The notes under the pieces are model-generated. The model was given only the letters and a program-made list of their open reading frames with translations. It was not told where the DNA came from and searched no databases. Both the position numbers and the translations under genes were made by a program. From positions 1 to 55,435 of IMG/VR virus record IMGVR_UViG_3300025326_000038: a DNA stretch of 55,435 nucleotides; one strand, 5' to 3'. Within the stretch, counting starts at the first letter, position 1, and each line of letters starts with the position of its first letter. This document shows, in pieces, positions 1-55,435 of the stretch. This DNA is from a virus.

Positions 1-792
1 CCCGCCGCGCCGACCACCGCCCTCGCCGTGATCCCACACGGCTTGCCGTTCTCCGAAGAGGAGTGGGCGGCGCTCTCACCCACGGAGCAGCAGGAAGCGA
101 TCGCCTTCTTCCGGGAGGAGACGGCGGCGACGACGGAGGGGTTGCAGGTCACCTTCCCCCGTGCGAAGTTTCCCACCTCCGGGTCGTCGTTCTGGGAGCT
201 GCCAAGCGTGACCGGGGAACCCGAGGCGGCGAAGGAGATCGAGGGCGTCGTCGTCTGCAAGCAGAACACGCGAGCCTGGTGGATGGGGGCCGATGGCAAG
301 ACCTCCTTCGAGATCACGAATACCGCGCCGACGTGCTCCTCGCTCGACGGGATCACCCCTGTCGAGAGCGAAGATCGTCAGGCGGAAACATGCGCGAAAT
401 GCCCGCTTGCGAAGTGGGATACCGGCAAAGACGGCCGCGGGCAGGCCTGCAAGTCGCGGCTCAACGTGTTCATCCTCCGTCCGGGCGACGAGATCCCCAC
501 GCTGATCTCCTTGCCCCCGACGGCCATCAAACCCTTCGGCGCCTACGCCGTGGGCCTGCGCCAGAAGAAGTCCGCCCTGATCGCGGTGACGACGATCTTC
601 GGGCTCCAGGATGCGAAGTCCTCCGGCGGCACGGCCTACAAGGGCATCGCGCTCCGGATGGGCAAGCCGCTCACGTTCACCGAGATGAAAGCGGCGCGGA
701 CGATCTCCGACGCCTTCGAGTCGGCGATGCGGTCGCGGGGGATTCAGGTCGACGAAGCGGCGGCGGAGGACCCGGAGCCCGGCGAGGCCTAG
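1..792 (+). CDS. Four-cysteine conserved phage early protein, copy A (5' end cut by window edge)
   Basis: The reading frame is open from base 1. Alignment with the complete copy at 45,999-46,787 shows only about five N-terminal codons are missing. The middle carries a likely zinc knuckle (TCSS, then CAKCP, then QACK). It is followed by a strongly conserved block containing SLPPTAIKPFGAYAVGL, then a helical C-terminus ending in an acidic tail. The layout resembles small nucleic-acid-binding proteins of phage replication regions, but I do not recognise the family with certainty and no catalytic motif is visible. Relative to copy B it has extra residues before the first cysteine (MGADGKTSF) and lacks the HNH gene that follows copy B. 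Confidence 0.75.
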   Translation, partial: PAAPTTALAVIPHGLPFSEEEWAALSPTEQQEAIAFFREETAATTEGLQVTFPRAKFPTSGSSFWELPSVTGEPEAAKEIEGVVVCKQNTRAWWMGADGKTSFEITNTAPTCSSLDGITPVESEDRQAETCAKCPLAKWDTGKDGRGQACKSRLNVFILRPGDEIPTLISLPPTAIKPFGAYAVGLRQKKSALIAVTTIFGLQDAKSSGGTAYKGIALRMGKPLTFTEMKAARTISDAFESAMRSRGIQVDEAAAEDPEPGEA

Positions 793-795
793 CCC

Positions 796-1359
796 GTGTC
801 CTTCTGCCCCGGCTGGTTCCGCCCCTGGTGCGAAGCCCACAGTCTCAACGCTGATCGCCCGGACCGCTGGCCGGACGCGGCGCGCGCGGCGTTCATGGCC
901 GAGAAGCTCCGGCGCTTCCGCCTCCACTGGGCGTGGATGTCCACGCTCGGCCAACCCGCGATCATCCGGCAGCAGTCCGGGCGAGACGAGTTGATCCGGC
1001 AAGTGCGGCGAGACCTCAACGATGCCCTGTCGGAGCCACCCGCCAGCCTCGGGCGGCACGACCACCTGAGCCCGTACCGGAGAGAACCGGCGGGCAATGC
1101 TTCGGAGAGGGAAGCGGACATCCTCGCCAGCTACGAGGTCCGCACGTATCCCGATGGCTCGCGAGAGATCATCCTGCCCCACCGCCCGTCGCTCGCCGAA
1201 CGCCAGCAGGCGAAGCTTGACCCATGGAGACAGATCCCAATTGAGGACGTGTTGGCCTGGGTTTCGGAGACGCCGGACCGGATCAACCTGAGCGAGAGGA
1301 CGGCGCGGTGCCTCTACTGGCTGGAAAAGGAGTTTGGAGGTCCCCATGCTACCGTGTGA
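796..1359 (+). CDS. Conserved phage protein, 187 aa, copy A
   Basis: The GTG start lies three bases after the previous stop. The N-terminus is rich in Trp, Pro and Cys (SFCPGWFRPWCEAHS). A basic helical stretch and an Arg/Pro-rich middle follow. The last 50 residues (PIEDVLAWVSETPDRI) look like a small helical domain. A homologue of the same length occurs in copy B, differing mainly in the middle (residues about 85-110). No function is recognised. It is translated in series with its neighbours and overlaps the next gene by 14 bases. Confidence 0.75.
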   Translation: MSFCPGWFRPWCEAHSLNADRPDRWPDAARAAFMAEKLRRFRLHWAWMSTLGQPAIIRQQSGRDELIRQVRRDLNDALSEPPASLGRHDHLSPYRREPAGNASEREADILASYEVRTYPDGSREIILPHRPSLAERQQAKLDPWRQIPIEDVLAWVSETPDRINLSERTARCLYWLEKEFGGPHATV

Positions 1360-1621
1360 CGGCTGCGCATATCGTCGATCGATCCCGGGCGGTACCCACA
1401 TCATCTGTACGTATTTCTGGGACCCGGAGAGTACGGAGGCGAGCCCGCTGACTCATCGCGTGTCGCCACGGGTGGCGCAGTGGTACTGCTTCCCGTTCAA
1501 TTACGATCCCCTGTGGGGACCGGACACCTGCGCGGCACGTGCGGAGATCGCTGACCCGGCCACCACGCAGCCTCAGCATCCGCTCTTCGATCTCTTCTCA
1601 ATCCTCGGACGACGCCTCTAG
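1346..1621 (+). CDS. Small cysteine-containing conserved protein, 91 aa, copy A
   Basis: The ATG was chosen because AGGAG/GGAGG-like sequence precedes it and because the copy-B homologue starts at the same residue. The N-terminus MLPCDGCAYRR and ICTYFWDP place Cys in a CxxC-plus-Cys pattern that could bind metal. The rest contains WYCFPFNYDPLWG and CAARAEIADP. The family is unrecognised. Its TAG overlaps the GTG of the next gene by one base, which suggests coupled translation. Confidence 0.7.
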   Translation: MLPCDGCAYRRSIPGGTHIICTYFWDPESTEASPLTHRVSPRVAQWYCFPFNYDPLWGPDTCAARAEIADPATTQPQHPLFDLFSILGRRL

Positions 1622-1787
1622 TGCCCACCTCCCCGAAATACTGCGAGTGCGGCCGGAAGATCGTCGTGCCGGTGCGGAAGCGGTGCAGGGGGGCCGCGTG
1701 ATGCCGGGCCGGGCGGCGCGCAAGGGACGGCTGCCGAAGCACGATCTCTGCCGGGCGTGCTGGAAGGCGCTGGGGTTGGGAAGATGA
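1621..1787 (+). pseudogene. Zinc-ribbon micro-gene, copy A, broken by a 1-base deletion
   Basis: The intact copy-B gene (48,055-48,222) encodes 55 aa with YCECG and CRACW cysteine pairs. Copy A begins the same way from a GTG, but one base is missing near 1684 (CGGTGC against CGGATGC in B). Translation then ends at 1701 after 26 residues. The second half (KGRLPKHDLCRACW) continues in another frame to 1787. Either a real inactivating deletion or a sequencing error would explain this. Confidence 0.7.
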
Positions 1788-1987
1788 AAACTTGGAAAGT
1801 GACGACCGCCTGTATGCACAAAACGATGCGACGCGGCTGTCTGTGCGCCCTGGTGGGAGTGACGACCGCCTGTATGCACAAAACGATGCGACGCGGCTGT
1901 CTGTGCGCCCTGGTGGGAGTGACGACCGCCTGTATGCACAAAACGATGCGACGCGGCTGTCTGTGCGCCCTGGTGGGGAAGAAGTGA
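1784..1987 (+). CDS. Possible repeat-encoded Cys-rich peptide, 67 aa
   Basis: An ATG overlaps the preceding TGA (ATGA). The frame runs through three copies of a 60-base repeat, giving a 20-residue peptide unit (ACMHKTMRRGCLCALVG at its core) three times before a stop. The frame is open only because the unit length is a multiple of three, so the ORF may be an accident of the tandem repeat. The competing frame through the same repeat feeds directly into the HTH gene downstream. No counterpart exists in copy B. Low confidence that it is expressed. Confidence 0.25.
   Translation: MKTWKVTTACMHKTMRRGCLCALVGVTTACMHKTMRRGCLCALVGVTTACMHKTMRRGCLCALVGKK
1799..1978 (+). repeat. 60-bp direct repeat, three uninterrupted copies
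   Basis: Three head-to-tail 60-bp units begin at 1799, 1859 and 1919. They are identical to one another except at the last base of the third copy. There are no spacers. The units are open in several frames. In copy B the flanking sequences meet directly, so the block plus about 15 leading bases (ATGAAAACTTGGAAA) is an insertion or expansion in copy A, placed just before the GTG of the excisionase-like gene. Confidence 0.95.
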
Positions 1988-2358
1988 TCCCCATTCCCAC
2001 GCTCGCCGAGGTCGTCGCCGACGGCGCCAAGCTCGCCGATCTGCCCTTCACGGCGCTCTGGGCCTTGCTCCGTGACGTGGGGCAACTGGAGAAAGAGATC
2101 ATCGCGGCGATGCTGCCGGCGGCCAACAAGACTATGGCATCTACCGCCATACCGGAGGACCGCGCCCTGACAATCGAGGAAGCGGCCCAGCGACTCCGAA
2201 TCGCCCCGGCAACGATGCAGAAGTGGCTGAGAAAACCGCCGTATGATGCCGCCGTCGTGGTGCGCTCACGCACCTGCGTCAGAGTGAGCGCCCAGCGACT
2301 GGACGACATTCTTCTCAACGGCGGGGCGCGGCCTCGCAGGAAGGCGGTGTCGGGATGA
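1984..2358 (+). CDS. Excisionase-like HTH protein, copy A
   Basis: The GTG start matches the start in copy B. In copy A a frame from a TTG at 1792 also runs through the 60-bp repeats in phase and could add 64 residues (SDDRLYAQNDATRLSVRPGG repeated). Residues about 60-115 form a MerR/Xis-type HTH (LTIEEAAQRLRIAPATMQKW), followed by an Arg-rich wing (VVVRSRTCVRVSAQRLDDIL). It directly precedes and overlaps the integrase gene (ATGA), which fits a recombination directionality factor or integrase regulator. No experimental family member was matched. Confidence 0.65.
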   Translation: MIPIPTLAEVVADGAKLADLPFTALWALLRDVGQLEKEIIAAMLPAANKTMASTAIPEDRALTIEEAAQRLRIAPATMQKWLRKPPYDAAVVVRSRTCVRVSAQRLDDILLNGGARPRRKAVSG

Positions 2359-3440
2359 GAGGGCAAGGGCGGATCTATCATCGAGGGGACGCACTGTGGA
2401 TTTCCTGGTACGCGAAGGGTGACCGGAGAGAAGCGGTCAGCACACTCGTCGGCAAGCCCGCGGGCAGCGTGACCTATGACGACGCCGTCAAGGCGCTCAA
2501 GCGACGGCTCGAGCAGAAGCGTGAGCAGCTCCTGCGCGGCTCCATCCTGCCGAAGCGCACGGAGCGCTTGACCGTTGCCCAGCTTCTCGCGGAGTACAAG
2601 ACCCACCGCCTGATCCATGGCGTCAAGCGCCCGGTGGACTTCGCCTGCACGATCAAAGCGCTCGGCACCTGGTGGGGGCATCTCGTGCCCGCCAGGCTGA
2701 CGACCGAGGACCTCGAACGGGAGATCCAGGCCAAGCTCGCCAAAGGCTTCGCCCGGGGGACGATCGCCCAGCGCCTCAGCGGGCTCTACGCGGCGCTCCG
2801 GTGGGCCAAGGAGAGGCTGCCGCGCGTCCCGGACAAGCCGCGGATCTCCGTGCCGCTCGGGCCCAAGGCGGTCTGGACGCCGGCCGAGGTTGACGCGCTC
2901 TGTGCCGAGGCCAAGCCCTGGCTCGCGGACATCGTGCGCTTCGGGCAGCTGACCGGGTGGCGGATCTCGGAGGTGCTCGACCTCTCCTGGGACCGCGTGG
3001 ATAGCAAGCGCGGCCTCCTCTTCCTGGACGAGACGAAGACCGACGACCCGCGGGTGCGGCCGATCGAGCCGGCCATGGCGGATCTCCTCGCCAGGCGGAC
3101 CACGGCGCGACGGCTGGGTTGCGCGCTCGTGTTCCACGTGGACGGATTGCCGGTCGGGGACGACCGCTTCCACCGGGCCTTCCGGGCGGCGTGTGGCCGG
3201 GCGAAGCTCGGGGTCAGGCGGTTCCATGCCTTCAGGAACAGCGCCTATGACACCCTGCTCTTGAACGGCGTGGACCTCTTCACGGCCATGGAGCTGATCG
3301 GGCACAAGTCGCTCAGCTCGGCGCGCCGGTACAGCCGGCAGAACGTCGACCGGATGCGAGGCGCGCTCGAGCGGGTGGAGGCAGCACGCTCGGCACAGCC
3401 GAACACTCCCAGCACAGCAGTCCTGCCATTCACCCGCTGA
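2355..3440 (+). CDS. int: Tyrosine recombinase (phage integrase), copy A
   Basis: 361 aa. The N-terminus is an Arg/Lys-rich arm-binding-like region, followed by a SAM-like core-binding domain (about 70-165) and a catalytic domain. The visible catalytic set is Arg in TGWRISEVLDLSW (about 202), Lys in ETKTDD (about 228), HAFRN as the HxxR box (about 291-294), His in LIGHKS (317) and the nucleophile Tyr326 in SARRYS. It would perform site-specific integration and excision with the upstream HTH protein. It is about 95% identical by eye to the integrase at 48,587, so both elements should target the same attachment site. Confidence 0.95.
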   Translation: MRGQGRIYHRGDALWISWYAKGDRREAVSTLVGKPAGSVTYDDAVKALKRRLEQKREQLLRGSILPKRTERLTVAQLLAEYKTHRLIHGVKRPVDFACTIKALGTWWGHLVPARLTTEDLEREIQAKLAKGFARGTIAQRLSGLYAALRWAKERLPRVPDKPRISVPLGPKAVWTPAEVDALCAEAKPWLADIVRFGQLTGWRISEVLDLSWDRVDSKRGLLFLDETKTDDPRVRPIEPAMADLLARRTTARRLGCALVFHVDGLPVGDDRFHRAFRAACGRAKLGVRRFHAFRNSAYDTLLLNGVDLFTAMELIGHKSLSSARRYSRQNVDRMRGALERVEAARSAQPNTPSTAVLPFTR

Positions 3441-3453
3441 ATCAGAGGGCTTG

Positions 3454-3648
3454 ATGCCGAACGCGGCAATCTGGGGTAGAAGGAAGCGCGCCCTAGCAGG
3501 AGTCCTGCCAAGGACACCCCAGCTAGGTAATCAGGTACTTCGGCCAGGGGCCGCCTCTCCCGGGCGGTCTCTGGTCGCCTCTGTCGGACGTAGATTCGCT
3601 GCACATTTGCCTCACAGCGCCCCGTACAGGCTCCTGCACACGGCATGA
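3454..3648 (+). CDS. Small basic protein downstream of integrase, 64 aa, copy A
   Basis: The ATG is preceded by an AGAGGG-like ribosome site, and the stop overlaps the next start (ATGA). The product is Arg-rich (MPNAAIWGRRKRALAGVLPR). The copy-B counterpart has exactly the same length with no indels. Several base differences are silent (GGT/GGC, CGG/AGG, CCA/CCC, GGG/GGA), which argues for coding. The DNA also contains a GCAGGA-G-TCCTGC palindrome around 3515, so a second role as an integrase-related site is possible. Function unknown. Confidence 0.5.
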   Translation: MPNAAIWGRRKRALAGVLPRTPQLGNQVLRPGAASPGRSLVASVGRRFAAHLPHSAPYRLLHTA

Positions 3649-4142
3649 CCCAGCCAGACATCGCCTCCCAGCAGCCCAGGTTGTGCCCCAGGGACGGGTA
3701 CGCGCTGGTCTTGGATGATGTGATCGCCCGGACGGCGATCGACGCGGGCTGGCCCGCGGTGGCGCTCTGGCGGTGCAGAATGGGCCATAGCCACCGCGAC
3801 TGGCCGCCCGAGCAGATGGCCGCCCGCCGGACGGACCCTTCGGTGCGGAAACCGTGTGCTGTGTGCGGCCGACCCCTGCCCAGAAAGCCACGGCTCCACG
3901 GCTCCGGTGGTCGCAAGTATTGCCCCGGTCCCTGCACGGCTTTCGTCAAGCGTGAACGAGGCCTCTGGCTCTGGCATCACGGGCCGCCGTTCGTGATCGA
4001 GGCGCAGCCCTGGTATAAGGGCCCGCTCTACCAGGCGCCGCCGCTGCCCCTGCTCGACCCGCTGGCCGGCCGGATGCCGCGCGACTGGGCGGCGGGGTGG
4101 AGGCGCGTCCACGGCGTCGAGGCACCCGAGATAGCCGCATGA
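3645..4142 (+). CDS. Zinc-finger-like conserved protein, 165 aa, copy A
   Basis: Metal-binding signature of KPCAVCGRPLP followed by a second cysteine pair in KYCPGPC, with CPRDGYALV near the N-terminus. The C-terminus (FVIEAQPWYKGPLY and LDPLAGRMPRDWAAGW) is nearly identical in copy B, while residues about 50-65 vary. It may be a DNA-binding accessory protein. It is the last gene shared by both copies before their cargo diverges: copy A continues with glycan-type enzymes, copy B with a DNA methyltransferase. Confidence 0.65.
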   Translation: MTQPDIASQQPRLCPRDGYALVLDDVIARTAIDAGWPAVALWRCRMGHSHRDWPPEQMAARRTDPSVRKPCAVCGRPLPRKPRLHGSGGRKYCPGPCTAFVKRERGLWLWHHGPPFVIEAQPWYKGPLYQAPPLPLLDPLAGRMPRDWAAGWRRVHGVEAPEIAA

Positions 4143-4801
4143 TCGACGCCCCGATCGGCGCAACGAACCCCGTCCGGTGGCAGCAGGCCGAGCCCGAGCG
4201 CTTCGGCCTCATGTCTGGCTACGCTTGGCGGCACGATCCGCGGCACGTTCTCTTCACCCTGGCCCGCTACAAGTTCGTCGCGAAGATGCTGGCCGGCAAG
4301 GGGCCCATCCTCGAGATCGGATGCGCGGACGGGTTCGGGACGCGGCTGGTCGCGCAAGGGGGAGATCTCGTCGTCGGGATCGATGCGGATCCCGTGATGC
4401 TGCACTCAGCCGAACGGACGCGCGGAACCTTTCGTATCGCCTTCCGCAGGCATGATCTGCTGGACAGTCCCTTCGGTCAATTCAGGGGCGCCTTTGCGAT
4501 CGACGTTCTCGAGCATATCCCGCCGAGCCGCGAGGAGGACTTCATGCGGCACGCCGCGCGATCCCTTCACCTGGCGGGCATCTTGATCCTCGGCACGCCG
4601 TCACGCGAGTCCCAACCGTACGCCTCCGAGCCGAGCCGTGAGGGCCATGTCAACGTCAAGACGCAGGCTGCACTCCGTGCCTTGTGCGAACGCCATTTCA
4701 CGACAGTCTTCCTCCTCGGCATGAACGATGAGGTCGTGCATACCGGCTTCGGGCCGATGTGCCACTACCTCTGGGCGCTCTGCGTGGGACCCCGGGGATG
4801 A
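4139..4801 (+). CDS. Class I SAM-dependent methyltransferase
   Basis: 220 aa with motif I LEIGCADGFG (about 58-67), an acidic motif II end (VVGIDADP) and FAIDVLEHIPPS. This is the arrangement of small-molecule or sugar-type methyltransferases (Methyltransf_11/23-like) rather than DNA MTases, because no DPPY or NPPY is present. It overlaps the GT41 gene by four bases, so the two probably act on the same glycan or glycosylated product. The pair occupies the position held by a DNA methyltransferase in copy B. Substrate unknown. Confidence 0.8.
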   Translation: MIDAPIGATNPVRWQQAEPERFGLMSGYAWRHDPRHVLFTLARYKFVAKMLAGKGPILEIGCADGFGTRLVAQGGDLVVGIDADPVMLHSAERTRGTFRIAFRRHDLLDSPFGQFRGAFAIDVLEHIPPSREEDFMRHAARSLHLAGILILGTPSRESQPYASEPSREGHVNVKTQAALRALCERHFTTVFLLGMNDEVVHTGFGPMCHYLWALCVGPRG

Positions 4802-6267
4802 GCGCGCCTCTGATCGCCTCGACGCGCCGCCCGCAGACGTCCCACGAACGTGCCGTCGCCCTTGCCCTCGCCCGCCGTTGGGAGGACGCCGCGCAGGCGT
4901 TCCGCGCCATCCTCCGGCGCCAGGACACCGGTGAGATCCGCCAGGCGATTGCGACCTGCCTCATGTGCCTGCACCGGACCGAGGAAGCGATCACAGAGTA
5001 TCGGCGGGCCCTCAAGCGCGATCCGACGCTCGTCCGGTCGCGGAACAACCTGATCTTTCTCCTCGATCATCAGCCGTCGACGACGATCGCGGACGCGTGG
5101 CGGGAGCGGCACGCCTGGTGGAAGATCCATGGTGAGCCGCTCGCCCCACAGTGTCTCCCGCACGAGAACCGACCGGACCCTGAACGGCCTCTCCGCGTCG
5201 GCTATGTCTCGGCCGACTTCCGCGGTCACTCAGCGGCCTTCGGGTTCGGGCCCGTGGTGCTGCGCCACACCGACGCGATCGCCGTGTACTGCTACTCGCT
5301 GTCGAACCGGGATGATGCGATGACCGATCTCTTCCGTGCGCGGGCCGCCGGGTGGCGCGATTGCGTGGATTCCACACCCATCGATCTCGTCGACCTGATC
5401 CGTGCCGACGCGATCGACCTGCTCGTCGACCTCTCCGGGTTTTCCGCGGGAAACAGTCTTCAGACCTTCTGCTACAAGCCCGCGCCAGTGCAAATCACAG
5501 CCTGGGGGTACGCCACAGGGACCGGCTGCAAGATCTTCGACGCTTTCTTCGCCGATGCCTACACGGTGCCGCCGCATCTCGAGCGGTACTACACGGAGCC
5601 GGTCATGCGACTGCCCTCCATCGTGCCGTACATGGGCCCGGGGTATGCGCCAGGACCGGCTATCCGTGATCCGGGCGCGCCATTCACGTTCGGCTCGTTC
5701 AGCCGGCCGGAGAAGTGCACGCTGCCGACACTCGCCCTCTGGGCCGATGTCCTCCGCCGCGTGCCCGGATCCCGGCTACTCGTCAAGGACAACGGCTACG
5801 GGCGGGCCGCAACCGCCGAACGCTTCCGCCGGGATCTCGGGCGGCGCGGGATCGATCCGACGCGCGTGGATGTCCGGGGGTTCTCGGAGCACGCCGAGCA
5901 CCTGGGCGCGTATGCCGAGGTGGACTTCGTGCTCGACACGACACCGCACACGGGCGGGATCAGCTCGCTCGAGGCGCTGTGGATGGGCGTGCCGATGGTG
6001 ACACTGCCCGGGGAACGGACCGCCTCGCGACTTTCCGGCTCCTTCCTGGCGACACTCGGGATGCCCGCGCTGATCGGCCATGATGCGAAGGGCTACGTCG
6101 AGATCGCCGTGGCATGGAGCGGGCGGCGGGCCGAGCTCGCGGCACTCCGGAGGACGCTCCGCGAGCGCTTGGTCGCTTCACCCATCAATGCCGGCTACGT
6201 GGTCGCGGTTGAAGCCGCCTATCGCCAACTCTGGCGCGCCTGGTGCGCGCGACAGGCGCCCCGATGA
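4798..6267 (+). CDS. TPR-linked GT41 (SPINDLY/OGT-like) glycosyltransferase
   Basis: 489 aa. An N-terminal helical region with TPR-like pairs (about 15-85: ARRWEDAAQAFRAIL, then HRTEEAITEYRRALKRDP) precedes the GT41 catalytic half. That half shows GYVSADFRGHSAAFGF (about 135), PAPVQITAWGYATGTG (about 230) and PHTGGISSLEALWMGVPMV (about 382), matching the nucleotide-sugar-binding regions of O-GlcNAc transferases. It probably adds a sugar to protein hydroxyls in the cytoplasm. Coupling to the methyltransferase upstream suggests sequential modification, possibly of virion proteins or a host surface protein. Absent from copy B. Confidence 0.85.
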   Translation: MSAPLIASTRRPQTSHERAVALALARRWEDAAQAFRAILRRQDTGEIRQAIATCLMCLHRTEEAITEYRRALKRDPTLVRSRNNLIFLLDHQPSTTIADAWRERHAWWKIHGEPLAPQCLPHENRPDPERPLRVGYVSADFRGHSAAFGFGPVVLRHTDAIAVYCYSLSNRDDAMTDLFRARAAGWRDCVDSTPIDLVDLIRADAIDLLVDLSGFSAGNSLQTFCYKPAPVQITAWGYATGTGCKIFDAFFADAYTVPPHLERYYTEPVMRLPSIVPYMGPGYAPGPAIRDPGAPFTFGSFSRPEKCTLPTLALWADVLRRVPGSRLLVKDNGYGRAATAERFRRDLGRRGIDPTRVDVRGFSEHAEHLGAYAEVDFVLDTTPHTGGISSLEALWMGVPMVTLPGERTASRLSGSFLATLGMPALIGHDAKGYVEIAVAWSGRRAELAALRRTLRERLVASPINAGYVVAVEAAYRQLWRAWCARQAPR

Positions 6268-6605
6268 GTGATGCCCACGCCGAAGGGCACTGGACCCACG
6301 ACCAGCGCGTGCAGGAGATCGAGCGGCTGGCGAAGGTGCTTGCCGCGCAGATCGGCTGCACGTGCCCCATGATCTACTCCCGCGGCGGGCACCCACACGA
6401 CGCGGACTGCGCCCGCGAGCACGTCCTCCGGCTGCTCATCACGGGTCTCATCTTCTGGGACGGCTACCTGGCGTGGCTCTCGATGTCCCAGGTGGCGCGC
6501 ACGCTCGCCGAGGATGTCGCCGCGCAGTTCCAGCCAGATGATCTCGAAGGGAAGCTCGCGCGGTCCGCAATGGGTTATGCGCGCTGGAAAGCCGGGATGG
6601 CATGA
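6264..6605 (+). CDS. Hypothetical protein, 113 aa
   Basis: Starts in an ATGA overlap. It has an N-terminal helical region and a Cys/His-rich centre (IGCTCPMIYSRGGHPHDADC), followed by a hydrophobic, possibly membrane-associated segment (LLITGLIFWDGYLAWLSMS) and a polar helical tail. It has no copy-B partner and no recognised family. It is part of the copy-A-specific cargo. Confidence 0.6.
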   Translation: MSDAHAEGHWTHDQRVQEIERLAKVLAAQIGCTCPMIYSRGGHPHDADCAREHVLRLLITGLIFWDGYLAWLSMSQVARTLAEDVAAQFQPDDLEGKLARSAMGYARWKAGMA

Positions 6606-7114
6606 CCGTCACGTGTCCCCGGCAATGCGGCTCCGAAGGGTTCGAGAATCCCGGCGCGCTCGCGGCCCACCTGATCGACGCCCACGACATGGCCGGGAGC
6701 GCCGCGCTGGCGACGGCGCGGGAGGTCGCCGGGCTGAGCCGCGCGTATCGTCCTCCGAAACCTGTCCTTCCGAACGTATCCACGACAAAGGAGGCTCCCA
6801 TGACCTGCAAGATCTGCGGCGGTGACCATCGCTCCGACAACAAGATCTGCCCGAAGCACGGTGGCACGAAAGATGGGGGGGGCAACATGGCCAGTAAGCC
6901 GCGTGCCGTCGCGAAGAGAAAGCCTATCACGCGACGGCACCCGAAGCCGCCGAAGAAGGCCGCCGCCACTTCGGGCAACGGCCTGCTCTCGGAGCTCGAC
7001 GCGCTCCGGTCCACGGCGGCCGCGCTCGAGCCGCTGGGCCCGGTCGAGCGCCTGCACGTCCTGGCGTGCGTGTGCAAGCTGCTCGCGATCGACACGTCCG
7101 ACCTGGCCTCGTGA
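6602..7114 (+). CDS. C2H2 plus Cys4-like zinc-finger protein, 170 aa, with internal start
   Basis: The N-terminal module resembles a C2H2 finger (CPRQCGSEGFENPGALAAHL, then DAHD). A second metal site follows (CKICGGDHRSDNKICPKHGG), then a Lys/Arg-rich linker and a helical C-terminus. An in-frame ATG at 6800 is preceded by an ideal AAAGGAGG ribosome site, so a 104-aa product lacking the first finger may also be made. It may bind nucleic acid. Copy-A-specific. Confidence 0.6.
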   Translation: MTVTCPRQCGSEGFENPGALAAHLIDAHDMAGSAALATAREVAGLSRAYRPPKPVLPNVSTTKEAPMTCKICGGDHRSDNKICPKHGGTKDGGGNMASKPRAVAKRKPITRRHPKPPKKAAATSGNGLLSELDALRSTAAALEPLGPVERLHVLACVCKLLAIDTSDLAS

Positions 7115-7134
7115 CCGCGTGATCGCTTTCATTC

Positions 7135-7175
7135 TCGCCGCGAAGCGGCTCCGGCAGGCGGTGCTGCCGCTATGA
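7135..7175 (+). pseudogene. Residual 3' end of the DNA methyltransferase gene
   Basis: These 41 bases match the last 13 codons of the copy-B methyltransferase (ending AAKRLRQEVLPL and stop), with about three mismatches. Here the encoded tail is AAKRLRQAVLPL. The rest of that gene is missing, and the sequence before the match is unrelated. The next gene starts in the ATGA at its stop, as in copy B. It is an exchange scar showing that copy A once had the methyltransferase or recombined at this point. Confidence 0.75.
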
Positions 7176-7639
7176 GGAAGCCCCGCGAGCAAGACACGGT
7201 GGCGGCGATCCTCCAGCTCCTCCACGCCCATCGCATTCCAGCATGGCGGATCAACACAGGCGCCACGAAGATCGGCGGACGGTTCATCCGGTTCGGCGCG
7301 GTGGGGATGAGCGACATCCTTGCGCTTCGACCTAGAACAGTTATTGAGCTTTTGCCGCATGACGGGCATGGCGTAAGCCATCCTGCTGGCTGCGGCGGAC
7401 AGTGTAACGGTCCGATGCTCGGGCAGTGGATAAGCATCGAGGTCAAGAGCGCGACAGGAAAGACAACGCCCGCCCAGCAGAGCTTTCTGGATCAGGTGAA
7501 CGCGGCGGGCGGCAGAGCGTTTGTGGCACGGAGCGTGGATGACGTGGCCCGCGAACTCGATTTCCCACCCTCCCCCACCGTCGGCGGCCGGCCGATCTCG
7601 TGGGCGACGGCGCGGCGGATCAGCAAGGATGGGCCATGA
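7172..7639 (+). CDS. VRR-NUC domain nuclease
   Basis: 155 aa. It shows the VRR-NUC pattern: an N-terminal helix (AAILQLLHAHRIPAWRIN), the acidic residue in GMSDILAL (about 46-53), the E-x-K pair in IEVKSATGK (about 89-97) and the following AQQSFLDQVNAAGG helix. The PD-(D/E)XK fold family includes phage structure-specific or Holliday-junction nucleases, so replication or recombination processing is likely. The last 23 residues (VGGRPISWATARRISKDGP at the end) are almost identical to the end of the unrelated RusA-like protein in copy B. Confidence 0.85.
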   Translation: MRKPREQDTVAAILQLLHAHRIPAWRINTGATKIGGRFIRFGAVGMSDILALRPRTVIELLPHDGHGVSHPAGCGGQCNGPMLGQWISIEVKSATGKTTPAQQSFLDQVNAAGGRAFVARSVDDVARELDFPPSPTVGGRPISWATARRISKDGP

Positions 7640-7833
7640 GCGCCTGCCCGAATAATCTGGCGGACGCCACGCGCTACTTCCGGCGGCTGTTCCTCCTACA
7701 CCACCTAGCGGCAGCCGGGACGATCACCGCGACCGCCACGCAACTCGGGACGCAGCGGACGTACATTACCCGCCTCAATCGGCAATTGGACGTCGAAGGC
7801 CCCCGATCTTCGAAGCGCCCGGAACGGACATGA
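7636..7833 (+). CDS. Small HTH protein, 65 aa, copy A
   Basis: Helix-turn-helix of Fis type near residues 30-50 (TATQLGTQRTYITRLNRQL), with a helical N-terminus (NNLADATRYFRRLFLLHHL). It is likely a DNA-binding regulator. The copy-B homologue has the same length and differs at about eleven positions. It starts in an ATGA overlap with the nuclease gene and ends in an ATGA overlap with the next. Confidence 0.75.
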   Translation: MSACPNNLADATRYFRRLFLLHHLAAAGTITATATQLGTQRTYITRLNRQLDVEGPRSSKRPERT

Positions 7834-7976
7834 CGACACCGATGGATGATCTCAGCCCGAAAGCACGCGAACTCAAGCGGTTCCTGGAGCATCTCGTGAC
7901 CGTCCATGTGACGACCGATCTCGCAGGCGTGTCGGGGTGTGGGCAGTGCGACCACTTCAAGGCGGCGCTGGCATGA
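7830..7976 (+). CDS. Conserved micro-protein, 48 aa, copy A
   Basis: Acidic-helical peptide (MDDLSPKARELKRFLEHL) ending with a CGQC pair. The same length is kept in copy B (53,004-53,150), with only a few conservative changes, which supports real translation. Stop-start overlaps on both sides place it in the operon. No function recognised. Confidence 0.6.
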   Translation: MTTPMDDLSPKARELKRFLEHLVTVHVTTDLAGVSGCGQCDHFKAALA

Positions 7977-8116
7977 GCTCTGCTCGCTGCCTCGCCCGCC
8001 TTCTGACCCTCGCGGCGCTCGCCTGTCTCCTGGCCGTCTCCCTCTGGCCCGAGCCGGTCTGCCGGGCGTGCGGGGCGGAGATTTTGCGGGATAGCGTGCT
8101 GCTGAGGGCGCGGTGA
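7973..8116 (+). CDS. Small membrane protein, 47 aa, copy A
   Basis: An N-terminal basic patch is followed by one hydrophobic helix (LLTLAALACLLAVSLW) and then a CRACG pair. It is probably a single-pass inner-membrane peptide or has an uncleaved signal anchor. The copy-B version keeps residues 1-40 and differs only at the C-terminus, where the two copies' cargo diverges again. Confidence 0.55.
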   Translation: MSSARCLARLLTLAALACLLAVSLWPEPVCRACGAEILRDSVLLRAR

Positions 8117-8517
8117 TGGGATTCAAGTCGGGCCGGAAAGTGACGTTCTGCGCGGAGCGGCTCCAGCAGGCCCGCGAGTGCCGAGGATTGAGTCAGCGAC
8201 AACTCGCCGCAAAAGTCGGCGTGCATGTCGAGTTCGTCAAGGAATGGGAGAAGGGCGGCTCGCTGCCGAAGCGCGGCACGTTTTCAGTAGATCAAGTCGC
8301 CTCGCTGGCTCTCGCGCTCGGCTTTCCCGTCTCATTCTTCTACCAAGAGCCACCGCCTCCGCTCGGTCCTACCTCACTGGACTACCACGGCACCAGACTC
8401 GTCTGTGATGCCTGCGACGAGGATGTGGAGTCGTGGCAAGTCGTCGAAGCGAACGGACAAGACTTCCACCCTGAATGCTCACCGCCCCGTGATAGAGCGG
8501 GAGAGACCAAGCCATGA
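8116..8517 (+). CDS. XRE-family HTH regulator with C-terminal Cys motif
   Basis: 133 aa. A typical XRE HTH spans residues 12-70 (ERLQQARECRGLSQRQLAAK, then VEFVKEWEKG). The C-terminus carries a CDACDEDV pair with a later His/Cys (FHPEC), possibly a metal site. It may be a transcriptional regulator of the early operon. It is absent from copy B, where small unrelated genes occupy the site. A GTG three bases upstream is an alternative start. Confidence 0.8.
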   Translation: MGFKSGRKVTFCAERLQQARECRGLSQRQLAAKVGVHVEFVKEWEKGGSLPKRGTFSVDQVASLALALGFPVSFFYQEPPPPLGPTSLDYHGTRLVCDACDEDVESWQVVEANGQDFHPECSPPRDRAGETKP

Positions 8518-8864
8518 CCGCCCTTGATCGGCAGACGGCGCTGGAGCGGCTGTACGTGGCCGCGCTCAACATGTACAAACAGTACCGCGACGCTCCACGG
8601 GATATCGTCATGCAGCTTCGAGATGCTCTCATCGCCGTTGAGGAGGCCGCGCTGGAGGGGGAACTCAAGGAACGAATGGAGTGGTGGCGGGCTCGCTGGG
8701 AGAAGGAATGTGCCGACCTCGCCGACGCCCGCGCGGCGATTCGAGAGGCGGGCATATTGCTCCGCCATGCCTATGGTCCCGTAGAATCTGCGAAGCCGTG
8801 GACCGAATACGATCTATGGCTCGCCCTGCCCGCTGTCGTCGCGGCGTTGGAGGAGAAGAAATGA
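8514..8864 (+). CDS. Hypothetical helical protein, 116 aa
   Basis: Almost entirely alpha-helical and charged (KERMEWWRARWEKECADLADARAAI). Its last 12 residues (LALPAVVAALEEKK) match the end of a different protein in copy B (53,782-54,198), so the 3' ends are related while the 5' parts diverge. Function unknown. Overlaps both neighbours by ATGA. Confidence 0.6.
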   Translation: MTALDRQTALERLYVAALNMYKQYRDAPRDIVMQLRDALIAVEEAALEGELKERMEWWRARWEKECADLADARAAIREAGILLRHAYGPVESAKPWTEYDLWLALPAVVAALEEKK

Positions 8865-8890
8865 TGCTCTACCACGGGGACTGCCGGTGA
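8861..8890 (+). pseudogene. Nine-codon remnant resembling a DNA methyltransferase start
   Basis: The ATGA-coupled micro-ORF reads MMLYHGDCR and stop. M-x-LYHGDC is a very common N-terminus of phage N4/N6-type DNA methyltransferases, and the copy-B methyltransferase here begins similarly (VTLYRGDAL). The simplest reading is that a methyltransferase gene was replaced by the PAPS-reductase-like gene, leaving its first codons. Short match, so only moderate confidence. Confidence 0.35.
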
Positions 8891-9747
8891 TACGCCACGA
8901 TCCACAGGAGGTCCGCGAGAAGCTCGCTAGCCGAGTTGTCGTCGCGTCCATTAGCGGCGGCAAAGATAGTGCGGCGATGAGCCTCTATCTTACCGAGCTT
9001 GGCGTCGAACATCGGCGCGTGTTTGCCGACACCGGATGGGAGCACGCACTGACCTACAAGTATCTGCGCGGTCCGTTGACGGCACACATCGGCGCGATCG
9101 ACGAGGTGCGCGGGCCCCGACCAATGGACGATCTTATCCGCCACAAGAAGATGTTCCCGGCGCGGATCAAGAGATTTTGCACAGAGCATCTCAAGGTGAA
9201 GCCGTTACAAGCATACTTCTTGGCGCTGTCAGCCGAGGATGACTATGTAAACGCTATCGGCATCCGGCGCGGCGAATCGGTGGCGCGGGCGGCCGCCGTC
9301 GAGTGGGAATGGAGCGAGTCGTTCGACTGTGAGGTCTGGCGGCCCCTCGTAGAGTGGACCGAAACAGATGTGATCGAGATCCATCGCCGCCATGGCCTGC
9401 CGCCCAACCCGCTCTATCTCATGGGCGCGCGCCGTGTCGGCTGCTGGCCCTGCATCTTTGCCTCGAAAGCAGAAATCTCGTTGGTCGCAGAGCACGATCC
9501 GGCACGAATCGACACGATTCGCGCACTCGAAGCCGAGACCAACGCCAGTCGCATGGCGACGTTTAGCGCCCGTGGCGAGATGATGCGCTACCCGGCCACG
9601 TTCTTCACATTGCGCCCAGATGGCAAAACCCACGTAGCTGCGCCGATCGACGCGGTGGTGGAGTGGGCCCGTGAGAGCGGTCCGGAGCAGCCGACACTCT
9701 TTGACGAAGGCTGCATGCGGTGGGGCTTGTGCGATACGACGGAATGA
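8887..9747 (+). CDS. PAPS-reductase-family (PP-loop) enzyme
   Basis: 286 aa. The PP-loop SISGGKDSA (residues 22-30) binds the nucleotide phosphates in adenylating enzymes of the PAPS reductase/CysH/DndC group. Later features are FADTGWEHALTYKYL, KRFCTEHLKVKPL, GIRRGES and CWPCIF (a CxxC typical of the phage subgroup). The family activates by adenylation or reduces sulfo-nucleotides. Phage members are suspected of nucleic-acid or nucleotide modification, which is inference here. GTG start in a GTGA overlap. No copy-B partner. Confidence 0.8.
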   Translation: MIRHDPQEVREKLASRVVVASISGGKDSAAMSLYLTELGVEHRRVFADTGWEHALTYKYLRGPLTAHIGAIDEVRGPRPMDDLIRHKKMFPARIKRFCTEHLKVKPLQAYFLALSAEDDYVNAIGIRRGESVARAAAVEWEWSESFDCEVWRPLVEWTETDVIEIHRRHGLPPNPLYLMGARRVGCWPCIFASKAEISLVAEHDPARIDTIRALEAETNASRMATFSARGEMMRYPATFFTLRPDGKTHVAAPIDAVVEWARESGPEQPTLFDEGCMRWGLCDTTE

Positions 9748-9783
9748 GCCGCCGTCGCCGCGGCGGTGAAGGAGGAGGAGTCC

Positions 9784-9840
9784 ATGACCGCAACGGAATT
9801 CTTCGATCCTCAGACGGATAACCCCGCCCATGCCGACTGA
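9784..9840 (+). CDS. Possible leader micro-ORF, 18 aa
   Basis: An ATG after a strong AAGGAGGAGG ribosome site encodes MTATEFFDPQTDNPAHAD. It ends inside the next start region, overlapping that gene by 11 bases. The tail DNPAHAD resembles the end of the zinc peptide in copy B (DDPAHAD), so it may be the residue of a longer gene or a coupling peptide for the gene at 9830. Confidence 0.3.
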   Translation: MTATEFFDPQTDNPAHAD

Positions 9841-10195
9841 CGAGACGCCCAGCGCGGCGGCGGTGGAGAAGGCCGAGAGTCTCTGGACTGATCTTGCCAC
9901 CCATAACCGAGATACGTGGGAAAACGTCACGCTGATTGCCCTCGCCGAGCAGGCGCGGGAGATCGCCCAGCTCACGACGATCCTGACCGACGTGACCGCG
10001 GACGCGAACCTGAGCCATCAGCAGATCACGAGACTGGAAGAGGAGGTCGGGCGGGTGCGGGGGGCGCTGGAGAAAGCGAGGGAAACGATCCAGGCACTCC
10101 ATGGTCAAGAGGCATGGGATATCTACGAACAGCACTCACCCGAAATGAAACAGATTGACGCCGCCCTCCGCGTGACGCCAGAGGCGGGGGGATGA
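9830..10195 (+). CDS. Coiled-coil hypothetical protein, 121 aa
   Basis: Long heptad-rich helix (about residues 40-95: REIAQLTTILTDVTADANL, then LEEEVGRVRGALEKARETI), suggesting an oligomeric coiled coil. Only the first 10 codons (MPTDETPSA) are recognisable in copy B, where the gene is lost. Function unknown. Confidence 0.6.
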   Translation: MPTDETPSAAAVEKAESLWTDLATHNRDTWENVTLIALAEQAREIAQLTTILTDVTADANLSHQQITRLEEEVGRVRGALEKARETIQALHGQEAWDIYEQHSPEMKQIDAALRVTPEAGG

Positions 10196-10308
10196 TGATC
10201 CGCCTCCTCCGCCACGCCGCCCAGACCCCGCTGATGCTCGGCCTGCTCGATTATCCCGCGCCCGGCCAGGTCGTCGCCTGCCCCGTGCTCTTCCTCGACG
10301 GGCGGTAG
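10192..10308 (+). CDS. Micro-protein, 38 aa, copy A
   Basis: The C-terminal half (YPAPGQVVACPVLFLDGR) is identical to that of the 50-aa protein at 54,852-55,004 in copy B. The N-terminal halves are unrelated. This is another example of exchange inside a small gene. ATGA overlap upstream. Function unknown. Confidence 0.5.
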   Translation: MMIRLLRHAAQTPLMLGLLDYPAPGQVVACPVLFLDGR

Positions 10309-10313
10309 TCCTC

Positions 10314-10520
10314 ATGCCAGATGATCCGATCCTCTATCGCTTTCGCGTGACGTTTCTGAACGTGCACAACGGCGTCACGTACGAGGTGCTCGTCTCCACG
10401 CCGATACGGTGGAGAGCGCTCCCCCTTGCGCAGACGGCGCTCAGTGAGCACCTGACGAAGACGGCCGGGCAGGTTCACGACTGGGTGCATTACTCGACGG
10501 CGGAGCTCCCCAAGGCATGA
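10314..10520 (+). CDS. Conserved small protein, 68 aa, copy A
   Basis: Predicted beta-beta-alpha type small domain (VTFLNVHNGVTYEVLVSTP, then SEHLTKTAGQVHDWVHYST). The same length is kept in copy B, with changes concentrated in the first helix. Between it and the helicase gene lies a TTGACA conserved in both copies (10,533 and 55,213). That may be a -35 box for the helicase, although no good -10 is seen. Confidence 0.6.
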   Translation: MPDDPILYRFRVTFLNVHNGVTYEVLVSTPIRWRALPLAQTALSEHLTKTAGQVHDWVHYSTAELPKA

Positions 10521-10578
10521 CCCGAGGCCGACTTGACAACGGGTTCGCTCCCATGATAGCCGCCCTGACGCCTCGCTG

Positions 10579-12051
10579 ATGCCCACGCTCGCCGACTGGC
10601 TCACGTCGCGCATCCCCCCGAACAGCCTTGAGGCCGAGCGCGCGGTCCTGGGCGTCGCCCTCCTCGACCGCGCCGGGCCGGCCGCGCTCTGCCGGACGCT
10701 CCGCGCCGAGGACTTCTACGCCGAGAAGCACCGGCACATCTACGCGGGGATCGCCGCCCTCCTGACCGCCCAGAGCGCCGTGGATCTCCTCACGCTGCCC
10801 GAGACGCTGCGCCAGCAGGGGCACCTCGAGGAGATCGGCGGTCCGGCCTACCTCGGCCAGCTCATCGAGGAAGCGGCCCTCCTGACCGCCATGCCGGACT
10901 ACTGCCGGTTGATCCAGGACAAGGCGGCGCTGCGGGAACTGATCCGGCTCAGTACGGAGACCGTCCAGCGCGCGTATGAGAACGGACAGCCCGCGAGCGA
11001 GATCGCTGGACAGGCGACGACGGCCCTGGCCGCGGTCATGCGGAGCGCCGGGGGGCGACCGAGGCCTGCGATGCGCCCGCTCGCCGACCTCCTCGCCACG
11101 CCACCGGCGCGGCCCGTGTGGCTCGTGGAGTCGCTGATCCTGCAGGGCGCCAACGGCTGGATCGGCGCCGGGGCGAAGGTCGGCAAATCCCTGCTCGCCT
11201 TAGATCTCCTCCTCGCCTGTGCCCTCGGCCAGCCCTGGCTCGATACCTTCGCCGTCGCCCGTCCGCTCACGGTCGCCTTCGTCGAGGAAGAGGATTCCGC
11301 CTGGCGCGTCTACGAGCGGGCCACCCGGCTCCTGGCCGCGCGAGGCGCCCCCATGCCGACCGCGTTCTTTCTCACGGTCCGCACCGGCGTCCAGCTCGAT
11401 CAGGAAGCCTCGCTCGGCCCGCTGCTCGACCTCCTGCGCTCGCGCCCGGTGGATCTCGTGTTCTGGGACGTGTTCAACCGGCTCCACACGCTCGACGAGA
11501 AGCGCCCCGATCAGATGCTCCCGCTCCTCAAGCGCGTGGACCGCCTCCGCGATGAGTACGGGTGCGCCAACCTGATCGCACACCACGCCCGCAAGCCCGG
11601 CGTCTCCGGCCCCGACCTCGCCTCCGGCGGCCAACAGCTCCGGGGGCCGAGCGAGTTCTGGGGCTGGGCCGAGAACAGCCTGTATCTGAAACCGCTCAAA
11701 ACCAAGGGCGCGCTCATCGTCGAACCCGAGAGCAAAGACGCGCTCGTCGCCCCGTTCAAGGTGCACCTCGAGGACCTCGGGCCCGACAGCCGGCGGTGGG
11801 TCTATGACGGGGAGGTCGCGGCCAGGGTCAGTGATGGCGAGGCCACACGGACCCTCATCCTTGATGCCCTGGCACTCAATCCGATGACCGTCGGACAGCT
11901 CGTGGACCACACGAAAAAGACGGATCGGACCCTGAAGAAACATCTCGGCGCGCTCGAAGAAGATGGGGCCGTCGAGGCCACCAAGGAGCCCGGTCGGGCT
12001 GGGCGAAAACTGTGGATGCTGCGCTCTAAGACAGAAGAGCTGCCGTTCTGA
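10579..12051 (+). CDS. Replicative helicase: DnaB N-domain fused to RepA-type ATPase and winged helix
   Basis: 490 aa. Residues about 12-110 match the DnaB N-terminal helical domain (PPNSLEAERAVLGVALLD, AEDFYAEKHRHIYAGI). The motor resembles the RSF1010 RepA/AAA_25 hexameric helicases rather than DnaB: Walker A GAGAKVGKS (about 196-204), Walker B DLVFWDVF (about 292-299), AHHARK sensor-like motif and the GGQQLRGPSEFWGWAEN loop. The C-terminus (about 420-480) is a wHTH (PMTVGQLVDHTKKTDRTLKK). It likely loads at and unwinds the phage origin. The first 133 bases match the truncated copy at the right edge except for one base. Confidence 0.85.
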   Translation: MPTLADWLTSRIPPNSLEAERAVLGVALLDRAGPAALCRTLRAEDFYAEKHRHIYAGIAALLTAQSAVDLLTLPETLRQQGHLEEIGGPAYLGQLIEEAALLTAMPDYCRLIQDKAALRELIRLSTETVQRAYENGQPASEIAGQATTALAAVMRSAGGRPRPAMRPLADLLATPPARPVWLVESLILQGANGWIGAGAKVGKSLLALDLLLACALGQPWLDTFAVARPLTVAFVEEEDSAWRVYERATRLLAARGAPMPTAFFLTVRTGVQLDQEASLGPLLDLLRSRPVDLVFWDVFNRLHTLDEKRPDQMLPLLKRVDRLRDEYGCANLIAHHARKPGVSGPDLASGGQQLRGPSEFWGWAENSLYLKPLKTKGALIVEPESKDALVAPFKVHLEDLGPDSRRWVYDGEVAARVSDGEATRTLILDALALNPMTVGQLVDHTKKTDRTLKKHLGALEEDGAVEATKEPGRAGRKLWMLRSKTEELPF

Positions 12052-12061
12052 GGAGGCCGAC

Positions 12062-12240
12062 GGTATGACGGTGTGCCACGGTGTGAAGTTCATACGGCTT
12101 CATACCTACAAGTATGTGATTGGAAAGACGTATCGGGCGCCAGTCCGTTACCGTCACGGTGTGAAGGTAGAGCCATCACTGCGACGGTGTGAAGGTATGA
12201 AGCGCACCCTAAAGGGGTGCTTCATGCACTTCATACCGTC
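12062..12240 (+). repeat. Iteron-like repeat and hairpin cluster, candidate replication origin or operator array
   Basis: ACGGTGTGAAG occurs at 12,078, 12,156 and 12,184, plus a shortened ACGGTGTG at 12,068. TTCATAC occurs in direct orientation at 12,089, 12,099 and about 12,230, and as the inverse GTATGA at 12,063 and 12,195. A hairpin ATGAAGC-CACCC / GGGTGCTTCAT (one bulged G) spans 12,197-12,225, within outer arms GGTATGAAG and CTTCATACC. The cluster lies right after the helicase and before an HTH gene. It could be an origin with initiator sites or the autoregulatory operator of that HTH gene. Confidence 0.6.
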
Positions 12241-12255
12241 GTGGAGGCGGGAGAC

Positions 12256-12504
12256 GTGAGCGCCCAGCTGAGCAACCTCCCTGGCCTTCAGCAGGCCGCC
12301 TACTGGTTCACCATCGCCGACTGCGCCATGGCCCTGCGCTGTAGCGTGCGCACCGTCCGGCGACACCTGCCATCGGTGCCAAAGGCGGAGCGCGTCAAGG
12401 TCACACGGAAGATCGATGGGGTGCGGACCACGCGCTATTGGCGAGTCTCGCCGGCCGGCCTTCGTGTCTTGGGCCGTCTGACACGGCAGGCGCCGTATCT
12501 CTAG
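12256..12504 (+). CDS. HTH DNA-binding protein, 82 aa
   Basis: GTG start after a GGCGGGAG-like site. An HTH lies near residues 17-40 (FTIADCAMALRCSVRTVRRH), followed by a basic wing-like part (KVTRKIDGVRTTRYWRVSPAGL), suggestive of MerR/Xis-type or replication-initiator-accessory proteins. It sits between the repeat cluster and the packaging genes, so it may bind those repeats and control replication or the late switch. Confidence 0.65.
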   Translation: MSAQLSNLPGLQQAAYWFTIADCAMALRCSVRTVRRHLPSVPKAERVKVTRKIDGVRTTRYWRVSPAGLRVLGRLTRQAPYL

Positions 12505-12935
12505 ACGCGCTGCGTTGCAAAAATCGTCTTTTCGACTGGCCACCTACACCGTGTCACCCTGAGACCTAGCCACCCTAAGGGGTGGCCACTACCGCCTTGC
12601 ATAGGCACGCCGTCGTCAGAGAAAGTGTTGATCGTGAAGGCAAATCTCTGGCCTCTGCGAATGCTGAGTGGCGCGCTGGCGTCGGTAATCTCCCGTACAG
12701 TCCCCGCACGTCGTGATGGAGGAGCGCGAAATGTAGAGAGAAATTCGGCGCAGGATTCTGCGCGAGAACCCGCGGGCCGCTCGCGCGTCGACGTCGAGGC
12801 CCGCCGGTTCATTGCTGGCTCGACTTCCCCAGGCAACACCGCCACACAGACACCACGCGCGGTTTCCGGAAAATCTTTCCACGCAGAGTTGTACGCAGAG
12901 ATTCCACCGCCGCTTCCGGCGCGAGTGAGGACGTG
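12505..12935. other. 431-base stretch without a convincing gene (early/late boundary)
   Basis: Frames on both strands are open for about 100-145 codons, but their products are low-complexity Arg/Pro/Ser sequences with no ribosome site or family resemblance. Visible structure is a GCCACCC/GGGTGGC hairpin (12,569-12,586) and a TGGCCACC...GGTGGCCA inverted repeat (12,537-12,588). The segment separates early from late genes, so a late promoter, packaging site or regulatory RNA could lie here. None is demonstrated. Confidence 0.5.
12569..12586 (+). terminator. Hairpin after the early operon, possible terminator or protein site
   Basis: Seven-base-pair stem GCCACCC/GGGTGGC with a four-base TAAG loop. 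No U-tract follows, so intrinsic termination is doubtful. The core CACCCTAAGGGGTG closely resembles the hairpin CACCCTAAAGGGGTG at 12,205-12,219, which suggests both may be bound by the same factor. Confidence 0.35.
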
Positions 12936-13238
12936 ATGGCGCACGAGTTCAGGAAATCGTCCGCGATGCTCTCGTTCCTCGAGGAGCAGGTCTATCTCCC
13001 GTTTCTACGCAAGGCGTATCAACGCATCGACGAGGGCATGGACGCGGTGAAGGTCAAGGTGTTGCAGTATGAGGGGAACGTCGTGCTCGGTCCCGCGCAG
13101 GTGGATTACACCGAGCGGCGCGAAGCCGCGAAGGAAGCGTTGAAGTTGGCGGACCACTACCCCGATCGCCTCGACGTGAACCTGGGCGGCGACGGGTTGA
13201 CGGTGATCTTGCAGGGCCTGGACGAGAGCAGAGTTTGA
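12936..13238 (+). CDS. Putative terminase small subunit
   Basis: 100 aa. The order helical N-terminus, VKVKVLQYEGNVVLGPAQVD, then TERREAAKEALKLADHYPDR resembles small terminase-type proteins in which a beta segment precedes a R-x-x-A-x-x-x-A-L helix. It lies at the start of the packaging genes, three genes before the large subunit. It would recognise phage DNA and hand it to the large subunit. No HTH is evident, so this rests on weak similarity and position. The alternative is an uncharacterised packaging accessory protein. Confidence 0.45.
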   Translation: MAHEFRKSSAMLSFLEEQVYLPFLRKAYQRIDEGMDAVKVKVLQYEGNVVLGPAQVDYTERREAAKEALKLADHYPDRLDVNLGGDGLTVILQGLDESRV

Positions 13239-13717
13239 GTTTCGTCAAGCGGGGAGATCGTGGACTGCTGACTGAAATTACCTGTCTCGAACGGCTGGTT
13301 ACGCTGGGATACCGCGAGATCTTCAAGCCAGCTCTGTCGGACCGAGGTGTAGACCTCGTCGTGCGGACAGCGACGGGCTACCACGGGGTCCAGGTCAAGA
13401 CAGCGACGCCGAAGAAAACGCGCGGCGGTCGACTCTCATGGACGCTTGACCTCGCCGCCGGCGTCGCTCGCCGCGGGACATTGCGGCACTCGGATCCCGT
13501 AGCGTATTACCGTCAAGCCGGCGTATCGGTGATGGTCGCCCGCGTCGAGGCGGGATTTTACGTGCTGCAGCTCGCCGATTGCGGATCGGTGAATACCTCG
13601 CTAGAGAGCCGGTCGTATTTGTGGGAGGCGTGGGAGCGCGCGCTGGGCGGGCCGCCAGAACTCTCGGACGAAGCCGAAGTTCAGTCTCTTGAACGACAGA
13701 TGAGGTTGCTGAGTTGA
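13235..13717 (+). CDS. PD-(D/E)XK endonuclease-like protein
   Basis: 160 aa from a TTG start in a TTGA overlap. The N-terminal glutamate helix (LLTEITCLERLVTLGY), the acidic SDRGVDLVV and the Q-V-K in HGVQVKTA form the core of the restriction-endonuclease-like fold, as in small PDDEXK_11-type nucleases. Its place between the putative small terminase and the large subunit suggests a role in packaging or DNA maturation, or a free-standing nuclease moron. The glutamate of E-x-K is replaced by Gln, as in some family members. Confidence 0.65.
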   Translation: MSFVKRGDRGLLTEITCLERLVTLGYREIFKPALSDRGVDLVVRTATGYHGVQVKTATPKKTRGGRLSWTLDLAAGVARRGTLRHSDPVAYYRQAGVSVMVARVEAGFYVLQLADCGSVNTSLESRSYLWEAWERALGGPPELSDEAEVQSLERQMRLLS

Positions 13718-13747
13718 AGACCGCCACGCAGGGCACAGGAGGCCACG

Positions 13748-14098
13748 ATGAACGAGCGACCGATCGACTGGCTGGTGCTGGCGAACAAGTACGGGATCTG
13801 GTTGGAGCAGGGGCGGAAGCGCCTGGTGGAGTGGCGGGAAGCGAACCGGACCGCGGGCGACGACGAGCAGGGGTGCCGGGCGCGGTGGGACGCGCGGGAC
13901 GCGATGCGGACGTGGTGCGCGGCGTTGAAGCGGGAGCTGGATCTCGACGTGGGCGAGGGCGTCCGCGCGCGGGTGAACTTCGCGGCGACGGGGAGTCCGC
14001 TGGGGACGAACGAGCTCGGGGAGCACGAGGCACGGCTCGCCGCGCTCGACCGGCTGATTGGGCAGTTACTCAGCCAGGCGGGGCCGCTGACGGGGTAG
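13748..14098 (+). CDS. Hypothetical protein preceding large terminase, 116 aa
   Basis: An AGGAGG site lies about five bases upstream of the ATG. The protein is helical and Trp/Arg-rich (DWLVLANKYGIWLEQGRKRL, then RARWDARDAMRTWCAALKRE), with a Gly-rich linker and a final helix. Position makes it a second candidate for the small terminase or a head-assembly accessory protein. No family recognised. Confidence 0.6.
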   Translation: MNERPIDWLVLANKYGIWLEQGRKRLVEWREANRTAGDDEQGCRARWDARDAMRTWCAALKRELDLDVGEGVRARVNFAATGSPLGTNELGEHEARLAALDRLIGQLLSQAGPLTG

Positions 14099-14100
14099 TC

Positions 14101-15729
14101 GTGCTCGACCACGATCCGTGGTTCGACACGCCGCCGGTGACGACGGCGCCCACGATCGAGGGACCGGCGCCGGCGGCCGCGCCGGCGCGCTTCGAAGAGG
14201 TCGTGCCGCCGACGGTGGCGGAAGCGCTCCAAGGCCCGGAGCGGATCAAGGGGCTGTGGGGTCCGGTGCGCACGGGCAAGTCGCGCGGGGTCATGCGCTA
14301 CGTCCTCGCGCATTGCCGGAAGTACGCGGCGCAATTCCTCGGCGAGACGATCCGGTGGCTCTTCGTGCGCGATACCTACGAGTCCTTGCGCGCAACCAAT
14401 CTCAAGACGCTCCTCGAGCTGCCGCCGCTCGGGCGCTGGGGGCGGTGGAACGAGCAGAAGAAGACCTTTACCGTCGCGCTGCCGACAGGGCAGCGGGCGG
14501 AGTTGCTCTTCATGGGGCTCGATGACCCGAAGGACGTGTCGAAGCTCCAGTCGCTCGATCTCTCCGGCTTCGTGATCTGCGAGCCGGCAGGCGGCCTCGA
14601 TCCCGACACGGAGCGCGTCGGCCTGGGGATCCCGGAGGACGTGTACTTGATGCTCTGCTCGCGCCTCTCCGTCCCGATTGGCCTGGAGCGCGTGGTCGGC
14701 ATTCTCGAAGGCAACACGCCATCGGCGGGGCACTGGACGGCGCGCATGATCCGCGATGAAGCGTCGGCCGAAGTCCTCTCGGTCTTTTCGGCGGCCGGGT
14801 TGCCGACGGGCGAGGTGCGGCGCCGTGCGATGCCCGGCCGCACGGCCTCGGTCCTCTCGGCGGACGTGCCGGCCTGGGAAGCGCCCATTCTCCACTCGCG
14901 GCCCGGGTACTTCGACGAGCTGGAGCAGTTGTACCGGACCTCGGGTAAGGGGACGGCCTACATCCGGCGCTACCTTCGCGGCGAATGGCTGCCGACGCTC
15001 ACGGGTGCCTTTACGCGCAACCAGGTGCCCACGATCGCCCGCGACGACTGCCCGCCGTTCGACGCGATCGTGGCGACGCTCGATCCCTCGACGGGTGTGG
15101 CCAAGGGCGATCGCTCGGCGCTCGCCGTCTGCGGGATCACGCAGAGCGGCTTTGCGTACCTGCTCGACCTCCACGTCGGGCGTTTTGAATACGCTGAGCT
15201 GATCGAGCGGATCTTCGCCGTCCAGATACGCTGGGCGCCGGGGGTCGTCGGCATCGAGGCGGTCGGCTTCCAGGTCTGGTTGGGCGCCATTCTCGCGGAG
15301 AAGAGCGCCGAGCGGGCGGTGCGCGTGCCGGTCCAGGAACTCAAGCGCGACTCCAAGCAATCGAAAGAGCTGCGCATCGAGGCGACGCTCGGCGTCCGGC
15401 TCAGTGAGCGGCGGCTCGTGGTGGTCGAGGGCTGCCCGAACCTCGACGTGCTCTGGGCGGAGCTCGAGAGTTTCGGGCAGTCCGGGGGCCACGACGACGT
15501 GCTGGACGCCCTCGCGGACCTCGACCAAATCGTCGGGCTCGCGTTCCCCGCGGCCGACGTCGGGATCCCCGACGGCGGAGGGCCTCGCGGCGGGCGTGAG
15601 TCCGGCGTTCGTGCGCCGCTCTTCCCGCAGCTCGCGGCGGTGGAGTCGGCTGCCGCGCGCGGGGAGCCGATCGACATCGATCGCCGCTTCTGGTCGCGGC
15701 AGCCGGCGGGATTCTGGCGTGGGCGATAG
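14101..15729 (+). CDS. terL: Terminase large subunit
   Basis: 542 aa from GTG (longer upstream frames overlap the previous gene). ATPase: Walker A GPVRTGKS (about 54-62) and Walker-B-like SGFVICEPAG (about 154-163, Glu supplied by CEP). The nuclease half has the conserved acidic triad pattern: ATLDPSTG, GIEAVGFQ and HDDVLDALA near the C-terminus. It would pump DNA into proheads and cut concatemers. Adjacent portal and head genes confirm the packaging module. Confidence 0.9.
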   Translation: MLDHDPWFDTPPVTTAPTIEGPAPAAAPARFEEVVPPTVAEALQGPERIKGLWGPVRTGKSRGVMRYVLAHCRKYAAQFLGETIRWLFVRDTYESLRATNLKTLLELPPLGRWGRWNEQKKTFTVALPTGQRAELLFMGLDDPKDVSKLQSLDLSGFVICEPAGGLDPDTERVGLGIPEDVYLMLCSRLSVPIGLERVVGILEGNTPSAGHWTARMIRDEASAEVLSVFSAAGLPTGEVRRRAMPGRTASVLSADVPAWEAPILHSRPGYFDELEQLYRTSGKGTAYIRRYLRGEWLPTLTGAFTRNQVPTIARDDCPPFDAIVATLDPSTGVAKGDRSALAVCGITQSGFAYLLDLHVGRFEYAELIERIFAVQIRWAPGVVGIEAVGFQVWLGAILAEKSAERAVRVPVQELKRDSKQSKELRIEATLGVRLSERRLVVVEGCPNLDVLWAELESFGQSGGHDDVLDALADLDQIVGLAFPAADVGIPDGGGPRGGRESGVRAPLFPQLAAVESAAARGEPIDIDRRFWSRQPAGFWRGR

Positions 15730-16048
15730 CCGGCCTCCCTTGGGCCCCCGTCTCGGTCGCGTGCATGCCTTGCGCAACCGCGGCGCTGTCTACACGGAAG
15801 GGCTCCGGACCTCGCTCCAGGCGGGTTTGCTCGGCGCGGGCGTGGCGAAGGGCGCGGGGTTCACCGATACGGCCTGGGCAACCTACTTCGGGCTGGCGAT
15901 CCTGCTTGGGATCGAGCTGGCCAAGGTGCTCCTCGGCTGGCTCGATTATCGCTTCCACGTGATCCAGACGGAGCAGCGGATTGCGGCGGAAGCGAGTCCC
16001 GTCACGATGCGGATGGTCCACGCGCTCGAAGCATTGGTGCCGAAATGA
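15719..16048 (+). CDS. Small membrane-type protein between terminase and portal, 109 aa
   Basis: The GTG start overlaps the terminase end by 11 bases. Hydrophobic segments are centred on residues 40-60 (ATYFGLAILLGIELAKVLLG) with a polar helical tail (DYRFHVIQTEQRIAAEA). It could be a membrane-associated assembly protein or a holin-like protein in an unusual place. Function unknown. Confidence 0.55.
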   Translation: MGDSRPPLGPRLGRVHALRNRGAVYTEGLRTSLQAGLLGAGVAKGAGFTDTAWATYFGLAILLGIELAKVLLGWLDYRFHVIQTEQRIAAEASPVTMRMVHALEALVPK

Positions 16049-17625
16049 AGTACGGCGTCCGCGCCCCGAAGACGAAGCCGGTCGTGCGGGCCGCCGAAGC
16101 GGTGGGGGCGTTCGCGGGCGGCCTGGTGGACAAAGACGATTACCTTTTCCGGCGCCTCTCCACGGGCCAATCCGGCGCCTCGACGCGACGCGATCTCTCC
16201 CCGATGGCGCAGGACCGGATGCTCGAGCTGGTGTTTTTCCTCTGGGAGTCGAATGCGATCGCGCAGTGGATCATCGAGACGACGATCGACTTCACCGTGG
16301 GTGAGGGGGTAACCATCGAGCCGCTCAACGACGACGTCGGCGCGGTGCTCACCGCCTTCGAGGATGATCCGGTCAATCAGCTGCTGGCGCGTCTCGAGGG
16401 CTTCGCGCGGGACTTCGGCCTCTACGGCGAGCTCTGCCTGCCCGCCTTCGTGAATCAGGTCGACGGCCACGTGCGCCTGGGCTATCTCGACCCGCTCGAG
16501 ATCAAGGAAGTCCTGACCGATCCCGACAACGCGCTCGTACAGACGGCCGTGGTGCGCAAACCGCCGAGCGGGGATCGTGGTCCCGGGGAGCTCTACAAGA
16601 TCATCCGCGGGGAAGCAGATCGGGCGAATCCTGCCTATGGGCAACTGGTCGGCGCGGAACCCGGTGAGACCGAGCCCCGCACGGGGCGCGTGTACAAGGG
16701 CCAGTGTTTCCTCTTCCAGACCAATCGCGTCAGTAACGCCCGCCGGGGTCGGTCGGATCTGCTCTCGCTGATCGACTGGGTCGACGGGTACGATGCGTTT
16801 CTCTATGACTCCATGCAGGCCGCGCAGCAGTTCAATTCGTATATCTGGGACGTGACGCTCGACGGCGCTGATGAAGCCACACTCAAAAAGTGGCTCGCCG
16901 CGAATCAGACCGTCAAGCGCGGCATGATCCGGGCCCATAACGAAAAGGTGAAGTGGGCAGAGCTCTCGCCGGATCTGAAAGCGCAGGAAAAAGATACGTT
17001 CCTCCATTTCCTTCGTGGGCAGATCCTCGGCTCGAAGAGCTTCCCGGAGCACTGGTATGGGCAGGGGTCGGATGTCAACTTCGCCTCGGCGAAGGAAATG
17101 GCGGCCCCGCCGGGCAAGCGGTTGGGACGCCGGCAGCAGGAGATCAAGCGGATTGTCCAGACGCTCTGCCGCTTTCAGATCCATTCTGCGCAGCGTGCCG
17201 GCACCCTGAAAGCCACGGTGTTGAGCGGCTCGACAGTCTCTGCCGACGGCGCAAGCGCCGCGCTGGCAGTGCCAGCAGATCAGGCCTACCGGATCGTGCT
17301 CCCAGAGATCTCGACGAAGGACACCGCACAGACCGTTGCCGCCGCGGCGTCGCTGAGTGCGGCCCTGACGCAAGCCGTCGCGCAGGGCTGGCTCCGGAAC
17401 GAAACCGCGGGGAAGATCTTCGCCCATCTCGTGAGCCAACTCGGCATCGAGATCGACGCTGCGGCGGAACTCCAGCCGGGCGCGGGCCCGCGCGGCGCGG
17501 CGCTCACAGACTATTCCCCGGCGAATCTCCAGCGGCTCCTGGCCCAGCTCCAGCGCGCCGGGAACGGCAACGGCGACAACATGAACATGCCGAAGATGCC
17601 GGCGCCGGGTGGGGCCGTGGCATGA
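16045..17625 (+). CDS. Portal protein
   Basis: 526 aa. Features expected for portals: an N-terminal helical domain (FFLWESNAIAQWIIETTIDF), a mixed clip/stem region, and the conserved late block FRGQILGSKSFPEHWYGQG with NFASAKEMAAPP (the metazoan-like NFAS/SYAS...E motif of siphovirus portals). It forms the dodecameric vertex for DNA entry and tail attachment. Ends with a Gly/Asn/Met-rich tail. Overlaps its neighbours by ATGA. Confidence 0.85.
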   Translation: MKYGVRAPKTKPVVRAAEAVGAFAGGLVDKDDYLFRRLSTGQSGASTRRDLSPMAQDRMLELVFFLWESNAIAQWIIETTIDFTVGEGVTIEPLNDDVGAVLTAFEDDPVNQLLARLEGFARDFGLYGELCLPAFVNQVDGHVRLGYLDPLEIKEVLTDPDNALVQTAVVRKPPSGDRGPGELYKIIRGEADRANPAYGQLVGAEPGETEPRTGRVYKGQCFLFQTNRVSNARRGRSDLLSLIDWVDGYDAFLYDSMQAAQQFNSYIWDVTLDGADEATLKKWLAANQTVKRGMIRAHNEKVKWAELSPDLKAQEKDTFLHFLRGQILGSKSFPEHWYGQGSDVNFASAKEMAAPPGKRLGRRQQEIKRIVQTLCRFQIHSAQRAGTLKATVLSGSTVSADGASAALAVPADQAYRIVLPEISTKDTAQTVAAAASLSAALTQAVAQGWLRNETAGKIFAHLVSQLGIEIDAAAELQPGAGPRGAALTDYSPANLQRLLAQLQRAGNGNGDNMNMPKMPAPGGAVA

Positions 17626-18518
17626 TCGGCCGCGCCCGCTTCGCCGACGTGCCGGTCGAGCGTTTCACAGCGCAGCTCGCCGAGATCCTCCTTCGCCTCG
17701 ATGCGCTCCCCACCGCTGCCGTCCAAGCCATGCTAAGCGATCTGGAAACCGCACGGCAGCAGGTCGTCCGCGAAATTCTTGTGATGGGCGCCGCTGCGAG
17801 TCCGCGTGAGCTCATCGAACTCCAGGCGCGCATCAGCGATGTCATGTACCGCTTCGCGGACAAGTACGGCCTCATGCTCTCGCCGATCCAGGGGGCCGTG
17901 GCGCAACTCGGCAGTGCGCTAGCCGCCGAGCCCTTGGTCGCCAGCGGCCTCGCCCTCTGGGTGCCGCAGATCTCGCGGCGGCAGCTCGAAGTCGCGCGGA
18001 CCTTTCAAGCGCTCCTGATCTCGAATCTCGCCGACGACGCGACGAACCAGATCAGTCAGGATCTCGGGCTGGCGATCCTCCGGGGGCAGAGTGTCTACGA
18101 AGCCTCGCAGGCGGTCGCCGGATCGCTCACGGGCACGGCGACCTTCGGCTCCATCGCCGCGCGCGCGGAAGCGATCACCCGGACAGAACTCGGCCGGATT
18201 CAGAGCGTGGCCACGCAGGGGAGCCTCCGAGATCTCCAGCAGCAGGTGCCGGATCTCCAGAAGCAATGGATGCACTCCGGGAATGCAGGGCCGTATCGCC
18301 GCACTGGGCACATCGTGGCCAACGGGCAGGTGCGTGACGTCGACGAGACGTTTCAAGTGGCCGAGATTGCGGGCGGGGAGCAGGAAGCGCTGCTCTATCC
18401 CCGCGATCCCTCGGCGAGTCCCCGGAACACGATCAACTGCGGGTGTGTCTCCGTTCCCTTCCGGGCCGCATGGGCGGCTGACCTCGAAGCGTCGCGTCAA
18501 GAGATCGCGGCGGCATAG
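17622..18518 (+). CDS. Phage head morphogenesis protein (Mu gpF / SPP1 gp7-like)
   Basis: 298 aa. A helical N-terminus is followed by a minor-head domain with AEAITRTELGRIQSVATQG and the C-terminal signature RRTGHIVANGQVR...PRNTINCGCVSVPF, typical of Mu F-like domains. It is a minor capsid component near the portal. A low-complexity middle is absent. Stop and next gene are separated by nine bases with AGGAG. Confidence 0.85.
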   Translation: MIGRARFADVPVERFTAQLAEILLRLDALPTAAVQAMLSDLETARQQVVREILVMGAAASPRELIELQARISDVMYRFADKYGLMLSPIQGAVAQLGSALAAEPLVASGLALWVPQISRRQLEVARTFQALLISNLADDATNQISQDLGLAILRGQSVYEASQAVAGSLTGTATFGSIAARAEAITRTELGRIQSVATQGSLRDLQQQVPDLQKQWMHSGNAGPYRRTGHIVANGQVRDVDETFQVAEIAGGEQEALLYPRDPSASPRNTINCGCVSVPFRAAWAADLEASRQEIAAA

Positions 18519-18526
18519 GAGCGCGC

Positions 18527-21001
18527 ATGCATCGATTCCGGAAAGTCAAAGCGGCGTGGGAGTGGGTGAAGGAGCAGCTCGCCTCGGATTCGCTCGACGC
18601 CAAGGTGATGCAAGTGCAGGCCGCGTGGGCCGCGCAGTACGGGGCTGGTTACGACGCGGGTATGGTCTGCGACGTCTATGAAGACCGCGTCATCGTCCGG
18701 AAGATGGACGGCGGCTTTGAAGCCTACCCGTACACGATGGCGGCCGACGGGACGATCACCTTTCAGGCGCCCGTCGACGTCGAGGTCGTCTACAACGAGA
18801 TTTCCGAGGCGAGTGAGCTGGATGCCGTCACGCCGCGGGGGAAGAGTGGAACCATCTGGGAAGTCCGCGTGCTCAAGTTCGGCCGATCGCGCAATGGCTT
18901 TCTCTGGAGCCGCGAGGCCGGCGAGAAGCTCGCCCCCTTGCTCGCCTCGGCCCCCGTCGGCTGTTTCATGGACCCGGCCGGGGCGATGGGCCATGCCGAC
19001 GCGCGCAGCGTGGCCATCGGCAACGGCCCGCTGATCCGCAACATCGTCGGCGATCTCCAGGCGCCGCGGGTCGAGGATGATGGCGTCTATGCCTCCCTGC
19101 ACGTCCACGAGGACGCCGGGTGGCTGAAGCAGAAGCTCCTCGGGCTGGCCAACCGGGGCGTGGTGGATAAGGTGCTCGGGTTGTCAGTGGACACGCTGGC
19201 GGGGTACGTCCCGGTCCAGCTGCGGGAAGGCGCTGCGAAGGCGATCACCGAGATCAAGCGGCTCTTTTCCGTGGACATCGTCACGCGCCCGTCAGCCGAT
19301 GGGCGCTTCATCCGGGCGACGGCGGGGCCGTTGCTCACCGAGGGAGACCAGGTCATGAATCGAGCGCAGCTCATTGCCCTGATTCAGGAGCACCGGCCCA
19401 AGCTGCTCGAGGGCCGCGTGGTGGAATCGCTGACCGACGACCAGCTCGCGGCACTCGTCAAGGAGGCGCTGCGGGAGCCGGTCGAACCGCCCAAGCCCGG
19501 GCCGGACCCCGAGCTCGACGTCAAGCTGAAGAAGCTGACGGCGCTCGAGCAGCGCCTGGCCATCCGCGAGAGCCAGGAGCGCGTCGCGGAGGCCGTCGAC
19601 GCCACGGAGCTGCCCGATCCGGTCAAGGCGAAGCTCAAGAAGTCCTTCGCCGGCAAGGTGACCGAGCAGGCGGAGATCGACCTGGCGGTCAAGGACGAGA
19701 TCGAGACCTGGGGGAAGCTCACGGAGTCCGGGAAGGTGGTAGGCCTCGGCGGGGTGAAGGTCGGCAGCATGATCGACCGGAAGGACAAGATCCAGGCTGG
19801 CCTGGATATGCTCTTCGGTGTGAGCCGGGAGTCGCTCGCCGAGAATCTCAAGAGTTCGCCGTTCAATCCCGAGGCCGTCTCGCGGATCATGGAGAGCTTC
19901 AAACCTCATGCGGACGCGGCCAAGGACCCGGGGTTGCGGTTCCGGGGACTCAAGGATTTCTACATCGAGGCCACCGGCGACAAGGATGTCACCGGCCGCC
20001 GTCCCGAACGCGTCTCGGAAGCCACGGTCGTGACGACGGACTGGGCTGACGCGCTCGGCAATACGCTCTACCGCCGACTGCTGGCGACCTACGCGGAGCA
20101 GAACTACAACGAGCGCTCGATCGCGCGCTTCGGCAACGCGCCGGACTTCCGGACGCGGGAAGTGGTGCACCTGGGGTACTTCGGGGATCTGTCGACCGTG
20201 GCGCAGGACGGGTCCTACACGGCCATCACGAACCCCACCGATGACAAGGTCAGCTACGCCGTGGCGAAGCGCGGGAATCTTTTCACGGTCTCCCTCGAGA
20301 CGATCAAGAACGACGACCTCCGCGCGGTCCAGGAATCCATCTCGCGCCTCGGCCGGGCGGCCCGCCGGACGCTGGCGGCATTCATCTGGAACTTCTGGCT
20401 GTCGATCCCGAACGGCTCCGGCGGCGGATTCGGGGCCCTCTTCGACATCGATTCCGCGGCCTGGTTCGACTCCACGGATGGCAACGGGCGAGGCCTGCAC
20501 TCCAACTACGGGACGACGGCGCTCACCTCGGACTCCACTGGCGCCGCCGAAGTCATGACGCTGATTACGCGACTCGGCAAGATGAAGGAGAAGGATTCCC
20601 TGAAGGTCCTCGGCCTGCCGGCCATGACCGATCTCTGGCTGGATGTGCCGCTGGATCTCTGGAGCGTCGCAAACCTGCTGAACCGGACGCCGTCCTTCTC
20701 AACGACGGTGGCCAACCCGATCTACCAGATGTTCGGTCTGAACAATGAACGCATCAACGTCAACCCGCTCTTCACGGATCTGACTGACTGGGGCGTCCAT
20801 GTGGATCCCAGCCGTGGGGACCGGGAGTCTATCTGGGTCGACTTCCTGGATGGGCGTGAGGAGCCGGAGATGTTCGTGGCGGATCTGCCCACGCAGGGCT
20901 CGCTATTCACGAACGACCGCATTGACTGGAAGATCCGGCACATCTACGGCGGTGATCTCTTGGATGTCAAGGGCGCCGCGAAGAACATCGTCGCCGGGTA
21001 A
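18527..21001 (+). CDS. Prohead protease-scaffold-major capsid fusion protein, 824 aa
   Basis: Three modules in one frame. Residues about 100-265 are protease-like (GHADARSVAIG with the putative catalytic His, LGLSVDTLAG with the Ser). Residues about 277-420 are charged coiled-coil scaffold (KKLTALEQRLAIRESQERVA). Residues about 450-824 are HK97/Mu-type major capsid (TTDWADALGNTLYRRLL, then a long beta-rich part ending in HIYGGDLLDVKGAAKNI). An in-frame ATG at 19,355 has AGGGAG eight bases upstream, so a scaffold-capsid product without protease may also be made. The protease should process the polyprotein in the prohead. Confidence 0.8.
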   Translation: MHRFRKVKAAWEWVKEQLASDSLDAKVMQVQAAWAAQYGAGYDAGMVCDVYEDRVIVRKMDGGFEAYPYTMAADGTITFQAPVDVEVVYNEISEASELDAVTPRGKSGTIWEVRVLKFGRSRNGFLWSREAGEKLAPLLASAPVGCFMDPAGAMGHADARSVAIGNGPLIRNIVGDLQAPRVEDDGVYASLHVHEDAGWLKQKLLGLANRGVVDKVLGLSVDTLAGYVPVQLREGAAKAITEIKRLFSVDIVTRPSADGRFIRATAGPLLTEGDQVMNRAQLIALIQEHRPKLLEGRVVESLTDDQLAALVKEALREPVEPPKPGPDPELDVKLKKLTALEQRLAIRESQERVAEAVDATELPDPVKAKLKKSFAGKVTEQAEIDLAVKDEIETWGKLTESGKVVGLGGVKVGSMIDRKDKIQAGLDMLFGVSRESLAENLKSSPFNPEAVSRIMESFKPHADAAKDPGLRFRGLKDFYIEATGDKDVTGRRPERVSEATVVTTDWADALGNTLYRRLLATYAEQNYNERSIARFGNAPDFRTREVVHLGYFGDLSTVAQDGSYTAITNPTDDKVSYAVAKRGNLFTVSLETIKNDDLRAVQESISRLGRAARRTLAAFIWNFWLSIPNGSGGGFGALFDIDSAAWFDSTDGNGRGLHSNYGTTALTSDSTGAAEVMTLITRLGKMKEKDSLKVLGLPAMTDLWLDVPLDLWSVANLLNRTPSFSTTVANPIYQMFGLNNERINVNPLFTDLTDWGVHVDPSRGDRESIWVDFLDGREEPEMFVADLPTQGSLFTNDRIDWKIRHIYGGDLLDVKGAAKNIVAG

Positions 21002-21011
21002 GAGAGAAGAT

Positions 21012-21047
21012 GAGCGGAGCGGCCGAGCGCATCCGGTCGCTCCGCTC
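21012..21047 (+). terminator. Stem-loop after the capsid gene
   Basis: A ten-base-pair perfect stem GAGCGGAGCG/CGCTCCGCTC with a 16-base loop lies between the capsid stop and the next ATG. No T-run follows. It may attenuate transcription or protect the capsid mRNA end. Confidence 0.5.
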
Positions 21048-21053
21048 CTCACC

Positions 21054-22148
21054 ATGACCATCGTCATCGTCGGCGCGATGTTGGCGCCCTGGTTATTCCT
21101 GCTCACGGCGCGCCGCGGTTGGCACGTCTGGGCGCGCAACGCCTTTGTCCGCGGCGCCGCCGTCATGGGCGCCGGCGCCGCGGTCAGTGTGGAGCCCTTC
21201 ATGGCCCCGCTGGCTCTCTCCGTCCTGCTGCGCTGGACGGATGTCAGTCGTCTCGTGCCCGTGATGATCTGGGCGGCGATCTTCGGTGTCTGGTTCCTCG
21301 GCCTCGCCCTGGGGCCTTCAGGGCTCGTTGCAGCGGCCTGGCTGACCCTTGCTCTCGTGAATGTGGGCTTCGTGGTTCTCCAGTGTCTCGGGCAGCGGGT
21401 CGCGGTCCCGGCCTGGCTGGCAGACGGCGTTGACAAGATGGGCGAGGGGGTCGGCACGTTCGGCCATCGGACGATGTGCGCGGGCTTCCTGGCCCTGGTG
21501 CTGCCCCTCTGCTGGCTCATCCCAGCCCCTTGGCGGTGGCTCCTGGTAGCGCTTCTGGGACTCGGCCTGTGGTTGACCTCCTCCTGGTTGGCCTGGCTGG
21601 CCACGCTGGGGGCCCTTCCCGCGCTGATCCCAGCCCTCTGGCTACCTTTCCTTGGTTTGGCGCTGCTCGCTGTCCTGGGGGGCTGTGCGGCCCTCTGGGC
21701 ATGGTCTCGGGCCCCCGGTTGGTATCACCTCCTGATGCGGCCCATCGAGCGCTGGACTCTTCGGGGGGCCTCGCTGGACAGCGTCGTCCAGCGCCTGGAG
21801 GTCTGGCGGGCCTACGGCCGCGTGTGGCGGCGCTGGCCGAACTGGTTGCTTGGCCGCGGGGATGGGTCGTCCCACGAGGAAGCCGTCCAGGTGCAAGCGG
21901 GGGTACAGCATCGGATGGTCGGCTATCCCCACAACGAGATCGTGAGCCTCGCCTACGAACACGGGCTCTTCGGCCTCGCGGCCCTCGGGCTCTTCGCGTG
22001 GCGAGTGGTGCCGGCGCTCCACGCCGGCGATCCCTGGAGCGCGATGGTGATTGCTGGGGGCGTCCTCATGCTCGGGATGCACACCGCGCACATCGCACCA
22101 CTCGGCGGAACCTGGTGGCTGGCCGCGGCGATGGTGGCGGGGCGATGA
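21054..22148 (+). CDS. O-antigen ligase/polymerase-like membrane protein
   Basis: 364 aa with about nine or ten hydrophobic helices (for example PVMIWAAIFGVWFLGLALG and WRWLLVALLGLGLWLT). A large polar loop contains the Wzy/WaaL hallmark PHNEIVSLAYEHGLFGL, with RTM and Arg-rich parts before it. Such proteins transfer or polymerise lipid-linked glycans on the periplasmic face of the inner membrane. Its place inside the head module, after a stem-loop, marks it as a moron. It may alter LPS to exclude other phages. Activity is inferred from family. Confidence 0.75.
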   Translation: MTIVIVGAMLAPWLFLLTARRGWHVWARNAFVRGAAVMGAGAAVSVEPFMAPLALSVLLRWTDVSRLVPVMIWAAIFGVWFLGLALGPSGLVAAAWLTLALVNVGFVVLQCLGQRVAVPAWLADGVDKMGEGVGTFGHRTMCAGFLALVLPLCWLIPAPWRWLLVALLGLGLWLTSSWLAWLATLGALPALIPALWLPFLGLALLAVLGGCAALWAWSRAPGWYHLLMRPIERWTLRGASLDSVVQRLEVWRAYGRVWRRWPNWLLGRGDGSSHEEAVQVQAGVQHRMVGYPHNEIVSLAYEHGLFGLAALGLFAWRVVPALHAGDPWSAMVIAGGVLMLGMHTAHIAPLGGTWWLAAAMVAGR

Positions 22149-22327
22149 AGCTGACGCCAGGTAGAGTGCTTGGCATTCTTCACGGCTCTGCTTGGTTCCT
22201 GGTTCTCGTGTACCTGGCGAGGCTGGAGGGCTGGCGACTCTGGGTAACATTTGCGGCGCTGATAGTTTTCGGTGCATCTGTAGACTGTGTAGCTCACAGG
22301 TACGTCGGGCTACGGAACGGCCGATGA
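22145..22327 (+). CDS. Small membrane protein, 60 aa
   Basis: Two hydrophobic stretches (LGILHGSAWFLVLVYL and LWVTFAALIVFGASV) suggest a hairpin membrane peptide. It begins in the ATGA at the end of the ligase-like gene, so it is likely co-translated and may assist it. Base composition is slightly less GC-rich than its neighbours. No family recognised. Confidence 0.5.
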   Translation: MKLTPGRVLGILHGSAWFLVLVYLARLEGWRLWVTFAALIVFGASVDCVAHRYVGLRNGR

Positions 22328-22623
22328 ACTGGCTCGCGCGCCTCATGATGCACATCCGCCGGCCGAAACCCCTCCTCCCTCCGGAGCTGGCGTGGCGAGT
22401 GGAGATTATCTGCTCCCATGGCGGGATGATGGATGTGTTCCCGTCCAATTACGACGGCCTCAAGCCCGATGCCGAGCTCTATGTCGCCTGCGCGCAACTC
22501 TGCGTTGAGGCGGCGAAACGGAACGGCATCATGCCGGACATCCTGCTGAGCGCGCTCGCGCATAAGTACCTGAAGCCCACGGTCGGCCATCTCTCAGGGA
22601 AGAAGCTCATTGTCGCTCGCTGA
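22324..22623 (+). CDS. Hypothetical protein, 99 aa
   Basis: ATGA overlap with the previous gene. Mixed alpha/beta sequence (AWRVEIICSHGGMMDVFPSN, then ELYVACAQLCVEAAKRNGIM) with a basic end. It overlaps the connector gene by 14 bases. It may be a third moron gene of the glycan cassette or a head accessory. Unknown. Confidence 0.5.
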   Translation: MNWLARLMMHIRRPKPLLPPELAWRVEIICSHGGMMDVFPSNYDGLKPDAELYVACAQLCVEAAKRNGIMPDILLSALAHKYLKPTVGHLSGKKLIVAR

Positions 22624-23299
22624 CGTGCAGCTCCAGGTCGCCACGTGGATTCAGGACACGGCGGGGAAGCTCTCGTCGACGGACCGGGATCGCGCGATCG
22701 CCGGGGCCGTCGACATGTATTCCCGCCACCGGCCGCGGCTGAAGCAGGCCACCCTCACCGGCGATGGCGCGGCCTTCGACTTCTCGGTGCCAAGCGATTG
22801 GATGGACGGCATCTCCTCGATCATCGCGATTGAGAACCCGGTGGACCAACAGCGGCCGGAGTTCCTGGACGAGAGCGAGTACACCGTGCGCCTCGATCCG
22901 GCGACGGGACTCTCGAAGATCCGCTTTCTTGCCGACGTCCTGGACACCGGGGAGAAGGCCTATGTGACCTACGGGATCGGCCACGTCTTGACGACGGCGC
23001 TCGATACGATCCCAAGCGGCGATCGGGTGGCGGTGGTCAAGCTCGCTGCCGCGGGCTGCGCGACCCAGCTCGCCGCCCTGTACGCCCAGACCAGCGATCC
23101 GACGTTCGGCGCGGACACGGTCAACTACCGGACGAAGAGCCAGGACTACCTCGCGCTCGCCAAGGCGCTCGAGACGGCGTACCGCGAGCACGTGGGCGCC
23201 CTGGCTGGTGTCGCCGCGGCGAGTGTCAGTAGTGACCTGGACGTTGCGCTCCAGAACAACGCCGGTCTGCCCTTCTACCACGACGACCTCTCGCGATGA
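22610..23299 (+). CDS. Putative head-tail connector (adaptor) protein
   Basis: 229 aa from TTG, with GGGAAGAAG upstream. Helical start (VQLQVATWIQDTAGKL, RDRAIAGAVDMYSRHRP), beta middle and a helical end (YLALAKALETAYREHVGAL), as in gp6/gp15-type adaptor proteins that dock beneath the portal. Position directly before HK97-gp10-like and terminator-like genes supports the role. Sequence family not certain. Confidence 0.6.
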   Translation: MSLADVQLQVATWIQDTAGKLSSTDRDRAIAGAVDMYSRHRPRLKQATLTGDGAAFDFSVPSDWMDGISSIIAIENPVDQQRPEFLDESEYTVRLDPATGLSKIRFLADVLDTGEKAYVTYGIGHVLTTALDTIPSGDRVAVVKLAAAGCATQLAALYAQTSDPTFGADTVNYRTKSQDYLALAKALETAYREHVGALAGVAAASVSSDLDVALQNNAGLPFYHDDLSR

Positions 23300-23799
23300 T
23301 TAGCTACCAGATCACCGTCGAGGCGAAGGGTGGCCTGCTGACCGATCCGGCTATCGGGCAGCGGTTCGACCGCGAGATCATGGCGACGCTGGCGGAACTG
23401 GGCGTGCTCGGGCAGAACCTGGTCGTCCGTCGCACGCCACACGGCGTCAGCTCGGGTGGCGGTGGGCTCCGCGGGTCCATCTTCACGGAGGCGCACGGGA
23501 CGCCACTCGGGCGTGGGCAGCGCATCGCCTCAAGCGTTTACTACGCTCCGATCGTCGAGCGCGGGCGGCGCCCGGGTGGGCGTCATCCGCCGCCCGGGCC
23601 GATTCTGCTCTGGGTCGTGCGCAAGCTCGGCAAACGCGGAGCCGAGGCCCAGCACGTGGCCTTCCTGATCGGGCGGAAGATCGCCCGGCGTGGGACCGTC
23701 GGCGCGGGCATGTTCGCGCATGCTCTCGTGGATCTCCGCCCGCTCGTCCAGTCGCGGTTTCAGGCGCTCGTGAACCGGATCGGGGAGATCCTCAAGTGA
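23296..23799 (+). CDS. HK97 gp10-like head-tail joining protein
   Basis: 167 aa. The block SVYYAPIVERGRRPG with a following Pro-rich loop (RHPPPGPILLW) is characteristic of the gp10/minor tail family, in which Y-x-x-x-V-E-x-G is conserved. It would connect or close the neck of the tail. ATGA overlap upstream, GTGA overlap downstream. Confidence 0.7.
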   Translation: MISYQITVEAKGGLLTDPAIGQRFDREIMATLAELGVLGQNLVVRRTPHGVSSGGGGLRGSIFTEAHGTPLGRGQRIASSVYYAPIVERGRRPGGRHPPPGPILLWVVRKLGKRGAEAQHVAFLIGRKIARRGTVGAGMFAHALVDLRPLVQSRFQALVNRIGEILK

Positions 23800-24254
23800 G
23801 CCTCTCGGCCATCCGGGCCTCCCTCAAGGCGACGATCCAGACCGTTCCGAACGTCGGCGTCGTCAACGACTTTGAGCCGGCGATCACGCGGGATGAGGAT
23901 CTGACGACCTACTTCGTCGATCCGGCGCTCGACTACATCCTCGGTTGGAGTATGACCCGCGAGACGACCGGCGAGCGGGACGCCTCCTATGCCAGCGATT
24001 TCGAGGATCATCTCTTCGTCCTCCGTGCCTATCGCGCGGTCAAGAACGCGGACGCGTCGGAAGCAGAACTTCAGGATCTCGTCGAACTGGTGCGGACGGC
24101 CATCCGCGCAGAGGAAGGGCCGTGCTGGAACGGCTCGGTGCAGTTCGTGGGCCACCCGCAGGTCCGGATCTTCGAGGCCCGCATGTTTGGTGCGGTCCTC
24201 GTCCACTACTGCGAAGTCACGGTGCTCGTGACGGAGCACGTCACCGTCCCCTAG
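23796..24254 (+). CDS. Putative tail terminator/completion protein
   Basis: 152 aa from GTG. A helix-strand pattern (LSAIRASLKATIQTVPNVG, then DHLFVLRAYRAVKNADAS) with a C-terminal strand pair (HYCEVTVLVTEHVTV) resembles tail-terminator folds. It lies between the gp10-like gene and the tail tube gene, the usual place. Assigned mostly by position. Confidence 0.55.
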   Translation: MSLSAIRASLKATIQTVPNVGVVNDFEPAITRDEDLTTYFVDPALDYILGWSMTRETTGERDASYASDFEDHLFVLRAYRAVKNADASEAELQDLVELVRTAIRAEEGPCWNGSVQFVGHPQVRIFEARMFGAVLVHYCEVTVLVTEHVTVP

Positions 24255-24272
24255 CGGGACACGGAGGGCATC

Positions 24273-25259
24273 ATGGCGAACCTGACAGTGCCGCGCAGCC
24301 GGCGGATGGTGGTCGCGATGAAGGTCGAGTCGACCTATGGCACCGACGCCTTCGGCGGCTCCTATCTCGCGGCCAACATCGTGCCTGCCTTCAACATCAG
24401 CCCGGCGATCACGCTCGAGGAGATCGAGAACCTGGCGCTCTCCGGCGACATCGGGCGGCTCCCCAGCGGGATCGGCCGCGAACTGGCCGGGGTCACCTTC
24501 GAAATGTTCATCCGTGGGGCCGGCGCTGCATACTCGGCCAGCGTCAAGCCGGAGGCGGACAGCGCGTTGCAGGCCTGCGGCCTGAGTTCCACATTCAGCG
24601 GCGGCGCCGGCGCGGAGATCGTCACTGTCGACCCGGTGGCCACTCCCTCTTCCTACACGATCTACATCGTGCAGGAGAATGGCTCCACGCTGAAGATGGG
24701 CGGCTGCTTCGGCGACGTGGACTTCACCATGCGGGCGGGTGGGATCATCACCGCGCGCTTCAGCTTCCAGGGGATGCTCCTCGGCGAATCGGACGTGGCC
24801 TTCGTGGCGGGCACGATTGCCGGGACGCCGGCCTATCCGACGGTCAAGTCCGCGGCCTTCCAGATCGATACCGACAACTATGCGCCGCGAATCGGGACGA
24901 TCGGCTTCCGGATGGGTAATGTGCTCCAGGCCGTGCCGTCGGTCAACGCCGTGGGTGGTGTGGCCGGGTTCTTCATCGCGGATCGCCGGCCGCTGTTCAC
25001 GATCGATCCAGAGGCGAATTCGATCGCGACGCACGACTGGTTCACCGACCACAAGGCCGGCACGCTCATGGATGCCAGCTTCCTCATCGGGAGCGTGCAA
25101 TACAACAAGCTCCAGTTCAAGTTCAACGCCTCCCTGGCGGCGGGCTTGCAGATCGTCCAGCGGTCCTGGGGCTCGCGCGATGGGCTCACGTCGTTCCCGA
25201 CGACCCTGCTCGCGACGATCAGTGCAGGCCAAGATGACTTCAGCCTGATCTTCAGCTGA
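24273..25259 (+). CDS. Major tail tube protein
   Basis: 328 aa, beta-rich with repeated Gly/Thr/Ser strands. MKVESTYGTDAFGG at the start and AGGIITARFSFQGMLLGES in the middle are typical of tube proteins that assemble as stacked hexamers. GGAGGGC precedes the ATG. The next gene in most siphoviruses would be the tail chaperone, but here an HNH endonuclease gene intervenes. Confidence 0.75.
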   Translation: MANLTVPRSRRMVVAMKVESTYGTDAFGGSYLAANIVPAFNISPAITLEEIENLALSGDIGRLPSGIGRELAGVTFEMFIRGAGAAYSASVKPEADSALQACGLSSTFSGGAGAEIVTVDPVATPSSYTIYIVQENGSTLKMGGCFGDVDFTMRAGGIITARFSFQGMLLGESDVAFVAGTIAGTPAYPTVKSAAFQIDTDNYAPRIGTIGFRMGNVLQAVPSVNAVGGVAGFFIADRRPLFTIDPEANSIATHDWFTDHKAGTLMDASFLIGSVQYNKLQFKFNASLAAGLQIVQRSWGSRDGLTSFPTTLLATISAGQDDFSLIFS

Positions 25260-25268
25260 GAGAGGCGC

Positions 25269-25943
25269 ATGGAAATAAAGCGCTGCAAGAAGTGCGGCGA
25301 AGAGAAGCCCCTGACCGAGTTTTATAAGGGGCGTCTGAATCGCGGTGGCTACATTCCTCGATGCAAGTCCTGCATCAAGGCGGTGATGGCGGCGTTCTAT
25401 CTAAAAAACAAAGACCGGATTCTATCTAGAAGCATGGCCTGGGCGAAGACAAATCATGTCCACGTTGCTGCATTGGCGATGGTTCGTAACCGTCGCCGTG
25501 GTGTGAAACCGAAGCGCGTGTTTGCCTCCGAAGAGGACAGGATGGCGGCTCGTGGTGATTACAAGCGGGTCTACGTAGAACGATACCCGGATCGTGTCAA
25601 TGCCGCGAAGGCCAGCTATGCGGCGAGGTTCCCTGAACGGATCAAGGCTTTTCTTGCTACCGCGACGGCTCGCCGCAGGGCCGCTCCTGGTGTCGTGACT
25701 GGAGCGGAATGGAAATCGCTCCTCATATTCTATGAACATCGATGCGGCCAATGTGGAGCGTCGGGCGAGAAACTGACCGTCGACCACTTCATCCCGATCA
25801 TCAAGGGTGGTCATCATTCGTGGGACAATGTCTGGCCACTCTGTCTCAAGTGCAATCTTCGGAAGGGTACCCGTATGCCGCTAGAAGCGCACCCGCCGCA
25901 CGTCACCGAACGACAGGAGGCCGCATGTCAGGCCCAAGCGTAA
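25269..25943 (+). CDS. HNH homing-type endonuclease with N-terminal zinc finger
   Basis: 224 aa. Residues 6-40 carry a CKKCG...CKSC finger. A basic helical linker follows. The C-terminal HNH domain shows CGQCG, LTVDHFIPIIKGG (first His after Asp), WDNVWPLCLKCN (Asn and zinc cysteines) and a last helix. This is the layout of free-standing phage HNH genes that cut intergenic targets. Its lower GC and position between tail tube and chaperone genes indicate a mobile insertion. Confidence 0.9.
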   Translation: MEIKRCKKCGEEKPLTEFYKGRLNRGGYIPRCKSCIKAVMAAFYLKNKDRILSRSMAWAKTNHVHVAALAMVRNRRRGVKPKRVFASEEDRMAARGDYKRVYVERYPDRVNAAKASYAARFPERIKAFLATATARRRAAPGVVTGAEWKSLLIFYEHRCGQCGASGEKLTVDHFIPIIKGGHHSWDNVWPLCLKCNLRKGTRMPLEAHPPHVTERQEAACQAQA

Positions 25944-26416
25944 CCAGTCACTCCAACGGGGGGCCCCCAGCCCGCCTCGCGACCATCGCGGAGATCCTCG
26001 CCGCCTCCGAGACACACATCACGCTCCCTGGCCTCTCGGCCACGGTAGGCGAAGCCTGTTCGCTCAAGGTTCGGAAGCTCGCCCGTGCGGAGTTCTTGCT
26101 GTGCCTCCCGCCGAATCCTCCCGGCTCCGAGTCCTGGGACCGGGAGGACTGGGCGGCGAAGGAGGCGGCCTGGCTCGAAACGCTGCCGCCCGAGATCATC
26201 GAGGCCCGTCGGCGCACGCTGGCGGAGCTCAATGTCAAGGTGGTGGCGATGGCTTCGCTCGATCCTGCGCTGACCATGGAGCAAGCATTGCGCTTGGGTG
26301 ACGATGCCCTTGTGGCGGCAGCGGCGATTTTGCGATTCTCTGGAATCACGTCAGAGGCAAAACATGGAATCACGTCAGAAGTAAAGGAAGAGGAGTCCGC
26401 GGCCGGTGTTGCCTGA
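25925..26416 (+). CDS. Putative tail assembly chaperone (first component)
   Basis: 163 aa, start inside the end of the HNH gene. Compact acidic alpha/beta protein (LPGLSATVGEACSLKVRKLA, then REDWAAKEAAWLETLPPEI). The C-terminus has a seven-residue repeat (GITSEAK, GITSEVK) encoded by direct repeats near 26,340. Placement before a second ORF and the tape measure gene matches G/GT-type chaperones. It overlaps the next frame by 11 bases. Confidence 0.55.
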   Translation: MSGPSVTSHSNGGPPARLATIAEILAASETHITLPGLSATVGEACSLKVRKLARAEFLLCLPPNPPGSESWDREDWAAKEAAWLETLPPEIIEARRRTLAELNVKVVAMASLDPALTMEQALRLGDDALVAAAAILRFSGITSEAKHGITSEVKEEESAAGVA

Positions 26417-27032
26417 TTTCCTCCTGCCTATCACCCTGCCCACCGGGGCGGTTTCGCTCCTCGCCCGGGATGTGACCGTGGCCGAGTTCTTTCACGGCTT
26501 TCCGAATTCGGCGCCGGCCATGCCCTGCTATGCGAAAGAGACGCCGGAGGGCCAGCAGGCGATTACGGCGGCCCTCGAGGGGTGGGCGGATGCCCTGCTC
26601 ACGCGCGTCGTGCTGGCTCCTTCACTGCCGCTCTGGGTGGTTCAGCGGATGGGCCGCGCGCGCGATGACGCGCTGATGCCCTACCTCCGGACCGTGGGAT
26701 GGATCCCCGGGGGCGCCTCGGCGGACCCTGCGCGCGCCCTCGACCCGTCATCTCCGCCAGCGGACACGCACACGTGGGCTCGCATGGAGGCGGCCTGGAT
26801 CGTGAGCCTCCCGCCCTTTACGACGGTCCCCGCCGAGAACATCAAGGCGGCGATCAAGCTCCTGGCGAGCAAGTGCCGGACGGCGCCGCACGTCGTGTGG
26901 ACCGGGTGGCGGATTTCTGAGTTCTTGTTCGACTGGCGCATCCTGCTCCAGGACGATCTGCTCAAGCGGGGCGGGGCCGCGGCATCGGATGGCGATGAGT
27001 TCCTTCGGGCTTCGGGGATCGAGGACGAGTGA
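26406..27032 (+). CDS. Putative tail assembly chaperone (second component)
   Basis: 208 aa from a GTG inside the previous gene. The frame is open upstream from 26,385, so a +1 (or -2) shift could join the two products, but no clear slippery heptamer is seen. Helical, with VVWTGWRISEFLFDWRILLQ near the end. It precedes the tape measure gene, the usual position of the chaperone that coats it. Confidence 0.5.
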   Translation: MLPDFLLPITLPTGAVSLLARDVTVAEFFHGFPNSAPAMPCYAKETPEGQQAITAALEGWADALLTRVVLAPSLPLWVVQRMGRARDDALMPYLRTVGWIPGGASADPARALDPSSPPADTHTWARMEAAWIVSLPPFTTVPAENIKAAIKLLASKCRTAPHVVWTGWRISEFLFDWRILLQDDLLKRGGAAASDGDEFLRASGIEDE

Positions 27033-29878
27033 TGGCTGACAACACCATCGGTATCAACATTACCGCGACGAACACGACCGGTCCCGAGTTCGAGAAGATC
27101 CGCGCGCTCACGAAGATGATGGGTGAGACGGTTGCATCGGCGTCGAAGAGCATGGGCGAGGGCTTCGGCCAGGTCTCGCGGGTGACGCGCGCGCTCGCCG
27201 CCGATGTCGGCTCGTCACTGAACCCGACGCTGGGTGCGATGGTCGGGAATCTCGGTCTCGTGGCGCGCGGCGCGGGCTCGATGGGTGCGGCACTCGCGGG
27301 CGTAACGGCGGTCGCCGTCGTGGGCGCGGTCGCGCTCAAGGGCTATTTCGATTCGGTGCTCAATGCGGCGGAGGCGCAAGCCAAGCTCAACATCGCAGTC
27401 CAGAGCTTCGACATCGCCTCGACACAGCAGGCGATGCTGGCCGCCTCGATCGAGCTGGAAGCCTATGCCGAGCGCGCGAAGACCTTCGGCGGGCGGCTCC
27501 GGAATGCGTTCGGCGACCTCTCGGATGCGCTCGGGATCACGCGCTCCGCGATGCAGGATCTCCAGGCGGCGGCCGCCGCCACGGCGCTGAATCTCCCGCT
27601 GGCCCAGGCGAAGAGCACGACAGAGGCGCTCCTCCAGCAGGTGCAGGCCACGATTCAGTTGCGCGGGATGCAGCTGGGTAAGGCTGAGGTCCTCCAGGAT
27701 GAGGAGGAATACCTCCGGCTCGTCAAGGCGATCAACCAGGAGTTGAGCGCCCAGTTCAGCCTGGAAGAGCGGAATCTCCGGATCAAGGCGCAGCAGGCCA
27801 TCGGCGCCGCCGGCGCCCGCAACGCCTCGCCCGCTGAGATCGGCATGATCGAGGGGCGCCTGGACAAGGACATCAGTACCCTGGCCACGCGCGCCCGCGT
27901 GGCGTTCGAGGGCCTCGAGGAGCAGCGGCGCCGGGTCAGGATGGGGCGTTTCGCCGCCGAGCTTCAGACGGCCGTCGCCGGTGCGAATCAGGCAGAAATG
28001 GGATTCACCGGCGTCAGCCCGGAGGATGCGGCGCTCGGGGTGCGGCGCGCCGCGGCCGGCGCCGAGCGGCTGCTCGCGATCGACCAGGCGCGCGTGAATG
28101 TCCTCCGCGAGCAGGGGGCGCTCACGGACGCCCAGCGGCTCTCGCTCGAGATGGCGGCGGTCGAGGCGGAGCGCCAGCTCAAGGTGCAGCAGGCCGGGTT
28201 CGATCTGGACAAGCAGGCGCTCGCCAACATGGAGGCCAGCGTACGCACGGCGGAGATCGTGCGGGCGGGACGCGAGCAGAACGAGCCACTCGCGGGCCTG
28301 GCAGCGGGCTTCCGCCTCGCGGCCGACGAAGCCGAACGCTCGGGCGCGATCATGACGACGTTCGCGCAGCAGACGGCCAGTAACATGCAGCGGGAGTTTT
28401 CGGACGGGTTCTTCAGCGTCATCACCGGCGAGTTCAAGAAGCTCCCGGACATCGGGCGACAGTTCGGCCTGGCCATGGTCCGGAGCCTCACGGATGCCTT
28501 AGCGACGATGGCGACGGCGCCCCTCTTGCGCTCGCTCCAGCAAGGGCTCGGTTTCGGCGGCGGTCAGACCTTCGTCCGCGGCCTGGGCCTCCTCGGCGCG
28601 GGCATGAGCCCGGGCGGTCTGGTCGAGGTCGGTGGGCAGCTCTTCCAGTCCGTCGCCGCGGGCGGTGGGCAGACGGTGCTCGTGCCGATGGCGGCGGGTT
28701 CTGCGGGTGGCGCCAGCGTCGCCGCCTCCATGGCGGGCATCGGGGGCCGAGCGGCAGGCGGCGGCACGGGCGGCACCGGTGGTTTCCTGAGTCTCTTCAG
28801 CGATGCGGGCTCCGCGCTCCGGGCGTTCCTCAACACGCCGCTCTCCTCGGTCGCGCCCTCGCTCTTCGGGGCCAGCACAGTCTCGGCCGGGGCCGCGTCC
28901 GCAGAGATGGCCACCGTGTCGGCGACCAGTGCCGAGATTCAGGCGATGGCGGGAGGCTCCGGTGCGACGATCGGGACCGCGCTCGGTGCGACGGCTGCCC
29001 TAGCGGGGCTAGCTTTCACGATCTACGGCGGGCTGTCAAATCCGCCCACGGCGACCAATATCGCCACGAGCGCCGTCTCGGGCGCCATCAGCGGCGCGAT
29101 CCTTGGATCATATTTCGGGCCCTACGGCACGGTGATCGGCGCCGTCGCCGGCGCGGCCCTCGGTGGCGGCGCCGCTGCCCTGGGCAAACCCGACCCGGCT
29201 GCGAAGAAAGCCCGCCAGCAGGCGGAGGTCAACCGGGCGGTGGGGGCGGCGCAGGCGCTCGGGGGCGCCGTGCAGGCGACGAACAGTGTGCAGGAACTCT
29301 TCGATCTACTCGCGGCCAATGGCTCGGGGACGAGCGGGGGCACCTCCGCGGTGGCGATCGGGACGCTCGTCTATCCCAGCGGCATGCCGGACGTCGGGCC
29401 GGGGCTCGCGATCGGTTATCCGAACGCTGCCTTTGCCGTGGCCACGGTGGACGAGTTCCGCCGCTACGGCCCCACGAGCTTCCGCGCGGTGATCCAGGCC
29501 GGCGTCAACCCCAGCTTCCTGAGTGGGCCGAATGCCGATCTCGAGACGGCGGTGAAGAGTAAGTTGCGGCAACTGATCCAGATGGAATCCCAAATCGAGC
29601 TGTCGACCTCCGATCTCCTCGCCAGCCCCTTCGGCGGCACCGTCCAGCGGACGACGACCTTCCGCGCGGATCAAGCCGGGGCCTTCGCCGGGCAGCAGCT
29701 CCGCGTCGAAGGGCCGTCCTTGAACGGGCTCACGCCGGAACAGCGGGTGGCGTTCCTGAAGGACCTCGCCAAGCTCGACCAGGACCTGAACCTCAACATC
29801 CTCTACCGCGATCCCGCCACGGACGAGATCGTGAGCATCTCGGCGACGCCGTTCTCGGGCGACGTCGTGCGGGTCTGA
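27032..29878 (+). CDS. Tape measure protein
   Basis: 948 aa. N-terminal Gly/Ala-rich region with a hydrophobic segment (LAGVTAVAVVGAVALKGYF). Long heptad-rich helices (about 120-450) include EAQAKLNIAVQSF and EERNLRIKAQQAI. A Gly/Ala-rich stretch with further hydrophobic helices (about 490-740) and a folded C-terminal domain follow. The protein sets tail length. By the usual 0.15 nm per residue this would be about 140 nm, consistent with a siphovirus. A GTG at 27,029 is an alternative start. Confidence 0.85.
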   Translation: MADNTIGINITATNTTGPEFEKIRALTKMMGETVASASKSMGEGFGQVSRVTRALAADVGSSLNPTLGAMVGNLGLVARGAGSMGAALAGVTAVAVVGAVALKGYFDSVLNAAEAQAKLNIAVQSFDIASTQQAMLAASIELEAYAERAKTFGGRLRNAFGDLSDALGITRSAMQDLQAAAAATALNLPLAQAKSTTEALLQQVQATIQLRGMQLGKAEVLQDEEEYLRLVKAINQELSAQFSLEERNLRIKAQQAIGAAGARNASPAEIGMIEGRLDKDISTLATRARVAFEGLEEQRRRVRMGRFAAELQTAVAGANQAEMGFTGVSPEDAALGVRRAAAGAERLLAIDQARVNVLREQGALTDAQRLSLEMAAVEAERQLKVQQAGFDLDKQALANMEASVRTAEIVRAGREQNEPLAGLAAGFRLAADEAERSGAIMTTFAQQTASNMQREFSDGFFSVITGEFKKLPDIGRQFGLAMVRSLTDALATMATAPLLRSLQQGLGFGGGQTFVRGLGLLGAGMSPGGLVEVGGQLFQSVAAGGGQTVLVPMAAGSAGGASVAASMAGIGGRAAGGGTGGTGGFLSLFSDAGSALRAFLNTPLSSVAPSLFGASTVSAGAASAEMATVSATSAEIQAMAGGSGATIGTALGATAALAGLAFTIYGGLSNPPTATNIATSAVSGAISGAILGSYFGPYGTVIGAVAGAALGGGAAALGKPDPAAKKARQQAEVNRAVGAAQALGGAVQATNSVQELFDLLAANGSGTSGGTSAVAIGTLVYPSGMPDVGPGLAIGYPNAAFAVATVDEFRRYGPTSFRAVIQAGVNPSFLSGPNADLETAVKSKLRQLIQMESQIELSTSDLLASPFGGTVQRTTTFRADQAGAFAGQQLRVEGPSLNGLTPEQRVAFLKDLAKLDQDLNLNILYRDPATDEIVSISATPFSGDVVRV

Positions 29879-29879
29879 G

Positions 29880-30455
29880 ATGGCCACCGCCACCGCGTTC
29901 TACCCGAGCCTGAGTTACGGTGTGACGCCGACGGTCATCAATTTCGGGGCCAGTGAGCCGCGCGAAGTGGCCTCGCTGATCGAGATCAACGAGGCGGCCA
30001 TCCGCAAGCAGAACGTCGCCGAAGACGGGACGACGGAGACGCTCTTTCTCCGGATCGAGACACAAGTGCGGCTGTCCTTTCAGTTTCTGACGAAGGCCAC
30101 GATCGACGCCATTCGCACCTGGTGGCGGACCCATGCCGCGCTGGGCTTGGCGTCCGGACTCAAGCTCGATCGCTTGGAGACGGCGGCGGGGCAACTGGAA
30201 TACGACACCTATAACACGTTCTTCACGACGGCCGAGCTGGTGGACGTGCAGTGGCAGCCCCGCCGAACGACCCCGCGAGGCATTCACTACGCGCTCTCGC
30301 TGACCTTCCGCCAAGGGACGCCGCCGTCCTTCACGCCGCGGGTCGGGAGCCTCTGGCTGACCGGCTATGCGCCGACCGTGCGACAGGCCTCGCTCCTGAC
30401 GCCGACAACGGGCGCGCTCGTGCTGACCGGGGTTGCGCCCACGCGGACGCCATGA
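29880..30455 (+). CDS. Distal tail-like protein with two GxLxLxGxAP repeats
   Basis: 191 aa. A beta-rich body (FYPSLSYGVTPTVINFGAS, and RLSFQFLTKATIDAIRTWW) resembles small baseplate or distal-tail proteins. The last 40 residues carry two copies of the module seen in three later proteins: GSLWLTGYAPTV and GALVLTGVAPTR. It lies between tape measure and tail-tip genes. Confidence 0.6.
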   Translation: MATATAFYPSLSYGVTPTVINFGASEPREVASLIEINEAAIRKQNVAEDGTTETLFLRIETQVRLSFQFLTKATIDAIRTWWRTHAALGLASGLKLDRLETAAGQLEYDTYNTFFTTAELVDVQWQPRRTTPRGIHYALSLTFRQGTPPSFTPRVGSLWLTGYAPTVRQASLLTPTTGALVLTGVAPTRTP

Positions 30456-32740
30456 AAACCGCCACGGCGCCCTATCTCGTCCAGCAGAATCAGCTCCAAA
30501 CCCAGCCGCGTCTCTTCGTGCGCTTTTATGCCATTCCGTCCTTCGCCTCGGCGGTCGACTACGCCTTCTCCAGGGATTTCTCGACCGGCGAGATTCTGCA
30601 ACCGACGACAGAGAAGCTCACGATGCTGATGAAGGTGGCCGGCGTCGCGCAATCGATCAGCCCGGAGCTGGGGCAGTCGACGATCGGGCAGTTCACGCTG
30701 ACCTTCCAGGATCGAGCTGGTGAGATCCTCCGCCATATGGGGCAGCGCGTGCTACGGCTGAACGCGACCATGACGGCCACGGACCCGCCCTCAGGCGGCG
30801 CGCTCATGGTGATTGAAGATCCGTCTGGATTTCCGACCACCGGCACGCTCGACGTGTTTACCGGCGGCGTTGCCGAACGCATCCGGTATCAGGCCTACGA
30901 TGCCGTGACGCGGCGCTTTCTCGACATCACGCGTGCGGTCGATGGGACGGTCGCGGCGGGGCATGCGATCGGCGATCTCGTGCAGAACGGGGAGCAGATC
31001 CGCCCCGGGACCCGCGTGCAGATCTACGCCGGCTATGCGGGGTTGGCGGAATCCGCGTATATGCCGTATATCAAGATGCTCGTGACCTCCCGCGAAGTGG
31101 CCACGGATGGGATCACGGTGACGATCCGCGTAGCCGACATGCAGCGCACCACGCGACAGACCATTTTCCTCCAGGCGAGCCAGGACACGCCGACGCTTAT
31201 CACGGGGAATCCGCTGACGATTCTCCTGCGCGTCCTGCTCTCAACCGGCCTGGGTACGAACGGGCCGTATGACGTGCTCTCGGCTGCCGACGGGCTCAAG
31301 GTGCCCGAGAGCTTCGTGGATGTCGCCGCGATCGAAACACTGCGGGCCCTCGAGTTCCCCACCGAGACCTACGCCTATTCCCTCGTCGGACCGCAAGAGG
31401 GCAAGCGGTTTCTGGAGAAGGACATTCTGCAATCGCTCAACTGCTATCCCTTCGTGACACAGGAGGGGAAGCTCACCGTCAAGCGGTATAAGACCTTTGT
31501 CCCGCCCGGGACCATTGCGGCCCTCTTCACCCAGCAGGACATCATCAGCTGGGGATGGAACGCCGGCGACGGCAACATCATCAACATCGTGCAGTTCGAG
31601 TACGAGTTCAATCAGAGCGCCGGGGCGCCGGGCGAGTACGGGCTCCGGCAGGTGTACACGAAGACGGCGTCGTTCGATCGCTATGGGGCTAAGCCGCGCT
31701 TGCTCATTCAGTCGATGGGCATTCAGAAGAGCGAGGACGCGCAGACGATCCTCGATGATCGCGCCTTCGAGGTCTTTCGCCGATTCTCGGAGCCCCCGGC
31801 CCAGCTCACTGTGCAATGCTTCTACCGCAATCATCTGCTCGAGCCCGGGGATCTGGTGCAGGTCACCCACCCGAACATCCTCAACATCAATACCGGGCTG
31901 CGCGGGCTGGAGGACGAAGTCTTCGAGGTCGTCAACATGAGTCCCGGCTTCGATGCCGGGATGGTCACGTTGCAGCTCCTCTGGGTGGCCTCGATTGCGC
32001 CGATTACGCCACCGACCTCCGGGGGCGAGATTCCCCTTGTGCCGCCGTTCGGGCCAGGGAACTTCCCCGAGGTGGATGTCATCGGCTGGTGGGAAGACTT
32101 CTTTACGATCCTCGATCCCTCTCCAGCTGTGGGCGGCAAAGTCATGCCCAGTGGGAACTGGAACGGAACGAGCCCGTTCACCTTGTCGGGGAAGTCGATC
32201 GGCACGGTCATTGTAGCGGGCGCGGGAACGACCTTCGCGCAGATGACCCTCGCGAAAGACAATGGGGCTTTTGCGCGTGGACTCTGGATCGCCTCCAGCA
32301 ATCAAGCGCTCTGGGTGCGCTGGGCGCAGTACGGAACTGGCGCTGGGATACGATTCCTTGGGCTGGCCGGTAACACTGAAGTCGGTAATTCATTCGGCCC
32401 ATCCGACGCCCTCATCTACGATGGCGTCTACTTTACCCACACCGCTGGGGGGTTTATCGAATGTGTCTGCTGTAAGCTGACGAATCCGGCGCAACCTGCC
32501 ACGCGGGTGGAGACGCGCATCACGACCGCAATCAGCGCGGCGGATGGGGTCTACCACATCGGGAAAGCGCGCAGCAGCGGCAACGGCGCCTCGGTCGAGT
32601 TCTTCATCGACGGCGTCAGCGTGGGCGTCATCACGACGACCATTCCGACCGTCAACCTGGGTCCCGGGGCGAGCGGGAGTTCTTTCAGCGGCGCGGTCGG
32701 TCTGGAAATCGATTACTTCGGCGTGTCGGTGCCGCGATGA
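30452..32740 (+). CDS. Tail tip / baseplate hub protein, 762 aa
   Basis: N-terminal hub-like half: repeated beta domains, RVQIYAGYAGLAESAYMPYI and a run of strand-rich segments similar to gp27/gp44-type hubs. The middle shows LEPGDLVQVTHPNIL. The C-terminal part (about 530-762) is a lectin-like beta sandwich (SGKSIGTVIVAGAGTTFAQM, NGASVEFFIDGVSVGVI), which may bind glycans. It would form the tail tip and may contact the cell surface. Assigned by position and domain style. Confidence 0.65.
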   Translation: MKTATAPYLVQQNQLQTQPRLFVRFYAIPSFASAVDYAFSRDFSTGEILQPTTEKLTMLMKVAGVAQSISPELGQSTIGQFTLTFQDRAGEILRHMGQRVLRLNATMTATDPPSGGALMVIEDPSGFPTTGTLDVFTGGVAERIRYQAYDAVTRRFLDITRAVDGTVAAGHAIGDLVQNGEQIRPGTRVQIYAGYAGLAESAYMPYIKMLVTSREVATDGITVTIRVADMQRTTRQTIFLQASQDTPTLITGNPLTILLRVLLSTGLGTNGPYDVLSAADGLKVPESFVDVAAIETLRALEFPTETYAYSLVGPQEGKRFLEKDILQSLNCYPFVTQEGKLTVKRYKTFVPPGTIAALFTQQDIISWGWNAGDGNIINIVQFEYEFNQSAGAPGEYGLRQVYTKTASFDRYGAKPRLLIQSMGIQKSEDAQTILDDRAFEVFRRFSEPPAQLTVQCFYRNHLLEPGDLVQVTHPNILNINTGLRGLEDEVFEVVNMSPGFDAGMVTLQLLWVASIAPITPPTSGGEIPLVPPFGPGNFPEVDVIGWWEDFFTILDPSPAVGGKVMPSGNWNGTSPFTLSGKSIGTVIVAGAGTTFAQMTLAKDNGAFARGLWIASSNQALWVRWAQYGTGAGIRFLGLAGNTEVGNSFGPSDALIYDGVYFTHTAGGFIECVCCKLTNPAQPATRVETRITTAISAADGVYHIGKARSSGNGASVEFFIDGVSVGVITTTIPTVNLGPGASGSSFSGAVGLEIDYFGVSVPR

Positions 32741-33159
32741 CGCCACTCCTCGAGCAGACGGCGGCCAAGCTCAAGCGCGACGAGGGCCGGCGGCCGAAGC
32801 CCTATCAAGATACGCGCGGGATCTGGACGGTGGGCTACGGGACAAATCTGACCAGCGGATGGTTGTCTGAGGCGGCGATGACGCAGATGTTGATGGACCG
32901 ACTCCAGGAGGTGGAGACGGCCTGCCTCGCGCTGCCGATCTGGAAGGATCTCTCGGAGCCCCGTAAGGGCGTGTTGCTGAACATCGGCTATCACGTGGGC
33001 TTCGAGGGGCTCATGCGCTTTCGGCTCATGTACCAGGCGCTCGAAGCGCGGGACTATCCACGCGCGGCGGCGGAAATTCTTGACAGCGACGCGGCGCGAG
33101 AGGTTGGCGCCCGCTACGACCGCCTCGCCAAGGCGATGCGCGAGGACGCCTGGGTATGA
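32737..33159 (+). CDS. Endolysin, T4-type lysozyme (GH24)
   Basis: 140 aa. The catalytic triad has exact T4-lysozyme spacing: Glu16 (RDEG), Asp25 (YQD) and Thr31 (IWTVGYG). There is no signal peptide or SAR helix, so it should depend on a holin for export. It cleaves the GlcNAc-MurNAc bonds of peptidoglycan. It is the first gene of the lysis cassette. Confidence 0.9.
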   Translation: MTPLLEQTAAKLKRDEGRRPKPYQDTRGIWTVGYGTNLTSGWLSEAAMTQMLMDRLQEVETACLALPIWKDLSEPRKGVLLNIGYHVGFEGLMRFRLMYQALEARDYPRAAAEILDSDAAREVGARYDRLAKAMREDAWV

Positions 33160-33506
33160 CCGCCACGCTCCCGGATGAGCCACCGACCTCCGCCCGTGTC
33201 AATGGGCACCTGCGGTTGCTCGAGTACGTCGTCAAAGGGGGCCCATGGGCGCTCATCGTCGTCATTGTGCTTACGAGCCTCGCGGGCGAGTACGGCATCC
33301 TCGACAGCCAGACGCGGCGGAATGCCGATGGCATCACGTTTCACGTCGAACAATCGAAGCGGCAACAGGAGAGCCTGGAGAAGATCCTGACTGTCCTCGA
33401 AGATCAGCGCCGCATCCAGACACAGGCCGCCCTGATCGCGTGCTTCAAAGAGGCGAAAACCGATGCCGACCGATCGGACTGCATCCGAAAGTTTTCGAGC
33501 AAATAG
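33156..33506 (+). CDS. Putative i-spanin-like membrane protein
   Basis: 116 aa. One N-terminal transmembrane helix (PWALIVVIVLTSLAGEYGI, about 30-48), then a periplasmic helix with heptads (FHVEQSKRQQESLEKILTVL) and two late Cys. This is the topology of inner-membrane spanins and some phage holin-associated proteins. The lipoprotein encoded next would be its outer-membrane partner. Confidence 0.6.
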   Translation: MTATLPDEPPTSARVNGHLRLLEYVVKGGPWALIVVIVLTSLAGEYGILDSQTRRNADGITFHVEQSKRQQESLEKILTVLEDQRRIQTQAALIACFKEAKTDADRSDCIRKFSSK

Positions 33507-33514
33507 GAGCCACG

Positions 33515-33796
33515 ATGCGCTACCTCCTCTGGCTGTCCGTGGTCGCCCTGACCGGCTGCTCCCTCGCCCCCTCCGACAAGGTGCTGGAGCAGCTCGGCAA
33601 GAGCGAGCGGTCGTGGTGTGTGTCCATCACGAGCGTCTACGGCACGATGCGGGCTGGTGGGACGGGCGTCCAGGGCGGGACGATGACCTGTACGCAGGAG
33701 GGGTTAGCTGTGACGGATACTGCGTCGAAAATCGGCGTGCCGATTCTGGTGGTGCCGGAAGTGTCGATCGGCGCTCCGAAGAGGCTGGACAAGTAA
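33515..33796 (+). CDS. Lipoprotein, putative o-spanin-like
   Basis: 93 aa. Signal peptide with lipobox LTGC (Cys15) followed by SLAPSD, so it is probably lipid-anchored to the outer membrane. The mature part is small with two Cys and a Gly-rich region. An AGGAGCC site precedes the start. Its place after the i-spanin-like gene suggests a two-component spanin, though spanin sequences are too variable to confirm. Confidence 0.6.
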   Translation: MRYLLWLSVVALTGCSLAPSDKVLEQLGKSERSWCVSITSVYGTMRAGGTGVQGGTMTCTQEGLAVTDTASKIGVPILVVPEVSIGAPKRLDK

Positions 33797-33936
33797 TGGA
33801 CTTCGCCGTCAGCGTCTTCGTCACCCTCGGCCTTCTCGTGGCGCTGTGGCCCTGGCTCCTCCTGGCTGCCGTCGTCGCGGTCGTGGGCTATCTCCTCTGG
33901 TCGGCGATCCGACGCCGCCGCGGGCACCTCGACTGA
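33796..33936 (+). CDS. Holin-like small membrane protein, 46 aa
   Basis: Two closely spaced hydrophobic helices (VSVFVTLGLLVALW and LLLAAVVAVVGYLLW) and a basic tail (RRRRGHLD). Size, charge and position in the lysis cassette fit a class II/III holin that would release the lysozyme, but tiny membrane proteins are easily misassigned. Start overlaps the previous TAA by one base. Confidence 0.5.
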   Translation: MDFAVSVFVTLGLLVALWPWLLLAAVVAVVGYLLWSAIRRRRGHLD

Positions 33937-34241
33937 TGGGGAGCTTCTTCAAGCAACCGTTCGAGCAGTTCCCCGTGGCAATCGACTTTGCCCCCGCGCT
34001 CCCCGCGGGCACGACCGTAAGCTCGGCCGTCTGCGCGGTGCAGGATCTGAACGACGGCACGGATCAGACGACGGCGATCCTCGTGAGCGCGAGCGCCAGT
34101 ATCTCCGGTGCGATCGCCACGGTCACGATCAAGGCCGGCACGGCGGGCCATCTTTACAACCTCCGGTTCCGGGCCACGCTCAATACGGGCTCATTGCTCG
34201 AAGAAGACGCGACGCTGTCGTGCCAACAGGAGGGCCACTAA
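33936..34241 (+). CDS. Small beta-rich virion protein, 101 aa
   Basis: Begins MGSFFKQPFEQFPVAIDFA. Ser/Thr/Ala-rich strands follow (SASASISGAIATVTIKAGTA) and NLRFRATLNTGSLLEEDATL. This resembles the small immunoglobulin-like decoration proteins encoded beside tail fibres. Role unknown, probably structural. Confidence 0.55.
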   Translation: MGSFFKQPFEQFPVAIDFAPALPAGTTVSSAVCAVQDLNDGTDQTTAILVSASASISGAIATVTIKAGTAGHLYNLRFRATLNTGSLLEEDATLSCQQEGH

Positions 34242-34242
34242 G

Positions 34243-34551
34243 GTGTCGGCCATCGCCCAGCACGCTGTGGATGAGGCGATCTTTGAGCGGCAGTTCGCCT
34301 GGACGATGCTCGCGCTCACAGATCTCAGCGAGGGCGGATACGTGCAGATCCGGTGGCACGGGCGGCTCACGCCGACAAACGCGATGACGCAGTGGCGGGT
34401 GCGGGTGCGCTGGCGGGGCCAGCAGCATACCGCGATCGGTCCCGTGGACACGGGTACCCGCGCGGACGCGCTGCTCCTCGCGTGTCAGCAGGCGCTCCGG
34501 TGGCTGCAACATGAAGCCGCTACGGTTCGCATGACCGTGGTAGGAGGGTAA
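34243..34551 (+). CDS. Hypothetical protein, 102 aa
   Basis: GTG start one base after the previous stop. Trp/Arg-rich strands (YVQIRWHGRLTPTNAMTQWR, then RVRWRGQQHTAIGPV) and a helical end. Probably structural, from its place between the lysis and fibre genes. No family recognised. Confidence 0.5.
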   Translation: MSAIAQHAVDEAIFERQFAWTMLALTDLSEGGYVQIRWHGRLTPTNAMTQWRVRVRWRGQQHTAIGPVDTGTRADALLLACQQALRWLQHEAATVRMTVVGG

Positions 34552-34557
34552 CTCCCC

Positions 34558-35247
34558 ATGCTGCTCTTTCCGTCACTCCACTTACGAACTGGACGACGAC
34601 TGTTCCACCTTCGTGGGAAGGGGTCTCCGCGCTCGGTTGGCCTCTCAGGTAGGCTTTACCTGACATGGGGAGTGTTGTTGCTGCTCGCCGCGCTGGCGAT
34701 CCCGGCCTCCGCGCAGACGCCCGCGGGCGTGTCCTGTCCTGTGTCGTGGTCGCTCAAGGAGTACAACGTCTACCTGGCGACCAGTCCCACCGATCCTGGG
34801 GTGAAGGTGGCCACGGTGCCCTCGGGCTTCGGACCCGCCGCGAGCTGGTCGTGGCCGTGTCCCACGGCAGCCGGGCAATACTATGTCCGCCTTGTCGCCG
34901 TCAATCTCTCGGGCGTGGAAGGCACGTCGTCTCCCGTCGTCGCCGTCGTCATTCTGCCGCCCGCGCCGCCCCCACCTCCACCCCCACCCCCGCCTCCTCC
35001 ACCTCCTCCACCTCCGCCGACAACCTCACTGCCCTCAGTCTGGACGCGGTGCGCGGACGAAAACGGCGTGTGCGCGTTTCAGGGGACGGCGGTCGTGCGC
35101 TACGGGGCCAACAGTGTCTACGTGCAGAAGACGCTGACCGATGGCACCCCGTGTACGAATGCCGTGTTTGGCGATCCGATTTTCGGAGTGTTCAAGCGCT
35201 GCGAGTACATTGATCCCGCCGCGCTCGTGGGGAGCCCGGGTCGGTGA
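34558..35247 (+). CDS. Secreted polyproline-linker protein with Cys-rich C-terminal domain
   Basis: 229 aa. After an AGGAGG site the protein has a long basic N-terminus, a signal-like hydrophobic core (LTWGVLLLLAALAIPASAQT) and a fibronectin-III-like domain. A tract of 18 or more Pro is encoded by a CCACCTCCA-type microsatellite (about 34,965-35,020). A C-terminal domain with WTRCADENGVCAFQGTAVVR and GDPIFGVFKRC resembles modules at the ends of secreted carbohydrate-active proteins. It may be an exported adhesin or moron. Export and function are inferred. Confidence 0.55.
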   Translation: MLLFPSLHLRTGRRLFHLRGKGSPRSVGLSGRLYLTWGVLLLLAALAIPASAQTPAGVSCPVSWSLKEYNVYLATSPTDPGVKVATVPSGFGPAASWSWPCPTAAGQYYVRLVAVNLSGVEGTSSPVVAVVILPPAPPPPPPPPPPPPPPPPPPTTSLPSVWTRCADENGVCAFQGTAVVRYGANSVYVQKTLTDGTPCTNAVFGDPIFGVFKRCEYIDPAALVGSPGR

Positions 35248-35276
35248 CGCGCGCGATGCCTCCCGGTGGCGCGTAA

Positions 35277-36647
35277 ATGGCCCTCTCCCTCGGCGTCACC
35301 GCCGTTGCCTCCACCACGAGTGGCACCACAGTCACAACCCCCGCGAGGACGACGACCCCTGGGAGCACGATCGTTCTGTGCGGCGACTGGAACACGGGTG
35401 ATCCTTTTGTCTCCTTTACGGACTCCAAAGGGAATACGTGGACGCAGATCCAAACGGAGTTGGGTGCGAGTCCGAGGACCCGCATGTACTATGCGGAGAA
35501 CATTCTAGGCGGCACCAATCATACCTTCACGTTGACGATTACCAGTGCGGGCCAGCCGTCTATCTGGATGGTCGAGATTCGAGACGCCAAACTTGTCGGG
35601 GCCTTCGACCTCGGGGCCCGACAAGCGGATGCGGCCTCCCCCTTCACCTCGCCGGGGATCGCGACGACCGACGCGGACGAGTTTCTGGTCGGCTTCATGG
35701 GCGGCGATTCGGTGAGTAATCCGGCCACGCATACGGCGGGCGCGTCGATGACGCTCTTGGACCAAGTGACCAATGGCGCCTCCTTTTGGCCCGGCGCCAC
35801 GGCCTACCGCATTGTGACGGCAACGGGCACCTACAACAGTAGCTTTACCGAAGTCGGTGCCGGGAACGGTCGCGTGTGGATCGCGGCGTTCAAGGCGCCG
35901 CCCATTCAGTTCGTCAACGGCGGGAGCAACAAGACCACCGACAGTGCCCACTCGTCTCCCGTCGTCGTGACGATCCCGGCGACCGTCGCGGGCAACGATT
36001 TGGTCGTGATGGTGGAGAACGGGGAAGACCCGGCCGCGCTGCCGACGGTCTCCTCGGTCACCGCGACGGGTGCGACCTTCGTCCGTCAGGGCGGCGTGCA
36101 GAACACGAGTGGGACGGATGGGGTCAATGCGGAGTGTTGGGTGGCACGCAACGTTGCGGCCGGCATCACGTCGGTGTCCGTGGCATGGACCGCGGCCGCC
36201 GTGGGCACGGTCAGCGTGGCGGAATACTCCGGCGTCCAGGCGCTCGGGCCGGTGGTGACGGCGACGGGGAACGGGACCAGCGCGACGATCGCGCTGACCA
36301 CGCAGGATGCCGAAAACGTCGTGGTGGCCGGGCTGGGCGATGAAGACACCGCCCAGCCCGCCTTTTCCGCTGCGTCCAGCGGGACGTTCCGATCGACGCA
36401 GTATGCGCTCGGCGACGGCTCGCCTGATGTCAACGGCTGCCTGATCGACAAGGGCTCCGCGACCCCCGCGTCGGTCGTCTGTACGGTCGGGACCCCGGCC
36501 ACCGCCTCGCTGTGGGCGGCGGTGGCGCTGGAGCTGCGGAGCGTGGCGGGGGGGGCGTCGCTCACGCCGAACGCCGGCGCTACGGTGCTGGCTGGTGTCG
36601 CCCCGACCCGCGTCATCGGCACGATCCTCACCCCCACGACACCATGA
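35277..36647 (+). CDS. Tail fibre-like protein with tandem beta domains
   Basis: 456 aa. Two similar beta-sandwich halves of about 200 residues (the first with WTQIQTELGASPRTRMYYAE, the second with NECWVARNVAAGITSVSVAW-type strands), rich in Thr, Ser, Gly and Ala. The C-terminus ends with GATVLAGVAPTRVIGTILTP, the shared module of this phage. It is likely a receptor-binding or fibre protein. The start is ATG after a short intergenic stretch. Confidence 0.6.
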   Translation: MALSLGVTAVASTTSGTTVTTPARTTTPGSTIVLCGDWNTGDPFVSFTDSKGNTWTQIQTELGASPRTRMYYAENILGGTNHTFTLTITSAGQPSIWMVEIRDAKLVGAFDLGARQADAASPFTSPGIATTDADEFLVGFMGGDSVSNPATHTAGASMTLLDQVTNGASFWPGATAYRIVTATGTYNSSFTEVGAGNGRVWIAAFKAPPIQFVNGGSNKTTDSAHSSPVVVTIPATVAGNDLVVMVENGEDPAALPTVSSVTATGATFVRQGGVQNTSGTDGVNAECWVARNVAAGITSVSVAWTAAAVGTVSVAEYSGVQALGPVVTATGNGTSATIALTTQDAENVVVAGLGDEDTAQPAFSAASSGTFRSTQYALGDGSPDVNGCLIDKGSATPASVVCTVGTPATASLWAAVALELRSVAGGASLTPNAGATVLAGVAPTRVIGTILTPTTP

Positions 36648-36659
36648 AAGGCTGAGCAG

Positions 36660-38099
36660 ATGACCGAGACCGGGCACGCGGGCTTCGAAGGCGCCGCCCC
36701 AGTTGTCACGATCGGCGCGGGCAATCCGGAGGCGCTCAAATATGGCAGGCTCTGGGCGCACCCTGAGTACCGCACGGTTGCGCCCGGGGAGCAGCTCGCC
36801 CAAGTGTTCCTCGCCCAGGCGCATCCGAAGCCCGGGGCGGAAGTCCTCGACTTCGGCTGCGGCACCGGCCGCGGCGCGCTCATGCTGGCGCTCCTCGGCG
36901 GGCTCAGGGTCACCATGCTCGATTTCGTGAACAACTGCCTCGACGAGGAGGTGCGCGCCATGCTGACGACGCAGGCGCACGCGCTCCGCTTCCTCAAGGC
37001 GGACCTCGAGCAGAAGCTCCCCGTCGCCGCGCCCTATGGATTCTGCACAGACGTCCTCGAACACATCCCGCCCGCCAAGGTGGACGCCGTCCTCAACAAC
37101 ATCCTGCTGGCCGCGCAACACGTCTTCTTCTCCATCTCCACGGTCGAGGACTCCTGCGGCGCATTGATCGGCGAGCCGCTCCATCTGAGCCTCCATCCCT
37201 TCGCGTGGTGGATGGAGCAATTCCGCAAGCGCGACTGCGTCGTCCACTGGTCGCAGGAGGTGGACGGCGCCTGCCTCTTCTACGTGTCGGCGTGGACCGC
37301 CGGGCCTGCGATCGTCGAGGCGGGGATTCTCAATGTGACCGATGAGCAGATCCGGGCGAACGTCCAGCACAACATCGCGCAGGGCTGGACGCAGGTGCAG
37401 CCGCATCCGACCAATGACATCGAAGTCATGATCCTCGGCGGTGGGCCGTCCATGCCGGCCTTCGAGGAAGAGATCAAGCAGCATCGCGCGCACGGCGTCA
37501 AGCTCATCACGCTCAACGGGGCGTACAATTGGGCGCTGGAGCACGGGCTCACCCCCTCCGCGCAGATCATCGTGGACGCGCGGGCGTTCAATGCGCGGTT
37601 CACCAAGCCGGTCATCGCCGGCTGCAAGTACCTCATCGCCTCCCAGTGCGATCCGGGTGTGTTCGAGGGACTGCCGATCGACCGCACGCTCATCTGGCAC
37701 ACGAGCACGGACCTCATCACGGATCTGCTCAACGCGCAGTACGAGAAGTGGTGGTACGTGCCCGGCGGGTCGACGGTGCTCCTCCGCGCGATCCCGCTGC
37801 TCCGTATGCTCGGGTTCACGCGGTTTCACCTGTACGGCTGCGATAGCTGTCTCGCGGCTGATGACGCGCATCATGCCTACGCACAACCCGAAAACGATGC
37901 AGCGGTTGTCGTGCCGCTCTCCGTCCAGGGCGACCGGATCTTCTACTGCCACCCGTGGATGATCGCGCAGGCAACCGAGCTACAAGATTTACTAAAAGTT
38001 TTGGGGGATGAGATAGAGATCAAGATTCGTGGCGATGGGCTCTTGGCGCATATACTCAATGTAGCCGCAGAGCTAGAGGACAATAAAGCAAATGCGTAA
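36660..38099 (+). CDS. Methyltransferase-DUF115 (Maf/MptE-like) fusion
   Basis: 479 aa. The N-terminal class I methyltransferase has EVLDFGCGTGRG (about 61-72) and CTDVLEHIPPAK. The C-terminal half (about 255-440) matches DUF115-type folds (MILGGGPSMPAFEEEI, LTPSAQIIVDAR), related to flagellin glycosylation Maf and pterin kinase MptE. DUF115 proteins act on sialic or pseudaminic-type sugars or pterins. Its location beside fibre genes suggests modification of virion or host glycans. The last 40 codons are noticeably AT-rich and meet the homing endonuclease gene. Confidence 0.75.
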   Translation: MTETGHAGFEGAAPVVTIGAGNPEALKYGRLWAHPEYRTVAPGEQLAQVFLAQAHPKPGAEVLDFGCGTGRGALMLALLGGLRVTMLDFVNNCLDEEVRAMLTTQAHALRFLKADLEQKLPVAAPYGFCTDVLEHIPPAKVDAVLNNILLAAQHVFFSISTVEDSCGALIGEPLHLSLHPFAWWMEQFRKRDCVVHWSQEVDGACLFYVSAWTAGPAIVEAGILNVTDEQIRANVQHNIAQGWTQVQPHPTNDIEVMILGGGPSMPAFEEEIKQHRAHGVKLITLNGAYNWALEHGLTPSAQIIVDARAFNARFTKPVIAGCKYLIASQCDPGVFEGLPIDRTLIWHTSTDLITDLLNAQYEKWWYVPGGSTVLLRAIPLLRMLGFTRFHLYGCDSCLAADDAHHAYAQPENDAAVVVPLSVQGDRIFYCHPWMIAQATELQDLLKVLGDEIEIKIRGDGLLAHILNVAAELEDNKANA

Positions 38100-38871
38100 G
38101 GGGTCGTGTCATTCAGAGGAAGCGCGGGCGAAGAACGCCGCAGCCCACCATGGCCGCGTCCCCTGGAACAAAGGCATCAAAATGAATGCTGATCAATGTG
38201 TGAACTTTGGAAAACGCCGTGGTTTCGCTCCCTGGAACAAGGGGCTATCTATGGCGTCTCCATCGGCCGAGACATTGGCAAAGAGAAGTGCAGCGCTTCG
38301 TGGAAAACCAAAGAGCATCGAATGGCGTGCGAAGATCGCCGCAGCTCTTTTAGGGAAAGCAAAATCGTTCGAGGCTCGGATTAGGATGAGTACCGCAAAA
38401 AAGGGGAGACCCGCGCACAACAAAGGGAAAATGATGTCCCCGGAGCAGAGGGCAAATAGCGGCAGGCGCCCAGGCTCCATTCCTTGGAACAAGGGCATTC
38501 CGACAGGGATAAGCCCGATGCGCGGCCCGCGGCCAGAATACAACGGCGTGCGCTTTCGTTCGTCCTATGAAGTGCGATTTGCCAAGGCGTTGGATGCCAG
38601 AGGAATCGGATGGCAATACGAGCCAAAGCGATTTGTCTTAGGCTCATGTTCATACCTTCCTGATTTTTTCGTACCCGAGACTGGAGCATTCTGGGAGATC
38701 AAGGGGTGGCATAACGCCAGCTCGCAAATGAAGGCGAGGCTCTTCCGGGAGTTGTATCCGGAACACCCCTTGATCATTGCAACACACGACGTCATCACCA
38801 TGATGGAGGGATCGACAAATGGCAGTCGGCACGTGGAAGATCTACGCTCGCCTGGGCTAGTCGCGCAGTAA
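38092..38871 (+). CDS. NUMOD3-PD-(D/E)XK homing endonuclease
   Basis: 259 aa. Three PWNKG boxes and two NUMOD3-like segments (PSAETLAKRSAALRGK, MSPEQRANSGRR) form the DNA-binding repeats. The C-terminal nuclease shows FRSSYEVRFAKAL, LPDFFVPE and WEIKGWHN, the PD-(D/E)XK core. It overlaps the upstream gene by eight bases. At its 3' end it overlaps, out of frame, exon 1 of the split gene and the first 23 bases of the group I intron. It probably drives spread of the intron, acting in trans. The DNA is AT-richer than its surroundings. Confidence 0.85.
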   Translation: MRKGSCHSEEARAKNAAAHHGRVPWNKGIKMNADQCVNFGKRRGFAPWNKGLSMASPSAETLAKRSAALRGKPKSIEWRAKIAAALLGKAKSFEARIRMSTAKKGRPAHNKGKMMSPEQRANSGRRPGSIPWNKGIPTGISPMRGPRPEYNGVRFRSSYEVRFAKALDARGIGWQYEPKRFVLGSCSYLPDFFVPETGAFWEIKGWHNASSQMKARLFRELYPEHPLIIATHDVITMMEGSTNGSRHVEDLRSPGLVAQ

Positions 38872-39542
38872 TGCGCGATGGTAACGGCGTGAATTGTCGG
38901 GAACCCTACACGCGCAAGCGCAGGGGAATCCGCAGCCAAGCCGAGTAGGAATACTCGGAAGGTTCAGAGACTAGAGGGAGTAGGCCAGACCGGTCGAAAC
39001 CTCCACGAGCGCGCCGCATCCCGAGAGGGATGAAGAGATAGTCCCAGCCTCCGTGGAAACGCGGAGTGGCCGGATAAAGAGCCGGCTGAAGGCAAGGTCA
39101 TTTGAAGGCGAAGAAGTACCTCGGCGCGGGGACGATCACGCTCGGGGCTGGGGTGTTCAAGATGTCGCTCCACAAGACGAGCGCGAGCGCGGCGATCATC
39201 GTCCTCTCGACGCGCTCGACGTTCGCCTCGATCGGCTCGGAGATCTCGGCGCGCGGCGGCTATGTCGCGGGTGGGCGGAACATCGGCCCGGCGACGGGGC
39301 AGTGGACGGTCGGCGCGTCGGCGAAGCAGTACAAGTTCACCTACACGACGGCGGGGCTCGTGTTCACGGCCTCCGGCTCCTCGCTCATCAACATCCGGTT
39401 CGCGCTGATCCGGAATTCGACGGGCGCGGGCGCGGGCAAGGTGCTCTGCTTTGCCTCGCTGTCCTCAGCGCAGTTCACGATCGCTTCGCCAAACACGCTC
39501 TCCATTCTGCCGGCTGCGACGGGCGTCTTTACGCTGGCGTGA
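38819..39542 (+). CDS. Intron-split virion protein gene (exons 38819-38848 and 39105-39542)
   Basis: Splicing joins MAVGTWKIYA (ten codons, with GGAGGG upstream of the ATG) to KAKKYLGAGTITLGAGVFKM and a 155-aa product. The join restores a start of the kind common to phage structural proteins, whereas unspliced RNA would stop after 13 codons (RLG then TAG). The product is Thr/Ser/Gly/Ala-rich and beta-like (SARGGYVAGGRNIG, ASPNTLSILPAATGVFTLA). Its neighbours are fibre-type genes, so it is probably a tail-tip or decoration protein. Confidence 0.8.
38849..39104 (+). ncRNA. Group I self-splicing intron, 256 nt
   Basis: Canonical core elements in order: P AATTGTCGGGAA (38,892), Q AATCCGCAGCCAAG (38,927), a P6-like hairpin CCGAGTA/TACTCGG (38,941-38,958), R GTTCAGAGACTA (38,962) and S AAGAGATAGTCC (39,033), with P7 pairing GACTA/TAGTC. 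Exon end UACGCU pairs with the internal guide GGCGUG (38,886-38,891), placing a U-G wobble at the 5' splice site. The intron ends in G. It carries no complete ORF. The endonuclease gene only overlaps its first bases. Confidence 0.9.
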
Positions 39543-39667
39543 CGTCCGACGCGCGTCGGCGGCCGCATGATGCGGGGCAGCGTCCGTCTCGACGGCGTCG
39601 GGGTCGTCCCGCGCGCCGATTGCCCGGCACCCCCATCCGCATCCGGCGCGCGGGCGCGTATGCCTAA
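39539..39667 (+). CDS. Possible Arg-rich micro-protein, 42 aa
   Basis: GTGA overlap with the split gene. The product is strongly basic (RPSRRRRGRPARRL) and ends IRIRRAGAYA. Such composition is easily produced by GC-rich DNA, so translation is uncertain. If not coding, 39,543-39,681 is simply an untranslated spacer with the AAAGGAGCC site for the next gene at its end. Confidence 0.3.
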   Translation: MTSDARRRPHDAGQRPSRRRRGRPARRLPGTPIRIRRAGAYA

Positions 39668-39681
39668 CAAAGGAGCCTCTC

Positions 39682-39999
39682 ATGCCTGACATCACGAATC
39701 CTCAAGTGGTCCGCTTCGCCAACGAACACGCCCGCGTCCTGTGCGACGCCTGGGCGACGTTCTACAACACCGCCAAAACGGCGACAACTGTCTGGGCCGG
39801 CCAGGGGCTCGGCGCGCTGGTGCCGAACACGGCCGACCTGATCGCCGACGGCTCCGACGTGGACGGCCGTGGGCGCATCACCGGCGCGGCGTTGACCTCG
39901 CTCAAGGCGTTGCTGGACGCCTTCATCGCGGATGCCGAAGCGGGAGGCAACGCCAAGCGGAACGCCTTCTTCGCGGCGGCGGTGAACCCGAGAGGCTAG
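39682..39999 (+). CDS. Conserved tail-associated protein, 105 aa
   Basis: Clear AAAGGAG site about eight bases before the ATG. Helical (FANEHARVLCDAWATFYNTA) with a DVDGRGRITGAAL loop and a final helix (KALLDAFIADAEAGGNAKRN). This kind of small protein is common beside phage tailspikes. Function unknown. Confidence 0.6.
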   Translation: MPDITNPQVVRFANEHARVLCDAWATFYNTAKTATTVWAGQGLGALVPNTADLIADGSDVDGRGRITGAALTSLKALLDAFIADAEAGGNAKRNAFFAAAVNPRG

Positions 40000-40002
40000 A
40001 CG

Positions 40003-41250
40003 ATGGCACTTCCAGCTACAACCGTCTGGGAAGTCCGCACCGATGGCAACGATGCCAATGGCGGCGGGTTCGTCACCGGTGCGTCCGGCACGGATCGGTC
40101 GCAGCAGGCCGCGGCGCAGATCGCCTACACGGACCTCGTGATCGGCGGGACGACCACCGAGTTGACGAGCGCGGCGTTTCCCTTCTCAGCGGCGGAAGTC
40201 GGCAACATTCTGAACGTCACGGGCGGGACGGGGTTCACGACGGGGTGGTATCAGGTGGTCTCCGTTGCGGCGGGTGTCGCCACGATGGATCGGTCGGTCG
40301 GGACCGGCGGGAGCACGGGCGGGACGGGCAACCTCGGCGGGGCGTTTTTGACGATTGCCCAAGGGCTCACGCTCTCCACGGTCGCTGGGATGATGGTGTA
40401 TGTACGGGGAGGGACGTACAACATTACGACGGCGTTGTCGCCAGCAAGCCTTGGCGGGGCCTACCGCACACGCCTTGTGGGCTATGCGACGACGCGGGGC
40501 GATCTCGGACAACCGATCATTTCGGTTACGGCAGCCATAGATGGCTTGACTCCAGGACTTGGGTGGACGTTTGAGAATCTTGAATTGGACGGCACTTCGG
40601 TGGGTCTTAGAGGGGTGAACCCGACCACCGTACATGGAACACTGGTCAACTGTCACATTCACCATTTTGTGCAGTACGGTCTGTCGGCCTCTTACGAGTA
40701 TTGGTCATTGATACGCTGCGAAGTCGATCATAACAACAACGGGATATGGTCGAATGCCGTCGGTGGCGTCATGGATTGCTGGGTGCATGACAACACCAGC
40801 GACGGTGTTGCTGTGTTCACCACGGGTCGTGTCACGGGCAATGTGATCGCGAACAACGGCGGTCACGGCCTAATTTACAACTACGGCGGTCTGATCCTCA
40901 ATAACATCCTCTATGGTAATGGTGGGGATGGCATTCGCGCTACACAGTCCTACTCTTTCAACATCGGCGCGGGCGTTTGCGAGAATAATATCCTCGTCAA
41001 CAATGGCGGCTACGGGATCAATCAGCCGACCGCCCAGACCCACGCCGATTACCCATGGATCGACTACAACGCCTTCTACAACAACACGAGCGGGGCGCGG
41101 CAGAACGTCAACGCCTCGCCGCACGATGTGACGCTCACGGGCGATCCCTTCACAAACGCGGCGGGGGATGACTTCACTTTGAATAATACGGCTGGGGCAG
41201 GAGCCGCCTGTCGCGGTGCAGGTTTCCCCGGCACTCTACCGGGACTCTAG
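40003..41250 (+). CDS. Parallel beta-helix tailspike-like protein
   Basis: 415 aa. The start TTVWEVRTDGNDANGGGF is typical of phage proteins with right-handed beta-helix folds. From about residue 195 repeated strand-turn units (WTFENLELDGTSVGLRG, NVIANNGGHGLIYNYGG, NNILVNNGGYGINQP) are rich in Asn, Gly and Asp, as in pectate-lyase-like tailspikes. It would bind and perhaps cut surface polysaccharide. Catalytic residues are not identifiable by eye. Confidence 0.75.
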   Translation: MALPATTVWEVRTDGNDANGGGFVTGASGTDRSQQAAAQIAYTDLVIGGTTTELTSAAFPFSAAEVGNILNVTGGTGFTTGWYQVVSVAAGVATMDRSVGTGGSTGGTGNLGGAFLTIAQGLTLSTVAGMMVYVRGGTYNITTALSPASLGGAYRTRLVGYATTRGDLGQPIISVTAAIDGLTPGLGWTFENLELDGTSVGLRGVNPTTVHGTLVNCHIHHFVQYGLSASYEYWSLIRCEVDHNNNGIWSNAVGGVMDCWVHDNTSDGVAVFTTGRVTGNVIANNGGHGLIYNYGGLILNNILYGNGGDGIRATQSYSFNIGAGVCENNILVNNGGYGINQPTAQTHADYPWIDYNAFYNNTSGARQNVNASPHDVTLTGDPFTNAAGDDFTLNNTAGAGAACRGAGFPGTLPGL

Positions 41251-41253
41251 ACC

Positions 41254-41466
41254 ATGCCTACAGGATATCGAGACATAGGAGTTTATCAGCACAAATCCAC
41301 AGGCGGCGATGCTGCCAAGACGGGCTACGTGTCCATTGGCGTGTATCAGGAGCAGGACGCGGCGGCGATCACACCGGCCGCCGGGGCCGCGGTGCTCACC
41401 GGCGCGGCCCCGAGCCGTGTCATCGGGACGGTTCTGACGCCAGCAGGGATGCGTAAGGGCACATAG
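41254..41466 (+). CDS. Small tail protein with one GxxxLxGxAP module, 70 aa
   Basis: Contains twice an IGVYQ motif (RDIGVYQHKS, VSIGVYQEQD) and then TPAAGAAVLTGAAPSRVIGT. The latter closely matches the end of the fibre-like protein at 35,277. The short linker and location directly after the tailspike suggest a cap or attachment peptide for it. Confidence 0.55.
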   Translation: MPTGYRDIGVYQHKSTGGDAAKTGYVSIGVYQEQDAAAITPAAGAAVLTGAAPSRVIGTVLTPAGMRKGT

Positions 41467-41468
41467 GC

Positions 41469-42416
41469 ATGGCCGACACCTCAATTCAGCCCAACACCGG
41501 CCAGTTGGTGCTGGCTCGAGGCCATGCCATTCCGACCCCGCTTCGGGCCAGCCTTGAGATCACCGGCGCGGCCCCCTCGCTAATCCAGGGGACGGTGATC
41601 ATCCCGGGCACCGGCTCGCTGGAGTTCGGAGAGCTCGGAGGCCCAACACCTGGCACCGGGGCACTCGCGCTGATTGGCCAAACGCCGACGGTTCTCGTCG
41701 CCACCTTCCTGACGCCGGCCGCGGGCGCCGTGACCGTGGACGGGCTGGCGCCGGGCCGGGTAGTCGGCTCTCTGTTCGTCCCGGGGGTCGGGAGCCTGGT
41801 GCTCGCGGAGGGCAGCCCGAGCCCCGTCAGCGGCACGCTCCGAACCCCGGCTGCCGGAAGCCTGATCGTCTCCGGCGTCGCCCCCATCCTGGAAGTCGAT
41901 ACCCGCCTCATGGTGGCCTCTGGGAGCCTCCTGCTGACCGGGGAGGCTCCGACCATCGGCGGGGCGGTCCAGATTACCCCTGGGGCCGGTGCGCTCGTCC
42001 TGGCAGGGCAGACAGCCATCCTGGGCGGAGCGGTCCAGATCGTCCCTGGCACCGGGTTGCTGACCCTGGCGGGCCTCGAGCCGCGGCAGGACCGGGGGCT
42101 CTTCCCGGGGACGGGAGCGCTCGCGCTGGACGGGCTCGCTCCATCCCTGCGCACCGATCTCCGCCTGACGCCCGCAGCTGGCGGCTTGCTCCTGACCGGG
42201 CAAACGCTCCAGATCGGCGGGGCCGTCCAGATCGTGCCGGGGACGGGGCTTCTCACCCTCACGGGGCTGAGCCCGCTCCTGGCCATCCCATCGCCCCGGT
42301 TCATTGTCCCGGCCCGGGGGCGGGTCTACACGCTGACGGCCCGGGGGCGGGTCTACACGCTGACGGCCCGGGGGCGGGTCTACACCTTGACGGCGGAGCA
42401 CGAGGCGACGGATTGA
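41469..42416 (+). CDS. Repeat protein of about eleven GxLxLxGxAP modules, 315 aa
   Basis: Nearly the entire protein is built from 20-25-residue units of pattern (T/V)P-x-x-G-x-L-x-L-x-G-x-x-P, for example PAAGSLIVSGVAPILEVDTR and PGTGLLTLAGLEPRQDRG. Each unit should form a strand pair. The C-terminus switches to three 9-residue repeats (ARGRVYTLT) and a polar tail. It may be an extended fibre or scaffold that carries the tailspike. No known family recognised. Confidence 0.6.
   Translation: MADTSIQPNTGQLVLARGHAIPTPLRASLEITGAAPSLIQGTVIIPGTGSLEFGELGGPTPGTGALALIGQTPTVLVATFLTPAAGAVTVDGLAPGRVVGSLFVPGVGSLVLAEGSPSPVSGTLRTPAAGSLIVSGVAPILEVDTRLMVASGSLLLTGEAPTIGGAVQITPGAGALVLAGQTAILGGAVQIVPGTGLLTLAGLEPRQDRGLFPGTGALALDGLAPSLRTDLRLTPAAGGLLLTGQTLQIGGAVQIVPGTGLLTLTGLSPLLAIPSPRFIVPARGRVYTLTARGRVYTLTARGRVYTLTAEHEATD
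42311..42391 (+). repeat. 27-bp direct repeat, three copies
   Basis: Units begin at 42,311, 42,338 and 42,365 and encode ARGRVYTLT. Copies one and two are identical and the third has small changes (CACCTTGAC against CACGCTGAC). Copy number could vary by slippage without breaking the frame. Confidence 0.9.
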
Positions 42417-42428
42417 GTGGGCGGGCTA

Positions 42429-42718
42429 TTAGCCCTTTCGCCATTTGTACTCAGGAACCTCCTCAGCCTCCGACGGTTCGACCGTCACGACGATCGGCCC
42501 GAGCTTGTCGGGGAGCGCGGCGAGGGCGATGAGAGCGAGCAGGGGTGTGAAGAAAAGCGCGACGAATCCCCAAGCCACACCAGAGCGCCCCTTCTCTTCG
42601 GTAACATAGAAGGCCAACGCGATGAACGCCAGGAGCCAGGCGAGCAGGAAAAAAGAAGTCCGATAGAGAACCAGTCCTGATAATCGAGCGGCACAGGTAG
42701 TTTCCGTATTGCCGTCAT
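42429..42718 (-). pseudogene. Two-helix membrane protein with a homopolymer frameshift
   Basis: From the ATG at 42,718 the frame reads MTAIRKLPVPLDYQDWFSIG and then becomes nonsense after a run of six T (six A on the + strand, 42,649-42,654). One added T restores a 97-aa protein with two membrane segments (LLFFLLAWLLAFIALAFYV and FVALFFTPLLALIALAALP) and an acidic tail. The shift may be a sequencing error, a phase-variable tract or real decay. Location in the immunity block suggests a superinfection-exclusion or similar lysogenic gene. Confidence 0.55.
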
Positions 42719-42785
42719 CGGTCGGTCCCTCCCCTCCGTCGCCGCAGAATCAGCGCTCGGGCGATAGGGTAGCAGATCAGGAGGC

Positions 42786-43145
42786 CTATCCCTTGTCGCG
42801 GCTTGGGTTCGGCCGCCCTTTGGCGTTGCCCCCTAGGGCCCTCAACCGGGGGACGCCTTTTGGTTTCGGGGGCGGGAGAATGGGGCGGCCTTTCTCTATC
42901 CAATTGACCACGGCCTGCAATCCCGCTTCATCAACGAAAAGCCACGCGGTGGGTACACCCAGCGCTGCCGCCCAGCGCTCACAGACCGTAAAACTCTCGG
43001 GCAACGTCTTCAGCCATCTCCCCACCTCGTAACCCTTGACGCCGCGCTCTTCGGCGAATTTACTCTTGTTATCTTCAGGACTTAGAAGTCTGTAGCGCTG
43101 TTCTGCGCGTTCTTCATAGCCCGGAAACTTTACTCGCTTAGGCAC
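42786..43145 (-). CDS. CI-like repressor, XRE-type HTH
   Basis: 119 aa from GTG, with GGGGAG nine bases upstream. An HTH-like stretch (SKFAEERGVKGYEVGRWLKT) is followed by SFTVCERWAAALGVPTAWLF, the usual fourth and fifth helices. A Pro/Lys-rich C-terminus replaces an oligomerisation or protease domain, so it is shorter than lambda CI. Divergent orientation to a Cro-like gene across a palindromic operator supports a lysogeny repressor. Confidence 0.7.
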   Translation of the reverse strand: MPKRVKFPGYEERAEQRYRLLSPEDNKSKFAEERGVKGYEVGRWLKTLPESFTVCERWAAALGVPTAWLFVDEAGLQAVVNWIEKGRPILPPPKPKGVPRLRALGGNAKGRPNPSRDKG

Positions 43146-43161
43146 GGCCGAAAATCTCCCC

Positions 43162-43191
43162 TTGACAGCGCTGAGCGCTGTGCGCTATATG
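43162..43191 (+). promoter_or_regulatory. Early promoter with palindromic operator between -35 and -10
   Basis: TTGACA at 43,162-43,167 and TATATG at 43,186-43,191 (18-base spacing; CTATAT gives 17). The perfect palindrome ACAGCGCT-G-AGCGCTGT covers 43,165-43,181, between and overlapping the -35. Expected transcription start is about 43,198, three bases before the ATG of the Cro-like gene, so that message would be nearly leaderless. A repressor bound here would shut off the early operon. Confidence 0.75.
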
Positions 43192-43200
43192 TGTACCGCG

Positions 43201-43461
43201 ATGCCCAACCCAACCCAATCCAATGGGAGCCTAGCACGCCTGAAACGGCGACTCCAGAAGGCGGGGATCCGCCAGCAGACGGTCGCGGAGGCGGCTGGGG
43301 TGACGAAGGTCCACGTCTGCAACGTGCTGGCGGGCCGCGATCAGAGCCAGAAGGTCGTCGAGACCGCTAAACGGCTGCTGGCCGACCACCAAAACGGGGC
43401 CCAGGAGCCCGGGGAAGGCCGCCCTACACGAGGAATTCTCCAAAACGCCGGGGCTTCCTAG
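43201..43461 (+). CDS. Cro-like HTH regulator, 86 aa
   Basis: XRE-type HTH at residues about 10-60 (LARLKRRLQKAGIRQQTVAE, VTKVHVCNVLAGRDQ). The C-terminus is polar and probably disordered. It is the first gene of the rightward operon, with no ribosome site before its ATG, in line with a leaderless transcript. It is likely to antagonise the divergent repressor. Confidence 0.75.
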   Translation: MPNPTQSNGSLARLKRRLQKAGIRQQTVAEAAGVTKVHVCNVLAGRDQSQKVVETAKRLLADHQNGAQEPGEGRPTRGILQNAGAS

Positions 43462-43507
43462 CCCTCCATAGCCATCCGGGGGTGTGGCCCCGGAGAAAGG
43501 CCGGTAC

Positions 43508-43768
43508 ATGGGCCTGATGCGCGCTGAGCAGGAAACGACGATCCGGTGGGACGAAGAGGAGCAGATCGTCCACATCTGGTCAGCCAGCCCAAAGACCTGG
43601 CGCAAGATGGCCCGGCTGGGCGTCCCTCACACCCGAGAAACAACGCAGGGCGGCAAACCGAACGGGCGCTTCTACCAAGTGCCCGAGTCCCAGTTTCGCT
43701 GGCGGTTGAAATCCGCCGCCCGGGTAGCGGCCCGTCAGGGCAAACCCTTCGGACAGTCCCATGCCTGA
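43508..43768 (+). CDS. Hypothetical protein, 86 aa
   Basis: Basic, Trp-containing protein (EEQIVHIWSASPKTWRKMAR, RFYQVPESQFRWRLKSAARV), which could bind nucleic acid. A GAGAAAGG site precedes the ATG. A GTG at 43,484 is an alternative. Overlaps the RHH gene by eight bases. Unrecognised. Confidence 0.55.
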   Translation: MGLMRAEQETTIRWDEEEQIVHIWSASPKTWRKMARLGVPHTRETTQGGKPNGRFYQVPESQFRWRLKSAARVAARQGKPFGQSHA

Positions 43769-44000
43769 GCGGAAGCCCCTCGCCCACGCCGAGAGCCGCG
43801 ATCCGAAGAGCGTCCGGTACTCGCCGAGCGAGTGGGCCGCGATCGTCGAGGCCGCCCGGGCCCGCGGGCTGGAGCCCTCTGCCTTCGCCAGGGATCTCTC
43901 CATGATGGCCCTGATGATCGTCTCCACCCCGGCCTTGATGGAAGGCCACATGCGTACTTTGTCCGTCCTACGGCCGAACGGCCTGAGCATCTCGGCGTAA
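43761..44000 (+). CDS. Ribbon-helix-helix-like regulator, 79 aa
   Basis: SVRYSPSEWAAIVEAARARG followed by EPSAFARDLSMMAL has the strand-helix-turn-helix arrangement of MobC/Arc-type ribbon-helix-helix proteins. It probably binds DNA as a dimer and regulates the early operon. A methionine-rich helix ends the domain. Confidence 0.6.
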   Translation: MPERKPLAHAESRDPKSVRYSPSEWAAIVEAARARGLEPSAFARDLSMMALMIVSTPALMEGHMRTLSVLRPNGLSISA

Positions 44001-44004
44001 CACG

Positions 44005-44151
44005 ATGAGCTTACGAACCGGCCGTCTCATGCTCTTCGCCCGCGCCTTCGAATCCCGCCACCGCGCGCTCCTCGACGCACTGACCGCCGGCCTCGTCACG
44101 CTTCTCGCCATCGCGGGCTGGTGCGCGGCGTTTGCGCTGTTCGCTGACTAA
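44005..44151 (+). CDS. Small membrane protein, 48 aa
   Basis: Basic N-terminus and one hydrophobic helix (AGLVTLLAIAGWCAAFALF). Starts four bases after the preceding stop. Single-pass inner-membrane topology is likely. Function unknown. Confidence 0.45.
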   Translation: MSLRTGRLMLFARAFESRHRALLDALTAGLVTLLAIAGWCAAFALFAD

Positions 44152-44169
44152 CCGAAAGGGGATCTAACC

Positions 44170-44292
44170 ATGACAATCGAGACGGCAGAGATCAGCTTCG
44201 CGGACTTGGAGAAGGCCGCGACCGACCACCTGAAGATGTTGGCGCGGATGATCAGGTTGGAGCTGGAGAAGCGCAAGCGGGCGGGGAAGTAG
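44170..44292 (+). CDS. Helical micro-protein, 40 aa
   Basis: An AAAGGGG site precedes the ATG. Amphipathic helix with acidic start and basic end (FADLEKAATDHLKMLARMIR). It could be a small DNA-mimic or coiled-coil regulator. Nothing more can be said. Confidence 0.4.
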   Translation: MTIETAEISFADLEKAATDHLKMLARMIRLELEKRKRAGK

Positions 44293-44294
44293 CT

Positions 44295-44612
44295 ATGCCC
44301 GACCGCGAGCACACGGACCCGAAGGCACTGGACCAATTCTACAACCTCCCGTCCGTCCAGGCGCGGCCCTGGTACCGCGTCGTCTGGACCTGGTGCCGGG
44401 AGGAACTGTTCAAGGAGCCGTTCGAGGTGCGCACCGAGGATGATGCCGTCCTCCGGCGCATCCGGGTCCACGAGCGGGCGACCGCCGGGGCGCGTCGCCT
44501 CCGCAAACTCCCGCGGGACGAGGCGGCGGACATCCTCGTGGTCACGGCGATGCTGCTCGGGTTCGAGGACGTCTGGGCGAAGCGGGCGCGGGCTCGCGAG
44601 GTCCGGCGCTGA
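44295..44612 (+). CDS. Hypothetical helical protein, 105 aa
   Basis: Charged and helical (WYRVVWTWCREELFKEPFEV, RRIRVHERATAGARRLRKLP, DEAADILVVTAMLLGFEDVW). Starts two bases after the previous gene and overlaps the next by one base (TGATG). No family recognised. Confidence 0.55.
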   Translation: MPDREHTDPKALDQFYNLPSVQARPWYRVVWTWCREELFKEPFEVRTEDDAVLRRIRVHERATAGARRLRKLPRDEAADILVVTAMLLGFEDVWAKRARAREVRR

Positions 44613-44689
44613 TGGGCTCAGCGATCCTGCTGGCGATCATCGGGGCGATTCTGCTGACCGCTGGGCGGCGGGCGTGGAGGGGCGTATGA
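44612..44689 (+). CDS. Membrane micro-peptide, 25 aa
   Basis: MGSAILLAIIGAILLTAG followed by a basic tail (RRAWRGV): one short transmembrane helix. ATGA coupling downstream. Plausible but unproven. Confidence 0.35.
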   Translation: MGSAILLAIIGAILLTAGRRAWRGV

Positions 44690-44850
44690 ACGACACTGAG
44701 TTCGAGATCGACGATGGGCCGTGCCCTGAGTGTGATGGCGATGGCCTGATCCTCGGTGCCTGTTTCGAGGATTCATGCTGTTGCGCGGACCCCCAGACAG
44801 AGCACGAACTGATTCCATGTCCGGTGTGTGTGATGAGGCCAAGACCATGA
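44686..44850 (+). CDS. DnaJ-type zinc-finger micro-protein, 54 aa
   Basis: CPECDGDGLILGACF and CPVCVM form two CxxC pairs, the first with the CxxCxGxG signature of DnaJ zinc centres. A CCC cluster lies between. Probably a metal-stabilised protein- or nucleic-acid-binding module. Confidence 0.55.
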   Translation: MNDTEFEIDDGPCPECDGDGLILGACFEDSCCCADPQTEHELIPCPVCVMRPRP

Positions 44851-45371
44851 GTTGCCGCGTGGCCACCGGTTTCGTCTCCCACGACCTCGACTTCTCCCAG
44901 CCGACGCCGATGGGCTTCGCGCAGTGCCGCCGGTGCGGGGGATTCTTCACGGTGGAGCAATACCTGGCATGGCGGTGCGAGGGAGCGTCTACCGAGCGAA
45001 AAGACCCAGAATCCCTAGGCCGAGGGGCAACCGCGGATAAGCCCTCTGAGGGTGGAGCGCGGACAGAACAGAGTCCGACAACGGGCGAGGGAGTACTATC
45101 GGCCTCTTCGCCTGCGACTACGAAGGCCCACGAGACGGACAGCGGGACTCGTGCTCACACCACTCCCGCCAAAGAACCGTCAAAGGCGGGTGATGAGCCC
45201 GCCCGTGGGCTCTTCCTGCCCGAGCCTAAGGCGATCCGTATGACGCCGGGCGCGCTCCCGTGTGCCCTCTGCGGCGATCCGGTGTTCGTGGACCCGATGC
45301 ACCGCGCGGTTCTGGAGTGGTTCGGGGGGACGTGTGATGCGTGTTTCAACCTGGAGCCTGCCCATGTCTGA
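44847..45371 (+). CDS. Two-zinc-site protein with disordered linker, 174 aa
   Basis: An N-terminal CRRCGGFFTVEQYLAWRC module is followed by a long Ser/Thr/Glu/Gly-rich linker (about 50-125) and a C-terminal LPCALCGDPVF...GGTCDAC module. Paired zinc ribbons tethered by a flexible linker suggest a binding adaptor. ATGA overlap with the previous gene. Function unknown. Confidence 0.55.
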   Translation: MSCRVATGFVSHDLDFSQPTPMGFAQCRRCGGFFTVEQYLAWRCEGASTERKDPESLGRGATADKPSEGGARTEQSPTTGEGVLSASSPATTKAHETDSGTRAHTTPAKEPSKAGDEPARGLFLPEPKAIRMTPGALPCALCGDPVFVDPMHRAVLEWFGGTCDACFNLEPAHV

Positions 45372-45789
45372 CCTCAAAGCGCCGACCCTCGACCAGATCG
45401 CCTATCTCAAGCTCCGCCTCCGGACGATCCCGGACGAGTTGAACGTGGCCCGCGAGGCCCTCATCCGCCTCAGCGCCGAGGTCCGGGAGCAGAAGACAGG
45501 ACTCGCGGACCTCGAGGCAGAGGCCGCGGCCTTCATGCGCGCGCAGATGCTCGCCGAGGCCAAGAGCAAGAAGCCGACGGAGGCGGCACTCACCGCGGCG
45601 GTCAAGGTGGCGGTGGAGCAGCACGAAGGGTGCCGACGGTTGCGGACGGGGCTGCGCGAGGTCGAACTCCGCCGGGACGGAGCCGAGTTGACGGTCAAGC
45701 ATCTGACGGATCGGTTCTCAGCGCTTCAGTTCTACGCAGATCTCACGACCGCAGAGGTTCGGTTGCTCGTCGGAGGGCTCGGCGCATGA
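45364..45789 (+). CDS. Coiled-coil protein, 141 aa
   Basis: Nearly continuous heptad helices (EALIRLSAEVREQKTGLADL, LRTGLREVELRRDGAELTVK) and no cysteines. It may oligomerise or bind partners encoded next to it. Starts eight bases before the end of the previous gene. Confidence 0.55.
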   Translation: MSDLKAPTLDQIAYLKLRLRTIPDELNVAREALIRLSAEVREQKTGLADLEAEAAAFMRAQMLAEAKSKKPTEAALTAAVKVAVEQHEGCRRLRTGLREVELRRDGAELTVKHLTDRFSALQFYADLTTAEVRLLVGGLGA

Positions 45790-46787
45790 AGAAAGGCCTG
45801 TGTGATTGCGCCTCCCATGCGCCAACCGGCTTTCTGCAAAGCTCCGAGCGTCTGGCGACCGGAGAGCGGCGCTGGCAGTGCCCCCGCTGCCTCCAACCCT
45901 ATATCCTCGTGCGAGATGAATGGATCGCCGTGCGCCCGCATGGCAAACCGAAACCATCACTTCAGGGCCCCGTCTTTTCACCAACACAGGAGGTTCCCAT
46001 GGTTCCTTCGACACCCGCCGCGCCGACCACCGCCCTCGCCGTGATCCCACACGGCTTGCCGTTCTCCGAAGAGGAGTGGGCGGCGCTCTCACCCACGGAG
46101 CAGCAGGAAGCGATCGCCTTCTTCCGGGAGGAGAGCGCGGCGACGACGGAGGGAGTACCGATCACATTCAGTCGGGTCAAATACCCCACCTCCGGGGCGT
46201 CCTTCTGGGAAGTGCCGTCTGTGACTGGCGAGGCCGAAGCCGTGAAGGAAGTGGAAGGTGTTGTGGTGTTCAAGCAACTCATGCGCGGCTATTGGGAGAG
46301 TGCCGAGGTCACGAACACGCCGCCGACATGCTCCTCGAATGACGGCGTGGAACCGAAGCCGGGCCCAGGACGGCAGGCCGCAATCTGCACCGCCTGTCCG
46401 CACAGCCAATGGGGGAGTGGGAAAGAAGGCCGAGGGCAGGCGTGCAAGCAACGGCTCGCGGTCTTCTTCCTTCGTGAGAATGAGGAGATCCCGACGCTCC
46501 TTTCGCTTCCGCCAACGGCCATCAAGCCGTTCGGTGCCTATGCCGTGGGCCTTCGGCAGAAGAAGAGTGCGTTGATTGCGGTCACCACGGTTTTCGGATT
46601 GCAGGACGCCACCAACTCAACTGGCATCAAATACAAAGGGCTCGCCCTACGGATGGGCAAACCGCTGAGCTTTGCAGACATGAAGCGGGCTCGGGCAATC
46701 TCGGACGCATTTGAGAGCGCCATGGCCCAGCGCGGGATACAGGTGGACGAGGTCGCGGACGAACATCCCGAGGCCGAGGTTCTCTAA
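45786..46787 (+). CDS. Zinc-ribbon plus four-cysteine early protein, copy B, with nested start at 45999
   Basis: One open frame of 333 aa. Residues 1-71 form a small zinc ribbon (LCDCAS, QCPRCL) and residues 72-333 are the full-length counterpart of the protein cut at the left edge. The internal ATG at 45,999 has ACAGGAGG five bases upstream, so the 262-aa domain is probably also, or mainly, made alone. The C-terminal domain has TCSS, CTACP and QACK cysteines and the invariant SLPPTAIKPFGAYAVGL block. Possibly nucleic-acid binding. Family uncertain. Confidence 0.7.
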   Translation: MKKGLCDCASHAPTGFLQSSERLATGERRWQCPRCLQPYILVRDEWIAVRPHGKPKPSLQGPVFSPTQEVPMVPSTPAAPTTALAVIPHGLPFSEEEWAALSPTEQQEAIAFFREESAATTEGVPITFSRVKYPTSGASFWEVPSVTGEAEAVKEVEGVVVFKQLMRGYWESAEVTNTPPTCSSNDGVEPKPGPGRQAAICTACPHSQWGSGKEGRGQACKQRLAVFFLRENEEIPTLLSLPPTAIKPFGAYAVGLRQKKSALIAVTTVFGLQDATNSTGIKYKGLALRMGKPLSFADMKRARAISDAFESAMAQRGIQVDEVADEHPEAEVL

Positions 46788-46789
46788 CC

Positions 46790-47242
46790 ATGGCAACACG
46801 CTGCGAGTGCGGATGCGGGCAAACTACGAACAAGGCCATCAAGACCTCGACGCGCCAGGGGTACGTCAAGGGGCAACCCATGCGGTTTGTCCATGGGCAT
46901 CACGCACGCGTCGATGCGGTCATGGCAAAGCAGCGACAGATCGCACGGCGTGGAGGGCCCGCATCCCCCGCGTGGCGCGGCGGCCGTTCGGCCTCCCATG
47001 CGGGCGGATATGTCCGCGTGTATACGGGGAAGCGTGGGGCCCGGACGCTTGAACATCGGGCCATCATGGAGAAAACCCTAGGACGACAGCTTTTGGCGGA
47101 TGAAGTCGTCCACCATCGGAACGGGAACAGAAAAGACAACCGATTGGAGAATCTCGAAGTCCTGACGAATGCCGCGCACGTCAAGCGCCATACAGTGGAG
47201 CGCTGGGCGAAGACTCGGGCCGCCGGTAAACGATCGCTCTAA
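46790..47242 (+). CDS. HNH homing-type endonuclease
   Basis: 150 aa. An N-terminal CECGCGQTTNKAIKTSTRQG zinc-like module is followed by a linker (GGRSASHAGGYVRVYTGKRG) and the HNH-3 core LEHRAIMEKTLGR, DEVVHHRNGNRKDNRLENLE (both His and the Asn visible). It sits between two genes that are adjacent in copy A and is absent there, so it is a recent mobile insertion in copy B. Confidence 0.9.
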   Translation: MATRCECGCGQTTNKAIKTSTRQGYVKGQPMRFVHGHHARVDAVMAKQRQIARRGGPASPAWRGGRSASHAGGYVRVYTGKRGARTLEHRAIMEKTLGRQLLADEVVHHRNGNRKDNRLENLEVLTNAAHVKRHTVERWAKTRAAGKRSL

Positions 47243-47793
47243 TGTCCTACTGCCCCGGCTGGTTCCGCCCCTGGTGCGAGGCGCACAGCCTGAATGCCGA
47301 CCGCCCCGACCGCTGGCCGGATGCGGCGCGCGCGGCGTTCATGGCCGAGAAGCTCCGGCGCTTTCGCCTCCACTGGGCCTGGATGTCCACGCTCGACCAG
47401 CCCGCGATCATCCGGCAGCAGTCCGGGCGTGAGGAACTGATCCGCCAAGTGCGGCGGGATTTGCAGGATGCGCTTTCGGAGCCGCCGGCCGGAATGGGCC
47501 GACACAGTCACCTGAGCCCCTACAGGAAAGCGGTGTCGCAGACCGAGGTGGAAATGCTGGCGGGGCGAGAGGTCCGGACCTATCCCGACGGGTCGCGGGA
47601 GATCGTGCTGCCGCCGCGGCCCTCGGTCGCCGAACGCCAGCAGGCGAGACTCGACCCGTGGAAACAGATCCCGATTGAGGACGTGTTGGCCTGGGTCTCA
47701 GAGAAGCCGGAGCGGATCGGCATGAGCGAGACGACGGCACGGTGCATTTTTTGGTTGGAGAAAGAATTCGGAGGCACCCATGCTGCCGTGTGA
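47242..47793 (+). CDS. Conserved phage protein, 183 aa, copy B
   Basis: Homologue of the 187-aa protein at 796-1359. N- and C-terminal thirds are nearly the same (SYCPGWFRPWCEAHS, PIEDVLAWVSEKPERI). The centre is four residues shorter and differs (AVSQTEVEMLAGR). It starts from ATG where copy A uses GTG. Function unknown. Confidence 0.75.
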   Translation: MSYCPGWFRPWCEAHSLNADRPDRWPDAARAAFMAEKLRRFRLHWAWMSTLDQPAIIRQQSGREELIRQVRRDLQDALSEPPAGMGRHSHLSPYRKAVSQTEVEMLAGREVRTYPDGSREIVLPPRPSVAERQQARLDPWKQIPIEDVLAWVSEKPERIGMSETTARCIFWLEKEFGGTHAAV

Positions 47794-48055
47794 TGGCTGC
47801 GCATATTGTCGGTCGATCCCTGGCGATAGCCATATCAGCTGCACCTACTTCTGGGACCCGGCGAGTACAGAGGCAAGCCCGCTGACCCATCCCGTCTCCC
47901 CTCGGGTGTCGCAATGGTACGTCTTCCCGTTCAACTACGATCCCGTGTGGGGACCGGACACCTGCGCGGCGCGTGCGGAGATCGCCGATCCGGCCACCAC
48001 GCGCCCGCCGCATCCGCTCTTCGACCTCTTCTCCATCCTCGGCCGCCGCCGCTAA
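47780..48055 (+). CDS. Small cysteine-containing conserved protein, 91 aa, copy B
   Basis: Same length as the copy at 1346-1621, with CDGCAYCRS giving one more cysteine pair than copy A (CAYRRS). A metal-binding role is therefore more plausible in this copy. Its stop overlaps the next ATG by one base. Confidence 0.7.
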   Translation: MLPCDGCAYCRSIPGDSHISCTYFWDPASTEASPLTHPVSPRVSQWYVFPFNYDPVWGPDTCAARAEIADPATTRPPHPLFDLFSILGRRR

Positions 48056-48222
48056 TGCCCACCTCCCCGAAATACTGCGAGTGCGGCCGGAAGATCGTCG
48101 TGCCGGTGCGGAAGCGGATGCAGGGGGGCCGCGTGATGGCGGGCCGGGCGGCGCGCAAGGGGCGGCTGCCGAAGCATGATCTCTGCCGGGCGTGCTGGAA
48201 GGCGCTGGGGTTGGGGAAGTGA
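48055..48222 (+). CDS. Zinc-ribbon micro-protein, 55 aa (intact copy B)
   Basis: MPTSPKYCECGRKIV and KHDLCRACWKALG provide two cysteine pairs linked by a basic stretch with RAARKGRLPK. The copy-A gene is frameshifted. It ends in a GTGA overlap with the HTH gene. Probably a DNA- or RNA-binding knuckle. Confidence 0.6.
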   Translation: MPTSPKYCECGRKIVVPVRKRMQGGRVMAGRAARKGRLPKHDLCRACWKALGLGK

Positions 48223-48590
48223 TCCCCGTCCCCACGCTCGCCGAGGTCGTCGCCGACGGCACCAAGCTCCCCGATCTGCCGTTCACGGCACTCTGGGCGC
48301 TGCTCCGCGAGGTGGGGCACCTGGAGAAGGAGATCATCGCAGCGATGCTCCCGGCTGCCGGACGAGAGGCAGCCCAGATCGCACCTCAGGACCGCGCGCT
48401 GACCATCGGAGAGGCCGCCGAACGCCTCAGGATCTCTCCGGCAGCCATGACGAAGTGGCTTCGCAAACCGCCCTATAATGCCGCCGTCGTGGTCCGAAGC
48501 CGCACGTGCGTGCGTGTCTCCGCCCAGCGACTGGAGCAGATCCTTCTCGATCGCGGGGCGGGGCCCCGGAGAAAGGCGGCGGCGGGATGA
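48219..48590 (+). CDS. Excisionase-like HTH protein, copy B
   Basis: 123 aa from GTG, without the 60-bp repeat block found in copy A. HTH LTIGEAAERLRISPAAMTKW and wing VVVRSRTCVRVSAQRLEQIL as in the other copy. It precedes the integrase with an ATGA overlap, the usual position of a directionality factor. Confidence 0.65.
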   Translation: MIPVPTLAEVVADGTKLPDLPFTALWALLREVGHLEKEIIAAMLPAAGREAAQIAPQDRALTIGEAAERLRISPAAMTKWLRKPPYNAAVVVRSRTCVRVSAQRLEQILLDRGAGPRRKAAAG

Positions 48591-49675
48591 GGGGGCACGG
48601 GCGGATTTACCATCGTGGAGACAGCTTGTGGATTTCCTGGTATGCCAAGGGGGATCGCCGCGAGGCGGTCAGCACGCTGGTCGGCAAGCCCGCCGGCAGC
48701 GTCACCTGGGACGACGCCATCAAGGCGCTCAAGCGCCGGCTCGAGCAGAAGCGGGAGCAGCTCCTGCGCGGCTCCATCCTGCCGAAGCGCACGGAGCGCC
48801 TGACCGTGACGCAGCTCCTCGCGGAGTACAAGACTCACCGCCTAATCCAGGGCGTCAAGCGCCCGGTGGACTTCGCCTGCACGATCAAAGCGCTCGGCGC
48901 CTGGTGGGGGCATCTCGTGCCCGCCCGGCTGACGACGGAGGACCTCGAGCGGGAGATCCAGGGCAAGCTCACCAAGGGCTTCGCCCGGGGGACCATCGCG
49001 CAGCGCCTCAGCGGGCTCTACGCGGCGCTCCGGTGGGCCAAAGACCGGCTGCCGAGGATCCCGGACAAGCCGCGGATCTCCGTGCCACTGGCACCCAAGG
49101 CGGTGTGGACGCCGGCCGAGGTTGACGCGCTCTGCGCCGAGGCCAAGCCCTGGCTCGCGGACATCGTGCGCTTCGGGCAGCTGACCGGGTGGCGGATCTC
49201 GGAGGTCCTCGACCTCTCCTGGGACCGCGTGGACAGCAAGCGCGGCCTCCTCTTCCTGGACGCGACAAAAACCGACGATCCACGGGTGCGGCCGATCGAG
49301 CCGGCCATGGCGGATCTCCTCGCCCGGCGGACGACGGCCCGCCGGCTGGGCTGCGCCCTGGTGTTCCACGTGGATGGGTTGCCGGTGGGGGATGACCGCT
49401 TCCACCGGGCGTTCCGGGCGGCGTGTGGCCGGGCGAAGCTCGGCGTAAGACGCTTCCACGCCTTCAGGAACACCGCCTATGACATCTTGCTCTTGAACGG
49501 CGTCGACCTCTTCACGGCCATGGAGCTGATCGGGCACAAGTCGCTCAGCTCGGCGCGCCGGTACAGTCGGCAGAACGTCGACCGGATGCGCGGGGCGCTT
49601 GAGCGGGTCGAGGCAGCACGGACGGCGGCCAAGCCGAACAATTCCAGCACAGCAGTCCTGCCCTTCACCCGCTGA
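48587..49675 (+). CDS. int: Tyrosine recombinase (phage integrase), copy B
   Basis: 362 aa. The same catalytic set as copy A is visible: TGWRISEVLDLSW, ATKTDD, HAFRN, LIGHKS and SARRYS. Differences (about 19 residues) are spread across the protein, with a small cluster at the C-terminus. Two such similar integrases on one contig imply two elements using one attachment site, or two strains of one phage. Confidence 0.95.
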   Translation: MRGHGRIYHRGDSLWISWYAKGDRREAVSTLVGKPAGSVTWDDAIKALKRRLEQKREQLLRGSILPKRTERLTVTQLLAEYKTHRLIQGVKRPVDFACTIKALGAWWGHLVPARLTTEDLEREIQGKLTKGFARGTIAQRLSGLYAALRWAKDRLPRIPDKPRISVPLAPKAVWTPAEVDALCAEAKPWLADIVRFGQLTGWRISEVLDLSWDRVDSKRGLLFLDATKTDDPRVRPIEPAMADLLARRTTARRLGCALVFHVDGLPVGDDRFHRAFRAACGRAKLGVRRFHAFRNTAYDILLLNGVDLFTAMELIGHKSLSSARRYSRQNVDRMRGALERVEAARTAAKPNNSSTAVLPFTR

Positions 49676-49688
49676 ATCAGAGGGTTTG

Positions 49689-49883
49689 ATGCCGAACGCG
49701 GCAATCTGGGGTAGAAGGACGCGCGCCCTAGCAGGAGTCCTGCCAAGGACGCCCCAGCTAGGCAATCAGGTACTTAGGCCCTGGGCCGCCCCTCCCGGAC
49801 GGTCTCTGGTCGCCTCTGTCGGAAGTAACTCTGCTGGACATCTGCCTCACAGCGAGCTGCACAGGCTCCGGTACAGGCTGTGA
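49689..49883 (+). CDS. Small basic protein downstream of integrase, 64 aa, copy B
   Basis: Same length as its copy-A partner. The first 30 residues differ at one position (R-T for R-K), and divergence rises toward the C-terminus (SNSAGHLPHSELHRLRYRL). It ends in a GTGA overlap with the next gene. The palindrome GCAGGA-G-TCCTGC near 49,737 is fully conserved. Confidence 0.5.
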   Translation: MPNAAIWGRRTRALAGVLPRTPQLGNQVLRPWAAPPGRSLVASVGSNSAGHLPHSELHRLRYRL

Positions 49884-50362
49884 CCACCCCCGACATCGGC
49901 TCCCAGCGGCCCAGGCTGTGCCGCTACGACGGCTTTGCTCTCGAGCTGGACACAGTGATCGCCCGGACGTCGACCGACGCCGGCTGGCCCGCGGTGGCCC
50001 TGTGGCGGTGTCGTCTGGGCCATAGCCACCGTGAGGGAGAGCCGGCGGTGGCCACCCGCCGCAAGGCCTCGTGGACGCGGAAGCCCTGCGCCGTGTGCGG
50101 TCAATCTTTGCCCAGAGATCCGCGATTCCACGGCTCCGGCGGCCGCAAGTATTGCTCCGGTCCCTGCACGGCCTTCGTGGCTCGTGCGCGCGGGCTGTGG
50201 CTCTGGCACCACGGGCCGCCGTTCGTGATCGAGGCACAGCCCTGGTACAAGGGCCCGCTCTACGCCGCCGCCACCCTCCCGCCCCTCGACCCGCTCGCCG
50301 GGCGGATGCCGAGGGACTGGGCGGCGGGGTGGGCGAGGGTGCATGGCGAGGGGTCGGAGTGA
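49880..50362 (+). CDS. Zinc-finger-like conserved protein, 160 aa, copy B
   Basis: Counterpart of the protein at 3645, with KPCAVCGQSLP and KYCSGPC pairs and the same FVIEAQPWYKGPLY tail. It begins at a GTG. Copy-specific residues lie between the first Trp and the first cysteine pair. It precedes the DNA methyltransferase by a GTGA overlap. Confidence 0.65.
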   Translation: MTTPDIGSQRPRLCRYDGFALELDTVIARTSTDAGWPAVALWRCRLGHSHREGEPAVATRRKASWTRKPCAVCGQSLPRDPRFHGSGGRKYCSGPCTAFVARARGLWLWHHGPPFVIEAQPWYKGPLYAAATLPPLDPLAGRMPRDWAAGWARVHGEGSE

Positions 50363-52107
50363 CGCCGTATTACCAGGACGCCGCGGTCACGCTCTACCGC
50401 GGGGATGCGCTCGCCATCCTGCGCGAACTGCCCGACGCTGTCGCGCAGACCTGCGTCACCAGTCCACCGTACTGGGGCTTGCGCGACTACGGGACAGTGA
50501 CGTGGGAGGGAGGAGAGGCGGAGTGCGGACATACGAAGGGGAGCGAGCAGAAGCGCACATGGGGACCCGGTAGCACCGGCTCTTCCACGCTGAACGGGCG
50601 ACCCGGCAACGACTCCCATGAGCGAGAAGGGTGGAAGGGTGGCGTATGCGGGAACTGCGGCGCCCGCCGCATCGACACCCAGCTCGGCCTCGAACCCACG
50701 CCAGAAGCCTACGTCGCCGACCTCGTCGCCGTGTTCCGCGAGGTCTGGCGCGTGCTTCGGGATGACGGGACGCTCTGGCTGAATTTAGGGGATAGCTATG
50801 CAGCGGATCGCGGTGGAACGTGTATGCCATCCGAAACTCTCGCGGGAGGCGTGAATGGACAGGGAGAGGCCACAGCCTATTCCGACCCAAAACGCGGGCG
50901 GGTGAGGCATGGAGGTAGACAGGCGCACCGGGACGCGCCGTCCATAGGTCTGAAACATAAAGACCTCGTCGGCATCCCCTGGCGCGTCGCCTTCGCGCTC
51001 CAGCAGCCGTACTACACCGGCAGCATCAAGTGCGTCGAGGATCGGATCTGGCTCGCGGCTATGCTGGACGCCGAGGGATGCCTGTTCATCCACAAGCGCA
51101 AGGCGGGGCAGCACAACGGCCAGGGCTACTACCGGACGAACGACAACTTCGGGCCGGGCGTCGAGATCAGCAACACGTCGCTTGCCTTGGTCGAGCGGAT
51201 CATGGCGCTCGTGGGGAAAGGCTCCATCTGCTCGCAAGGCCCAGACGAGAACCAGCGTAGGAAGCAGCGCATCTATCGCTGGAACCTCCGCACCATCGAG
51301 TGCCGTGACTTTGTCCGCGAGCTGTACCCATACCTCGTCGCCAAGCAACAGCAGGCTCGTATCCTGATCGGTTGCCCATCATCGGGAGAACGAGCCGAGG
51401 CTGCCCACGCTGCGCTGATCGCGCTCCATCGCACCGGGCAGTCAGACGTGGATTTCCCTGCGCCCGCGTCGATGCTAGAGCCTGGGTGGTATCTAAGGTC
51501 GGACATCATATGGGCAAAATGCAACCCGATGCCGGAGAGCGTGACGGATCGGCCGACGAAGGCGCATGAATACCTCTTCCTGCTGGCGAAGCGGGAGCGG
51601 TACTACTACGACGCGGAGGCGATCGCGGAGCGTGTCACGGCATCCACGGTCGAGCGGTTGTCACAGTCAACCCTTGACAAGCAGGCAGGATCCTACCGCG
51701 TGCCGGGCAAGACGAATGGGCCGATGAAGGCAGTAGGGAAAGGCGGCGTCAATGCCTTCCGGGGGCAAGGCCATTTCCGAGACGGCGACAATGGGCCAGC
51801 GAACAGGGAGGGCAGAAACATGAAAGACATCGGCACAGGAGCGACCCGCAACCGCCGCACGGTCTGGGAGATCGCCACGCAGCCATATCCCGAGGCGCAC
51901 TTCGCCACGTTCCCGGTGGACCTCGTCAAGCCGTGCGTGCTCGCGGGGTCGAAGGTCGGCGACACCGTGCTCGACCCCTTCGCCGGGAGCGGGACGACCT
52001 GCTACGTCGCCAAGGAACTCGGGCGCCGGGCCATCGGCATCGACCTCAAGGCGGAGTATCTCGACCTCGCGGCGAAGCGGCTCCGGCAGGAGGTGTTGCC
52101 GCTATGA
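50359..52107 (+). CDS. DNA methyltransferase (N4-cytosine/N6-adenine type) carrying an in-frame LAGLIDADG insert
   Basis: 582 aa from GTG. The order is catalytic motif SPPYWG (about 35), TRD-like region, VWRVLRDDGTLWLNLGDSYA, then at the far end SAM motif DPFAGSGTTCYVA, which is class-beta architecture. The conserved run FALQ...GWYLRSDIIWAK is split by about 157 foreign residues (about 217-373) that contain LAAMLDAEGCLFI. Without them the enzyme would be near 425 aa, the normal size. It would methylate phage DNA against host restriction. Whether the insert disturbs activity is unknown. Confidence 0.85.
   Translation: MTPYYQDAAVTLYRGDALAILRELPDAVAQTCVTSPPYWGLRDYGTVTWEGGEAECGHTKGSEQKRTWGPGSTGSSTLNGRPGNDSHEREGWKGGVCGNCGARRIDTQLGLEPTPEAYVADLVAVFREVWRVLRDDGTLWLNLGDSYAADRGGTCMPSETLAGGVNGQGEATAYSDPKRGRVRHGGRQAHRDAPSIGLKHKDLVGIPWRVAFALQQPYYTGSIKCVEDRIWLAAMLDAEGCLFIHKRKAGQHNGQGYYRTNDNFGPGVEISNTSLALVERIMALVGKGSICSQGPDENQRRKQRIYRWNLRTIECRDFVRELYPYLVAKQQQARILIGCPSSGERAEAAHAALIALHRTGQSDVDFPAPASMLEPGWYLRSDIIWAKCNPMPESVTDRPTKAHEYLFLLAKRERYYYDAEAIAERVTASTVERLSQSTLDKQAGSYRVPGKTNGPMKAVGKGGVNAFRGQGHFRDGDNGPANREGRNMKDIGTGATRNRRTVWEIATQPYPEAHFATFPVDLVKPCVLAGSKVGDTVLDPFAGSGTTCYVAKELGRRAIGIDLKAEYLDLAAKRLRQEVLPL
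51007..51477 (+). mobile_element. In-frame LAGLIDADG homing-endonuclease domain inside the methyltransferase gene
   Basis: About 157 codons with the signature WLAAMLDAEGCLFIHKRK, then strands (GPGVEISNTSLALVERIMAL, RIYRWNLRTIECRDFVRELY). This matches single-motif LAGLIDADG enzymes, which act as dimers. No group I intron core (P/Q/R/S boxes) or stop interrupts the frame. There is no N-terminal Cys/Ser block nor C-terminal HN-Cys/Ser/Thr, so it is not an obvious intein. Edges are approximate to within a few codons. Confidence 0.75.
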
Positions 52108-52529
52108 CCGTCTTCATCCCCGGCAAGCTCCGCAATCCCCTCAACGGCTCCTGGGGCGGGTGGCGGAAGCACGCGCGACTGGCGAAGGACTGGCGGGAGC
52201 GGACGGCGATGCGGATCTTCCTAGAGAGTCGGACAGCATGTCGAGGCCCAATCTGCCGCGAGACGCCGAAGACGATCACCTTCACCGCGCACGTCGGCGC
52301 CGGCTGGGACGATGACAACCTGCCCGCGGCCATCAAGCCGATTCGGGACGCACTGGTGGGCACCGTCATCCACTCAGACGCGCCGAACAGCGGGCACACC
52401 TTCGTCTATCGGCAAGTCATCGACCGCAAACACCGCGGCGTCGAGATCGCCAGCGTCCCCTCCCCGACCGTCGGCGGCCACCCGATCTCGTGGGCGACGG
52501 CGCGGCGGATCAGCGAGGATGGGCCGTGA
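52104..52529 (+). CDS. RusA-like Holliday-junction resolvase
   Basis: 141 aa. PGKLRNPLNGSWGGWRKHAR at the N-terminus and DDDNLPAAIKPIRDAL (about 70-85) with HSDAPNSGHTFVYRQV match RusA, whose aspartates coordinate the metal. It would resolve branched DNA before packaging. Its last 23 residues are nearly those of the VRR-NUC nuclease in copy A (PSPTVGGHPISWATARR), although the folds are unrelated. Confidence 0.85.
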   Translation: MTVFIPGKLRNPLNGSWGGWRKHARLAKDWRERTAMRIFLESRTACRGPICRETPKTITFTAHVGAGWDDDNLPAAIKPIRDALVGTVIHSDAPNSGHTFVYRQVIDRKHRGVEIASVPSPTVGGHPISWATARRISEDGP

Positions 52530-52813
52530 GCAGCTATGCATCGCTAGGGAAGACGTCACGACGTCGGAGTGAAGGCAGTCCGATGAAATGCCCCTATTGC
52601 AAACAGAGAGGGCTACGAGTAATGGATGTTCGCTTGACCGTCGCTGGTTATCGTCGGCGACGTCGGGAATGCAGCCATTGCGGCCGACGGGTCACGACAC
52701 GAGAAAGCATCAGCTTGGTTATCCCTTGTGAGCATTTCCGACAATCGCTGATGAGGCACCGGTGCTGCTTGGATTGCAAAGCATCGCTCGGTTTCGAGTT
52801 TATTAAGCCGTGA
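52526..52813 (+). CDS. NrdR-like zinc-ribbon protein lacking the ATP cone
   Basis: 95 aa from GTG (76 aa from the ATG at 52,583). MKCPYCKQRGLRVMDVRLTV followed by RRRRRECSHCGRRVTTRES closely follows the zinc ribbon of NrdR, a repressor of ribonucleotide reductase genes. The ATP-cone domain is replaced by a short tail with HRCCLDCKASLGFEF. It may bind host or phage promoters. The gene is inserted between genes that touch in copy A. Confidence 0.65.
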   Translation: MSSYASLGKTSRRRSEGSPMKCPYCKQRGLRVMDVRLTVAGYRRRRRECSHCGRRVTTRESISLVIPCEHFRQSLMRHRCCLDCKASLGFEFIKP

Positions 52814-53007
52814 CCGTCTGCCCGAATAATCTGTCGGACGCCACGCGCTATTTCCGGCGCCTATTCCTCATGCGCCATCTGGCGGCGGCCAAGACGATCA
52901 CCGCGACCGCCACGCAACTCGGGACGCAGCGCTCCTACATAAGCCGACTCAACCGGCAACTGGGCGTCGAAGGCCCCCGATCTTCGAAGCGCCCAAAACG
53001 GACATGA
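52810..53007 (+). CDS. Small HTH protein, 65 aa, copy B
   Basis: Partner of the gene at 7636. HTH TATQLGTQRSYISRLNRQL is preserved and the start is GTG. Neighbouring order (micro-protein, then membrane peptide) is the same in both copies, which anchors the alignment of the two early regions. Confidence 0.75.
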   Translation: MTVCPNNLSDATRYFRRLFLMRHLAAAKTITATATQLGTQRSYISRLNRQLGVEGPRSSKRPKRT

Positions 53008-53150
53008 CGACACCGATGGACGATCTCAGCCCGAAAGCACGCGACCTCAAGCGGTTCCTGGAGCATCTCGTGACCGTCCATGCGACGACCGATCTCGCAG
53101 GCGTGTCGGGGTGTGGGCAGTGTGACGACTTCAAGGCGGCGCTGGCATGA
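53004..53150 (+). CDS. Conserved micro-protein, 48 aa, copy B
   Basis: MDDLSPKARDLKRFLEHL and CGQCDDFKAAL. Only three or four residues differ from the copy at 7830. The same length and the same stop-start overlaps on both sides support genuine translation. Confidence 0.6.
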   Translation: MTTPMDDLSPKARDLKRFLEHLVTVHATTDLAGVSGCGQCDDFKAALA

Positions 53151-53293
53151 CCTCTGCTCGTCGCCTCGCCCGCGTCCTCACCCTTGCGGCCCTCGCCTGT
53201 CTCCTGGCCGTCTCCCTCTGGCCCGAGCCGGTCTGCCGGGCGTGCGGGGCGGAGATTCTTAGGGAACGCATGACGAACGGAGGGAGACGATGA
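53147..53293 (+). CDS. Small membrane protein, 48 aa, copy B
   Basis: Same hydrophobic helix (VLTLAALACLLAVSLW) and CRACG pair as the copy at 7973. The C-terminal eight residues (RMTNGGRR) are new, so the recombination junction lies in its last codons. Downstream content then differs completely from copy A. Confidence 0.55.
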   Translation: MTSARRLARVLTLAALACLLAVSLWPEPVCRACGAEILRERMTNGGRR

Positions 53294-53484
53294 GCAAGGC
53301 GAGTGAATTTTCAAAAGAGTTCGCGAAATCCCCGAAGCCACCAGCATTCAATGTTGGAAGCGTTATGGACCCAATCGCGGTTGTGGACAAGGCTGGCGGC
53401 CTTGCTCTCAATGGGCACTGTTCGGCAGAACAGGCGCTCGTCCTCGCCCGCTGGATTCTCGATACCTTCGGGGAGGCGCCATGA
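53290..53484 (+). CDS. Hypothetical protein, 64 aa
   Basis: Begins MSKASEFSKEFAKSPKPPAF and has VVDKAGGLALNGHCSAEQAL followed by a helix. An AGGGAG site is a few bases before the ATGA overlap. Copy-B-specific. It looks like a small folded domain, possibly a host-takeover peptide. Function unknown. Confidence 0.5.
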   Translation: MSKASEFSKEFAKSPKPPAFNVGSVMDPIAVVDKAGGLALNGHCSAEQALVLARWILDTFGEAP

Positions 53485-53597
53485 GCAAGGAGCCGGACGC
53501 CCCAGCCTGCCCGCGCCATGCGCGGCACCTGTGCGAGGCATGGACGACGACGCCCCGGCGCCTAGGCGGGCTGGCGGCGAGGGAGGAGGAGGGATGA
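53481..53597 (+). CDS. Possible micro-protein, 38 aa
   Basis: Basic and Cys/His-containing (PACPRHARHLCEAWTTTPRR), coupled by ATGA on both sides. The CPRHxxxxC spacing could bind metal. Only weak evidence that it is a gene. Confidence 0.35.
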   Translation: MSKEPDAPACPRHARHLCEAWTTTPRRLGGLAAREEEG

Positions 53598-53785
53598 TGG
53601 ACGGATGGCGATGCCCCGGCTGTGGCCGGTGTTGGGCTCCGTGGGTGAGTGTCTGTGGCTTCTGCCCAGCATTCGCCACGATCACGACAGGCGGCGTCAA
53701 TACCTGTCCGGGCTGTGGGAAGTCTCCGTGCGAGCACTCTTCGACGGGGTGCCCCATCCCTCCCAAGTTTCCGGTGATTTCGTGA
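53594..53785 (+). CDS. Multi-CxxC zinc protein, 63 aa
   Basis: Nine cysteines in CPGCGRC, CGFCP, CPGCGKSPC and one more near the end, a density that implies two zinc ribbons. Coupled by stop-start overlap to both neighbours. Likely nucleic-acid or protein binding. No named family. Confidence 0.55.
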   Translation: MMDGWRCPGCGRCWAPWVSVCGFCPAFATITTGGVNTCPGCGKSPCEHSSTGCPIPPKFPVIS

Positions 53786-54198
53786 GCGCCCCCACATCTC
53801 GGCAGGCGGCGCTGGAGGCCATTGGCGAGATTCTTCACGCGACTCAGACGAAGAACTGCCTAACTTCGCATGCGCTCGAGGATTGCGTCCATCGCGATCC
53901 GATTCGCCAATGGGCGAAGGCAATTCTCGCCGCCGTCGAGCACGCCGCGCCGGAGGGAGAGCGCCTGGAAGAATGCCCACGGAACTGCACGACCTTCCAG
54001 CAATATGGCGACTGTGACCACCGAAATCCGAGTGAGCTTGCAGCGGCGAAGATTGCCCTGTGCAAGGCCCGCGCGGCGATCCGGGAGGCGGCAGCAATGC
54101 TCATGGCCGATCCAACAGGCGATGACCTTGGTCTGCAACTAGAACACCCGTGGCTCGCCCTGCCCGCGGTCGTCGCGGCGATGAAGGAGGAGAAGTGA
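53782..54198 (+). CDS. Hypothetical helical protein, 138 aa
   Basis: Cys/His-bearing middle (LEDCVHRDPIRQWAKAILAA, ECPRNCTTFQQYGDCDHRN), then a helical end whose last residues (LALPAVVAAMKEEK) match the gene at 8514 in copy A. GTG start. The shared 3' end marks another module-exchange point. Confidence 0.55.
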   Translation: MSAPTSRQAALEAIGEILHATQTKNCLTSHALEDCVHRDPIRQWAKAILAAVEHAAPEGERLEECPRNCTTFQQYGDCDHRNPSELAAAKIALCKARAAIREAAAMLMADPTGDDLGLQLEHPWLALPAVVAAMKEEK

Positions 54199-54344
54199 AC
54201 TGTGGACGTTCGATCTGCGATGAATGTCGGAAGGCTCAGCACGATTGCGAATGGCGCGAAGGACGTTGGCTCTGTCCCGGTTGCTACTACCATCTCGCCT
54301 TTACAAAGGCTCAACATAAGGATGACCCCGCCCATGCCGACTAA
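54195..54344 (+). CDS. Zinc-finger micro-protein, 49 aa
   Basis: ICDECRKAQHDCEW and LCPGCYYHLAF give two cysteine pairs plus His, a compact treble-clef-like arrangement. GTG start in a GTGA overlap. It replaces the PAPS-reductase-like gene of copy A. Its end (DDPAHAD) resembles the micro-ORF at 9784. Confidence 0.5.
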   Translation: MNCGRSICDECRKAQHDCEWREGRWLCPGCYYHLAFTKAQHKDDPAHAD

Positions 54345-54371
54345 CGAGACGCCCAGCGCGGGGGCGGTGCT
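54335..54371 (+). pseudogene. 5' remnant of the coiled-coil gene found at 9830 in copy A
   Basis: ATGCCGACT and about 24 further bases match the first dozen codons of the copy-A gene (MPTDETPSA there, MPTNETPSA here). One base is then lost in the GCG run and similarity ends. A membrane micro-gene begins directly after. Deletion of the gene body is the simplest explanation. Confidence 0.6.
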
Positions 54372-54461
54372 GTGAATTCATCGGTTGCGATCTTTTTCGG
54401 TCTTCTTGGACTCTGGATAGCCAGCATCGTCGTCGGGCTCATGCTGAGAGGGGTGCTGTGA
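54372..54461 (+). CDS. Membrane micro-peptide, 29 aa
   Basis: GTG start. MNSSVAIFFGLLGLWIAS followed by IVVGLMLRGVL is one hydrophobic helix with a short basic end. Coupled to the next gene by TGATG. Plausible inner-membrane peptide of unknown role. Confidence 0.4.
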   Translation: MNSSVAIFFGLLGLWIASIVVGLMLRGVL

Positions 54462-54778
54462 TGGTCGGAGAGGCGTGCGCACACAACCGAGTGGTATACA
54501 CGACTACACGCAACGAAGAAGGCCACACAACAGGATGGTGGCAATGCGACATCTGCTCCGAGAGATTCATACCGGCCCTCGCCCTCGACGCCTTCGCCTG
54601 CGAGCGCGAGGCGGCTGTGTGGGAGGAGGCGGCGGCGATCTTGGAGCGAGGGGCCGATGAACCAGCGACGGCGATAGATTCCGATGTTCTCCTCGCCCAA
54701 AACGGGATCAAGCTGGCATTGCGTCTGCTTGCTCGTGAGTTCCGTGCCCGCGCCGCCGAGGCGAGGAGGAAGGGATGA
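54461..54778 (+). CDS. Zinc-motif helical protein, 105 aa
   Basis: An N-terminal metal-site candidate (ACAHNRVVY, CDICSERFI) resembles small MATRIN-type or DksA-like fingers. A long Ala/Glu-rich helix (FACEREAAVWEEAAAILERG) and a basic tail follow. Copy-B-specific. GTG three bases upstream is an alternative start. Confidence 0.55.
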   Translation: MVGEACAHNRVVYTTTRNEEGHTTGWWQCDICSERFIPALALDAFACEREAAVWEEAAAILERGADEPATAIDSDVLLAQNGIKLALRLLAREFRARAAEARRKG

Positions 54779-54855
54779 ATCCGTGGGTCTGGCTACTCCT
54801 GGCGCTCGCGTGTTTGCCAATCCCAGAACTACTCGCTCTTTGGCTCAGACCATGA
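54775..54855 (+). CDS. Membrane micro-peptide, 26 aa
   Basis: MNPWVWLLLALACLPIPE and LLALWLRP: a single hydrophobic segment with ATGA coupling at both ends. Typical of phage accessory membrane peptides. Expression is unproven. Confidence 0.4.
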   Translation: MNPWVWLLLALACLPIPELLALWLRP

Positions 54856-55004
54856 CCGACATCGAGGCGGCGTTGCGGGCGGTGCCGCTGCGGATGTGTG
54901 CCATGTGCCAGGCTCGTGGCATGCGATGTGAGGAACCTGTGCTCGACTACCCCGCGCCCGGCCAGGTCGTCGCCTGCCCCGTGCTGTTCCTCGACGGGCG
55001 GTAG
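54852..55004 (+). CDS. Small protein with CxxC, 50 aa, copy B
   Basis: RMCAMCQARGMRCEEP forms a likely zinc site. The C-terminal half (YPAPGQVVACPVLFLDGR) is identical to the end of the 38-aa protein at 10,192. The N-terminal half present here may be the ancestral form, with copy A truncated or replaced. Confidence 0.55.
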   Translation: MTDIEAALRAVPLRMCAMCQARGMRCEEPVLDYPAPGQVVACPVLFLDGR

Positions 55005-55009
55005 GGCCG

Positions 55010-55216
55010 ATGGCTGACGACTCGCGCGTCCGGTCGTACTGCGTGACGTTCCTCAACCTCGTCAATCGCACGAAGCACGAGGTCCTCGTCTCAACATGGC
55101 GGGAAGCGAGCGCGCACCGAGTCGCGCAGATTGGGCTCGCCGCGCACCTCACGAAGACCGCCGGCCAGATCCAGCACTGGGTTCACGACTCGACGGCGGA
55201 GATTGGACCCTCTTGA
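55010..55216 (+). CDS. Conserved small protein, 68 aa, copy B
   Basis: Partner of the gene at 10,314. The segments VTFLN, EVLVST, HLTKTAGQ and WVH-STAE are shared, while the first helix differs. Downstream, TTGACA at 55,213 aligns with that in copy A and may be part of a helicase promoter. Confidence 0.6.
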   Translation: MADDSRVRSYCVTFLNLVNRTKHEVLVSTWREASAHRVAQIGLAAHLTKTAGQIQHWVHDSTAEIGPS

Positions 55217-55302
55217 CAATGGACAGGCTGCTATGAATCGAGGACATTCCTCCCTCGTGACGAACGGGGATCTCGGATGATCGTGCGGAACTCCCCGCCC
55301 TG

Positions 55303-55435
55303 ATGCCGACGCTCGCCGACTGGCTCACGTCGCGCATCCCCCCGAACAGCCTTGAGGCCGAGCGCGCGGTCCTGGGCGTCGCCCTCCTCGACCGCGCCGG
55401 GCCGGCCGCGCTCTGCCGGACGCTCCGCGCCGAGG
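55303..55435 (+). CDS. Replicative helicase, copy B (3' end cut by window edge)
   Basis: The first 44 codons of the DnaB-N/RepA-type helicase gene (MPTLADWLTSRIPPNSLEAE onward). Only one base in 133 differs from copy A. The window ends here, corresponding to position 10,711 in copy A. Confidence 0.9.
   Translation, partial: MPTLADWLTSRIPPNSLEAERAVLGVALLDRAGPAALCRTLRAE

Follow-up and report, generated by a model that had tools for sequence, protein, structure and literature searches.

Three identical 60-bp direct repeats, arranged head to tail, occupy positions 1798-1857, 1858-1917 and 1918-1977 of the window, by which we mean the whole 55,435-nucleotide stretch of DNA that was analysed, a linear IMG/VR virus record. 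They lie inside a 200-bp segment that is present ahead of an excisionase-like gene in one copy of the integrase region (copy A) and absent from the other (copy B). Our preferred reading, with a probability of roughly 60%, is that the repeats form a neutral minisatellite, recently generated by duplication and slippage within a segment that varies between strains at a gene junction of a tailed temperate phage.

The array (an unstranded feature) was delimited with TRF, a repeat finder and a boundary script. TRF reported positions 1798-1977 as 3.0 copies of period 60 with 100% matches, and the identity of the unit across all three copies was confirmed by script. Matching stops on both sides (A at 1797 against G at 1857; G at 1978 against A at 1918), and the array is therefore exactly 3.00 units long. 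The preliminary description had placed three perfect 60-bp repeats at 1799-1978; the repeats are as described, while their position was shifted by +1. At offsets of 10-300 bp, the longest self-match is 120 bp, whereas 20 length-matched first-order Markov sequences all gave values of 11-15 bp. A chance origin of the array is excluded. Positions 1798-1977 consist of head-to-tail units beyond chance, which is what defines a tandem-repeat array, and they are a genuine feature of the sequence as deposited.

The piece that distinguishes the two copies is larger than the array. BLAST, alignment, and an empty-site and shift test placed the segment at 1781-1980 (200 bp, unstranded), and the empty junction in copy B at 48215/48216; the self-BLAST pairs on either side are 797-1780 with 47243-48215, and 1981-4116 with 48216-50348. 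In order, the segment comprises 17 bases ahead of the array (1781-1797), the array itself (180 bases) and 3 bases behind it (1978-1980), and exceeds the array by 20 bp. The insertion had been described as missing from copy B, and BLAST and alignment confirm this, except that 200 bp, and not only the array, are missing. Joining the flanks of A reproduces the B sequence across the junction, and neither breakpoint can be shifted by even one base. Inspection of the ends and the shift test revealed no target-site duplication and no inverted repeats. An insertion sequence or transposable element was rejected on the grounds that the segment has neither terminal inverted repeats nor a target duplication. 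A 7-base direct repeat, GGGAAGA, found by eye to flank the segment (1778-1784 and 1976-1982), was likewise set aside, since an exact deletion between the repeats would not yield the B sequence.

The segment sits at the end of a zinc-ribbon-like small gene (1621-1787, + strand, by alignment with B), which in copy A is split by a 1-base deletion at 1683/1684; the C-terminal piece starts at ATG 1701 and terminates in the ATGA that it shares with the small ORF discussed below. In copy B, the gene is intact (48055-48222, + strand; 55 codons, with CxC and CxxC pairs), and alignment shows that it runs by a direct GTGA overlap into the downstream gene at 48219, with no insert. The B protein weakly resembles the end of thymidine kinase (E=0.0037, far under the cut-off). 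The difference between the copies is either a gain in A or a loss in B; it is not polarised, because no relative shares the upstream gene (25 stretches matched the pattern of the B gene, and none was a relative).

Window proteins were mapped onto the 46,475-bp phage record that contains homologue L002, in which many of them have no match. Window 2.4-33.5 kb is collinear with 19.5-46.4 kb there, with one local exchange (window 33.8-34.2 kb falls at 45.3-45.6 kb), and window 35.3-49.7 kb corresponds to 4.7-20.6 kb. The window thus goes once completely round a circular gene order of ca. 46.2 kb and then covers the locus again in diverged form. The record contains a single integrase match, onto which both window integrases map. 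With one integrase in the relative, and with the locus met again after a full turn, A and B look like alleles; to judge from gene order, they are probably alleles of two related phage variants, not paralogues. The initial idea of two copies within one genome is therefore less favoured: the gene order of the relative fits better with a single locus represented twice, by two related phages. The junction between the two phages may be either a mixed assembly or a concatemer. A word of caution applies more generally: two "copies" within one viral contig can be two joined variants. The diverged repeat of the integrase/early region covers window positions 1-10711 and 46014-55435. Between similar blocks, 4117-7133 of A and 50349-52065 of B are unlike (no BLAST match), and the A-specific stretch includes a 502-aa ORF (4759-6267) with no match in the relative's record.

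The comparison of A with B also provides a measure of age. Between units, 0 of 120 sites differ, versus 4 mismatches per 160 bases between A and B just upstream and 12 per 120 just downstream. If divergence were 14%, 0 differences in 120 would have a probability of 1.4e-8; if it were 3%, the probability would be 0.026. Because the units are so much more alike than the two copies around them, we conclude that expansion or homogenisation of the units is recent, as the preliminary description had proposed. The route to three units, reconstructed from one variant with the array, would have two steps. One unit would first have been duplicated without microhomology, because the array contains no partial unit; two units would then have become three by replication slippage or by unequal recombination between the identical copies. 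Each extra unit would add 20 codons to the small ORF and leave the downstream frames and overlaps unchanged, 60 being a multiple of three. The chain of stops and starts (upstream stop, ATGA, small ORF, GTGA, helix-turn-helix gene, ATGA, integrase) is kept, and ribosomes that finish the small ORF could still reinitiate at the GTG of the next gene. Little or no phenotype is expected of the array, which is most likely neutral. The unit count is three in A, zero in B, and zero upstream of the corresponding gene in four other relatives; no alleles with one or two units were found among these, A being the single variant with the array.

A neutral minisatellite of this sort fits known kinds, and there is no reason to claim more. 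Small variable segments are described in bacterial species, where slippage or illegitimate recombination is often the explanation offered (PMC2884548). Like the bacterial minisatellites described there, the present case is a short strain-variable segment with direct tandem units, which slippage or illegitimate recombination would fit; unlike them, it comes from an uncultured phage, the edges of array and segment have no microhomology, and one array allele is known. Among the papers listed by literature searches, none dealt specifically with repeats ahead of xis/int, with phage tandem repeats, or with assembly collapse. Beyond this phage, the array matters little, except that it illustrates a recent tandem expansion, in frame, where two genes meet. 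In the same record, another in-frame array that is nearly perfect (42310-42394, 27 bp x 3.1, RGRVYTLTA repeats) sits near the C-terminus of the ORF at 41469-42416, and suggests that such expansions occur here.

No other occurrence of the unit was encountered. Elsewhere in the window, beyond the segment, no exact match of the unit exceeds 12 bases, a length reached once, inside the integrase gene of copy B, and the unit does not recur near the integrase. Searches of viral_contigs with an exact 39-mer and an exact 21-mer and with peptide patterns of both open forward frames of the unit gave no relative; neither did a degenerate pattern for MHKTMRRGC in genome_contigs, nor a distant blastn search against phages and plasmids. 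Records very near the window may be omitted from these collections. Against the L002 record, L004, L008 and L009, short matches of 9-14 bases only were obtained (E of 7.8 or more). Rfam reported nothing at the array locus.

Downstream of the segment lies the excisionase-like helix-turn-helix (HTH) gene (1984-2358, + strand, 124 aa, GTG start), assigned through PHROG 66 and homologue alignment, and linked by an ATGA overlap to the gene of a tyrosine integrase (2355-3440, + strand; PHROG 1, E=1.2e-38; PF00589, E=7.3e-19), so that the adjacent tyrosine integrase expected of the Xis family is present. The HTH protein matches PHROG 66 (excisionase and regulator) with E=3.4e-6. The pair is like phage xis-int modules (PHROG 66 with PHROG 1) in that an excisionase-like HTH gene overlaps a tyrosine integrase gene; it is unlike them in that the HTH protein scores below the cut-offs of HTH_17 (21.7 bits versus 27) and of the NCBIfam excisionase TIGR01764 (16.6 versus 28.8), and the module of the relatives has no array. 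A search for the HTH protein in genome_contigs returned 98 stretches, none of them a relative, and no host or prophage was found; the phages collection gave none. Downstream of the integrase, a block at 3441-3650 is conserved in A, B, L006 (the locus in the L002 record) and L007 (the locus in the L003 record), and much less so in L008; it is a candidate attP region. L008 itself contains, at 10182-10369, an array of a 15-bp unit (12.5 copies, 89% matches) that reaches the edge of the stretch examined.

The main rival to a recent minisatellite is an error of assembly in copy number. According to this explanation, which we judge unlikely, though it deserves to be taken seriously, the contig is a fusion of two related phages in which the assembler set the copy number, or the array itself, wrongly; even the whole 200-bp segment might be an assembly product. 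The window circles the gene order of the 46,475-bp relative and then repeats the locus in diverged form, so the contig may be mixed-strain; in addition, a single-base frameshift lies in A just upstream of the array, and the unit has no relative in any collection scanned. On the other hand, a loop in k-mer assembly requires that the unit-to-unit junction be present in real reads, and at least two tandem units are therefore expected even in the event of such a loop. No exact repeat is longer than 120 bp, and four of the five A/B indels over about 3 kb, the segment excluded, are multiples of three, which argues that the sequence is not generally error-ridden.

The array also falls within a small ORF (1784-1987, + strand, 67 codons), whose coding status, assessed from the ORF list, a codon score and a simulation, is uncertain. 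Its product would read MKTWK-(VTTACMHKTMRRGCLCALVG)x3-KK, and the 20-residue Cys-containing peptide that had been noticed in a second frame of the unit (VTTACMHKTMRRGCLCALVG) is indeed present. It is improbable, in our estimation, that this ORF is a genuine small gene, 27 codons long with a single unit, that was brought in as a cassette, so that tripling alters a selected Cys-containing peptide. The ORF is flanked on both sides by overlaps, ATGA with the upstream stop and GTGA with the HTH start, and such neat overlaps at both segment ends could mean that it is a selected gene; its frame also has the highest GC3 (0.75) of the three forward frames. Overlapping ATGA/TGATG stop/start pairs are described as coupling translation by termination-reinitiation (PMC6728339). 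The present locus resembles those pairs in that stop/start overlaps bound the small ORF at either end and a further one links the HTH gene to the integrase gene; it differs from them in that coupling is here predicted from sequence and that the small ORF is perhaps not a gene at all. However, an overlapping ORF that stops at the HTH start also appeared in 41,164 of 200,000 random 80-base inserts (21%), and in 2,101 of 200,000 the upstream stop was, in addition, as close as that observed. Following this simulation, which was done after the fact, the overlap architecture was rejected as proof of a gene, and it is suggestive at best. The codon score of one unit in the small-ORF frame, -0.38, is ambiguous between the true-frame and wrong-frame ranges (for 20-codon stretches taken from long ORFs, the median is 7.9 and the 5th percentile -3.5; for the two out-of-frame sets, the 95th percentiles are 0.03 and -1.2). 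Peptide patterns revealed no conserved homologues in viral_contigs or genome_contigs, and Pfam and NCBIfam gave no credible match.

Lower still do we rate the chance that the repeats are a binding array, or a leader, that tunes the expression of the xis-like and int genes or the recombination they bring about. In its favour, the array immediately precedes the HTH and integrase genes. The best PDB fold matches of the HTH protein model (mean pLDDT 68, which is modest) include the DNA-binding proteins BldC and Tn916 Xis, though these matches are weak (E 0.1-0.2; E 0.15 for Tn916 Xis); BldC binds direct repeats. Against a role in binding or tuning, B and other relatives keep the HTH gene without the unit, and single units fold as RNA in an unremarkable way (z of -0.13 to -0.79). 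The proposal of a protein-binding array was not supported, given that neither B nor the upstream regions of four other relatives contain the unit, whose longest exact match elsewhere in the window is 12 bases. An operator or recombination binding array is likewise disfavoured, because the motif is not conserved at the same place in relatives that have the same proteins. The array might tune expression, though this is improbable.

The unit is, as the preliminary description pointed out, open in phase with the HTH gene, the ORF from TTG 1792 being 188 aa long (64 extra residues, 1792-1983, + strand). That this frame is open stands, and GGGAAG lies 8 bases ahead of the TTG, but its use as the N-terminus of the HTH protein in A is very doubtful. 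The HTH homologues of A, B, L002 and L003 (n=4) align from residue 1, encoded at GTG 1984, and the regions upstream of the gene in L006, L007, L008 and L009 are unlike those of A and B (the L009 homologue is distant, at 33% identity, and its start is less sure). Because the homologues align from GTG 1984 and share nothing upstream, this codon is most likely the start, and the repeated extension, absent from the homologues, is probably unused. The codon score of the unit in the HTH frame is -0.72, and a peptide-pattern search of viral_contigs found no relative of the 64 residues.

Least probable of all is a frame-neutral rheostat, in which each 60-bp copy would lengthen the coupled leader ORF and shift the number of ribosomes reaching the excisionase-like and integrase genes, with slippage varying the excision rate; were unit number to tune the excision genes in this way, it would be a simple means of diversifying prophage induction. 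Elsewhere in the window, Rfam identified a group I intron at 38834-39066 (+ strand, 68.6 bits), and the protein encoded at 36660-38099 (+ strand) contains MptE-like (E=1e-12) and methyltransferase domains.

Follow-up and report, generated by a model that had tools for sequence, protein, structure and literature searches.

A VRR-NUC nuclease and a predicted RusA-like resolvase at one phage gene slot share a 23-codon 3' end

Two nuclease genes from sibling phages, a VRR-NUC nuclease gene and a RusA-like resolvase gene, have cores without detectable similarity to each other and end in the same translated stretch of DNA. Both lie in the window, by which we mean the whole stretch of DNA analysed, a virus record in IMG/VR that is 55,435 bases long and is classified as linear or lacking end repeats. 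We consider it probable that this arrangement came about by ordinary phage gene shuffling, in which the VRR-NUC gene replaced the core of a RusA gene just 5' of a boundary block that was kept.

The VRR-NUC open reading frame (ORF) occupies 7172-7639 (plus strand) in what we call region A, and the RusA-like ORF 52104-52529 (plus strand) in region B. The initial annotation had described them as unrelated nucleases with a common 23-residue tail, and that description holds, since both ORFs are real and carry the tail in frame, closed by their own stop codons. The tail, PSPTVGG(RP/HP)ISWATARRIS(K/E)DGP, is identical at 21 of 23 residues and reads PSPTVGGRPISWATARRISKDGP in the VRR-NUC ORF (7568-7636) and PSPTVGGHPISWATARRISEDGP in the RusA-like ORF (52458-52526). 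The nucleases share it because the underlying DNA is shared: a 74-bp block, 7568-7641 in A and 52458-52531 in B (both plus strand), is 93.2% identical (blastn E = 1e-24), and the same search of A against B found no similarity between the nuclease cores 5' of the block. In A this downstream boundary block holds the 23-codon tail, the stop, AAGGA and the ATG of the next gene; in B it holds the tail, GAGGA and the GTG of the next gene. AAGGA and GAGGA are Shine-Dalgarno-like and lie 6 nt 5' of the next start; that start shares bases with the nuclease stop, as ATGA in A and GTGA in B. Such an NTGA overlap ends 37 of the 64 selected plus-strand ORFs.

The first 10.7 kb and the last 9.4 kb of the window are homologous, at about 72-86% identity over the longer aligned stretches, and the spacing between the homologous regions A and B is 44.7-46 kb. 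In an 18.4-kb contig (G001), B (50591-55435, 100%) runs directly into window positions 10244-24270 (99.1%), and in another (G002) A adjoins this backbone (99.985%). A and B therefore share one place in sibling phages and stand in an allelic relation to one backbone. The best reading of these joins is that A and B are allelic versions of one slot combined in one contig, and most likely the window follows one circular map round, starting in allele A and ending in allele B. The initial annotation had treated them as two copies; its view that the nucleases replace each other stands, while two copies in one genome do not agree with G001. The presence of both regions in one 55-kb contig could suggest that both nucleases belong to one phage genome, as a diverged duplication of about 9 kb, and act together. 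We hold this to be highly improbable: B joins in G001 the very backbone that follows A in the window, the spacing of about 44.7-46 kb is plausible as a single genome length, and one terminase gene and one portal gene were recognised among the ORFs scanned, both in the backbone. A tandem duplication in one genome was likewise rejected on the direct join of B to the backbone in G001. In region A a 60-bp unit is also repeated perfectly in tandem, three times over, at 1798-1977. B has no counterpart of the stretch of about 200 bp around these copies, since positions 1781-1980 are passed over in the A/B alignment.

The gene at 7172-7639 encodes a protein of 155 amino acids (P0001) whose core ends near residue 128. 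Its assignment to the VRR-NUC nucleases, made in the initial annotation, was borne out by Pfam, PHROG and fold comparison, and also by its residues. P0001 matches Pfam VRR_NUC (PF08774) barely above the cut-off (23.9 bits against 23.8, E=4.5e-5), and its PHROG matches are to endonuclease and Holliday-junction-resolvase families. D48, E90, K92 and Q102, corresponding to a PD-(D/E)XK-type D, ExK and Q, are invariant in 26 aligned sequences. The predicted structure matches the VRR_NUC fold 4qbn with a Foldseek probability of 0.99 and a TM of 0.71 by target, though with E = 0.07. Stand-alone VRR-NUC proteins are dimers that cleave four-way junctions (PMC4103454). Like the stand-alone phage proteins of that study, P0001 is small and single-domain with the D and ExK residues; unlike them, it has a C-terminal tail, and its cleavage of junctions is something that we infer.

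The evidence that the product of 52104-52529 (P0002, 141 amino acids, core end near residue 118) is a RusA-like resolvase is good but indirect, and comes from relatives in three contigs (L009, L010 and L020) that are 48-67% identical to it. P0002 itself matched no Pfam, NCBIfam or RusA PHROG model, and Pfam RusA (PF05866) matched neither the window nor the records of the three relatives. Three of the four members of the alignment do match the PHROG RusA-like resolvase families (34 / 1682; best E=3e-7), P0002 being the one that does not, and it is because of these relatives that we accept P0002 as probably RusA-like, as the initial annotation had proposed. D69-N72, K78, D82 and D92, a DxDN cluster followed by a lysine and downstream aspartates, are invariant in the four sequences, and we take them to be the catalytic residues of RusA. 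The structural model, built from the four-sequence alignment, has a pLDDT of 51 and gave no meaningful fold match. RusA-like enzymes are Holliday junction resolvases (PMC3485210), and both P0001 and P0002 would be expected to act on such junctions.

A second block bounds the slot on its 5' side. The upstream boundary block of A (7134-7175, plus strand) comprises the last 13 codons of a methyltransferase gene and the ATGA overlap with the nuclease, and is 92.9% identical to 52066-52107 (plus strand) in B, where it forms the 3' end of a DNA methyltransferase (N6/N4) gene (50353-52107, plus strand; PF01555 E=1.5e-43). The body of that gene is intact in B and absent from A. The methyltransferase scar noticed initially is real, and the cassette between the upstream and downstream boundary blocks differs by exchange between A and B. 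Residues of about 232-339 of the B methyltransferase match a PHROG HNH endonuclease family and look like an inserted homing-type endonuclease. Downstream of the nuclease in A, the gene overlapping its stop (7636-7833, plus strand, 65 amino acids) had no Pfam or PHROG match and is 83% identical to 52810-53007. B has in addition an NrdR-like zinc-ribbon gene (52526-52813, plus strand; PF22811 E=8.5e-11), which is found in B only, between the tail and the homologue of gene 7636, with NTGA overlaps on both sides. Further upstream in A, 4759-6267 encodes a TPR protein with a family 41 glycosyltransferase domain, which has a close relative (82%) in contig L116.

Judged by the relatives of both nucleases, the most likely origin of the tail is the 3' end of the RusA gene. 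Among 79 VRR-NUC relatives the tail was found in none, and these proteins end at a median of 7 residues past the match; the tail as the native VRR-NUC end was rejected on this ground. The RusA gene of L009, the relative 67% identical to P0002, ends in VPSSALVPISTDVP, a match to the tail once a loss of about 24 bases between two GATC motifs is assumed. Its alignment with the tail scores above 99.9% of codon shuffles (p = 0.001), and at 33.9 tops every score from a null set of 131 real gene ends, though by a thin margin over the best of them (33.7). The slot in L009 is homologous: it has A-type genes upstream (82%, 68%) and, downstream, the membrane-protein gene that also follows the slot in the window (51-56%), with RusA between them. 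Downstream of its RusA gene, at 3675-3987, L009 carries near-identical repeats of about 24 bp (GGGGAGCAGCCACGTCGAGGCGT-like) that are open in several frames. The end of the L010 RusA did not align with the tail beyond chance (p = 0.49), and L010 was rejected as a second source of it. That L010 and L020 have RusA genes with other, short ends would suit the alternative that the tail came from the VRR-NUC gene, or from a third gene since lost, and was acquired by RusA. We consider this unlikely, given the 79 VRR-NUC relatives without the tail and the recognisable shortened tail on the L009 RusA. The simplest order, drawn mainly from this one relative, would make RusA the earlier occupant of the slot and VRR-NUC the newcomer that took the RusA 3' end.

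Most other short blocks common to A and B also lie at gene ends or starts, together with ribosome-binding and start sequences. One, containing GGAGGAG, forms the 3' end of ORF 8514-8864 in A (8817-8864, plus strand) and of ORF 53605-54198 in B (54151-54198), at 89.6% identity; the C-terminal halves of these two ORFs resemble each other, and two weak A/B matches, 8627-8678 and 8727-8751, lie inside ORF 8514-8864. The 3' end of 53605-54198 has a further, untranslated copy at 9749-9781 (plus strand; 87.9% identical to 54164-54196). This copy comes after the TGA of an unrelated PAPS-reductase gene and gives AAGGAGGAGG to the start at 9784, so the DNA has been kept there without the peptide. The PAPS-reductase-family gene (8887-9747) is found in A only, with copies of the gene-end block directly before (8817-8864) and after it (9749-9781). 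A fourth block, at 9816-9865 (plus strand), spans the start of gene 9830 and is 94% identical to 54320-54369, in which the frame of gene 9830 stops after 13 codons.

Searches of IMG/VR with exact and degenerate patterns of the tail peptide gave matches confined to the sibling-phage lineage of A and B; the other matches to the looser pattern were in unrelated contexts, mostly in frames broken by stops. A scan of 84,980 genomes gave nine matches in varied frames and unrelated contexts, which resemble chance. The tail as the mark of a wider family was rejected, as the viral and genome collections scanned held just unrelated or chance matches beyond the A/B lineage. For other nucleases at this locus, which the initial annotation had proposed as a test, the outcome is mixed, the full tail being absent and the RusA of L009 having the shortened form.

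The initial annotation had further suggested that the tail might serve to bind a partner or to localise the protein. A functional C-terminal peptide, docking to a shared partner (for instance the replisome, SSB or terminase) or serving localisation, and selected whichever nuclease is present, would explain why two unrelated and likely analogous enzymes carry it in frame with 21 of 23 residues identical, and in structural models of both the last part of the tail forms a helix (VRR-NUC 144-153, RusA-like 130-139), at low confidence and weak at best. Against this stand its confinement to this phage lineage in the collections scanned and the short ends of the RusA relatives, which are 13-14 residues in two other contigs and about 10 in L020. 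The four codon changes in the tail between A and B comprise 2 synonymous substitutions over 19.8 sites and 3 non-synonymous over 49.2; they suggest no clear constraint and are too few for deciding. The tail block (93% identity) and the 459 bp 3' of it (91%) are conserved to much the same degree, and the neighbouring block at 9749-9781 is kept untranslated. On these grounds we do not uphold the suggestion, and regard a selected functional peptide as quite unlikely. The more specific idea of a transferable docking peptide, which would link any junction resolvase in the slot to one constant partner of the phage and be maintained by selection as the enzymes change, we regard as very improbable.

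Under the preferred reading, that of gene shuffling, an ancestral RusA-like resolvase gene would have ended in the tail sequence. Recombination in one sibling lineage would then have brought in the whole core of a VRR-NUC gene. Its entry point would be where the methyltransferase gene ends and the nuclease gene begins (7134-7175), and its exit point, in frame, within the last 24 or so codons of the RusA gene (7568-7641). Because this exit would lie in frame within the RusA 3' end, the VRR-NUC protein would have taken on the C-terminal tail of RusA. Retention of the block may reflect two things: the Shine-Dalgarno sequence and overlapping start that its last codons provide for the next gene, and the fact that exchange between siblings occurs at shared blocks. 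As a counterpoint, the kept stretch of 69 codon bases exceeds what a Shine-Dalgarno signal needs. The direction of replacement, the part played by homologous or homeologous recombination, and translational coupling as the reason for retention are what we infer from this pattern. The initial proposal that analogous junction nucleases were exchanged inside the 3' end while the tail stayed with the locus thus survives, apart from the role that it gave to the peptide.

Similar exchanges are known. In mycobacteriophage Island3, genes 67 and 68 have about 60 bp of 3' sequence and 18 C-terminal residues in common, attributed to recombination at a short boundary sequence (PMC3029335). As in A and B, the comparison of Island3 67/68 with Brujita in that study concerns different genes with a common 3' end. 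However, the two Island3 genes are neighbours in a single genome and gp68 is without homologues (PMC3029335), whereas the A/B pair are alleles of one slot and belong to recognisable nuclease families. For Rap and RusA in lambdoid phages, a conserved gene arrangement suggests equivalent functions, as stated in PMC3485210. Different resolvases are there regarded as functional equivalents from gene arrangement, as at the A/B slot, which differs in pairing a VRR-NUC with a RusA-like enzyme and in their common translated 3' end. As with the boundary sequences of mosaic phages summarised in PMC3029335, short junction sequences flank the exchanged genes, and the A/B slot shows the mark of this mosaicism, a short junction block flanking non-homologous genes. 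Unlike those sequences, the A/B block extends 23 codons into the gene as well as covering the ribosome-binding sequence of the next one. Exchange by homologous recombination at the block is suggested by this pattern, and the Red proteins of lambda recombine diverged sequences efficiently (PMC2327257).

Taken together, the A/B swap fits these precedents closely and adds a new, well-resolved case to a kind already known. It gives a clean view of how phage swaps are stitched, with the break falling inside the 3' end of a gene, before the next start signal, and leaving the foreign enzyme with a short part of the one that it replaces. Tails inherited in this way can lead domain annotation astray, and a peptide can look conserved when conservation is confined to the DNA. 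A further gain is one more pair of enzymes, VRR-NUC and RusA-like, that take each other's place at a single slot.
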